From: a virus
Virus record (IMG/VR): IMGVR_UViG_3300047560_003143
Location: 1 to 36,302 of that record
Length of the DNA: 36,302 bases
Reading direction: 5' to 3' (one strand)
Part shown: positions 1 to 36,302 of the stretch, in pieces
How the letters are laid out: each line of letters opens with the position of its first letter
Numbering within the stretch: position 1 is the stretch's first letter
Made by a program: the position numbers and the translations under genes
Notes under the pieces: generated by a model
What the model saw: the letters and a program-made list of their open reading frames with translations, nothing else
What the model was told of the DNA's origin: nothing
Databases searched by the model: none

Positions 1-189
1 CGAAAGCTGACCCTCATCCCTCAACCCGACACGCTTTTCTTTGGATGCAGAGGAAAGGTTCGTGACATCAATGACCGAGGCTTGACCGCCAGGACCTTGA
101 AACGAGACAACGTTGGGGATCGTCTCGAACGCGGTGGTTCCGAAACGGGCAATAGTGATTCCCTGCGAAGGGACCGCAGAACTGGGCAT
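1..189 (-). CDS. phage tail tube protein, N-terminal part
   Basis: The minus-strand reading frame opens with ATG at 189 and stays open to the left edge, giving 63 residues beginning MPSSAVPSQG. The stretch ITIARFGTTAFETIPNV, followed by a serine/threonine-rich segment with VIDVTNLSS, resembles the start of siphophage tail tube (major tail) proteins, which polymerise into the tube through which DNA passes. It lies directly downstream of the DUF3168 tail-terminator gene, the usual place for a tail tube gene in HK97-type modules. An AGGAG-like site (TTAGGAGATATCACG) precedes the ATG. The C-terminal part is outside the window, so the family call rests on the N-terminus and position only. Confidence 0.72.
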   Translation of the reverse strand, partial: MPSSAVPSQGITIARFGTTAFETIPNVVSFQGPGGQASVIDVTNLSSASKEKRVGLRDEGQLS

Positions 190-237
190 CGTGATATCTC
201 CTAAGATTGATCCCCAGGCGCACCTGGGGTTTAGCAC

Positions 238-573
238 CTATCGGTGGTAGGTGTAGTCCACCGAGACGCGATAGCTTCGTGTCTCGCTTTCAAAATCGGT
301 TAGCACCATCCGTACATCTGAGACGGTGTTCTTGGCTGCGAGGATGGCCAACAGAATCTCGTCCTGTAAGCCCAGCGCCTCGCTGTAGGTCTTTGCGTAG
401 CAGTCCACCTGAACGCGCACCCGCTCCAATCCATGTAAGCCATTGATCCCAAGGACTTGCTCCGCTGAGACTGGGGTGTAAACGATGAATGGGTAGGTTG
501 ATTCACTTGGAGCAATCAGCGCGTAGACCTGACCATTGGCCAAGTCCTTGATTGCGTCATAAAAGTCCTGCAT
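238..573 (-). CDS. tail terminator / tail completion protein (DUF3168)
   Basis: This protein of about 111 residues has the DUF3168 pattern: an N-terminal helix (DFYDAIKDL), then a strand with YPFIVYTPVS, and a central VRVQVDCYAKTYSEA segment. Family members (lambda gpU / HK97 gp10-neighbour class) cap the tail tube and join it to the head. The frame can start at TTG 576, but ATG 573 is preferred because AAAAGG lies six bases upstream and the codon overlaps the TGA of the preceding gene (TGATG), which implies translational coupling. It is followed by the tail tube gene after a 48-base gap. Confidence 0.82.
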   Translation of the reverse strand: MQDFYDAIKDLANGQVYALIAPSESTYPFIVYTPVSAEQVLGINGLHGLERVRVQVDCYAKTYSEALGLQDEILLAILAAKNTVSDVRMVLTDFESETRSYRVSVDYTYHR

Positions 574-1061
574 CAAAGACCTTTTAGTTTTTTGGCCTCA
601 AGCTCAATACGCTCGGCGAGCCTTGTTTTAATCGCCTCTGCCGCCTCGTAGCGTTTTGCTTCTAGCGCGGGACGCAGAAACGGACGGGCCGCCATCTTGC
701 GTGTGCCAAATTCGATAAAGCGCCAGTACCAAGCATCTTGTGAGAGGTTTTTCTTCTTGCCTTGATTGCGGTACTTTTTGCCGTGCCGTACCGTCACAAA
801 AAAGGTCTGGCGCGTGAGGCTTGATAACTCACGGATATGCTTCATGATCACCGAGCGGCGCAAAGTACCCGGTGGTGGTTGATTTGGTATGGAGCGGGCT
901 GCTACCGGTGCGCGGCTTTTGGCCTCGTCCCGAACGACTTTGGCACCGGCATAAACAGAAGCCCTTAAGCCGTTTTTAGCAACGCGATCGGGAAGTACCT
1001 GTAATGCTTTGACTAACTGTGCGGTGCCCTTAACTTCAAAGCGCTCACGTTTGGCCATCAT
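573..1061 (-). CDS. HK97 gp10-family tail component
   Basis: The product matches the HK97-gp10 family, small basic proteins that sit at the head-tail interface and help complete the tail. Visible hallmarks are the N-terminal KGTAQLVKALQVLPDRVAK helix, the segment AGAKVVRDEAKSRAPV near residues 40-55, and the C-terminal FIEFGTRKMAARPFLRPAL motif, where FGT and PFLRPA are the conserved family signature. ATG codons at 1061 and 1058 and a TTG at 1064 compete for the start; GAGGGG lies just upstream. The gene overlaps the upstream head-closure gene by about 17 bases. Length (about 162 residues) is normal for the family. Confidence 0.87.
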   Translation of the reverse strand: MMAKRERFEVKGTAQLVKALQVLPDRVAKNGLRASVYAGAKVVRDEAKSRAPVAARSIPNQPPPGTLRRSVIMKHIRELSSLTRQTFFVTVRHGKKYRNQGKKKNLSQDAWYWRFIEFGTRKMAARPFLRPALEAKRYEAAEAIKTRLAERIELEAKKLKGL

Positions 1062-1401
1062 CAAGCCCCTCGGCCGCCCAAAGTGTCACAAGGACCCCTT
1101 GCTCACCCTCGTTGATTGCACCAAAAATCCGAAAGATCCGGTCTTTGTATAGAACGCGGTACTCCGCAACCGAAGCAGCATTAGAAAATGCCGACTGAAA
1201 TCGCACCGTGATGGTGTGCGATATCTCGCTGGAGATTCGTTGCGCTGACACAAGGTCGCGTGCATTCAAAGGTTCTATGTTTGCCCAGACCGTTGCCGCA
1301 TCCACCCACTCTCGGCGCGGCGCACCAAGACTGTCTTTGACCATAAACGGTCTCTGAAAACGAACTCGTTTATCAAGTGTTCCTGCCGATAGCGCGCTCA
1401 T
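1045..1401 (-). CDS. head closure / head-tail adaptor protein (Phage_H_T_join)
   Basis: This is a 118-residue SPP1 gp16-like head-tail joining protein, which closes the portal-adaptor channel. The N-terminus AGTLDKRVRFQRP is the family's typical opening (G-x-L-x-x-R-hydrophobic-x-F/L-Q-R). WVDAATVWANIEPLNARDL and the ITVRF strand near residue 70 also fit the conserved WA.I..L.G.E pattern. Its ATG overlaps the TGA of the preceding connector gene (ATGA), indicating coupled translation. It is one of a run of four small overlapping connector genes in canonical order. Confidence 0.87.
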   Translation of the reverse strand: MSALSAGTLDKRVRFQRPFMVKDSLGAPRREWVDAATVWANIEPLNARDLVSAQRISSEISHTITVRFQSAFSNAASVAEYRVLYKDRIFRIFGAINEGEQGVLVTLWAAEGLDDGQT

Positions 1402-1973
1402 ACCAATGCCACCCGATAGGGGTCAAGAAGTCCATCGACAAACGGCAGCGGATCAATTCGTCCTTTGCTTAGAATCGACATCTCTTCTCGATGTGCATAA
1501 AGACTGCCGATGCGCAGCTTGATCCAACTCTTTAGCCCCTCAGGCACATCGCTTGGTGTGCCGTATCCCGCATCAAAGACAACTCTGACCACGCCGATTT
1601 GGGATAGCGTAATTGGCCAGGTGTTCCCGAATCGTGGTGTTATGCGCGCAGGCTCAGACGTAAGGTCCGAGACGTAAATGGAAGGATCAACTGTCTGCCA
1701 CTGACCCGACTGGTCTTGGTAGCTAATCTCTACGACAGACTGGACCGGACACCGATGCAAGTGCAGCGATGAGCAGGGAAAGCCATCGAGTGTGCGCATC
1801 CATCGGGCTGTGCAGATCTGCCGGCCAGTCAGGGTCTCGGCTGCAACTCGTGCGGCCGAGATTAAAGATTCGATCAAGGCATCGTCATCGTCAAAGTCCA
1901 CCCGAAGGTGAAGCTTTGCCTCGGCAAGCGAGACAGGCTCCACCGTGGGTGGGGTGATAAGACTCAGTGACAC
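1398..1973 (-). CDS. head-tail connector protein (gp6-like adaptor)
   Basis: The 191-residue protein has the HK97 gp6 / phiE125 gp8-type opening, TPPTVEPVSLAEAKLHLRVD, followed by a DDDALIESLISAARVAAETLTGRQ helix. This is the diagnostic N-terminal helical bundle of adaptor rings bound below the portal. A longer C-terminal part (VVRVVFDAGYGTPSDVPEGLK, then IKLRIGSLYAHRE) matches the phiE125 gp8 subclass. The start is a GTG at 1973 with AAGGG nine bases upstream; no ATG is available near the conserved N-terminus. It couples by ATGA to the head-closure gene. Confidence 0.87.
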   Translation of the reverse strand: MSLSLITPPTVEPVSLAEAKLHLRVDFDDDDALIESLISAARVAAETLTGRQICTARWMRTLDGFPCSSLHLHRCPVQSVVEISYQDQSGQWQTVDPSIYVSDLTSEPARITPRFGNTWPITLSQIGVVRVVFDAGYGTPSDVPEGLKSWIKLRIGSLYAHREEMSILSKGRIDPLPFVDGLLDPYRVALV

Positions 1974-1984
1974 GACAACGACCC

Positions 1985-2434
1985 TTAGACCACCTGGGCA
2001 ACAGAAGCGATGTTTGACACGTTGGCTGGCAAGTTACGTGGGTCTACCCCAATAATCTGCGCAGCGACTTGGCTTGCAGCGGTAGCGGTTGTAATCGCTA
2101 GCCGAACAAAGCCAAAGCCATTGACGGTGTCGAGTTCCTCGCCACGAACATTGATCAGGACTTGGCGGTTTGACCCGTTGTTAGCCTGCTCGAGCGTCGT
2201 GATGGCTTTTCCAGCTACATCCTTGGCGCCGGTGCCGCTGGCGTCGGTTGCCTGTTGCAACTTCGCGGCCAGTGTTCCATTTGTGCCCATGGTTCCGGTC
2301 TGGATGATCGTAAGCAGGGAGTGAAACTGGGCGCAGGACACCCACTCCGAGTTGCTTGTGCCGGCAGCCTGACTGGCTGGATCGATGGATGCGAGCAAGG
2401 CGAGTTGCTCGCTGCCTTTTGCGTTGGGAAGCAT
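1985..2434 (-). CDS. conserved phage structural protein, possibly capsid-associated
   Basis: The 149-residue product begins MLPNAKGSEQLALLASIDP and has a repetitive beta-rich body: a GTLAAKLQQATDASGTGAKD segment, then a VLINVRGEELD strand and a C-terminal AAQIIGVDPRNLPA segment. Proteins of this type commonly sit between the major capsid gene and the gp6-like connector in HK97-type prophages and are usually left unnamed. A role as a decoration or minor head protein is inferred from position and composition only. The ATG at 2434 has AGGAG (TTAGGAGATTTACT) at good spacing. There are no Cys residues beyond one and no membrane segment. Confidence 0.65.
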   Translation of the reverse strand: MLPNAKGSEQLALLASIDPASQAAGTSNSEWVSCAQFHSLLTIIQTGTMGTNGTLAAKLQQATDASGTGAKDVAGKAITTLEQANNGSNRQVLINVRGEELDTVNGFGFVRLAITTATAASQVAAQIIGVDPRNLPANVSNIASVAQVV

Positions 2435-2461
2435 AGTAAATCTCCTAATGATTGGACTTGC

Positions 2462-3772
2462 TTATCGCGCGCCCAGTTGGATGAACGGTGACATCGATGC
2501 ACTGCCTTTGGCTGGCGAGATCGGCGCGGAGATCTTGGACTGGCCATCCATACGGAAGGTGGTCCTAAACGCGGTGAGATCCGAGTCAAAGTAAAGGTGC
2601 ATGGAGGTGGCCGTCTGAATGCCGCCCGCCTTGGTGATCGTCTGGTAATAAGACAAGTCAACCAGTAGGACATCGCCTTGGCTAGAGAAGCTGTTGGCGT
2701 GCTGTGACACAAAGACCGGGCGTCCCAGCAAGGTGCCGTATGGCGAGACCTGGATGCCGCCGACATTCAAGCCGTTTGGCAGATAGATCGGATAGTTGCC
2801 AAGCGTCAGAGTGAAAAGTGCGGGCAGGACATCGTTGTTGATGATCCACACGGATTTGGCAAAGCTTCCGGGCGGCAGACGCGAGATCATCTTGGCCAGG
2901 TTCTGAGGCAGCAGGGTTTGCGTGGCCTGACCAGTCTCTTTAGCCACCGTCACCGTCGCACCAGCGGTCAGCGCACCGATAGGAACTCCATTACCCGCGC
3001 CAAAGAGGATGGATTCGTTCGTTTTCCAACGAATCGAGTCGGCAACCTTTTCGGGCAAGTAACTGGTCAGTGCGTTGGCGTCATCAAGCAACTCGTCAGT
3101 CGTGGGGACAAGCGCCATGAGTTTTTTCAGACGCAGGGTTGAAAGCCCCAGGACCGGCTTAGTTGGAATGGCGGTGCTAGCCTCGCCCTGCCAATAGGCA
3201 CGAATTCCGTTTGTGCCCCAAGGGGTAGTCTCATCACGCGGAAAAGCCATGCTGTTGCCCGTGACCTCGACGTTATCCGTCAAAGGCAGCATGGAATCTT
3301 CTTGCAAGGAAAGCTTAAAGATCTGCTGCGAGAACTGAGGTGGGACCAAAAAGCCACCGTCTTGGCCTGCCGACTCATTGGCATAAGAGCCAGGCGCCGC
3401 AGCAGTGCGACCAATCAGCAAACGCTCATCGGGTGCTTTACCCGGTTTTTCGGCTTGGAATACGGCCTGCATGAACTCGCCAACCGTTCTAAAGCCATGC
3501 GCTGGATCGGCCTCACGGTTATCGGTGACGGTAATAAAAGTGGCTGCCTCTGCAGTTTCAGTCATAGCCATCGATGCCTCCTCGGCAATTAGCGAAGCCT
3601 CGCGATCGATGGCGCTTGATGCTGCCTCGATGCGGGATTTCAGTTCATCGAATGCGCTGACCTCGTCATCGGTCAGATCGCGGTTTTCAGATGCCGCCTG
3701 TTCGGTCAGGGCACGCGCCTCTTTGACCAGGGTGGCTTTGCGGGCTTGGAGCTCGCGAAGTTTTTTACTCAT
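2462..3772 (-). CDS. HK97-family major capsid protein
   Basis: This 436-residue protein builds the capsid shell. Residues 1 to about 75 form a charged coiled coil (KKLRELQARKATLVKEARAL, then SAFDELKSRIEAASSAIDRE), which is the delta/scaffolding domain that the HK97-type prohead protease removes. The remaining part carries the HK97 fold signatures: GGFLVPPQFSQQIFKL near residue 135, TDNVEVTGNSMAFPRDE, the long ALVPTTDELLDDA spine helix, ESILFGAGNGVPIG, and a C-terminal DLSYYQTITKAGGIQ segment. The encoded S49 protease supplies the maturation enzyme. GGAG precedes the ATG. The short leader upstream contains tandem hairpins (see 3794-3858), which may allow the gene to be expressed or processed separately from the upstream packaging genes. 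Confidence 0.95.
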   Translation of the reverse strand: MSKKLRELQARKATLVKEARALTEQAASENRDLTDDEVSAFDELKSRIEAASSAIDREASLIAEEASMAMTETAEAATFITVTDNREADPAHGFRTVGEFMQAVFQAEKPGKAPDERLLIGRTAAAPGSYANESAGQDGGFLVPPQFSQQIFKLSLQEDSMLPLTDNVEVTGNSMAFPRDETTPWGTNGIRAYWQGEASTAIPTKPVLGLSTLRLKKLMALVPTTDELLDDANALTSYLPEKVADSIRWKTNESILFGAGNGVPIGALTAGATVTVAKETGQATQTLLPQNLAKMISRLPPGSFAKSVWIINNDVLPALFTLTLGNYPIYLPNGLNVGGIQVSPYGTLLGRPVFVSQHANSFSSQGDVLLVDLSYYQTITKAGGIQTATSMHLYFDSDLTAFRTTFRMDGQSKISAPISPAKGSASMSPFIQLGAR

Positions 3773-3793
3773 TTCAAATCTCCATAAATGAAA

Positions 3794-3813
3794 AAACCGC
3801 CAGACGGCGGTTT
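3794..3813 (-). terminator. hairpin with T-run in the capsid-gene leader
   Basis: The arms AAACCGCC and GGCGGTTT pair perfectly across a 4-base loop. On the minus strand the stem is followed by six T residues (GGCGGTTTTTTC), the layout of an intrinsic terminator. It ends only about 22 bases before the capsid ATG at 3772. It could terminate part of the upstream transcript, protect the 3' end of a processed mRNA, or act as a leader attenuator. Confidence 0.65.
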
Positions 3814-3821
3814 GTTTGGGG

Positions 3822-3858
3822 TGACCTTTGGGTCATGAAAACGCCCTTAGGGGCGTTT
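3822..3858. terminator. two further tandem hairpins upstream of the capsid gene
   Basis: Two perfect inverted repeats lie next to the T-run hairpin. TGACC/GGTCA (3822-3835) has a 4-base loop, and AAACGCCC/GGGCGTTT (3839-3858) has a 4-base loop. The second is symmetric enough to work on either strand, though neither strand has a strong T-run after it. Together with 3794-3813 they make three stem-loops within 65 bases, between the small membrane-protein gene and the capsid gene. Confidence 0.5.
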
Positions 3859-3884
3859 GTTTAGGATTTGTCCTTCAAATAAAA

Positions 3885-4154
3885 CTAGCGCTTTTGATTT
3901 TCATCTTCGTCATTCGTTGAGTAGATCTTTTCCCACTCCTTTTCTTTTTCTTTCCAATAGGCCTCTGGTCCCATTCGCCGGAACTTGATTCGATCCCGGA
4001 GGTAATCAAACCCGGTGTACAAAACGTAGACAACACCTGCCATAAAGATCAGAAATCCAAAGAGAGGGCCCGCAAATAGGATTAATGCAAAAGTCGTAAC
4101 TAGCCATACCCACCAATAAGGGCCGTCTGGGCTGTACTTAGATTTGTCAGCCAT
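3885..4154 (-). CDS. small protein with two predicted membrane helices
   Basis: The 89-residue product has a short polar N-terminus, then two hydrophobic segments: WWVWLVTTFALILFAGPLF (about residues 14-32) and FLIFMAGVVYVLYTGFDYL (about 34-52). A strongly charged tail follows (WKEKEKEWEKIYSTNDEDEN). I do not recognise a family. It sits between an unknown 102-residue gene and the capsid gene, in the late operon, where lysis- or exclusion-type membrane proteins are not usual. A structural role is therefore not obvious, and a superinfection-related or assembly-membrane role is only a guess. Confidence 0.6.
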   Translation of the reverse strand: MADKSKYSPDGPYWWVWLVTTFALILFAGPLFGFLIFMAGVVYVLYTGFDYLRDRIKFRRMGPEAYWKEKEKEWEKIYSTNDEDENQKR

Positions 4155-4160
4155 CCTCGT

Positions 4161-4469
4161 TCAACCGCCTTTCCCTTGTTTGGAAAATGCCTCGCTCACA
4201 TCGAAGTAGATATCGCCCTGGATGACCTCGCCGTTCTCATCAAGGGTACGGATCGTCATAACGGCCATTACACCTCCTCCCTCCGTCGAATGCGTCGAGG
4301 TTTTAACAGGGAACCAGTTCCCGTCACCCATCCAGTGATCCATCATGGCATGCTCGGCGAGTGCGGCGACCGGGGTATTTGGTCCCGTGCCTGTTACGAC
4401 AAACGGGTTATCAGATGCCCCTTCACCGGTGATCTTTATTTTCCGTCCTGCAACATCAAGCTCAACCAT
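4161..4469 (-). CDS. hypothetical protein of the prophage head region
   Basis: The 102-residue protein is not recognised. It is acidic and beta-rich, with MVELDVAGRKIKITGEG at the start, a central MMDHWMGDGNWFPVKT segment and a glycine-rich HSTEGGGVMAVMTIRTLDE turn. It has no Cys, signal peptide or membrane helix. It lies six bases upstream of the two-helix membrane-protein gene and is probably co-transcribed with it. Its Shine-Dalgarno (AAAGG) falls inside a hairpin at 4475-4496, which may limit translation. Its real coding status is supported by spacing and strand consistency rather than homology. Confidence 0.55.
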   Translation of the reverse strand: MVELDVAGRKIKITGEGASDNPFVVTGTGPNTPVAALAEHAMMDHWMGDGNWFPVKTSTHSTEGGGVMAVMTIRTLDENGEVIQGDIYFDVSEAFSKQGKGG

Positions 4470-4474
4470 GGTGT

Positions 4475-4496
4475 GCCTTTCTGTTCTGAGAAAGGC
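4475..4496 (-). promoter_or_regulatory. hairpin covering the ribosome binding site of the 4469 gene
   Basis: GCCTTTCT and AGAAAGGC form a perfect 8-bp stem with a 6-base loop. On the minus strand the 3' arm (AGAAAGGC) contains the only plausible Shine-Dalgarno (AAAGG) for the ATG at 4469, so the folded mRNA would hide it. There is no T-run, so it is not a simple terminator. Confidence 0.45.
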
Positions 4497-4631
4497 GCCC
4501 TTGTAGGCCTCGAATTAGAGCAAGTCAAGCATTTTTTACCATGTGAAATAGGCGGCCTCAGGATAAGCACCCAGTTTGTCTATTTCTGAGAAGTAAACTG
4601 ATTCAATAAACTTTGCCTACAGGAGGCTGGA

Positions 4632-4961
4632 ATGCAAAAAGTTGAGCTTTCCCAGGAGTCCGTGGTCTTTATCCACTGCCCCTTTTGCGGCCAGGCCGTC
4701 ATGGGTGAAGAAATGGCGCCTGAAGTGAACCCGTGTCCCCATACCCTTTTTCTGGGGACCGACGAGGGGTTCGAATTTGCGAGCGACTTTTTCCAATCGG
4801 CCTGCGAGAAGCAGCTTGAGGACGGCTACGACTCGACGAATGTTCACGATGCCATTGCCACCGTCAAACTACCCGACGCGATTTGCTTCACCATGGTCGC
4901 GCCTCCGGTATCCATGTTGAACTGTCACGCAGCCTTTATCGGGTTTGATCAAGACGAATAG
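4632..4961 (+). CDS. plus-strand accessory gene (moron): CPFCG zinc-binding-type protein
   Basis: The 109-residue protein starts at ATG 4632 with a very strong site (CAGGAGG) at good spacing, on the strand opposite to all neighbouring head genes. Residues 16-19 read CPFC, followed by a second cysteine-histidine pair (NPCPHTLFLGTDEGFEF), suggesting a small treble-clef or zinc-ribbon fold. Similar short proteins occur as conserved hypotheticals in bacteria, but I know of no function. It fits between the S49 protease gene (ending at 4965, convergent) and the 4469 gene (divergent), the pattern of an inserted moron. Selfish, lysogenic-conversion or anti-phage roles are possible, but nothing in the sequence decides between them. 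Confidence 0.75.
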   Translation: MQKVELSQESVVFIHCPFCGQAVMGEEMAPEVNPCPHTLFLGTDEGFEFASDFFQSACEKQLEDGYDSTNVHDAIATVKLPDAICFTMVAPPVSMLNCHAAFIGFDQDE

Positions 4962-4964
4962 TCT

Positions 4965-5894
4965 TTAGAGCGCAGCCAAAGCAATACTCCGGCGGACCTC
5001 CTCGATGCGGTTTCGGCCTGAGGCGTTTGCTTTGGCCGACCTTTGCATCTTGCGTAGCACCTCGTCAAAGGTCATGACCCCATCCACCATACGTTGCTCG
5101 ACTGCCATATCGGCACCAAGCACTCGTCCTTGTCCCATACCATCACGAACATCACTTAGTGACACGCCACGTCCTTTGGCGACCGCCTTGGTAAATGCCG
5201 CGTAGTAGTCGTCCACACGGCTTTGCATAAAACCGAGTGCCTCCTCATCAAGGGGAGCGTATGGGTTACCTTCAACCTTGTACTTGCCGGCGGAGATCAG
5301 CGTGGGTTTGACGCCCTCAGCAGCAAAAGCCTCCGAATAATCAAAGTGCGCTTGCCAGACGCCGATGGAGCCTACTTCGCCTCCGGGCGTAACGTAAAGC
5401 TCTGAGGCTGCACTACCCACCCAGTACGCGGCAGACGCCGCCAGTGAATTAGCAAGCGCAACGACCGGCTTTTGGGACCGGGCGCGATAAATTTCATCAG
5501 CGAGTTCTGACACCCCGTAGACACTGCCGCCGGGACTATCGATGTCGATCAGAATCTGACCGACTGACTCATCCGAAAGTGCCTGTCTTAGGGCAGAGGA
5601 AAACTTCTGCGTACTCGTTGATCCAGGGCCAGAGACATCATCGACCATGTTTCCACGCTGGGTCACAACACCGTAAAGCGGTAGTACCGCAATCCCAGAG
5701 CCACCGCCTGCAGATATAGAAGCCTTTCGTTCAGTACGCAGCTGCCGATCAGACTCAATCTTTGCCAGGGTATCTTCAGTCGGCGCAATGCCGGCGGACC
5801 ACCTGCCGATTACGGCAGCAAAGGCATTGAGTCGCTCGGGCATCATGGCCCACGGGGTCGCTAGAAATTCAGCGACGAGTAGCTGTCGGTTCAT
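4965..5894 (-). CDS. S49 (SppA-like) capsid maturation protease
   Basis: The 309-residue protein is a ClpP/crotonase-fold serine peptidase of family S49, used by many phages (lambda gpC class) as the prohead protease that removes the capsid scaffolding domain. The core reads ILIDIDSPGGSVYG (about residues 114-127), then NSLAASAAYW, in which Ser154 is the likely nucleophile. The SAGKYK motif follows, with Lys204 as the general base of the Ser-Lys dyad. VGSIGVW at about 174-180 is also typical. The gene overlaps the end of the portal gene by 26 bases, implying coupled expression, and precedes the capsid gene as expected. The length suits a protease without a fused long scaffold. Confidence 0.92.
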   Translation of the reverse strand: MNRQLLVAEFLATPWAMMPERLNAFAAVIGRWSAGIAPTEDTLAKIESDRQLRTERKASISAGGGSGIAVLPLYGVVTQRGNMVDDVSGPGSTSTQKFSSALRQALSDESVGQILIDIDSPGGSVYGVSELADEIYRARSQKPVVALANSLAASAAYWVGSAASELYVTPGGEVGSIGVWQAHFDYSEAFAAEGVKPTLISAGKYKVEGNPYAPLDEEALGFMQSRVDDYYAAFTKAVAKGRGVSLSDVRDGMGQGRVLGADMAVEQRMVDGVMTFDEVLRKMQRSAKANASGRNRIEEVRRSIALAAL

Positions 5895-7353
5895 GGTTTT
5901 TTCCTAACTCGATCAACGATCGTGATAACTCTTGCTCAGTTAAGTTCGAGAGCTGTATTTGTTCAGCCCATTGCTCTATTCGGGTCATTGGCAAGGCAAA
6001 TGCGTCGGATAGGAGCTCTTTCGCTTTGGTATCGAGTTGCTTAGACTTTGCAAGCCTTCGTGCCCACCGATTAGCGGTGCTGGTAATTAGCGCATCAAGC
6101 CTTCCAATGTCCGGCGCTTCCGTCTCCGCCGACTCCGGCTCCTCTGGCTCGTCGACATCCGGCGCCGCATGTTCTTCCACCATGTTCAGTGGCCGCAGCG
6201 GCTCATCCAGCCCGTCGAGCGGGTTTAGGTTTTCAGCAACGCGTGCCTCATTGCGAGTTAGCCACCCGTTCTGAATGCCGCTTTGATAGTAGGCCGATCG
6301 ACTTGCGGCATCGCCTCGCATGAGATTTGCGAAGTTAAATTCCACCTCCAAGTCGTCAGACTCCAGAAGCAACTCAGAAGTAATCGAAGCCTCCCAGCGT
6401 TCAGCCCACGGGGTCATCGTGTGCATCACAAACTCAAGCGACTGCTGTTCAATGTTTGAAAATGTCGCTCGATCCAGATCGGCAATCATGTGCGGCGGCA
6501 CTCGAAAGAGCCTAGCCACATCGGTCATCTGAAACTTACGAAGCTCTAGGAACTGGGCGTCTTTGTTCGTGACGCCCACCTCATGAAACTTCATCCCGTT
6601 TTCGAGTACCAGAACCTTTCCCCGGTTCGCTCCTGACTGAGCCGCTTGGTAGGAGTCACGAAAGACACGCTTAGCTTCAGCGTCCTTAAAAGATCCGGGA
6701 AACTCAATCCAGCCACCGGTGGGTTTGGCGTCATTTGCAAAGAACCTTGCACCGTAGTCCTGGGCGGCCAATGCCATCCCGAGGCTTTCTCGAGCAAGTT
6801 CAATGGGGCTCATACCCAGTAAGCCATCCGACGAAAGCCCTCGCAGATGCCAGACGTCTTCACGCAGTAAGACCGACTCTTTGCCAAAGCGGTCGGTTAC
6901 CCGATAGCGGTAGTCTCCACTGGCGAGTAACTCAAGCTTGATTCGGTCGGGGTGAATCGGAATTAGCTCGGCCACCTCACCGCGTGGATTCGTGATGATT
7001 TGGCAGTAAGCGTTACCACGCAGGGCCAGGTGCCCTTGAAGCATCTCACGCCATTCGAACGGATTTTGATAACGATTGGGTCGCTTAACCAGAAGGCGGT
7101 AGAGCCAGTGTTCGGTGTCCTTGTCTTTGCCACCGTCGGCACGCCTGCGATAGACCACGATCGGTAAAGACGCCATGGTCTCGGCCAATATCCGGACGCA
7201 GGCATAGACCGCCGCCAAGCGCATGGCACTGTCAGCCGACACACGGGCTCCGCTTGCAGTGCGAACCGAAACGGGCTCAAACCAAAAGTCGCCATAGGCC
7301 GATCGGTCATCGCTTGAAGCTTTGAATCGATCGAAAAAATTAAAGAGTCCCAT
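5869..7353 (-). CDS. HK97-family portal protein
   Basis: The 494-residue product forms the dodecameric ring at the capsid vertex through which DNA enters and leaves. Characteristic segments are the opening MGLFNFFDRF, SADSAMRLAAVYACVRILAE near residue 40, LPIVVYRRRADGG, and RPNRYQNPFEWREML followed by GNAYCQII. WHLRGLSSDGLLGMSPIELA and the C-terminal GLTRNE-like element (NGWLTRNEARVAENLNPLDG) are also present. The C-terminus is long, with an acidic PEEPESAETEAPD linker and then an extra helical domain (about residues 410-494). The gene lies 4 bases downstream of the terminase large-subunit gene. Confidence 0.95.
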   Translation of the reverse strand: MGLFNFFDRFKASSDDRSAYGDFWFEPVSVRTASGARVSADSAMRLAAVYACVRILAETMASLPIVVYRRRADGGKDKDTEHWLYRLLVKRPNRYQNPFEWREMLQGHLALRGNAYCQIITNPRGEVAELIPIHPDRIKLELLASGDYRYRVTDRFGKESVLLREDVWHLRGLSSDGLLGMSPIELARESLGMALAAQDYGARFFANDAKPTGGWIEFPGSFKDAEAKRVFRDSYQAAQSGANRGKVLVLENGMKFHEVGVTNKDAQFLELRKFQMTDVARLFRVPPHMIADLDRATFSNIEQQSLEFVMHTMTPWAERWEASITSELLLESDDLEVEFNFANLMRGDAASRSAYYQSGIQNGWLTRNEARVAENLNPLDGLDEPLRPLNMVEEHAAPDVDEPEEPESAETEAPDIGRLDALITSTANRWARRLAKSKQLDTKAKELLSDAFALPMTRIEQWAEQIQLSNLTEQELSRSLIELGKNHEPTATRR

Positions 7354-7357
7354 GTGA

Positions 7358-9121
7358 TCAGAGCAGCATCAGTTCGTAGTCGGCCCCCAGCACCACCGAG
7401 TCGCCCGGTTTGATTGCGCGTGATAGCGCCATGATCAGTGCCACGATTCCATCGATCTTGTTTTCTGCTCGCTCCTTGCGGGGGTAAATGTTGTCCTTAG
7501 CGTCCAGGTGGGCCACCACGTTGCTGGCCATCCAGCCAAGCACCGGGTCGCCATCGTGGGCTAGTTTCTTTTGAAGCACTAAGGCTTCCAGTGTTTTCAT
7601 GGGCTCGCTAAAGTTGAGCACAGTGGGCCTAACCTCAATCATGGGCAAGCCTTCGGCCATCATCCGAGTTGAGAGCTGTGTTGCCTGAAACGGATCAAAA
7701 GCCACCGACTGGATCTCAAAGCGAGATGCAAAGTCGATCAGGTCCGCTTCGATCCACGAGAAGTCAATCACGTTTCCGGGCGTGACCGTCAGCCGCCCGG
7801 TTCTCATCCAGCCCGAGTACTGGCTGTTGGCTGAGTTGGCTACCGTATCTTCGGGCAGATAGTACTTGCCAAACACAACGAACGCATCCGAGACCTCGGG
7901 ATGCGCGAACAGCAAAACGAGCGCGGCGATGTCAGTTTTACTCGCAAGGTCAAGCCCTATCCAACACGGCTGACCAGCAAACGCTTCAAGATTAAGCCCG
8001 GCATCAGCGCAGGCATCCCATGCCCGCATGTCCATCCAGGCGGTGTCGGCATTGACCCATTCATTTAAATGCTTCGTCTTAAAGTTATTAACTGCGCTGG
8101 GCAGCTGCATCGCTTTCGCTTGCAATGGCCCAAGCACTTCGGGTCGAACGGAGATGCCCCAATTCGGATTTGCCTTAATCAGCGCACCCTCGCTCGTCCA
8201 ATCATCACCATCATCAAGTCCGTAGATGATGCCGAACTGTGTATCGTCGGCAACGACGTTCTCTAAAACCTTGCTTACAAAGGTGCGAACCTCGTAGCAG
8301 ATGCCAGAGCGGTTGCTGCCGGCCGTGGTAATGACCCAGAGCAGAGAGTTGTCGCGTTTACCCGTACCCGTCTCGACAACGTCATACACGGTCCGAGTCT
8401 TATGCGCGTGGAGCTCATCAACGCAACCGAAGTGGATATTAAGACCATCGAGGGTCGAGCCTTCAGCGGAGAGTGCTTCAAACTTTGAACCAGATGCCAG
8501 CACATGGATGTTGTGGGCCCCCACGTTTACATCGAATCGACTGCGAAACCCGGGGCTGCGTCTTGCCATCATCTGCGCATCACCAAAGACTATGCGTGCC
8601 TGATCCCGAGTCGTTGCTAGGGAGTAAACCTCGGCGCCGCCTTCTCGATCCGCAGTGAGCATGTAAAGCCCGACGGCGGAGGACAGGGTCGACTTCGCAT
8701 TACCCCTAGGCACTTCAATGTAAGAGCGCCGAAAGCGGCGCTTGCCATCTTGTCTCACCCACCCGTAAACGGTTGACAGGATAAAGACCTGCCATGGCTC
8801 AAGTTTGATGAGCTCACCGGCAAGCGGCCCTTTGACGTGGGGCAAGCGCTCGATGAACGCGCAAAGGTTATCTGCCGGGTAGTAGTCTCGCCCCTCTCGA
8901 TCGTTCAGCTTCGGATTAAATCGATAAGGGCTCGCCTTGCCTTTAAATCGCGAAAGGTCGTCAAGTTGCCGTTGGCAAGCAAGCTTTACCCACTTACAAG
9001 CCGAGATCTCGCCCGCAACAACCTGCTCGGCATAGCGCTTTGCGATCTCAGAATAGGAGCCTTTTTCGTACAATTTAGGGACCGGAGAGTAGACGGCCTT
9101 AGGCCGCGTAATTTGACCCAC
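7358..9121 (-). CDS. terL: terminase large subunit
   Basis: This 587-residue ATP-driven DNA packaging motor has an N-terminal ATPase and a C-terminal RNase H-like nuclease. The Walker A-type loop is PRGNAKST (about 138-145), Walker B is FGCVDELH (about 231-238), and the coupling motif is near WVITTAGSN. The nuclease begins at GLDLASKTD (Asp391), with a further Asp in VAFDPFQATQ. ACKWVKLACQRQLDDL near residue 41 is typical of the family's N-terminus. The only usable start is GTG 9121, with a poor ribosome site. The plus-strand gene at 9170-9574 has been inserted between this gene and terS, which may have replaced the original translation start. Confidence 0.95.
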   Translation of the reverse strand: MGQITRPKAVYSPVPKLYEKGSYSEIAKRYAEQVVAGEISACKWVKLACQRQLDDLSRFKGKASPYRFNPKLNDREGRDYYPADNLCAFIERLPHVKGPLAGELIKLEPWQVFILSTVYGWVRQDGKRRFRRSYIEVPRGNAKSTLSSAVGLYMLTADREGGAEVYSLATTRDQARIVFGDAQMMARRSPGFRSRFDVNVGAHNIHVLASGSKFEALSAEGSTLDGLNIHFGCVDELHAHKTRTVYDVVETGTGKRDNSLLWVITTAGSNRSGICYEVRTFVSKVLENVVADDTQFGIIYGLDDGDDWTSEGALIKANPNWGISVRPEVLGPLQAKAMQLPSAVNNFKTKHLNEWVNADTAWMDMRAWDACADAGLNLEAFAGQPCWIGLDLASKTDIAALVLLFAHPEVSDAFVVFGKYYLPEDTVANSANSQYSGWMRTGRLTVTPGNVIDFSWIEADLIDFASRFEIQSVAFDPFQATQLSTRMMAEGLPMIEVRPTVLNFSEPMKTLEALVLQKKLAHDGDPVLGWMASNVVAHLDAKDNIYPRKERAENKIDGIVALIMALSRAIKPGDSVVLGADYELMLL

Positions 9122-9169
9122 TCCCGATGCGTAACCAAAACTGGCGGTACATAGAAAATGGGGGGCAAA

Positions 9170-9574
9170 ATGGACAGAGGGTTTTCAGCTGAAACCGTTG
9201 ATCTGGCCGAGGCATGTAAGACGCTCGCGAGAAGCCAGTCTGCTCAGGCGCTTCTAAAGAAAGAGGTCGGCAGCGATAACTACCCAGCCGCACTCGAACT
9301 AATGAAAGCCGGAACGCTCGAAGGCGATCTTGGCGCAACCGTCCACGACCTTTTCATCGACACTATCGTTAACGAGGCGACCACTGTCTGGTCAGGATTC
9401 ATTCGAGACGAGAACGATGATTGGCCCGTCAGGGTCAATGAATATCAAGGAGTCTTTTGGGTTTTCGCTCTCGAGATCGATCCGGTTGGTTACTTCTTAA
9501 ATGCTGAATCCGCTATTTCATTTGCTCGTATGAATTGGGGCGATGTGTACGAAAGCGGTGAGGAACCTCAGTAG
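9170..9574 (+). CDS. plus-strand accessory gene (moron) between terL and terS
   Basis: The product of about 134 residues (starting MDRGFSAETVDLAEA) is not recognised. ATG 9170 is preferred over ATG 9158 because a GGGGG run lies four to five bases before it. The N-terminal half is helical (ACKTLARSQSAQALLKKEV, then AALELMKAGTLEGDLGATV). The C-terminal half is acidic and aromatic (GVFWVFALEIDPVGYFL, then ARMNWGDVYESGEE). There are no catalytic motifs or membrane helices, and it resembles small immunity-like proteins in composition. It lies on the opposite strand exactly in the terS-terL junction, where genes normally abut, so it is almost certainly an inserted cargo gene. It ends 5 bases before the convergent terS stop. 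Confidence 0.68.
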   Translation: MDRGFSAETVDLAEACKTLARSQSAQALLKKEVGSDNYPAALELMKAGTLEGDLGATVHDLFIDTIVNEATTVWSGFIRDENDDWPVRVNEYQGVFWVFALEIDPVGYFLNAESAISFARMNWGDVYESGEEPQ

Positions 9575-9579
9575 CTCAA

Positions 9580-10041
9580 TCACCCGGCGATGTCGGCCCA
9601 TGGATCAATCTCGTCATCGACTGCTTCCATTGGCAGGCTGACCCGCGAGCGCGAGGCGGGCGTAAACCCCATCTCGACAGCAGCCTTGGTCATGATCTGC
9701 GCTTGTTTATTTGCAATCGCTAAATAAGGCGACTGCATTGGAACACCCGTGTTCGGTGCCTTAATTAACAATCCGGTTTTGCTTATGCCGGCTTGGGCTT
9801 TTCTATAAAGATCTGCAGCACACGCCCAGATCTCCAGCACCGACATATCCAGACGCTTCAGAAGATGCGGGGGAGCGCACTCCAATGCGTAACGCCAGGC
9901 GGACTTCGCTCCCTCGGTCATGTAATCGGGCGGCTCGACCAGATCACCATCGGGTTTCGGTTCCCGTGGATTGGTTCTACATTTCTGCAGCGTTCCTTTG
10001 ATCTGCTTAACTTTTGTCGGTAAAGGTTTTCGACCCGCCAT
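9580..10041 (-). CDS. terS: terminase small subunit (P27 family)
   Basis: The 153-residue protein has the P27-type small terminase pattern: basic opening MAGRKPLPTKVKQIKGTL, the PREPKPDGDLVEPPDYM proline-rich segment, then helices containing WACAADLYRKAQ and ending SPYLAIANKQAQIMTKAAVE. The family recognises the packaging start site and stimulates the large subunit. It lies between a GC-rich repeat region (10042-10153, candidate cos/pac) and terL, with a plus-strand gene inserted before terL. The ATG at 10041 is followed directly by the conserved N-terminus. Confidence 0.92.
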   Translation of the reverse strand: MAGRKPLPTKVKQIKGTLQKCRTNPREPKPDGDLVEPPDYMTEGAKSAWRYALECAPPHLLKRLDMSVLEIWACAADLYRKAQAGISKTGLLIKAPNTGVPMQSPYLAIANKQAQIMTKAAVEMGFTPASRSRVSLPMEAVDDEIDPWADIAG

Positions 10042-10153
10042 AAATCCTTATCGGGGGGACCCCCCCTAGTTTCAATTTGCACGCACAAAAATTTGGGCTG
10101 ACGCGCGCATCTGCGCCACCCAACCGTAGAGATTTGACCCCCCCTAGGGGGGC
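10042..10153. other. candidate cos / packaging site with GC-rich direct and inverted repeats
   Basis: Between the HNH and terS genes lies a noncoding stretch with the identical 12-mer GACCCCCCCTAG at 10058-10069 and at 10136-10147. The second copy extends into the palindrome CCCCCCTAGGGGGG (10139-10152). The first copy is preceded by a GGGGGG run, giving GGGGGGACCCCCCC. Such symmetric GC-rich sites next to HNH-terS-terL are typical cohesive-end (cos) regions in HK97-like phages. The exact nick positions cannot be read from the sequence. Confidence 0.5.
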
Positions 10154-10519
10154 TCAACGCCTGCCAGCCGTTTCCTTTGCGGTCTTGCGGTTGTGGCAAG
10201 AAACGCAGAGAGGCTGCAGGTTGGCCCGGTCGAACCGAGCACCGCCGTCTTTGAGCGGCACGATGTGGTCAACGACCCCGGCTGCAACTACCCGCCCAGC
10301 GGCCTCACATTGGGCACACACGGGCTTTTCTCGCAGGACCTGGGCTCTGATCAGCCGCCAGTCTCTTGATTGATAAAAGCCCAGCTCCGTATCAAAGGAG
10401 CGCCTGGCTCGTCCGTAGTCACGATGCACTGCGACACGGTGCGCAGGGCAATAGCCCGGCTTATCGAGCGCCGCCCCACATCCGGGGTATCGGCAGGGTG
10501 TTGGTGCGCTTTTGGGCAT
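10154..10519 (-). CDS. HNH endonuclease (phage packaging-associated)
   Basis: The 121-residue protein has a zinc-binding N-terminus (C9, C14, C24 and H27) and a classic HNH core: VCAQCEAAGRVV, then VVDHIVPLKDGGARFDRANLQPLCVSCHN. His85 (DHIVPL), Asn100 and His109 are the catalytic/metal residues, with Cys68/Cys71 and Cys105/Cys108 holding the structural zinc. HNH proteins next to terminase genes (HK97 gp74 class) stimulate terminase cleavage at cos. The open frame can begin at TTG 10531; ATG 10519 is the more likely start. It is transcribed towards terS across the candidate cos region. Confidence 0.9.
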   Translation of the reverse strand: MPKSAPTPCRYPGCGAALDKPGYCPAHRVAVHRDYGRARRSFDTELGFYQSRDWRLIRAQVLREKPVCAQCEAAGRVVAAGVVDHIVPLKDGGARFDRANLQPLCVSCHNRKTAKETAGRR

Positions 10520-10627
10520 CAGGGCAAGCAATCAAGAAATAAGCAACAACATGGCGCAATTGACTTGGCTTTCCTCGGCACTAGAGCGTTCATACGAACA
10601 CCATCAACCAACCGAAAGGAAGCAACC

Positions 10628-11077
10628 ATGTCCCACAAACTCACCAGCACCCAGCAAGCCATCCTCACCCGCGCACACGAGAATCACGGTGGTAAGGTCG
10701 AGTGGTTTCCTGAGTCGTTAAAAGGTGGCGCAAAAGCCAAGACTCTTGAGAGCCTGACCAAAGCGGGATTGATTGTTCACAAGAAACGGGCGATCGCCCT
10801 TACCAAGGCGGCCTATGCCGCGCTTGGCATTGATCAACCAAGCCCTCCAGCCAAAGCACCCGGCGAAATCAAAACGCGTGAGAACAGCAAGCAGGCTCAG
10901 GTTATTGCGCTTTTAAAGCGACCTGAGGGTGCAACGATCAAACAAATCTGCGAAGCCACCGGTTGGCAACAACACACCGTTCGAGGGGCCTTTGCTGGCT
11001 CGTTTAAGAAAAAACTCGGTCTAGTGATTACATCCGAGAAAGAGGACAACGCTGAGCGCGTGTATCGAATCGCTTAA
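10628..11077 (+). CDS. DUF3489 protein
   Basis: The 149-residue product begins MSHKLTSTQQAILTRAHENH after an AAAGGAAG ribosome site. It has two winged-helix-like halves: residues 1-70 (LTSTQQAIL...LTKAGLIV) and residues 85-149, which match DUF3489 (SKQAQVIALLKRPEGATIKQICEATGWQQHTVRGAFAG). The second half looks like a helix-turn-helix, so DNA binding and regulation are likely for the family, but targets are unknown. It is the third plus-strand gene inside the minus-strand prophage and lies between the HNH and methyltransferase genes. Its end is 4 bases from the convergent methyltransferase stop. Confidence 0.85.
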   Translation: MSHKLTSTQQAILTRAHENHGGKVEWFPESLKGGAKAKTLESLTKAGLIVHKKRAIALTKAAYAALGIDQPSPPAKAPGEIKTRENSKQAQVIALLKRPEGATIKQICEATGWQQHTVRGAFAGSFKKKLGLVITSEKEDNAERVYRIA

Positions 11078-11081
11078 CGGC

Positions 11082-12332
11082 TTAGTGCGGTTCGTCAGCA
11101 AGCGCCTCATCTTCCACCGGCTCATCGGCCCCTTGAATCATTTGGGCCTTTTGGCCGGTGTACTCTTCCCAGCGCTTCACAATCACATCGACGTATTTAG
11201 GGTCGAGCTCAATGAGCCTCGCCCGTCGCCCAGCCTTCTCACAAGCAATCAATGTCGAGCCTGACCCGCCGAATGGGTCAAGGACGAGGTCCTTGGTTTT
11301 ACTGCTGTTTCGGACGGCCCGCTCGACCAACTCAACAGGCTTCATCGTTGGGTGAAGATCATTCTTGGCCGGCTTTTTTACGTTCCATACATCGCCTTGA
11401 TCGCGAGCACCACACCAGTAGTGGTCGTTACCGTCTTTCCATCCATAGAGAATGGGTTCGTACTGACGTTGGTAGTCAGCTCGGCCTAGCGTGAAGGTAT
11501 TCTTGGCCCAGATGATGAAGGTTGACCAGCGGCCACCAGAGGCACGAAATGCACTTTGCAGGGTATCGAGCTCAGACGAGCTCATTGCAATGTAAATCGC
11601 TCCCTTGGTGTAGACCACGATGTTGGCGCAGGCGTCTTTGAGAAACTGCTCAAAGCTATCACCCAAGTTGTCATTCATGATCGGGCGATTCTTGCCGCGC
11701 ATCTTGTCTTTGGCCGTGTTGGCATAGTTCACGTTGTACGGCGGGTCGGTAAAAGTCATATCGACCAGCTCATCGCCCAACAGACGCTTGTAGTCATCGA
11801 GCTTGGTTGCATCACCGCACAAGACTTTGTGTTCACCCAAAACCCAAAGGTCACCAGGCTTTGAGATTGGCTCCACAACTTCAGGAACAGCATCCTCATC
11901 GGTGAGCCCCTCTTTGTCGGTCTCTTCACCTGCGATCAGTGCTTCCCACTCCTCTGTTGAAAAGCCGGTGAGCTCAAGATCAAAGCCAGCGTCCTTTAAC
12001 TCGGATAACTCAATCCCAAGAAGTTCATCTTCCCAAGATGCGTTTTCACCAATCTTGTTATCGGCCAGTATCAAAGCTCGACGCTGCGTGTCCGTAAGGT
12101 GATCCATTGAAACCACGGGCACTTCAGCCATACCAAGCTTGCGGGCAGCTAAAAGACGTCCATGGCCCGCAATGACGTTGTTATTGCCATCAACCAAGAT
12201 CGGTGCGCCCCAACCAAACTCACGAATGCTGGCTGCAATCTGTGCAACCTGGGCATCAGGGTGCTGCTTGGCATTACGAGCGTAGGGGATCAACGCTTCA
12301 ACAGAGCGGTACTCAAGCTTGAGTGGGTTCAT
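11082..12332 (-). CDS. ParB-domain / DNA adenine-or-cytosine-N4 methyltransferase fusion
   Basis: The 416-residue protein joins an N-terminal ParB/Srx-like domain (residues 1 to about 95) to a C-terminal amino-methyltransferase. The ParB-type part shows SIREFGWGAPILVD and IAGHGRLLAARKLG. The catalytic motif DPPYN is at 196-200 and the AdoMet-binding LDPFGGSGSTLIACE at 351-365, which makes it a beta-class type enzyme. Phage proteins of this kind modify the phage's own DNA against host restriction. ATG 12332 is chosen because conserved sequence starts there; the longer frame to 12407 runs through the hairpin leader. A promoter (12448-12476) and a T-run hairpin (12350-12381) lie upstream, suggesting separate, attenuated expression from the early operon. 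Confidence 0.9.
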   Translation of the reverse strand: MNPLKLEYRSVEALIPYARNAKQHPDAQVAQIAASIREFGWGAPILVDGNNNVIAGHGRLLAARKLGMAEVPVVSMDHLTDTQRRALILADNKIGENASWEDELLGIELSELKDAGFDLELTGFSTEEWEALIAGEETDKEGLTDEDAVPEVVEPISKPGDLWVLGEHKVLCGDATKLDDYKRLLGDELVDMTFTDPPYNVNYANTAKDKMRGKNRPIMNDNLGDSFEQFLKDACANIVVYTKGAIYIAMSSSELDTLQSAFRASGGRWSTFIIWAKNTFTLGRADYQRQYEPILYGWKDGNDHYWCGARDQGDVWNVKKPAKNDLHPTMKPVELVERAVRNSSKTKDLVLDPFGGSGSTLIACEKAGRRARLIELDPKYVDVIVKRWEEYTGQKAQMIQGADEPVEDEALADEPH

Positions 12333-12349
12333 GGCGCCTTGGAAAAAGA

Positions 12350-12381
12350 AAAACCCGCGCAAGCAGTCTTGGGCGGGTTTT
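12350..12381 (-). terminator. intrinsic terminator or attenuator in the methyltransferase leader
   Basis: AAAACCCGCGCAAG and CTTGGGCGGGTTTT form a 14-bp stem with a single mismatch around a 4-base loop. On the minus strand the stem is followed by GGTTTTTCTTTTTCC, an almost uninterrupted T-rich tract. The ATG of the methyltransferase is only 17 bases further on. Because a promoter lies upstream of this hairpin, it looks like a leader attenuator rather than the end of an operon. Confidence 0.7.
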
Positions 12382-12400
12382 GGGAGTCTAGAAATGCAAA

Positions 12401-12427
12401 CGCCCACAGGGATGATCCGTGTGGGCG
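12401..12427 (+). terminator. second hairpin in the methyltransferase leader
   Basis: CGCCCACA and TGTGGGCG pair perfectly around an 11-base loop. On the plus strand the stem runs into CTTTTTTAG, a typical terminator tail, although no plus-strand gene is present immediately upstream. On the minus strand it lies between the putative promoter and the T-run hairpin, so it may be a structural element of the leader. Confidence 0.5.
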
Positions 12428-12447
12428 CTTTTTTAGCGATTAGAGAA

Positions 12448-12476
12448 ACTGTACATCATCGATATATATCGGTCAA
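12448..12476 (-). promoter_or_regulatory. sigma-70 type promoter for the methyltransferase gene, with a palindrome in the spacer
   Basis: On the minus strand TTGACC (12476-12471) and TACAGT (12453-12448) are separated by exactly 17 bases, matching the -35/-10 consensus at 5 of 6 and 4 of 6 positions. The spacer and the end of the -35 box form the perfect palindrome CGATATATATCG (12460-12471), a plausible repressor or methylation-sensitive site. Transcription would begin near 12440 and run through the hairpin leader. Confidence 0.6.
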
Positions 12477-12482
12477 GGTTTT

Positions 12483-13007
12483 TTAGCGTGCGTATCCGTA
12501 GTGAACGGCAAGCATGCCAAGCGCTGCCACCAAGATGCCTTTCGCTTCGTACTGGTTGAGCGTTCGCCCGTTCCACCCCTCGAGCAACGACCACTCTTTC
12601 ACACTTCTTCCAAGGCCGGCAACGTGCCAGACGGCACAACCCCCAGGACTACATACACCGCCAACAGCATCGAGTGCTTCACCCAGGCGCTTTCGGGACC
12701 AGGCGGCACGCTCGGTAATGCTGTCTTGCCAATGGCCGCCTGGAATACGGTCCAGAGGTGGCGAGCCCACCGGATTAAGTTGCGCATAAACAAAATTTCG
12801 ATTGAACTCCTGACCGGCGTCGTGCATCTCTTGGGTAATGGCGCCGTTTTTCAAAAGTAGGCCTAGGCTATCTACGCATCGGAAGTGTTCGGTGCGATAC
12901 GTCGTTCCCTCTTCCTCTAAGGATTCCCACTGTGCCACACGGCCGCCGGGGAGTTCAACAACGCTGCCATGGGTCAAGGGTTCGAGGTTAGGATGTTTCT
13001 TACCCAT
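12483..13007 (-). CDS. DUF6456-like protein
   Basis: The 174-residue product begins MGKKHPNLEPLTHGS at ATG 13007, chosen over longer in-frame starts because AGGAGG lies just before it. The C-terminal two thirds fit the DUF6456 pattern: VDSLGLLLKNGAITQEMHDAG, an N-F-x-Y-A-Q-L helix, a central AAWSRKRLGEALDAVGG helix, VWHVAGLGRSVKEW, and a terminal GILVAALGMLAVHYGYA. The domain has no confirmed function; neighbours in related prophages are replication and late-regulation genes. It overlaps the resolvase gene by 8 bases and stops just before the methyltransferase promoter, so it closes the early operon. Confidence 0.72.
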   Translation of the reverse strand: MGKKHPNLEPLTHGSVVELPGGRVAQWESLEEEGTTYRTEHFRCVDSLGLLLKNGAITQEMHDAGQEFNRNFVYAQLNPVGSPPLDRIPGGHWQDSITERAAWSRKRLGEALDAVGGVCSPGGCAVWHVAGLGRSVKEWSLLEGWNGRTLNQYEAKGILVAALGMLAVHYGYAR

Positions 13008-13530
13008 GGCGTGCCTCCTGATCCAAGGCCCAGTGCAATATGGCAAGCGCATCGGCCTCGTTGTCATCAGAGGGCTCGTAGCCCTTAGCGCGCATGGCCG
13101 CAATGACGAGATCTTTGCCAGCATTGCCTTTGCCGGTCGCGTGCTTTTTGATGGTTGCGACCGGCACACCGAGGTAAGCCACGCCGTTGGCCTCGCACCA
13201 GGCAGACAACTGCCCTAAAAAAGCGCCATAGGTGTGAGCGGCTGCCGTCCCCTTATGGGCACGCACCTCCTCAAAGTAGACGCGTGCGATAGGGCCGCTC
13301 TGATCATGTAATTCAGTAAGCCACCGAGCAAAGCGCAGCATCGACATGCCGCCACCCTCAAACCGCCCGGGTTTGAATCCGTGACTGCCTGAATGAATGA
13401 GCCCGTTGGCACGCAGGGCCCATCCGGTGGTTTGCCCGAGATCGAGGGCCAAGACGACGCCTGAAGCAGGCGATGCTGATGCCGATAGCGGTTTGATGCT
13501 GTCCGTCTGCAGCGTTGTGCGTATGCCCAT
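13000..13530 (-). CDS. RuvC-like Holliday junction resolvase
   Basis: The 176-residue protein has an RNase H-fold nuclease core: VVLALDLGQTTGWAL with Asp30, VYFEEVRAHKG with Glu87/Glu88, and the C-terminal DDNEADALAI motif with Asp160. These are the acidic residues that bind the catalytic metals. Phage RuvC-like enzymes resolve branched recombination and replication intermediates before packaging. ATG 13530 is selected over 13554 because AAGGAGG lies nine bases upstream. It follows the 320-base noncoding stretch after the prim-pol gene and overlaps the DUF6456-like gene. Confidence 0.88.
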   Translation of the reverse strand: MGIRTTLQTDSIKPLSASASPASGVVLALDLGQTTGWALRANGLIHSGSHGFKPGRFEGGGMSMLRFARWLTELHDQSGPIARVYFEEVRAHKGTAAAHTYGAFLGQLSAWCEANGVAYLGVPVATIKKHATGKGNAGKDLVIAAMRAKGYEPSDDNEADALAILHWALDQEARHG

Positions 13531-13850
13531 GGGCGTGTCCTCCTTGAAGTGCACGAGGCGACTTGGAGGAGCGCCGCTACAAACCGGGTCAGGGTTTACA
13601 GGGCTCCTTCACGTCCGAAGACCATTCGGGTGCGTGTAAGACTTATTTCAATACTTCATTCTTTCAACCTAGATCCCATGGTGGTGGGTCTATAGATATT
13701 TCAATATTTCATTCTTTCAATATAGATACCTTTTTCTTTTTCTCTCTTTAGGTGTGTCTAGGGACCCACTTTAAAAATGTATATATAGGATGTGGCTTTG
13801 AAATTTGAAGAAATTGAAGTAACTCGCCGCCACACCTGTAACCCATTGAT
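13531..13850. other. 320-base noncoding stretch with AT-rich repeats
   Basis: This gap between the prim-pol/helicase and resolvase genes holds no convincing gene. It is markedly T-rich on the plus strand (A-rich on the minus strand) and contains the direct repeat at 13644-13727. There is also a CTTTTTCTTTTTCTCTCTTTAG tract near 13729-13750 and an ATGTATATATAGGATG region near 13777-13792. An origin of replication, an operator or a transcript-processing region are all possible. Confidence 0.6.
13644..13727. repeat. two 31-base direct repeats, possible iterons or operator
   Basis: The 31-base units at 13644-13674 and 13697-13727 start TATTTCAATA and match at 28 of 31 positions, with starts 53 bases apart. 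Each contains the shorter internal echo TTTCA-ATT/TTCAA. The AT-rich repeated layout next to a primase-helicase gene is compatible with replication iterons. Confidence 0.6.
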
Positions 13851-16142
13851 CTACAAGACTTTGAGCCATTGAGTGGGCCGACCCTTGGCTTGAAGTAATA
13901 GCGACTCCACCAGCCTTGCCTCAGCCAACGTGCGCAGTACCCCGTCACGCTGACGATGGTCCATGAACTGCGTGCGCCTGGTGAACTCGCTTTTTGACAT
14001 CCCAGCTTGGCCGGCGTCGCGCAAAATCTGTAGTGCGCGCTTATGGTTTGACTCCACCAGGTTCTCAGACACCCTTGCTGAAGCCTCCCGAATCGTGAGC
14101 TCGGCACAATGCCTCGAGAGCATGATGCCCCAATGCGCATCGTGATCTTCAATCTGGGGGTCAATCGGGTCACGCGACACCGCCCGGATCAACGCTAGCT
14201 TGGTGGCGTTTTCCTCAATGCGCGCCAAAATCGACGAGTAGCCCGTACCTCGGGTGGTTCGCAACCTTGCTACTAGTTCATCATCCAACTGCCGAAAAGC
14301 GGTCTTAGCGGCCGCAGTCATGGGCACAACGCGCGGGTCGACCATCACCTCGTCGATTGCACCCACATCTGTCAGGTTCCCGATTAGCTTGCCGCCACCC
14401 TCATGAATCAAGATAAGCCTGTCGATCAAGTCTTGCGGCGGGTCGATCACACCAAACTGCTCGTTGCTGTCGGGAAAGTCCTCTTCGCTCTCCATGATTA
14501 GAAAGCGGGCGAGCGACCCGTCGGCTACGTTGGATGCTTGTAAAGCCTGCCAAAAGTGCAGTGGCGTTGTCGTGCCGTAAATGCAAGCACACGGCTGGTG
14601 AATTGCTCGGTGGGAGTTGTTGTGCTGATTGCTTGCGTACTCAATTCCAAAATACGTGGTGCCCGCCGTGGTGTAGAGCTCGGTCATTAGGTCCAAGATC
14701 TCGCAGACGTATCTGGGTGATCGCTTGCGGTCTGCGGCTGCTGACAAAAACATGCCGAACTCATCAAGCTGAAAGAGAATGGCCGGCTGGCGCTGGATTG
14801 CGTTCAATAGCCCAGAGCCTGAGGCGATCTTGTTGCCGCCGAGGTACTGCAAAAGCCCAGCCTTACGAAAGAGCTCATTGACTACGACTCGGCTGTGGTT
14901 CTTTCCAGCCCCACTCTCTGCGATGCCGACCACATAAAGATTGGAACGCGTATTGCTCTCCGTGCGGTACTTGCGACCCATCAATGCGCCGATGGCACAC
15001 AAACTTGCACCAAGTGCTAAGACTGGCTGCGGCCGCTTGGCAGTCGCTGCCATAAAGGCCATGAGATCAGCAATAATTCCGCCCACGTTATCCCAACCCA
15101 CTGGCATCGGTTTGGGTGGTGGAGGCAATGCCTGCTGCTCTTCGATGGCAATGGGGTCTACCGCCTGCAACGACTGCAAGAACTCTTTGGCCGGGTGATG
15201 ACCGTTGACCACAATCTCCCCGTTCAAACGAATATCCGCCGCAGGCTCCCAGCCGTTATCAAGGGCAAGCTTATAGATCGTCCCAGCGCCAATCCGATCC
15301 GGTGCAAAGCTTCGCCATGTCTTTGCCGTGAACTTTGGGTCATTCTTTTCAGACGACGCTGACCACGCATCAAAAAGCGGCCAGCCTTCATCGCCCAGCG
15401 CCCCTTTGATCGCAAGACCGATACGAACCCAGCTGTCGTAATCAAGATCGGCGTTACGAATGTGCTGTAGGGCATCTTCGACCGCCTCAAACGTTCCCCG
15501 CTGCTCTGGCAGCGTCACATGTTCTTTGACTGCGGTATGACCGGCCACCAGTGTTTGGGGCCTTTGTGCCGGTGGGATCAGTTCATAAGCTTGCTTGGCA
15601 AACTCACGAGCCTGCGCCTCGGTGATGGCGGGTAATTCGTCCGGCGTGAGATCCGCCAGCGTCGTGACGGGCCACTCATAGGGCTTACCGGTGTCTGGGT
15701 GAACGCCATAGGCGATGAACTGCTGCCCGACGCCGAGAACCTCAATCGGTGGGTATTTGAATCCGGAAAATGGCTGAGCCGCACGGTAAACCAAGAGCCG
15801 TTTCGGAGCATGCCCGATGCGTACTGCTGGGGTATCTCCCAAAAGCCGCTTGGCCAAGCCTTCAATCTTTTCAGCGATCTCTTTCGAAAAGAGCACATCA
15901 ATATCAATGCCGATGACACGGCCTGCCGCAATACCGATTCCTGCCTGCGGCCAGTTGCCCCAAATGTCGACTTCGTTGTCAGTGGTGTCGCGCTCGCAGT
16001 GCCGGCTCCACTTGGGATACTCATGCCACTTGCCCTTGCGATAAACGCCCGGCTTTTTGGTATTGGGTTGAATGGGCAGGATCGGAAAACCACGATCGAC
16101 CAGCGTGGCCCCTAGCTGAGCCATGTAATTGTTGTTTGTCAT
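13851..16142 (-). CDS. bifunctional DNA primase/polymerase-helicase (prim-pol, PriCT-2, DUF3987-like)
   Basis: This 763-residue replication protein begins with an archaeo-eukaryotic primase domain (about 1-200). IPIQPNTKKPGVYRKGKW and GIGIAAGRVIGIDIDV carry the metal-binding D80-x-D82, and RLLVYRA and FIAYGVHPDTGKPYEW are also typical. A PriCT_2 domain follows at about 215-300 (ALQHIRNADLDYDSWVRIGL, LFDAWSASSEKND). The C-terminal half is a DUF3987-type helicase with Walker A IAESGAGKNH (about 407-416). An AAGGAG site precedes ATG 16142. It is the main replicase of the prophage and is probably paired with the DEAH helicase two genes upstream. Confidence 0.9.
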   Translation of the reverse strand: MTNNNYMAQLGATLVDRGFPILPIQPNTKKPGVYRKGKWHEYPKWSRHCERDTTDNEVDIWGNWPQAGIGIAAGRVIGIDIDVLFSKEIAEKIEGLAKRLLGDTPAVRIGHAPKRLLVYRAAQPFSGFKYPPIEVLGVGQQFIAYGVHPDTGKPYEWPVTTLADLTPDELPAITEAQAREFAKQAYELIPPAQRPQTLVAGHTAVKEHVTLPEQRGTFEAVEDALQHIRNADLDYDSWVRIGLAIKGALGDEGWPLFDAWSASSEKNDPKFTAKTWRSFAPDRIGAGTIYKLALDNGWEPAADIRLNGEIVVNGHHPAKEFLQSLQAVDPIAIEEQQALPPPPKPMPVGWDNVGGIIADLMAFMAATAKRPQPVLALGASLCAIGALMGRKYRTESNTRSNLYVVGIAESGAGKNHSRVVVNELFRKAGLLQYLGGNKIASGSGLLNAIQRQPAILFQLDEFGMFLSAAADRKRSPRYVCEILDLMTELYTTAGTTYFGIEYASNQHNNSHRAIHQPCACIYGTTTPLHFWQALQASNVADGSLARFLIMESEEDFPDSNEQFGVIDPPQDLIDRLILIHEGGGKLIGNLTDVGAIDEVMVDPRVVPMTAAAKTAFRQLDDELVARLRTTRGTGYSSILARIEENATKLALIRAVSRDPIDPQIEDHDAHWGIMLSRHCAELTIREASARVSENLVESNHKRALQILRDAGQAGMSKSEFTRRTQFMDHRQRDGVLRTLAEARLVESLLLQAKGRPTQWLKVL

Positions 16143-16150
16143 GGGGCTCC

Positions 16151-16474
16151 TTAAAACGGTGGGTCATCGCCATAGGACTCACGCAAGGAGTCCTGAAACG
16201 ATGTCACGATCACATCAACCAGCGTTGCCCACTCCTGCTCAGTCCAGGTCACCAGATCCGTTTTGCCTGTGAGCTCCACGTAAATCCCACCGTCCCGACT
16301 GGCTGCTGCAAGCGCTGTCTGTTCGTGTTTGTTTGGGTTAATCATTCCTTTAAGCCTGCTTCCAATATCAAGGCAACGCATAGAGCAGTACTCCGTGCTT
16401 GGTCCTTCTTGTCTGGTTAAGGCGGGCTCATAGCCAAAGCCTCGGGGTGCCCGCCTACAAATCGCGCAAATCAC
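16151..16474 (-). CDS. DUF6511 protein (small zinc-binding)
   Basis: This product of about 107 residues has a zinc-finger-like start (ICAICRRAPRGFGYEP, then YCSMRCLDIGSR), giving two Cys pairs, and an INPNKHEQTALAAASRDGG segment. The C-terminal half (ELTGKTDLVTWTEQEWATLV, then VIVTSFQDSLRE) is the family's conserved part. The function of DUF6511 is unknown; it occurs in phage replication operons. GTG 16474 overlaps the helicase TGA (GTGA), a coupled start, and is preferred over an ATG at 16540 that would need a 70-base overlap. Confidence 0.8.
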   Translation of the reverse strand: MICAICRRAPRGFGYEPALTRQEGPSTEYCSMRCLDIGSRLKGMINPNKHEQTALAAASRDGGIYVELTGKTDLVTWTEQEWATLVDVIVTSFQDSLRESYGDDPPF

Positions 16475-18048
16475 TGAAAGCGCGCCCCAACCACCTCCAT
16501 GTAGCGGCCGGACATTCGCACTGCAATTTCTGCCGGACACTTCAGCTGCTGGGCGTACGCTAAGGCGTCATCAACTCGCTTGGGCAGTGGTAGGCCCGGC
16601 GCACGATTGGCCCACCACGAAGCCGCCTTTTGCCTTGGGTAGCCCGTGTGCTCAATGCAGATCCACTCGCTGTGGTGTGCAAGGCCACTCCAGTAATCGA
16701 CGCGCAGTGATGGAGGCTTGCCAGGCTTGTCGTGCTTGGCATAGCTCACTCGAGTGACAGGCACCCATTGCGAGTTGCGGTTACTCAAAATGTCGAGCGT
16801 GCTGGCCTTGGTATCGATCTTGAGTTGTGGCGGCGGAAAAATATGACCGCAGTCCGGACACTCACGCACCGATGCGTGAACGATGCTGTTGCAGTCAGGA
16901 CAGGCCTTCGTAGGTGCAACCCCATCATCACCGCCTTTGGGGCGCTTGGGCTTGACTGCATCAATTGGGCCGTGCCGCGCAATGTTGCCCGCAAAATCCA
17001 AAACCAAACAATCGGTCTTGCCTGGCGCAAGCCGGCATCCTCTGCCGACAATCTGAACGTATAGGCCAGCAGATTTGGTCGGTCGAAGCATGGCAATCAG
17101 ATCAACCGCCGGTGCGTTAAAGCCCGTGGTGAGGACATTGGCATTGGTTAGGCACTGAATCTTGCCTGCCTTGAAGTCAGCAATGATGCGCTCGCGCTCA
17201 TGGCTTGGCGTATCGCCCACGATGGTCTCGCAGCTAATGCCCCTGGAACGGATGGCATCGCGTACATGGTGGGCATGCTTCACACCGGCGCAAAAGACAA
17301 TCCAGCTCTTACGAGTCTTTCCGTACTGCATGATCTCATCGACCGCTGCCTGCGTGATGCTGTCTTTGTCGACAGCTGCCTCAAGCTCCCGAGCGACGAA
17401 CTCACCGCCTTGGGTCCGAACCCCTGTCACGTCAAGCTCGGTGTTCATCTTTTTGGACACGACAGGCGCCAAATAGCCCTGATCAATCAACTCCCGAACC
17501 GTGGCCTCATATGCGATGTCGGTAAAGACCGCATCATCGCCCTCATGCAAAAGGCCAGAGTCAAGCCGGTACGGTGTGGCAGTAAGGCCTATGACTTTAA
17601 GCTGGGGGTTGAGTCGCTTTAAGCCCTCCAAGAAAGAGCAATAGCGGGTATTGGATGTCCTTGGAATGAGATGAGCCTCATCAATCAAGACCAGATCGCA
17701 CTGCTGCACTTTATAGACGTGCTTGTAGATCGACTGGATGCCCGCAAACAAGATGCGCGCATTGATATCACGCTGCTTTAACCCAGCGGAGTAAATCCCC
17801 GCTGGTGCCTCGGGCCAAAGCCGCATGAGTTCTTTGTAATTTTGCTCAATCAACTCTTGCACATGGGTCACAATCAAGATGCGCTGATCGGGGTAATGCT
17901 TTAAGACGCCTTCGACAAACTTGGCCATCACTAGCGACTTGCCACCTGCCGTTGGAATCACCACGAGCGGATTGCCGGTGCTTTCATTAAAGTAGTTGTA
18001 GATGCCATTGATGGCGGCGTCTTGGTACGGACGTAAACTGAGTGTCAT
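16471..18048 (-). CDS. DEAD/DEAH-box superfamily 2 helicase
   Basis: The 525-residue protein is an SF2 helicase of the type III restriction-subunit/ComF-like class. Motif Q/I is RPYQDAAINGI with Walker A PTAGGKSL (32-39), motif II is LIDEAH (121-126), motif III is GLTATPYR, and motif VI is QIVGRGCRLAPGK. A zinc ribbon (CPDCNSIVHASVRECPDCGH) follows near residues 385-405, and a C-terminal domain of about 110 residues is likely to bind DNA. Such enzymes unwind replication forks or remodel protein-DNA complexes. Its start overlaps the exonuclease gene by 4 bases (ATGA). Confidence 0.93.
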   Translation of the reverse strand: MTLSLRPYQDAAINGIYNYFNESTGNPLVVIPTAGGKSLVMAKFVEGVLKHYPDQRILIVTHVQELIEQNYKELMRLWPEAPAGIYSAGLKQRDINARILFAGIQSIYKHVYKVQQCDLVLIDEAHLIPRTSNTRYCSFLEGLKRLNPQLKVIGLTATPYRLDSGLLHEGDDAVFTDIAYEATVRELIDQGYLAPVVSKKMNTELDVTGVRTQGGEFVARELEAAVDKDSITQAAVDEIMQYGKTRKSWIVFCAGVKHAHHVRDAIRSRGISCETIVGDTPSHERERIIADFKAGKIQCLTNANVLTTGFNAPAVDLIAMLRPTKSAGLYVQIVGRGCRLAPGKTDCLVLDFAGNIARHGPIDAVKPKRPKGGDDGVAPTKACPDCNSIVHASVRECPDCGHIFPPPQLKIDTKASTLDILSNRNSQWVPVTRVSYAKHDKPGKPPSLRVDYWSGLAHHSEWICIEHTGYPRQKAASWWANRAPGLPLPKRVDDALAYAQQLKCPAEIAVRMSGRYMEVVGARFQ

Positions 18049-19016
18049 ACGGTTTCTCCTATCGTCGGTTGCGTTTGCTTATGAATGCCCACGTCACGCC
18101 ATAGGCGCCCGTTGGCCAAGTGGTACTCCACCCACTGGCTGCCCGCATCCACCTGGACGCCGCAGACAAGCGATGGCAAAAAGAGGTGGTGCTCACACGC
18201 CTGGCGCTGATCCATCTCGCTTAGTTTTTTTTGGTGGTGCTCGCACTGCCAGCCGCCCTCAACTGGGCTTGAATGCAAACAGGTGCGGCAATTGATCTCG
18301 GCAGTCGATGGCCCAGGTGCAGAGCCGTGACAAACCGGCGCGTGGTCACACATCCGGCACTGATACCAAGTGGGGTCATCGGATATCCGTGGCGGTGCAT
18401 CTTTGGCAAAGATGATCCGTTCTGCTTTTGCCAATAGACCCTTTGCAAACTCGGTATCGACTTCAACGCGCTCGATGTACAGGTCGTCGTTATCTTTGTT
18501 GACCGCCATATACATCGCACGAGTCATGCCCATCAGGTGCATGTAAATCTGCATCTGCGCAAAGTGCTGGGGTTTGCTCTCGCGCACAGTCTTGGCCACG
18601 AGCTCGTTAAAGCTTTTGTTCGAATGGGTCTTAAACTCCAGCACGTGCCAGGTCTTGGGCGCTTCAAGCAGGTTGATCGCCACTCCATCTAAGGAACCGC
18701 CGAAATGGCCGCCATGCGCCTGGACACGAAACTGCCGCCCGGTGTCTGGGTCGACCTCAAGCACCGTGGCGCCAACACGGCGTAGATTTAAAACGAGCCT
18801 GGCTTCTTCTAACTGTCCGGTCTCAAAGAGCCGCAGCAAGCGGCCTTCGTGCTTGGCACGCGTCACCCAGCGAAAGTCATAAAACAATGCTCTCTCGCAA
18901 GGCTTGCCAATAAGTGAGGCTCCAAGGTGACTTCGAAAGCCATCCCCGCTATCGGCCTCATACGCCGAAAAGATGGCCTCTCGCGTTGGGCAGAGCTTGA
19001 TCGGCAACTCAGCCAT
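18045..19016 (-). CDS. PD-(D/E)XK exonuclease, Cas4/RecB-like with zinc clusters
   Basis: The product of about 323 residues (ATG 19016; the longer frame to 19085 is unlikely) has a restriction-endonuclease-like core. FGGSLDGVA contains Asp110, and WHVLEFKTHSNKSF contains Glu127-x-Lys129, the PD-(D/E)XK catalytic set. QMQIYMHLMGM is the QxxxY helix. Cysteine motifs (YQCRMCDHAPVCHG and a second cluster starting NCRTC) suggest metal binding as in Cas4/AddB-type exonucleases. A role in 5'-3' resection during phage recombination is inferred from the neighbouring Sak4-type ATPase and DUF669 genes. It overlaps the coiled-coil gene by 8 bases. Confidence 0.87.
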   Translation of the reverse strand: MAELPIKLCPTREAIFSAYEADSGDGFRSHLGASLIGKPCERALFYDFRWVTRAKHEGRLLRLFETGQLEEARLVLNLRRVGATVLEVDPDTGRQFRVQAHGGHFGGSLDGVAINLLEAPKTWHVLEFKTHSNKSFNELVAKTVRESKPQHFAQMQIYMHLMGMTRAMYMAVNKDNDDLYIERVEVDTEFAKGLLAKAERIIFAKDAPPRISDDPTWYQCRMCDHAPVCHGSAPGPSTAEINCRTCLHSSPVEGGWQCEHHQKKLSEMDQRQACEHHLFLPSLVCGVQVDAGSQWVEYHLANGRLWRDVGIHKQTQPTIGETV

Positions 19017-19395
19017 GACTTGCCCCTTGGGCATCAGCCAACTGCTTTGCACGCTGGACAAGGCTGGCCCATTGCTGATCGTCAAAGTCAGACCGGACCA
19101 CCTCGATGATGGCGTCTTTTAACTTCTCCCGAGGCTTGCCGCAGCCCGTATTGAACTGCGCAAGGCGTGCATTGATCAGCGCTTGCTCTTGCTGCTTTAA
19201 GCGAAGCGCTGTCTTTGCTCGGTGATACCACCCCGCATCCAGTGTTTTCTTCTCGGCCTGCCGACGAATGTCGGTGGTGGCAATCTGAATCCGGATGGAC
19301 GAGATCTCACCCTGAAGCGCAGCAAGCCTCTCCTTGCAGGCCTGTGCGGTTTCAGGAATGCGAATCTGGTCCTGGGTGTGGAAGGTATCTGCCAT
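19009..19395 (-). CDS. small coiled-coil protein of the recombination operon
   Basis: The protein of about 128 residues has a long charged N-terminal helix (ACKERLAALQGEISSIRIQI) and a second, very basic helix (RAKTALRLKQQEQALINARL), predicted to form a coiled coil. The C-terminal IIEVVRSDFDDQQWASLVQRA helix is conserved-looking. I do not recognise a family. ATG 19395 is preferred over 19410 because GGAGAGG lies six bases before it, while 19410 abuts the preceding stop. Its position between DUF669 and the exonuclease suggests a recombination accessory role. Confidence 0.65.
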   Translation of the reverse strand: MADTFHTQDQIRIPETAQACKERLAALQGEISSIRIQIATTDIRRQAEKKTLDAGWYHRAKTALRLKQQEQALINARLAQFNTGCGKPREKLKDAIIEVVRSDFDDQQWASLVQRAKQLADAQGASHG

Positions 19396-19410
19396 CGAAA
19401 GCCTCTCCAT

Positions 19411-19926
19411 TTAGGCCTGGCGTTTCCAAGGCAGGCCGTTAGCAGCTGGCGCATTGGGTGGGGCCACCACACCTGTGCGAGCAGCGGGCGCGGGGGCTGC
19501 AGCCGGAGTCGCTACGGGCTGACTTACTCCGCTGCGTGGCAGGTAGCGAATAGAGTTGGACTCGCCGTACATACCCTTTGGCGGGCGCACACGCACATCT
19601 GCAATAAGGGGAATCAGGTGTAGCTGCTCGGAGTTGCTGACCTGAAGCTTCCCGACAGCGCGACAGATGGATGAGAGTGTGCGCTGAGCGATCTGCACGG
19701 TGTCAGGGTTGGCGTTGACCAGGTTAAGCCGATCGAAGAGCTTTCGGCCTGCGTACTGACCCTCCAAGATGTCGAGCTCAAGATACAAATACTGGCCGTT
19801 ACCATCCTTCGTCACACGCATTTCGGAGTGTGTGATCTGAGAGAGGTACTTGCCAGGTGGATAAATCTCGTAACCATTGCTGGGTTCGATGGACGATGCG
19901 TCAAAGGTTTGTCCTAGGGATGCCAT
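19411..19926 (-). CDS. DUF669 family protein (probable ssDNA-binding)
   Basis: The 171-residue product matches DUF669: YEIYPPGKYLSQITHSEMRV, the central QYLYLELDILEGQYAGRKLF and RLNLVNANPDTVQIAQRTLS, then HLIPLIADVRVRPPKG. The proline-alanine rich C-terminal tail ends in PWKRQA, like the flexible acidic or aromatic tips of ssDNA-binding proteins, though here it is basic. Family members sit next to Sak4-type recombinases and are thought to coat single-stranded DNA. AAAAGGAG precedes the ATG. Confidence 0.87.
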   Translation of the reverse strand: MASLGQTFDASSIEPSNGYEIYPPGKYLSQITHSEMRVTKDGNGQYLYLELDILEGQYAGRKLFDRLNLVNANPDTVQIAQRTLSSICRAVGKLQVSNSEQLHLIPLIADVRVRPPKGMYGESNSIRYLPRSGVSQPVATPAAAPAPAARTGVVAPPNAPAANGLPWKRQA

Positions 19927-19947
19927 TGCGATACTCCTTTTTCAGTT

Positions 19948-20733
19948 TCAGTTGGCGGGGTTTGCGTGGGTGGAAATCAACATGGGTTGAACGGTTGCCG
20001 GCATGGCCTGCGCAAAGGCAGACCATTCGAGGGGGAGCGTGTCGGGTAGGTCGTAGCGGTTCTTGGCCAAGAAAGCGGGGCGTTCGACCGTGTGGATCAC
20101 ACGTTCGCCCGATCCCACGGCACGGCTGACCTTTTTGTTAAAGCCAACATCGGCCTTGACGGTGGAAATTCGGTAATTGGCAAACAGCACCACGTCCGAG
20201 TGCTCTTGTAGTAACGCCGCTGCTCTTGTGTGCAGCTTGATGACATACCTGTCATAAGGATCGTGCTCAGGCGAATCAAAGCGTTTGATATCGGTGTGCG
20301 CGATCTGTACGACGGCCATGCCACGGTCATCACGCAAGGCGTTTAGACCATCAACGTACTGACGCCAAAGACTCAGACAGGCCACATAGCCTTTGCCGTA
20401 GCCTGCGTCCTCGATTGAGTTCCAGCCGTTATCACGACAAGCCTTTGCCCACACGAGCGGCTCAAGCCAATCCACGCTATCGATGACCACCGTCTTAAAG
20501 TCGTGATCCTCGGTATAAAGCGAGCCTAAAGCCTCGATAACTTCTTCGTAGGTGCGGGCCAGTGGAAAATGAGTGGCCGACAATGTGCCAAGACCATCTT
20601 CCGTCTGGATGAACACCGGGCTGTTTGCTTCGGCGGCGAAGGTTGTTTTGCCTACGCCTGCCACACCATGAATCAAAATGCGTGGTGGCTTAGGTGATGC
20701 TGCTCGGGTGAGTTGTGCGAGTGTGATGGCCAT
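19948..20733 (-). CDS. Sak4-type RecA-like ATPase (phage recombinase)
   Basis: The 261-residue protein has Walker A HGVAGVGKTTF (22-32), a Walker B region KTVVIDSVDWLEPL (about 80-93), and a conserved AVVQIAHTDIKRFDSPEHDP loop. This is the AAA_24/Sak4 family, core RecA-fold ATPases that anneal single strands for phage recombination. It is paired here with DUF669 and an exonuclease, giving a complete resection-coating-annealing set. The start overlaps the preceding gene's TAA by one base (TAATG). Confidence 0.9.
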   Translation of the reverse strand: MAITLAQLTRAASPKPPRILIHGVAGVGKTTFAAEANSPVFIQTEDGLGTLSATHFPLARTYEEVIEALGSLYTEDHDFKTVVIDSVDWLEPLVWAKACRDNGWNSIEDAGYGKGYVACLSLWRQYVDGLNALRDDRGMAVVQIAHTDIKRFDSPEHDPYDRYVIKLHTRAAALLQEHSDVVLFANYRISTVKADVGFNKKVSRAVGSGERVIHTVERPAFLAKNRYDLPDTLPLEWSAFAQAMPATVQPMLISTHANPAN

Positions 20734-21257
20734 TATTGGTTTCCTTCGTAGTGGGGGTCATTAGCTGCAGCGGGCATACGACTGACATCGATCTGCTCCA
20801 ACCGATAAGTGGGTTTGCCGGGCTTCAACGTCCGTGCAGGCTCAAAAAGCGCACGTACGGCTGGCGGCCAGGCGTTGTATTTGGTCTCGGACACTGCGAT
20901 CTCGATACCAACGTAGTTGTTCGGGTCCTCACCCCACTTGCGCAGCGCCTCAACGGCATCACGGAGTTTTAGTTGGTCGTACTCGGTGCGTTTCGGTAGA
21001 TCTGCGACAACCACATAGCCATCGTTTTCAAAGCGAACCCGACCGGTGTCCTTTCCCTGTTCCTTGCGTAGCGCATTCGCACGCTCAGCAAACCGACGGT
21101 TAAGTTCAGACTGCAGGAGTTGCTCGTAATGACGGGCTGTCTCCTTGGTGTGGTTCGTTTTTTTCAATAGCTGGTCGATTTCAGACAGCGGCAGGCTTTC
21201 GAGCTCTGCGACATACAACTGCCCAATTTCATCCAGCACGTCAGACTCAGGTGTCAT
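20733..21257 (-). CDS. hypothetical protein of the recombination operon
   Basis: The 174-residue product is not recognised. It starts with an acidic helical region (DVLDEIGQLYVAELESLPLS), then a long coiled-coil-like helix (TKETARHYEQLLQSELNRRF). A beta-rich segment follows (TGRVRFENDGYVVVADLPKR) with a conserved-looking WPPAVRALFEPARTLKPGKP near the end. It overlaps the Sak4-like gene, so it is probably co-translated. A role in recombination or nuclease inhibition is only a guess from position. Confidence 0.65.
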   Translation of the reverse strand: MTPESDVLDEIGQLYVAELESLPLSEIDQLLKKTNHTKETARHYEQLLQSELNRRFAERANALRKEQGKDTGRVRFENDGYVVVADLPKRTEYDQLKLRDAVEALRKWGEDPNNYVGIEIAVSETKYNAWPPAVRALFEPARTLKPGKPTYRLEQIDVSRMPAAANDPHYEGNQ

Positions 21258-21269
21258 AGCGGCTCGCTT

Positions 21270-21758
21270 TCAGTTGGCGTGGTTGGTGGGGGTGGCGGTT
21301 TTAAGACGGCTCCTGATTTCAGGGGGCGTCAGTGATGCGCGGGAGCGCATCGCCAAATACAGGTAGCGCCCCTCAGAGATCTTTTGGCTGAATAGGTGAA
21401 CAAGGCCAAGCTCGCATGCAATCCAGGCACGTCTTGCTACAGCGTGAAGGCGATTGCGATCCTTAGAACCCAGCGTTGAAACATCAGAAGCACGGTCACG
21501 AAGTAACATCCCCTCGTGATAGACAATGGCCTGCCCAACCATGGCAGATGCAATCCAGTCACAAAGGGCGGCCTCTGTGATGGGAAGCTCTGGAAAATAT
21601 GTGGCATTTAGAGCAGACCTTGCCACCGAGTGGCGGCGCTCCGCATCTACCGTCGAATTTTCTAAGACCTTAATTGCCGACAAATTGACCTCCGTGTTGT
21701 TGAGCAGGTGTTGCTCATTCATACGGAATGACCGGGAAGTTTTTCTCAGCGCACTCAT
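21270..21758 (-). CDS. hypothetical early protein
   Basis: The 162-residue protein is not recognised. It is mostly helical, with LCDWIASAMVGQAIVYHEGM near the middle and a RNRLHAVARRAWIACELGLV helix. Its ATG overlaps the TGA of the sigma-like gene (ATGA), so both are made from one early transcript. There are no membrane segments or metal motifs. Confidence 0.6.
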   Translation of the reverse strand: MSALRKTSRSFRMNEQHLLNNTEVNLSAIKVLENSTVDAERRHSVARSALNATYFPELPITEAALCDWIASAMVGQAIVYHEGMLLRDRASDVSTLGSKDRNRLHAVARRAWIACELGLVHLFSQKISEGRYLYLAMRSRASLTPPEIRSRLKTATPTNHAN

Positions 21759-22351
21759 GCAGCGGATCTCAGCCCGAACATTCGGAGATGCATGCTTAAG
21801 TCATTTACACGCCGGTAAAAGGTCGCGGTCGACAGTCCGGACGCTTGGCAGGCGCTTGGTAGGTCTCGATGCAGGCCGAGAAGGTTAATCAGCTCGACTT
21901 CCGACGGGCTTAAGTACGCGCAAGCAACCAAGAGGTCATGCAGAACGGCGCCGTCCGAGAAAAGGTCCCCGTCGATGCCGCCCTCAAGCGTTTTTCGATC
22001 CAGCAAACCTTCGATAGTCGGATTTATTTCCGGGTCGTTCGCAGCATCAGTGTCGACCTCGTCAGCATTGAGTGGCAGAAAATAGGTCCTAGTACGATCA
22101 AACGTGAGTTTTTCTGATATGTCCGCGGCTAAATGGCGAGACACCACACCTGTAAACGTGTTGACCGACCCTTTTGCTGGGTCGTAGCGGTCTGCCTGTT
22201 CAAGCAGTCCAAGCACGATGGTCTGCTTGACATCTTCGAACTCAGAGTCACTCAGCCTAAATGCATTTCGCAGCGAGCTGGCGCGTACCTCAGCGGCGGT
22301 GATGACTGAGGAAAGAAAGTCTGGTTGTGATTTTTCCGGTTGCTGGTTCAT
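21755..22351 (-). CDS. sigma-70-like transcription regulator
   Basis: The product of about 198 residues (ATG 22351) resembles a small sigma factor. A region-2-like block starts at LSDSEFEDVKQTIVLGLLEQ and runs through RYDPAKGSVNTFTGVVSRHL. A C-terminal region-4-like helix-turn-helix (LSPSEVELINLLGLHRDLPS, then GLSTATFYRRVNDLSMHL) is also present, with an unusual acidic spacer (DEVDTDAANDPEINPTIEG) between them. Phage proteins of this type may redirect host RNA polymerase or have kept only DNA-binding ability. It is the first gene of the early operon, preceded by a hairpin at 22353-22381 and a palindromic operator at 22473-22498. Confidence 0.75.
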   Translation of the reverse strand: MNQQPEKSQPDFLSSVITAAEVRASSLRNAFRLSDSEFEDVKQTIVLGLLEQADRYDPAKGSVNTFTGVVSRHLAADISEKLTFDRTRTYFLPLNADEVDTDAANDPEINPTIEGLLDRKTLEGGIDGDLFSDGAVLHDLLVACAYLSPSEVELINLLGLHRDLPSACQASGLSTATFYRRVNDLSMHLRMFGLRSAA

Positions 22352-22352
22352 G

Positions 22353-22381
22353 TGTGCGCTTTCGGTTACGTAATGCGCACA
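22353..22381 (-). promoter_or_regulatory. hairpin immediately upstream of the sigma-like gene
   Basis: TGTGCGC and GCGCACA form a perfect 7-bp stem with a 15-base loop. The loop contains the TTACGTAA palindrome and the weak GAAAG ribosome site. It ends at the ATG, so folding of the leader could control translation of the first early gene. Confidence 0.42.
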
Positions 22382-22472
22382 TCTTCGAGAATCCAATTTG
22401 CCAGCGAAACATCTCGGGCCAGCCTAACCGGTGTGTTTGGTGAGCAGAGTAGGCTCTCAAGGGAGCCAAAAC

Positions 22473-22498
22473 ACCCTGTTTGGGTACCCTAACGGGGT
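22473..22498. promoter_or_regulatory. 26-bp near-perfect palindrome, candidate repressor operator of the early operon
   Basis: The 26-base element centred on GGGTACCC matches its reverse complement at 22 of 26 positions. It can also be read as a direct repeat of ACCCTNNNNGGGT. It lies in the 157-base gap between the 313-residue gene (stop at 22509) and the early operon start. A short hairpin (GGCTC-TCAAGG-GAGCC, about 22452-22467) and a weak half-site (CCTAACCGG, near 22423) lie beside it. Confidence 0.55.
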
Positions 22499-22508
22499 AT
22501 GGTTTTGC

Positions 22509-23450
22509 TTAAATTTTTCCCTTGCGACGGTCTGAGACCCATCCCTCAATGGTACTTACGGAATACTTCAACAAATTCTGCTTTCGTGCCTCTTGGTCCA
22601 GCCATTGCCAAAGGGCCGTCGCGGCGCCAGCAATACTCTTACCATGCAAAATGGGGCTTTGTTGATATTGTTCCAGTACCGCAGCTCGGCTCCTGTCCCT
22701 GCTTACCAAGCTTTTTTCCTTACCAATCCTTCCCCACTGACTCCGCTGCTCTGAATCAGTTTTCTTGATTTCTTCAAGCTCCTTAGCGACGGCAGCTGCT
22801 TTCAACTCCTCGGCCCGATTCAAGGTGGCTTCGGTGATTACGGTTAACTGACTGAATTTTTTTACCCCCTCAGCGTAGGTCACAGCTTCCATCGCATCAA
22901 TCAAAAGACTTGCAAATCTTGAGACCTCATGGGGCTGGTACGCCTTTGTCGGCCGCTTTACAGACTTCATCTGACTAATATCGAACACATACTCCAACGA
23001 ATGTAGGTAGCTGCCTATCATCGCCAAAGCCATAGCGGCAAAGTACTCGTACTCCTTCGCATCCTGAACATCCGAGTGACGAAGAATTTCCATCGTCTCA
23101 AAGACTTCTTTAGCGGCGTCGATTGCCCGGGTGTTTTCGCTGGTCCTGATGTCATAGTCGTCTGACGCCTCTGGTTTGATAGACCATCGCTCGCCTTCAT
23201 CGTCTGACTCGAGAAGGTCATAACGCCCCTCGCTTTTTAGCATCTCAATTGAGTTGGTCTTTTCATCATCGAAGTAGGCATCAATCCAGCTATCAAGCTC
23301 GGCCCCAAGCCACCTCACGTCCTGGGTTGTTCGGCCACGGAGCACGTAACGAGCACGCCAGGCAATATCCCGAGCTTCTTGAAAAGGCGCCCAAGATACC
23401 TCGTCCTTCATTGGGTCGTAGTGATTCAGGTCCGAACTGTAAAAACCCAT
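22509..23450 (-). CDS. hypothetical protein with a C-terminal HTH-like region
   Basis: The 313-residue product is not recognised. It starts GFYSSDLNHYDPMKDEVSW and has a helical, strongly acidic body with AKEYEYFAAMALAMIGSYLH near residue 140. A coiled-coil segment (LNRAEELKAAAVAKELEEI) precedes a basic C-terminal part (RDRSRAAVLEQYQQSPILHG, then KYSVSTIEGWVSDRRKGKI). That last part resembles the winged/HTH tips seen on phage-encoded regulators, so DNA binding is possible. A strong GGAGG precedes the ATG, and a perfect palindrome GTACGCGTAC (23462-23471) lies just upstream, suggesting own regulation. It stands alone between the early operon and the recombinase cassette. Confidence 0.65.
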   Translation of the reverse strand: MGFYSSDLNHYDPMKDEVSWAPFQEARDIAWRARYVLRGRTTQDVRWLGAELDSWIDAYFDDEKTNSIEMLKSEGRYDLLESDDEGERWSIKPEASDDYDIRTSENTRAIDAAKEVFETMEILRHSDVQDAKEYEYFAAMALAMIGSYLHSLEYVFDISQMKSVKRPTKAYQPHEVSRFASLLIDAMEAVTYAEGVKKFSQLTVITEATLNRAEELKAAAVAKELEEIKKTDSEQRSQWGRIGKEKSLVSRDRSRAAVLEQYQQSPILHGKSIAGAATALWQWLDQEARKQNLLKYSVSTIEGWVSDRRKGKI

Positions 23451-23543
23451 CCTACCTCCGTGTACGCGTACTTTTTAGCGAATGTTCTATTTTAAATTAG
23501 GCACCCAGACGCTTGAGAAAAACTCGCTACCCAACCCGTATGA

Positions 23544-23723
23544 ATGGGTATGGAAGCCGCATTCACCCCCCTTCATCCCGATGTCATCAGTCGACTGGCA
23601 CAAATTCTTGCATCCGGCGCCACACGGCGCATAGACGCTCAGAAAGGACTTGCTGAACGCACCGAACAGAGCGTTAGTACTGGTGTTTTGACCACCCAGG
23701 AGGATTCCGATGACGCTCAGTAG
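23544..23723 (+). CDS. small ORF heading the DUF2924-recombinase cassette
   Basis: A 59-codon frame runs from ATG 23544 to TAG 23723, ending 14 bases inside the DUF2924 gene, as coupled genes do. It begins MGMEAAFTPLHPDVISRLAQ and continues with a basic-acidic helix (RRIDAQKGLAERTEQSVSTG). No good ribosome site precedes the ATG, and ATG 23550 is an alternative. The compact helical composition and the overlap support a real gene, but there is no recognised family. Confidence 0.45.
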   Translation: MGMEAAFTPLHPDVISRLAQILASGATRRIDAQKGLAERTEQSVSTGVLTTQEDSDDAQ

Positions 23724-24156
23724 CACCCTGGCCCGCGTGGCCGCCCTGAAATCTGCCCCGATGAGTGACCTGCGGCGGATGTGGGAGCAGTTGTTCCATC
23801 AACCAGCCCCGCAGTTCAACCGCCAGTTCCTTGAGAGCCGGCTTGCCTACCGTATACAAGAGCTCGCCTTGGGCGGCCTCAAACGGGAGACCATTCGACG
23901 CCTTGAGCGCCTGGGCGATGAGCTAGACGGGGGCAAAAGACATGTTCGCAAGCGCCGCCTAGACAACCGCCCGGTTGCCGGTACAAGGCTAGTCCGGGAG
24001 TGGAAAGGGGTGTCCCACGAGGTGACCGTTGCTGACGACCACTTCGTTTACCAAGGCAAGCCCTACAAGTCGCTCTCAAGTATTGCAAAAGAGATCACCG
24101 ACACAAACAGAAACGGCTGGGCGTTTTTTGGCTTGCAAAGCTCGAGGGGCGGCTAA
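23710..24156 (+). CDS. DUF2924 protein, recombinase partner
   Basis: The 148-residue protein matches DUF2924: a helical N-terminus (LRRMWEQLFHQPAPQFNRQF, then ESRLAYRIQELALGG), a basic middle, and the conserved GTRLVREWKGVSHEVTV and FVYQGKPYKSLSSIAKEITD segments. The last of these is an HTH-like fold seen next to serine recombinases, where it may act as a directionality or accessory factor. AGGAGG precedes ATG 23710. The frame's stop overlaps the recombinase start (TAATG-type junction at 24156), showing tight coupling. Confidence 0.87.
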   Translation: MTLSSTLARVAALKSAPMSDLRRMWEQLFHQPAPQFNRQFLESRLAYRIQELALGGLKRETIRRLERLGDELDGGKRHVRKRRLDNRPVAGTRLVREWKGVSHEVTVADDHFVYQGKPYKSLSSIAKEITDTNRNGWAFFGLQSSRGG

Positions 24157-25514
24157 TGGCAACACCTCAACGCAAACTCTGCTGCGCGATCTACACGCGT
24201 AAATCAACCGATGAGGGGCTCGAGCAGGACTTCAACTCGCTCGATGCTCAACGCGACGCATGCGAGAACTACATCTCCAGCCAGAAAGCCGAGGGATGGC
24301 TGCAACTCCCTGAGCGTTACGACGACGGTGGCTACTCCGGCGGCAACATGGACCGCCCCGGACTGCAGCGGCTGATCGCCGACATCAAGAAGGGGGTTGT
24401 CGACATCATCGTTGTCTACAAAATCGATCGCCTCTCAAGATCGCTTGCCGACTTCGCAAAGCTGGTGGAGATCTTTGACGAACACAAGGTTACGTTTGTC
24501 TCCGTTACGCAATCGTTTAACACCACCACATCGATGGGTCGGCTCACGCTGAACATCCTTCTCTCTTTTGCACAGTTTGAGCGCGAGCTGGCCGGTGAGC
24601 GTGTGCGCGACAAGATTGCCGCATCACGACAGCGCGGTATTTGGATGGGCGGAATGCCTCCGCTTGGCTACGACGTGTCTGAACGAAAGCTCGTCCCCAA
24701 CCCAGCGGAAAGCAAACTCGTGCAAGAGATCTTTCGCCGGTTTGCGCTGGTTGGGTCTATGGCTAACTTAGTCAAAGATCTCCGGGCCAAAGGCATCACC
24801 TCGAAGTCATGGATCACCGCAAAAGGCGTTGAGCGAAAAGGCAAACTGGTCGACAAAGGCTATATTTATAAGCTTCTGAACAACCCGGTGTACTTAGGTA
24901 TTGCCGCCTACAAGGGACAGCATTTCCCGGGCCAGCATCCGGCGATCGTCGACCAAGCGCTTTGGGACCAAGCACACACAGCGCTCTCACGTGATCGCGA
25001 AAAGAAACAGAAAAAAGCCGCACGCTCTGAGCGCGACTCGAAGGCTCCCTGCCTCTTAAAAGGGCTTCTTTACTCCGCAGAGGGGCGCTGCTTTACGCCG
25101 GGCTACACGATTAAAAAACAGAGGTACTACAGGTATTACATCAATACCGATGCGATCAAACTTGGGTCAGCTGCGTGTGAGGTACAGCGCCTCCCAGCCG
25201 GTGAAATCGAAGCAGTGGTCATCGAAAAGGTGAAAGAAATTCTGCGCCTACCTGAAATTACCGCAGCGGCCGTTGCGGAGGTGACAAGACTACGTCCAGA
25301 CATTGAGGAAGATGAGGCTATCGACGCCTTGCGATCTATCGATGCGGTATGGGACGAACTCTTTCCTGCCGAGCAGGCTCGGATTGTTAAAAGCCTGATT
25401 CATCGGATCACGGTGCGCCCGGACGGAGCATCGATTGAATGGGTCTCCGACGGGGTTGCAACGCTAATTAACCAGACCGTTCGCCCGAGAGAAAACGTGT
25501 TGGAGGCAGCATGA
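24156..25514 (+). CDS. large serine recombinase (integrase-type)
   Basis: The 452-residue enzyme has the resolvase/invertase catalytic domain (about 1-155). YTRKS contains the nucleophilic Ser17, NSLDAQRDAC and DDGGYSGGNMDRPGLQRL follow, and VVYKIDRLSRS holds the conserved arginines. ERELAGERVRDKI starts the long connecting helix. A recombinase domain and a C-terminal zinc-ribbon-like part (CLLKGLLYSAEGRC, then YYRYYINTDAI) follow. Phage-type large serine recombinases join attP and attB without host factors. The enzyme probably integrates the neighbouring prophage or accessory island, but no att core is visible. It ends with an ATGA overlap onto the next gene. Confidence 0.9.
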   Translation: MATPQRKLCCAIYTRKSTDEGLEQDFNSLDAQRDACENYISSQKAEGWLQLPERYDDGGYSGGNMDRPGLQRLIADIKKGVVDIIVVYKIDRLSRSLADFAKLVEIFDEHKVTFVSVTQSFNTTTSMGRLTLNILLSFAQFERELAGERVRDKIAASRQRGIWMGGMPPLGYDVSERKLVPNPAESKLVQEIFRRFALVGSMANLVKDLRAKGITSKSWITAKGVERKGKLVDKGYIYKLLNNPVYLGIAAYKGQHFPGQHPAIVDQALWDQAHTALSRDREKKQKKAARSERDSKAPCLLKGLLYSAEGRCFTPGYTIKKQRYYRYYINTDAIKLGSAACEVQRLPAGEIEAVVIEKVKEILRLPEITAAAVAEVTRLRPDIEEDEAIDALRSIDAVWDELFPAEQARIVKSLIHRITVRPDGASIEWVSDGVATLINQTVRPRENVLEAA

Positions 25515-25912
25515 CGCCCACGACTGAAATCGCGATGAACTTTTATCGCCGAGGCGTTAAGACGATCATTATTAAGCCGGACGGCTCTCGAGTCCTTGAG
25601 CGAAAAGAGGCTAAGGTCGATAACAGCATGGTCAAGGCTATCGCTCGGGGATTCAGGTGGCAGCGACTGATGCTTGATGGCGTTTACAACACGATCTACG
25701 ACATCGCTGAGAAAGAGAATATCAGCCCATCGTTTGTCAGCCGAATTTCCCGGCTCGCAACCCTATCGCCCCGAGTCGTTGAGGCAATCGTTGAAGGTAA
25801 GCATCCACCGCACCTGACGATGAAAGACTTATTTAAGCCTTTTCCAGCCGAGTGGGCGCTACAAGAACAGGTGTTCTTGAGCCTGACTCCTATCGAATGG
25901 ACAGACCAATAA
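25511..25912 (+). CDS. HTH-like protein, third gene of the recombinase cassette
   Basis: The 133-residue protein has a short beta region (IIIKPDGSRVLERKEAKVDN) and a helix-turn-helix like those of ParB/KorB (YDIAEKENISPSFVSRISRL). A helix LSPRVVEAIVEGKHPPHLTM and a conserved-looking PFPAEWALQE end follow. It overlaps the recombinase gene (ATGA) and is probably a DNA-binding accessory protein for recombination or control. The 3' end overlaps the convergent DUF4236 gene by 23 bases. Confidence 0.75.
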   Translation: MTPTTEIAMNFYRRGVKTIIIKPDGSRVLERKEAKVDNSMVKAIARGFRWQRLMLDGVYNTIYDIAEKENISPSFVSRISRLATLSPRVVEAIVEGKHPPHLTMKDLFKPFPAEWALQEQVFLSLTPIEWTDQ

Positions 25913-26195
25913 AAATCCCCACGGCCAGAACGACCAAGAGCAGTAACCACGACGGCGCACCCAAGCGCTGCGGTTCGGTCTGAGTCTGTTGATTGTCCGC
26001 CTCAGACTCTGGCAAATCGAGCCGTTTCCGATACGAAAGACCGGTGCCCGGAATCCCCACGTTACCGGTTAGCTTGCCGTCCCTGGCCGTCACACTTGCC
26101 CCCCGCGTGCCCACGGTCCAAGAGATACCGGTCTTGCTTACGTTTAGGCGCAAGCCTGGCAGAATCTTGATGCGTCTTTGGAAGCGAAAACTCAT
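25890..26195 (-). CDS. DUF4236 protein with C-terminal membrane helix
   Basis: The 101-residue protein begins with the DUF4236 signature: MSFRFQRRIKILPGLRLNVS, then KTGISWTVGTRGASVTARDG and GNVGIPGTGLSYRKRL. These beta strands form a small domain with glycine-rich turns. A polar linker leads to one hydrophobic segment (APSWLLLLVVLAVGIFIGLS, about residues 80-99), so it is probably a membrane-anchored protein with the DUF4236 part facing the cytoplasm. It is the last gene of a four-gene operon and starts by ATGA overlap with the 256-codon gene. The function of DUF4236 is unknown. Confidence 0.82.
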   Translation of the reverse strand: MSFRFQRRIKILPGLRLNVSKTGISWTVGTRGASVTARDGKLTGNVGIPGTGLSYRKRLDLPESEADNQQTQTEPQRLGAPSWLLLLVVLAVGIFIGLSIR

Positions 26196-26962
26196 GAGTT
26201 GAAACGCTCTAGACCCTGGTACTTGATGTGCATCTCGTGTCCCCTGTAAAGAGGCACGAAATTTCCGTTGTTGACCGCGTCAGGATCGAACGGATCATCA
26301 ACGGACGCAACAGCCACAGAAGCAAAATGTCCCGGGTGCCCCAGTTTGTTGAAGTGTGCTTGCAGCTCATCTATGTTGCCTGGGAGCCTCGCTTGTGACT
26401 CTGGGTAGCGAACAGCACGGACAACCACCCACTCGGGACCGTCATCACCAACAAACCAAAGCGATGGGCTAACCCCGGGGTTGCCGTTCCATGACATTAG
26501 CTCGCGCCCCTCTTGAGCGAGTTGGTCACGAACAACCTGCACCGCAAGGTCTTGCAACTCCCAATCGGTCATTACGATCTTTTCGTCAGATATCAGAGCC
26601 GGGGGGTTAATTGGTTGACGAGACCTGGCGTCAAGGAGGCCCCAGCCGGGCTCTTCTGGCTCCCAGTCGGCACCCACCCTACGCATTGGCATCACGCAAG
26701 CGTGTCCGGCACAGCCCTCCGCTATGGCGAGTAGTCCGCCTGGATTACCGGGAGTTTCAAGTCTGCCATCCACGTCCTCAAGCTGGATGAAAAACAACTG
26801 GTTCCCAAGCCTAAAAGACAGATGCTCGAGAAACGGTGGGTTGAGGTGGGCACGTAACCAGCTCTGCAGAGGTCCCTGCGCCTGATTCTGAATGTGAAGC
26901 CCAGCAGCGTTCCAACAGCGAGCGAAGTCGTCTGTGACTTCGGCCATGTGGATGTCATGCAT
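26192..26962 (-). CDS. hypothetical protein of the four-gene overlap operon (256 residues)
   Basis: The product is not recognised. It is a mixed alpha/beta, acidic protein (MHDIHMAEVTDDFARCWNAA, then LEHLSFRLGNQLFFIQLEDV). A glycine/proline/cysteine segment follows (NPGGLLAIAEGCAGHACVMP), then a long helix (TDWELQDLAVQVVRDQLAQE) and WNGNPGVSPSLWFVGDDGPE. There are no catalytic motifs, signal peptide or membrane segments. It overlaps both neighbours (8 and 4 bases), so it is almost surely made together with them. Operon context suggests a sensor, adaptor or immunity role; sequence alone cannot decide. Confidence 0.72.
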   Translation of the reverse strand: MHDIHMAEVTDDFARCWNAAGLHIQNQAQGPLQSWLRAHLNPPFLEHLSFRLGNQLFFIQLEDVDGRLETPGNPGGLLAIAEGCAGHACVMPMRRVGADWEPEEPGWGLLDARSRQPINPPALISDEKIVMTDWELQDLAVQVVRDQLAQEGRELMSWNGNPGVSPSLWFVGDDGPEWVVVRAVRYPESQARLPGNIDELQAHFNKLGHPGHFASVAVASVDDPFDPDAVNNGNFVPLYRGHEMHIKYQGLERFNS

Positions 26963-27548
26963 TCTTTACTCGCTTCGTCGAACGACTTTTTCTTGCCTTC
27001 GGTTTTTGCCACAGCTTGAGGATCACGTCATCTGGGATGTCACCCATGAGTGGAACGACCCAATAATCATGATCTTTACCCAACGCTTGCAGAAATGATT
27101 CTCTAGTCGGCCAGATTCCTTGCCATTGGCAGACTGGTCCACCTTGCCCATGAATTTCTACAATGCAGGCGATACAAGCCTTACTCCCATCTGTGGCACT
27201 AAGCTCATAAGTATGAACACTCGGCAGTAAATACTCATCGTCTCCGGTCAGAACTCGATCAATGTGACTTCTGCCCCATCTAATCCGATCGTCATCTGTA
27301 ACAGAGACATCTTTAGGTATGTCCATGCACGCTTTTAACTCTCCATCCTCAAATTGAAACTGGGCCAGGTGGCACAAGTTAAGCGCCATTTGGTCACCCA
27401 AATCTGAGATTAAAGCGTCCCAACCGTCGACCTCTAGCCACTCTTGTATCAGCCCCAAGCTTTGACTTGACGCTTTTTTATTTGACTGGAATGCCGCTAT
27501 TACCTCATCAACTGCAAACTGAAGGCGCGCAGGAAATTCGCTAGTCAT
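26955..27548 (-). CDS. hypothetical protein of the four-gene overlap operon (197 residues)
   Basis: The 197-residue protein (ATG 27548, chosen because it overlaps the previous stop and begins the conserved-looking sequence MTSEFPARLQFAVDEVIAAF) is not recognised. It has a helical N-terminal half (KASSQSLGLIQEWLEVDGWD), a central beta segment (YELSATDGSKACIACIVEIH), and a C-terminal HDYWVVPLMGDIPDDVILKL ending in a basic tail (PKARKSRSTKRVKNA). The basic tail suggests nucleic acid or membrane contact. It overlaps its neighbours by 8 bases on each side. Confidence 0.72.
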   Translation of the reverse strand: MTSEFPARLQFAVDEVIAAFQSNKKASSQSLGLIQEWLEVDGWDALISDLGDQMALNLCHLAQFQFEDGELKACMDIPKDVSVTDDDRIRWGRSHIDRVLTGDDEYLLPSVHTYELSATDGSKACIACIVEIHGQGGPVCQWQGIWPTRESFLQALGKDHDYWVVPLMGDIPDDVILKLWQKPKARKSRSTKRVKNA

Positions 27549-28353
27549 TTTTATCCCTCTTCCCCACCATCGATCCAAACGTCGCAATCGTGAACCACGC
27601 ACAATCAAGCATGAAAGGCTCGTTACTTGCCTCAAGCGTCAGTCTTAATTTGAAAAAGAAATTTCGAAACGGCGCCACTAAGACTGCCGATAGAGTGTCG
27701 CCACTTTCATACAGTTTTAGACGAGTACCTGCCTCCTCATGTTCACGCATAACTGTTGCGCTTGGATTCATAGACTCAAAATCAGAGATAGCTTGATGGT
27801 ATTCGGCAAGAGCACTCCCATCGGGATCGTCCAGGATCGATTTCGACATTTCCTTGTCATAGGCATAGATGGTCATCTTGGCCATAGGAGCTGAGTAGGC
27901 TACCGATAAACCCAGGCCCGGCGACATTTCTTCGTTATTAATCAACCCGTCAAAGTGAAACCAACCCAGCTGCCACGGTAAGCCTAGCTGTGCAGGGTGA
28001 CCCAACGGTACTCGTGCACCAGGGAGCGCCTCTGCCATTGGCAGGTCAACTTCGGAGAGGTCAAAGTAGAAACTCCTCTTTTCGGTGATGATCTGATCAC
28101 CTTCGGCATACTTGACCTCGCTAGTCAGTTTCTCAACTCGACCCATGGGTCCCTCAACCGGAAGTCTCTCAATTGCCCGCCAGTACCATCCATTGATTCC
28201 GTAGACACACCGAGCAACCTCAAGCTGTGTCGTCGCAGCCTCCATTGGGTTTTTTGAAGTGAGGATTATTGGATCGTCTGCGCTCTGACCGAAACCTCCC
28301 GAGATGGGGAGGTCTTTATCGAAGTCCTTCAACAGCATTTCTCTTAGCTTCAT
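27541..28353 (-). CDS. hypothetical protein, first gene of the four-gene overlap operon (270 residues)
   Basis: The 270-residue protein is not recognised. It has PIILTSKNPMEAATTQLEVA near the start, a beta-rich middle (KRSFYFDLSEVDLPMAEALP) and a C-terminal block (LSAVLVAPFRNFFFKLRLTL, then CAWFTIATFGSMVG). The last hydrophobic stretch is short and probably buried rather than a membrane span. AGGGAG lies about nine bases before ATG 28353. As the first gene it carries the operon's control region, including the palindrome at 28380-28394. Confidence 0.72.
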   Translation of the reverse strand: MKLREMLLKDFDKDLPISGGFGQSADDPIILTSKNPMEAATTQLEVARCVYGINGWYWRAIERLPVEGPMGRVEKLTSEVKYAEGDQIITEKRSFYFDLSEVDLPMAEALPGARVPLGHPAQLGLPWQLGWFHFDGLINNEEMSPGLGLSVAYSAPMAKMTIYAYDKEMSKSILDDPDGSALAEYHQAISDFESMNPSATVMREHEEAGTRLKLYESGDTLSAVLVAPFRNFFFKLRLTLEASNEPFMLDCAWFTIATFGSMVGKRDKND

Positions 28354-28379
28354 GCTTCACGCTCCCTTGGGTTTCTGTA

Positions 28380-28394
28380 AGCCTCGTCGAGGCT
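28380..28394. promoter_or_regulatory. perfect 7-bp inverted repeat just upstream of the four-gene operon
   Basis: AGCCTCG-T-CGAGGCT lies 27 bases before the ATG of the 270-residue gene. It is the size and symmetry of a repressor operator for that operon. The ten-base palindrome TCGATATCGA (28438-28447) lies further into the shared control region. Confidence 0.45.
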
Positions 28395-28472
28395 ACTGCA
28401 AGGCAAGCTCACTTGATGAGCCACACCACTGATACACTCGATATCGACAAATTTAGACATCTTTGCCCTATT

Positions 28473-28502
28473 TTCGCTTATATTTCTCATTTGTATAGCG
28501 AA
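28473..28502 (+). promoter_or_regulatory. inverted repeat in the control region of the helicase-hsdM operon
   Basis: TTCGCTTATA (28473-28482) and TATAGCGAA (28494-28502) are arms of an inverted repeat with a one-base bulge, 42 bases before the helicase start. The arms include AT-rich TATA sequences that could double as -10 boxes. A regulator, perhaps the HTH protein of the same operon, may bind here. Confidence 0.4.
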
Positions 28503-28544
28503 TAAGCAGCGGAAGCAAGAGACGAATCCGAAAAAGCGAGACCT

Positions 28545-31500
28545 ATGAGCCTAGAAGCCGAACGACTGAGCGCACTGATAGAGTTCTGCCATCAATCTGC
28601 GCGGTTGAGAGGTAAACCAACTGCTGCTGTCTCCTCTCACAGCAACTTTAGTCTGTACGAGCATGAGCTCGCCGGGTCACCAGGGATTAGGCTCAATCAC
28701 AGTGGTCTTGATGGCACTGATGAAATATGGATCTCGGTTGACCGGCTTCACGAGACCAAACCACCAGAGATCAACAGCGAATGGCTAGCGCCTTGGATCA
28801 TCCTGGCAAAAGGACCGAATGAAGGGCCCTCCCTCAGAGAGAGCATTGACGGCAGCGCTCTGCTAGAGGCAGGCACACATACAGAAGACGCAGCTGAGGA
28901 ATTGCCTCAGGCTGCCCCTAACGAAGTAATAATCTTTAATGACTACCCAGAACGTAACCGCGTGTCTGCGCTGTTTGAGGAGTATGTCAAAGCAAAATGG
29001 ACGCCATGGGCGACCGAGGAAAAAAAGCGATTAAAAACAATTCGTTTGTACGCCCAACTCTTTACGCTAAAGCAGCAGCTTGAGGGTGGAATTGTCGAGG
29101 CACAGCTGGAGTTAGTCTGGGGTATAGGAATCGGTGTATGGAAGCAGCCATCAGCGACAGTTAGTTACCCGTTAGTTAGTCAGTTAGTAGAGCTGTCATT
29201 AAACCCAATAACCGCAGCGCTTGAGATACGCCCAAGAGATGTAAACCCGCGTGTTGAACTTGATTGGTATGCGACCCAGGACAACCCTGGCGTTGCCGAC
29301 CTAGAAAAAGCAGCAAAAATCTTCTTTGATGGGCTTCCACAAACACTCTCACCGTTTGACCGCGGGACCTTCGAGCCGCTTCTAAGAAGTGCTGTTACCC
29401 ATTTAGATGCCAACGGGGTCTATTGGCCGTCACAAACTCCAGCGGAAGACAGAACCGTACCGAAGGCAGATGACAAGCTCAAAGTAACCGACACTTGGGT
29501 TTTGTTTGCAAGACCAAGAACCAACAGCACATACCTGCAAGATCTTGAACGACTTAAGGCAGCTGCGGAAGAACTAGATGAGCTTCCACCTGCGGTAGCT
29601 GCGATTGTCACCGACCCTGACAGCGAAAACCCTGAGGTTGAATTCCCCGCGTTTAGGGGAGTGTCAGCCAGTTATCACAGCGACGGCGCTGACTACGGCT
29701 CAGCCCCACCCTCGCACAAGGCAAAGGATCTCTACTTTCCAAAGCCCTTCAATGATGAGCAAGTTCGGATCATTCAGCTTTTGGAAATTTTTGACGGTGT
29801 GGTTGCACAAGGACCTCCGGGAACCGGCAAGACGCATACGATTGCCAACGTCATTTGTCATTATTTGGCGAACGGCAAGCGGGTGCTTGTGACCTCTATG
29901 AAAGATCCAGCACTTGGCGTACTTAGCGACCAGCTGCCGGACGAGATAAAACCGCTAGCCATATCGCTACTCACTAGCGAACAAGAAGGCCTGAAGAAAT
30001 TTGAACACTCGATACTAAAAATTGCTTCGGAAGTTCAGAGCATTGATCGAACAGCAACATCAAAAGAAATCCGGCATTTAGAGGAGTCTATCGATGCACT
30101 ACATGGACAGCTGGCGAGAGTCGACTGGGACATATCAATTTGGGCAAAGAAGAATCTAAACAAAATCACGATCGACGGGGTAGACATCGATCCCGCTGAC
30201 GCAGCCAAGGAACTTGTAAGCCATGCCGGGGCGTTTGAAATTATCCCGGATGCCATCAACATCACGAAAGAGCACGAACCAAAATTCAACGACCAAGATG
30301 TCATAGAGCTCCGTACCGCACGCGCAGAACTTCAAAAGGACCTTGTATATCTTGATGCCTCATTGCCACAGCTTGCAGAATTTCCCGACTCGCGGTCAAT
30401 TCTGCAAACACATCAAGACCTATCAAGATTCGAACAACTTAAACGTGATGTTGAAAGCGGCGATGTACCAAGCCTGTCAGACACCTTCCAGAAAACTATC
30501 GATTCTGCAATTGCCCTTAAAGCGGATATCGATGAACTAAAAGACATTCGAGCACGCTTAAATTCAACGGGCTTTAACTGGATTTCTTCACTAAAAAGCG
30601 GCATCACCGATCCTGCGAAGAGTGATATCAAGAGAGTTCTTGACGAACTTGGTGAGCACTTAAAAGCTGCAAAAGAGCAGCGTAAAAACTTTCTCAGTAA
30701 GCCAGTTCTGATTCCGCCTGACTTCGAGTCAAATCAAGAGCTAGTTGAGGCTGTCAACAATCTTTCTGATGGCAAGCGACCGTTTGGGCTCTCGGGTCTG
30801 ATTGGCAAAAGCAACGAGAAAAAGGCTCTAGACGCAGTACAGATTCTGGGAGCTCCCCCCAAGAGTATTGATGAATGGAAGCATGTTAAGGACTATGTCG
30901 CCTTACAAAGTCGTCTACGCGAACTTGCGGTTAGATGGAACGCTATTGCTCAAGAGATAAAGCTGCCAGTGCTGGAAGCCAAACCTCAAGGCGGTGTTGA
31001 CGCAATTGAAAACTTCGCAATCTATGAAGAAGTCACACGCGACCTGCATTTGGGTAATCAAATTCAAAAGAAATCTTGTGAATTATTTAGCTCTTGGCAC
31101 GACGCAGAGAACGTCTTACAAAAAGACTCGGCATTCGAGGAGTTAGACCGAGCACTTCGACATCACTTAACCAAGAACCGACTCGCAAATGTTTGGTCAA
31201 ATAAAGAGCAGTTTCAAAAAATATTAGACGGTCGAAGTGGTCCGATCGTTGAGTCGATCAGGCAGTTTTTGAACGAGACGCTTGGCAATCCAAACGTTAG
31301 CGACATGGAAATGCAAGCGACGTGGTCATCCCTAATGTCAGAACTATCGCGTGTACTTGGGCTGCACTCAAGGCTTCAGTCAGTCAGGCGGGTAACAGAC
31401 CTGGTTTCTGAGTCCGGCGCTCCTGGATACGCTAGCCAGTTACGCTCCGCCCCCGGTAGTTTGACTGCTGATGAGCTTTTGCCAAGTAATTGGAAGCAGA

Positions 31501-33941
31501 GCTGGAGATTAAAGCGTCTCGACACGTATTTAGGCGAGATAGATGCACAAGCCGAACTCAAGCAGCTATCAAAACGTAGGACTGGTATCGAGCAGGATCT
31601 CTCCAAGGCTTATCAAGACGTAGTAGTTAAGCGGACGTGGTTGAAGCTTGCAGAAAACGCCTCTCCGAGTATTCGTGCCGCACTACAGGCTTATCTCAGT
31701 GCAATTCAAAAAATTGGCAAGGGAACAGGCAAAAGAGCCGTGCGCTACCGCCAAGACGCTCGTAACGCTGCATCGCTGGCGAATTCCGCCGTTCCCTGCT
31801 GGATCATGCCGCACTATCGAATATCCGAATCGCTCCCCCCTGAATTGGGATGTTTCGATTTGGTGATCGTAGATGAAGCCTCGCAGTCAGATCTGACTGC
31901 TCTTCCCGCTTTGCTCCGAGCCCAGAAGGTGCTGATTGTTGGGGACGACAAACAGGTCTCGCCCGAGGGGGTCGGACTTGAGGAAGAGAAAATTCGGAAC
32001 TTGATGAGTCGCTTTCTTGGCAAACAAGTTGAGACCTATCGTCCTCAGATGTCGCCCGAGCGCTCGATCTACGATCTGTTTAAGGTTGTATACGCTAAAA
32101 GCTCTGTAATGCTCAAAGAGCATTTTCGCTGCGTTGGCCCGATTATTGAATACTCAAAACGAGAGTTCTATAACCACGAGCTACGTCCGTTGAGGCTTCC
32201 GAGAGCCTCGGAGAGGTTAGATCCGCCACTAATAGATGTGCTGGTACAAGACGGATATCGCGATGGCGATAGAAACACTGCCGAAGCTCGATTTATTGTC
32301 GAAGAGATCAAGAAGATGGTCTCTGATGACAAGTATTCGGACCGCTCTATTGGAGTAGTTTCATTACTTGCCGACAAGCAGGCCTACTTAATCTGGGAGA
32401 TGCTGACCGAGGAGCTGGGGCCGGAATACTTGCAGCGCCATAAGATTGCGTGCGGAGATGCCAGGACCTTCCAGGGAAAGGAACGCGACGTTATGTTCTT
32501 ATCCATGGTGGTCGCACCGAATGAGCAGCGAATATCAGCGCTATCAAGAGACACGTATGCCCAGCGGTTTAACGTTGCTGCGTCTCGCGCTCGAGATCGG
32601 ATGTATTTAGTTCGGTCTGTAGCCCTTGAGCACTTGAGCGAGGCGGACAAGTTACGGCGAAGCCTAATTACCCACTTCGCAACGCCTTTCGCACAAGATG
32701 AGACAAGACAAGATGACCTACGGCGTCTTTGTGAGTCGCCATTTGAACGAGAGGTTTATGACGCTCTAACCGAGCGAGGGTTTTGGGTAACACCACAGGT
32801 CAAAGTGGGTCAATTCCGAATCGACATGGTCGTAGAGGGGAATAATGACTCACGGCTCGCGATCGAATGCGATGGTGACAAATATCACGGGCCCGATAAG
32901 TGGGCTGATGACATGCATCGTCAGCGGATCCTGGAGAGAGCCGGCTGGATATTTTGGCGATGCTTTGCCTCAACGTGGGTTCGCCGTAAAGGCGAGATGA
33001 TTGAAGATCTTGTCCGCAGTCTGGCCGAACACGGGATAGAGCCCGTTGGCTCTGACCACGCCCCGAAAAGCATCCACACGGAACAACGAATAGTCTCTGC
33101 CTCTGATATAGATAGGATTGAGCTGCCAGAGACAGAGCAATCACAACAGCAAATCGCTGGAGAAGATCAAGATTCAGTAGTAGCAGCAAGGCCAGACGAC
33201 GAAGCAATCAAAACTCAGCCGGTCCAACCCGAAGAACTTCCCGAGACGGATACGAAGGAGAGCTCTAACGTTGCTCCCCCTACCGAAGAGTTTGCCATTC
33301 CGACATTCCTGCCTACGCCACCGGTACCAGATAGACCTCAAAGTAGTAGGTTGACCACTTCTACTGTCACCCGTAGAGCAGGTTTACAAGTGACTAAGTA
33401 CTCTGAATTCACTGAACCTTTGAGCGGCGACCCACGCGAGGTCAATGTTGAATGGATATCAAGAGGTTTAGTAAAGATTATTCAAGCGGAGGGTCCGGTC
33501 ATTGCAAAACGCGCGTGCGATATCTACCTTAGGTCAGTGGGCATCAAGCGAATGGGGCATGAAATCAAGGCGACCATGCAGCAGGCCCTGCAGACAGCGA
33601 TGAGAGCCGGTCAAATCGAATCATTCAACGAGACGGGCGATAACGACTTATTGAGCCACACCATGCGAACCACAGGGACTCCGCCTTTAGTTATCAGGAC
33701 TCGTGGCGACCGTTTATTTGAAGAAATTACGCCCAGTGAGATTCAGTTCGTTGCAAAGTATTTGAGCGAGACTCGTGGACTATCGGTTGGAAGCGATGAA
33801 CATCTACGCGCTGTACTCGAATTTTTCGACCTAAAGCGCCTAACAACTCAGGTGGGGTCGGGAATTCTAGATATTTTGCAAAAGAAACTTCCCCACGTTG
33901 ATGCACTTCTGGAGCAGCTCTCACCTGGAGGGCAATTATGA
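28545..33941 (+). CDS. giant SF1 helicase with Vsr-like nuclease domain (defence-type)
   Basis: The 1798-residue protein has an N-terminal part (about 1-400) of unknown fold, then an SF1 helicase with Walker A GPPGTGKT at 423-430. DEAS is at 1110-1113, GDDKQ at 1133-1137, and the terminal helicase motif VAASRARDR at about 1344-1352. A long helical insertion (about 480-1050) with coiled-coil patterns splits the helicase core. A Vsr/DUF559-like nuclease follows, with Asp1427, then IECDGDKYH (Glu1441, Asp1443 and His1448) as candidate catalytic residues. After a proline/glutamate-rich linker, the C-terminus (about 1630-1790) resembles a DUF3320-like domain. Known single-protein defence genes (Hhe, recalled as DUF4011-helicase-Vsr) have a similar order, but here the N-terminus differs and an HTH and two hsdM genes follow by ATGA overlaps. 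Confidence 0.85.
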   Translation: MSLEAERLSALIEFCHQSARLRGKPTAAVSSHSNFSLYEHELAGSPGIRLNHSGLDGTDEIWISVDRLHETKPPEINSEWLAPWIILAKGPNEGPSLRESIDGSALLEAGTHTEDAAEELPQAAPNEVIIFNDYPERNRVSALFEEYVKAKWTPWATEEKKRLKTIRLYAQLFTLKQQLEGGIVEAQLELVWGIGIGVWKQPSATVSYPLVSQLVELSLNPITAALEIRPRDVNPRVELDWYATQDNPGVADLEKAAKIFFDGLPQTLSPFDRGTFEPLLRSAVTHLDANGVYWPSQTPAEDRTVPKADDKLKVTDTWVLFARPRTNSTYLQDLERLKAAAEELDELPPAVAAIVTDPDSENPEVEFPAFRGVSASYHSDGADYGSAPPSHKAKDLYFPKPFNDEQVRIIQLLEIFDGVVAQGPPGTGKTHTIANVICHYLANGKRVLVTSMKDPALGVLSDQLPDEIKPLAISLLTSEQEGLKKFEHSILKIASEVQSIDRTATSKEIRHLEESIDALHGQLARVDWDISIWAKKNLNKITIDGVDIDPADAAKELVSHAGAFEIIPDAINITKEHEPKFNDQDVIELRTARAELQKDLVYLDASLPQLAEFPDSRSILQTHQDLSRFEQLKRDVESGDVPSLSDTFQKTIDSAIALKADIDELKDIRARLNSTGFNWISSLKSGITDPAKSDIKRVLDELGEHLKAAKEQRKNFLSKPVLIPPDFESNQELVEAVNNLSDGKRPFGLSGLIGKSNEKKALDAVQILGAPPKSIDEWKHVKDYVALQSRLRELAVRWNAIAQEIKLPVLEAKPQGGVDAIENFAIYEEVTRDLHLGNQIQKKSCELFSSWHDAENVLQKDSAFEELDRALRHHLTKNRLANVWSNKEQFQKILDGRSGPIVESIRQFLNETLGNPNVSDMEMQATWSSLMSELSRVLGLHSRLQSVRRVTDLVSESGAPGYASQLRSAPGSLTADELLPSNWKQSWRLKRLDTYLGEIDAQAELKQLSKRRTGIEQDLSKAYQDVVVKRTWLKLAENASPSIRAALQAYLSAIQKIGKGTGKRAVRYRQDARNAASLANSAVPCWIMPHYRISESLPPELGCFDLVIVDEASQSDLTALPALLRAQKVLIVGDDKQVSPEGVGLEEEKIRNLMSRFLGKQVETYRPQMSPERSIYDLFKVVYAKSSVMLKEHFRCVGPIIEYSKREFYNHELRPLRLPRASERLDPPLIDVLVQDGYRDGDRNTAEARFIVEEIKKMVSDDKYSDRSIGVVSLLADKQAYLIWEMLTEELGPEYLQRHKIACGDARTFQGKERDVMFLSMVVAPNEQRISALSRDTYAQRFNVAASRARDRMYLVRSVALEHLSEADKLRRSLITHFATPFAQDETRQDDLRRLCESPFEREVYDALTERGFWVTPQVKVGQFRIDMVVEGNNDSRLAIECDGDKYHGPDKWADDMHRQRILERAGWIFWRCFASTWVRRKGEMIEDLVRSLAEHGIEPVGSDHAPKSIHTEQRIVSASDIDRIELPETEQSQQQIAGEDQDSVVAARPDDEAIKTQPVQPEELPETDTKESSNVAPPTEEFAIPTFLPTPPVPDRPQSSRLTTSTVTRRAGLQVTKYSEFTEPLSGDPREVNVEWISRGLVKIIQAEGPVIAKRACDIYLRSVGIKRMGHEIKATMQQALQTAMRAGQIESFNETGDNDLLSHTMRTTGTPPLVIRTRGDRLFEEITPSEIQFVAKYLSETRGLSVGSDEHLRAVLEFFDLKRLTTQVGSGILDILQKKLPHVDALLEQLSPGGQL

Positions 33942-34147
33942 ATACCACCAATAAAGCATTAACCGTTAAGGACGTCGCTAGTTATTTAAACGTAGATGAA
34001 AAAACCATTTATCGGCTTGTGAGCAAGGGCTCAATTCCGGGCTTCAAAGTATCTGGTTCCTGGAGATTCCAGCTGCAGGACATCCAGGGGTGGATTGATC
34101 GACAAAAAGCTGGAGCGCAGTCCGCTGCAAGAAAAAGAGAGAAATGA
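33938..34147 (+). CDS. excisionase-family (HTH_17) DNA-binding protein
   Basis: This 69-residue protein is one MerR/excisionase-type helix-turn-helix (LTVKDVASYLNVDEKTIYRL) with the wing VSKGSIPGFKVSGSWRF and a basic tail (RQKAGAQSAARKREK). Such proteins bind short sites and regulate or direct recombination. It overlaps the helicase stop (ATGA) and the next hsdM start (ATGA), so it is translated as part of one unit. It probably regulates the operon, possibly at the inverted repeats upstream of the helicase gene. Confidence 0.88.
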   Translation: MNTTNKALTVKDVASYLNVDEKTIYRLVSKGSIPGFKVSGSWRFQLQDIQGWIDRQKAGAQSAARKREK

Positions 34148-35646
34148 ATCAAGAAATCAAAACCGTAGAGCTATCACGGCTTGAAAATCATCTTTGGGAG
34201 TCCGCAAACATCCTGCGCGGCCCTGTGGATGCAGCGGACTTTAAAACTTACATTTTCCCGCTGCTGTTTTTTAAACGTATCTGCGACGTCTGGGACGAGG
34301 AGTACCAGGAAATCGTCGACGAGACAGGAGACGAGCAGCTCGCCTACTTTCCTGAGTCGCACCGTTTTCAAATTCCTGAAGACTGCCACTGGAACGACGT
34401 ACGTTCCAAGGCTAGTAATGTCGGTTCGGCGCTTCAGCATGCGATGCGCGGGATTGAAAAGGCCAATCCCGACACGCTATACGGAGTCTTTGGTGATGCG
34501 CAATGGACGAACAAGGAGCGCCTCTCTGACTCACTGCTCAAGGACTTGATCGAGCATTTTTCCGCGCTCCCGCTGGGCAATCAAAACGTCGCGTCCGACT
34601 TGGTGGGTGATGCCTACGAATACCTGATCAAGAAGTTCGCCGACGCCACCAACAAGAAGGCCGGCGAGTTCTACACCCCCCGTAGTGTCGTGCGGCTGAT
34701 GATCGACATGCTTGACCCTAAGGAGGCGGAGACTATTTATGACCCTGCCTGTGGTACCGGCGGCATGTTGCTGGCAGCTGTGCAGCACGTGAAAGAGATG
34801 CACGGCGACGTCAAGCGGCTTTGGGGCAAGCTCTTCGGGCAGGAGAAGAATCTCACCACCTCGTCCATCGCCCGAATGAACTTATTTCTGCACGGTATTG
34901 AGGACTTCCAGGTGGTGCGAGGTGACACACTGCGAAACCCTGCCTTCTTCGAGGGTGACCGGCTCGCCACCTTCGATTGCGTGATCGCTAACCCACCGTT
35001 CTCGTTGGAAAAGTGGGGCGAGGATTTGTGGCTAAACGATCCCTTCGGCCGCAACTTCGCTGGTCTACCGCCATCAAGCAGCGGTGACTTCGCCTGGGTT
35101 CAACACATGGTTAAGTCGATGGCCGATGGCACTGGTCGAATGGCCGTGGTGCTACCCCAGGGCGCTTTGTTCCGCAGAGGGGCTGAAGGCGAAATTCGCC
35201 AGAGGCTGTTGGAGATGGATCTGATTGAAGCAGTGATCGGTCTGGCGCCGAACCTGTTTTACGGTACCCCCCTAGCCGCTTGCGTCTTGTTGTTGCGCAA
35301 GCGCAAACCTGTCCAGCACAAAAAGAAGGTGCTGATCGCCGACGCATCGCGTAGATTCCGCCGGGGTCGGGCACAAAATTTTTTGGAGCCTGAGCATGCA
35401 GCTGAAATCTTTGGCTGGTATCGCAGCTTTGCCGATGTGCAAGACGCGGTTCGCGTGGTCACGCTCGATGAGATCAAAGCCGAGGACTGGACGCTAAACA
35501 TCTCGCGCTACGTGCTACCCCCGCTGCAAGAAGATATTCCACCGCTGCCCGAAGCAATTGCTGCGTTTAAGGATGCGCTGACTCGGTGCCGCGAAGCGGA
35601 GGAGCGGCTAGCTCAGGTCATCACTGAAGGAGGATGGCTGCAATGA
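34144..35646 (+). CDS. hsdM: type I restriction-modification methyltransferase subunit M (first copy)
   Basis: The complete 500-residue HsdM has the N-terminal HsdM_N helical domain (HLWESANILRGPVDAADFKT, then FPLLFFKRICDVWDEEYQ). The catalytic domain has the AdoMet motif YDPACGTGGML (DPACGTGG at 200-207) and the catalytic NPPF at 283-286. The C-terminal part (LNISRYVLPPLQEDIPPLPE) leads to a short helix that contacts the specificity subunit. Type I M subunits modify adenine in the target chosen by HsdS. The start overlaps the HTH gene (ATGA); the end overlaps the second hsdM (ATGA). Confidence 0.93.
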   Translation: MNQEIKTVELSRLENHLWESANILRGPVDAADFKTYIFPLLFFKRICDVWDEEYQEIVDETGDEQLAYFPESHRFQIPEDCHWNDVRSKASNVGSALQHAMRGIEKANPDTLYGVFGDAQWTNKERLSDSLLKDLIEHFSALPLGNQNVASDLVGDAYEYLIKKFADATNKKAGEFYTPRSVVRLMIDMLDPKEAETIYDPACGTGGMLLAAVQHVKEMHGDVKRLWGKLFGQEKNLTTSSIARMNLFLHGIEDFQVVRGDTLRNPAFFEGDRLATFDCVIANPPFSLEKWGEDLWLNDPFGRNFAGLPPSSSGDFAWVQHMVKSMADGTGRMAVVLPQGALFRRGAEGEIRQRLLEMDLIEAVIGLAPNLFYGTPLAACVLLLRKRKPVQHKKKVLIADASRRFRRGRAQNFLEPEHAAEIFGWYRSFADVQDAVRVVTLDEIKAEDWTLNISRYVLPPLQEDIPPLPEAIAAFKDALTRCREAEERLAQVITEGGWLQ

Positions 35647-36302
35647 GCCGCATCACCCAACAAGAGCTCGAAAGCTACCTCTGGGGCGCAGCCGTTTTAC
35701 TGCGCGGTCTGATTGATGCCGGCGACTACAAACAGTTCATCTTTCCGCTGCTGTTCTACAAACGTGTGTCCGATGTGTGGGGCGAGGAGTACCAGGCAGC
35801 ACTGGCCGATTCAAACGGTGATCTGTCTTACGCGCAGTTCGCAGAGAACCATCGGTTTCAAATTCCAGAGGGCGCGCACTGGAACGATGTGCGGCAGACG
35901 CCCAAGAACTTAGGCGCTGCTATCCAGCGCGCCATGCGCTCCATTGAGTCGGCCAACCCCGACATGCTGGACGGCATCTTCGGCGATGCCCCCTGGACCA
36001 ACCGCGAGCGTCTGCCAGATGAAACGCTGAAGAACCTGATCGAGCACTTTTCGACTCGGACACTGTCGGTGGCCAACGTACCCGAGGACGAGCTGGGCAA
36101 CGCCTACGAGTACCTGATCAAAAAGTTCGCGGACGACTCCGGCCATACGGCGGCCGAGTTCTACACCAACCGAACCGTCGTCCATCTGATGACGCAGCTT
36201 CTTGCGCCGCAGGGTGGCGAGTCGATCTACGACCCCACGTGCGGCACCGGCGGCATGCTGATTTCAGCGCTGGACGAAGTGAAGCGGTCGGGCGGCGAGT
36301 AC
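35643..36302 (+). CDS. hsdM: second type I methyltransferase subunit M, cut by the window edge
   Basis: A 220-residue N-terminal part begins MSRITQQELESYLWGAAVLL and overlaps the first hsdM stop (ATGA). HsdM_N features are present (YKQFIFPLLFYKRVSDVWGE, then FQIPEGAHWNDVRQTPKNLG), as is the AdoMet motif YDPTCGTGGML (DPTCGTGG at 197-204). It aligns along its whole length with the first HsdM but is clearly diverged (for example GLIDAGDYKQFIFPLL against GPVDAADFKTYIFPLL), so it is a paralogue, not a frameshifted fragment. The catalytic NPPF motif and any hsdS/hsdR genes lie beyond the window. Confidence 0.9.
   Translation, partial: MSRITQQELESYLWGAAVLLRGLIDAGDYKQFIFPLLFYKRVSDVWGEEYQAALADSNGDLSYAQFAENHRFQIPEGAHWNDVRQTPKNLGAAIQRAMRSIESANPDMLDGIFGDAPWTNRERLPDETLKNLIEHFSTRTLSVANVPEDELGNAYEYLIKKFADDSGHTAAEFYTNRTVVHLMTQLLAPQGGESIYDPTCGTGGMLISALDEVKRSGGEY

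Follow-up and report, generated by a model that had tools for sequence, protein, structure and literature searches.

A helicase-nuclease gene coupled to the 5' part of a PacII-type type I restriction operon: a candidate accessory defense module

The window, the whole stretch of DNA analyzed here, is a 36302-base virus record. Near its right end it holds a gene for a helicase-nuclease, a gene for a small HTH protein, and two hsdM genes in an unbroken chain. This arrangement raises the question of whether the helicase-nuclease belongs to a type I restriction machine, possibly in place of the HsdR subunit, or is a separate defense protein made together with such a machine. The record ends inside hsdM2, and the downstream S and R genes would lie outside the record. 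The features on which the analysis rests are as follows.

28354 to 28544, plus strand: gap of 191 bp between the divergent gene and the helicase gene, likely place of the operon promoter and operator
28545 to 33941, plus strand: SF1 helicase (AAA_11/AAA_12) with a Vsr/I-Bth0305I-like nuclease, 1798 residues, of a family near ProA/PDC-S37/Hhe
29811 to 29834, plus strand: Walker A motif of the helicase gene, GPPGTGKT (residues 423 to 430)
31863 to 31886, plus strand: Walker B motif of the helicase gene, VIVDEASQ (residues 1107 to 1114)
32742 to 33023, plus strand: REase_MTES_1575 nuclease domain (residues 1400 to 1493), with D1427 and E1441-C-D1443
33315 to 33938, plus strand: C-terminal tail of the helicase (residues 1591 to 1798), winged-helix-like, weak DUF3320 match
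33938 to 33941, plus strand: ATGA overlap of the helicase and HTH genes, preceded by GGAGG
33938 to 34147, plus strand: HTH_17 (excisionase-type) protein, 69 residues, MAD1-like
34144 to 34147, plus strand: ATGA overlap of the HTH and hsdM1 genes
34144 to 35646, plus strand: hsdM1, 500 residues, PacII-type M1 subunit with AGEF and NPPF, predicted m6A
34179 to 34192, no strand: module boundary, where 11 close dual-M relatives begin to resemble the window in nucleotide sequence
35643 to 35646, plus strand: ATGA overlap of hsdM1 and hsdM2, preceded by AGGAGG
35643 to 36302, plus strand: hsdM2, M2 subunit with AAEF, predicted m4C, truncated where the record ends

The first 25.9 kb or so of the record are prophage-like (terminase, portal, primase, and large serine integrase), and the defense genes are located past this part. 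The integrase and a second recombinase-related open reading frame (ORF) occupy the end of the prophage genes (24156 to 25912). Four minus-strand ORFs (25890 to 28353) separate the integrase from the helicase operon; the two that were checked had no Pfam match, and a 101-residue ORF of this group resembles DUF4236 by eye only. No DNA match was found in E. coli genomes.

The sequence-only reading of this DNA held that translation of the four genes is coupled, which the three 4-nt ATGA overlaps confirm. The third of these was obtained by moving the start of hsdM2 from the mechanical ORF start at 35634 to the ATG at 35643, which was preferred because its ribosome-binding site is better spaced and because it agrees with the relatives (MSRITQQ...); the overlap is then of the same kind as the other two. 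Three consecutive ATGA overlaps and the conserved M1/M2 order are above chance. A consensus scan of the plus strand from 28300 to 36302 gave no promoter, which is weak evidence since other promoter types fall outside such a scan, and terminator-like sites occurred in chance number only. Neither a consensus promoter nor a clear repeat was seen in the 191-bp gap in front of the helicase gene. The outcome of the scan is compatible with the production of one transcript.

The presence of two M genes had been taken as abnormal for a type I system. Both products contain the HsdM_N and N6_Mtase domains of Pfam, and their best matches among solved structures are two different chains of the PacII methylase, namely, 7vru_A for M1 (597 bits) and 7vru_B for M2 (291 bits), the chains being assigned to M1 and M2 from the match pattern. 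In the class of systems to which this enzyme belongs, an M1 subunit with AGEF and NPPF motifs makes m6A and an M2 subunit with AAEF and NPPY motifs makes m4C (PMC9613975). The M1 subunit of the window carries AGEF and NPPF, and its M2 subunit carries AAEF, in the segment GHTAAEFYTNRT. The NPPY motif of M2 is expected beyond the end of the record; it is present in the 40 M2 relatives of a tree of 81 sequences, in which the window M2 groups with all 40 NPPY subunits (100/100) and the window M1 groups with the NPPF subunits. By these matches and motifs, hsdM1 and hsdM2 are identified as the genes for the M1 and M2 subunits of the known non-canonical PacII-type m6A/m4C type I systems, and the view of the two M genes as an aberrant system was discarded on the same grounds. 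The window resembles the PacII M1M2S complex (PDB 7vru; PMC9613975) in having two different M subunits, the M1-M2 gene order, an AGEF/NPPF M1, and an AAEF M2, and differs from it in the helicase-nuclease and HTH genes coupled in front.

The m6A/m4C type I class is common: M1-M2 pairs were found in 11 of the 398 genomes of one phylum sample, and further pairs in three more genome samples and on two plasmids. The first description of this class is reportedly that of Morgan and colleagues in 2016. Besides the window, 36 M1-M2 pairs were read, and the gene order was M1-M2 in all 36. An hsdR gene was located downstream in 26 of them; eight pairs were cut off, leaving 28 that could be resolved, and in the remaining two (L137 and L158) hsdR was not found within 7 kb, so that an R-less dual-M case may exist. 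None of the 36 pairs has a helicase of the family found in the window, and the window is the sole place found for such a helicase before HTH-M1-M2. The check proposed by the sequence-only reading, co-occurrence of this helicase family with HTH-hsdM-hsdM, gave the arrangement in the window only among the loci covered. One genome (G636 C1) contains two near-identical dual-M islands (L149 and L150), at about 1196000 and 1264000, a distance of about 67 kb.

Extra genes in front of or inside dual-M operons are common and include gajAB, ietAS, GmrSD, AbiE, WYL, RHH, and HTH genes. GmrSD is located between M1 and M2 in L139 and, by position and size, in L160. The interval between M2 and S is occupied by gajA-gajB in L151 (by HMM) and L153 (by position and size), and by ietAS in L138 (IetS by HMM) and in L140, L141, and L194 (by position and size). 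AbiEii is present in the dual-M operon of L159. Including L145 and L197, guest defense genes, DUF4062 proteins among them, were noted in these loci at several junctions, some by HMM and some by position and size only.

The Pfam matches of the helicase are SF1-type AAA_11/AAA_12 and the REase_MTES_1575 nuclease (110 bits, residues 1400 to 1493), and the SF2 motor of type I HsdR (ResIII/HsdR) is absent from the significant matches. The helicase motifs and the nuclease residues D1427 and E1441-C-D1443 are all present in the window protein, and Walker A, Walker B, and the nuclease residues do not vary across six aligned homologues. In an AlphaFold2 model of residues 1380 to 1798, most of the nuclease has a pLDDT of about 70 to 90 and the linker that follows is below 50. 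The modeled domain superposes on I-Bth0305I (3r3p_A; Z 12.9) and on Vsr (1cw0_A; Z 11.1), over about 95 to 100 residues in each case; Foldseek alone gave a best E value of 0.0098. The model thus bears out the earlier description of the nuclease as Vsr-like, and a Vsr-like fold is predicted for this domain.

The tail (residues 1591 to 1798) is also winged-helix-like in the AlphaFold2 model, which is a common arrangement. The winged-helix matches (Z about 8) occur too widely to assign the tail to a family. Within the close clade of the helicase, only the window copy has this tail, which could mean adaptation to a new partner; similar tails occur in distant helicase relatives from actinobacterial and Deinococcus loci.

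The helicase scored 252.7 bits against ProA (NCBIfam NF058533), 154.6 bits against Hhe (NCBIfam NF042953), and 263 bits against PDC-S37 of PADLOC. Since the curated NCBIfam cutoffs are 1500 bits for ProA and 2000 bits for Hhe, the protein is best classified, by sequence, as a relative of both and a member of neither; DUF4011 was not among its Pfam matches. The papers found on ProA/Prometheus do not state what the ProA system is. The window helicase is similar to Hhe, ProA, and PDC-S37 in its SF1 core and in its aligned C-terminal nuclease region, and differs from them in that its gene stands first in a type I operon.

The relatives of the helicase were found in other surroundings. In the order that includes genome G106, the helicase is present in 33 of 399 genomes, and at the 25 same-order loci covered (L191 and L192 were left out) no hsdM, hsdS, or hsdR gene was located beside it; one of these helicases is near a type ISP enzyme, and another (L187) is beside an MmeI-type enzyme. 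On plasmids, a relative comes after brxL of a BREX-1 system (Acinetobacter), after a methylase and a BPTD_3080-family endonuclease that form a type III-like pair (Sphingobium), or is coupled to a small gene that is RHH-like by eye and has no Pfam match (Variovorax). At L187 (G568, 7471 to 16348, minus strand), an MmeI-type (type IIL) restriction-modification enzyme, a HEPN_LA2681 protein, and the helicase are encoded consecutively. In the viral_contigs set, a scan with the helicase as single protein query found no relative, unlike an alignment query, which did. On two viral contigs (L090, 9276 to 14425, and L092, 7735 to 12941), a MAD1-like HTH gene is ATGA-coupled to a distant helicase relative, and the pair is divergent from a methylase-like gene of about 800 residues, identified by Pfam in L090 as a D12 adenine methylase. 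The genome that carries the most similar M2 belongs to a family of which 43 genomes were searched, without a positive control, and the helicase was not found in them. Nearness to methylation systems is reported here as observed cases, with no background rate set against them.

Because its relatives occur without hsdM or beside quite different systems, the helicase appears to work as a unit of its own that is sometimes near methylation-based defense. Such occurrence alone or in disparate company largely corresponds to the random contexts that the sequence-only reading had itself named as telling against its proposal. That proposal, in which the helicase-nuclease serves as a functional component of the type I machine and attacks DNA left unmarked by M1M2S, replacing HsdR or acting beside it, is favored by the strict translational coupling, by a tail domain that the close relatives lack, and by the nearness of the family to BREX-1, a type III-like pair, type ISP, MmeI type IIL, and a D12 methylase. 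We nevertheless regard it as quite unlikely: an ordinary HsdR is kept in 26 of the 28 resolvable dual-M operons and this helicase is in none of the 36, the 25 same-order helicases have no hsdM beside them, the adjoining methylation systems often have an effector of their own, and the helicase contains no HsdR-type domain. Since 26 of the 36 other pairs have their own hsdR (two with none within 7 kb, eight cut off), the helicase most likely does not replace HsdR, as far as gene content can tell; it may supplement the restriction system. In a bolder version, the helicase family reads host methylation, and the window copy, fitted to the m6A/m4C methylase by its extra C-terminal domain, attacks DNA that lacks the marks or is protected from HsdR, one pair of marks thereby licensing two different destruction machines; we consider this a long shot.

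Comparison of nucleotide sequences located the joint between the two parts of the operon. In 11 of 12 close relatives, the alignment with the window begins 35 to 48 nt inside hsdM1 (the twelfth has a broken M1), and between 33301 and 34178 nothing aligns with the close dual-M relatives. The helicase is absent from the loci of these relatives. Because the similarity starts inside hsdM1 and the close relatives are without the helicase, the helicase and HTH genes appear to form a front cassette that was joined to a shared M1-M2 core. The sharp boundary, the different front neighbors of the close relatives, and the finding of the exact arrangement only once would also be expected if recombination in a defense island had joined the genes by chance, the helicase and HTH genes before hsdM1 then sharing translation and nothing else. 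The HTH gene overlaps each of its neighbors by exactly 4 nt, and each of the two couplings recurs apart from the other, HTH-M1 in L146, L161, and L194 and HTH-helicase in L090 and L092, which makes a chance joining unlikely in our judgment.

Since both couplings recur, the HTH appears to be a functioning joint between the two parts. In L146, L161, and L194, a MAD1-like HTH gene overlaps M1 by ATGA in loci that lack the window's helicase, and other genes overlap M1 in the same manner (RHH-like in L137, WYL in L153). The role of controller that the earlier reading gave to the HTH is thereby made plausible, and from the gene arrangement we propose that it plausibly regulates the operon. L146 (G376, 4326 to 15309, minus strand) comprises an MkoC-like SF1 helicase, a MAD1-like HTH that is 54% identical to that of the window, and M1-M2-S-R; its helicase is different from the window's and is located 5' of the HTH gene across a gap of about 260 bp, with no overlap. 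The MADS system (Mad1 HTH and Mad2 methylase) also has an excisionase-type HTH before an N6-methylase, and the window HTH and M1 match MAD1 (70.6 bits) and, weakly, MAD2 (88.1 bits). Both scores are below the curated cutoffs (80 and 720, respectively), M1 and M2 are PacII-type, and other MADS genes were not seen in the window, which ends in hsdM2. Assignment of the locus to MADS was rejected on the scores and the subunit type, and it is scarcely credible that the locus is MADS, or akin to it, with the helicase as an additional component.

We therefore favor, as the probable explanation, that the window holds the 5' end of a PacII-type type I operon with a co-translated accessory helicase-nuclease and an HTH as a jointly regulated second layer. 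The operon would read M1-M2-[S-R], with S and R beyond the record and the two extra genes in front. M1 and M2 are predicted to form one M1M2S methylase that modifies one strand with m6A and the other with m4C, and an ordinary HsdR, expected just past the end of the record, would cut unmarked DNA. The helicase-nuclease would be an accessory defense protein, presumably directed against phages, of a kind that elsewhere appears to work without HsdM. As the product of the first gene, it would be produced alongside the type I system, under joint control by the HTH, and it would probably provide a second layer against phage DNA that evades the type I enzyme or blocks it.

Independent defense genes embedded in type I operons are known from tgvAB of V. 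cholerae (PMC11411939) and from RptR-RMS-DarTG2, in which DarTG2 is located in a type I operon with the repressor RptR (PMC12255303). Both are similar to the window in having an independent defense module within a type I operon, and the latter also in its small transcriptional regulator. In these two systems, the guests are located between hsd genes, whereas the guest of the window is the first gene and the regulator is located between it and hsdM1.

The apparently odd double-hsdM operon is thus explained by a known enzyme class. The m6A/m4C type I operons emerge as a chassis that takes in complete defense modules (Gabija, IetAS, GmrSD, AbiE, and SF1 helicases) at several junctions, and the small regulators in front of hsdM1 as interchangeable. 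If the helicase were truly dependent on methylation marks, it would represent a new kind of effector for type I restriction.
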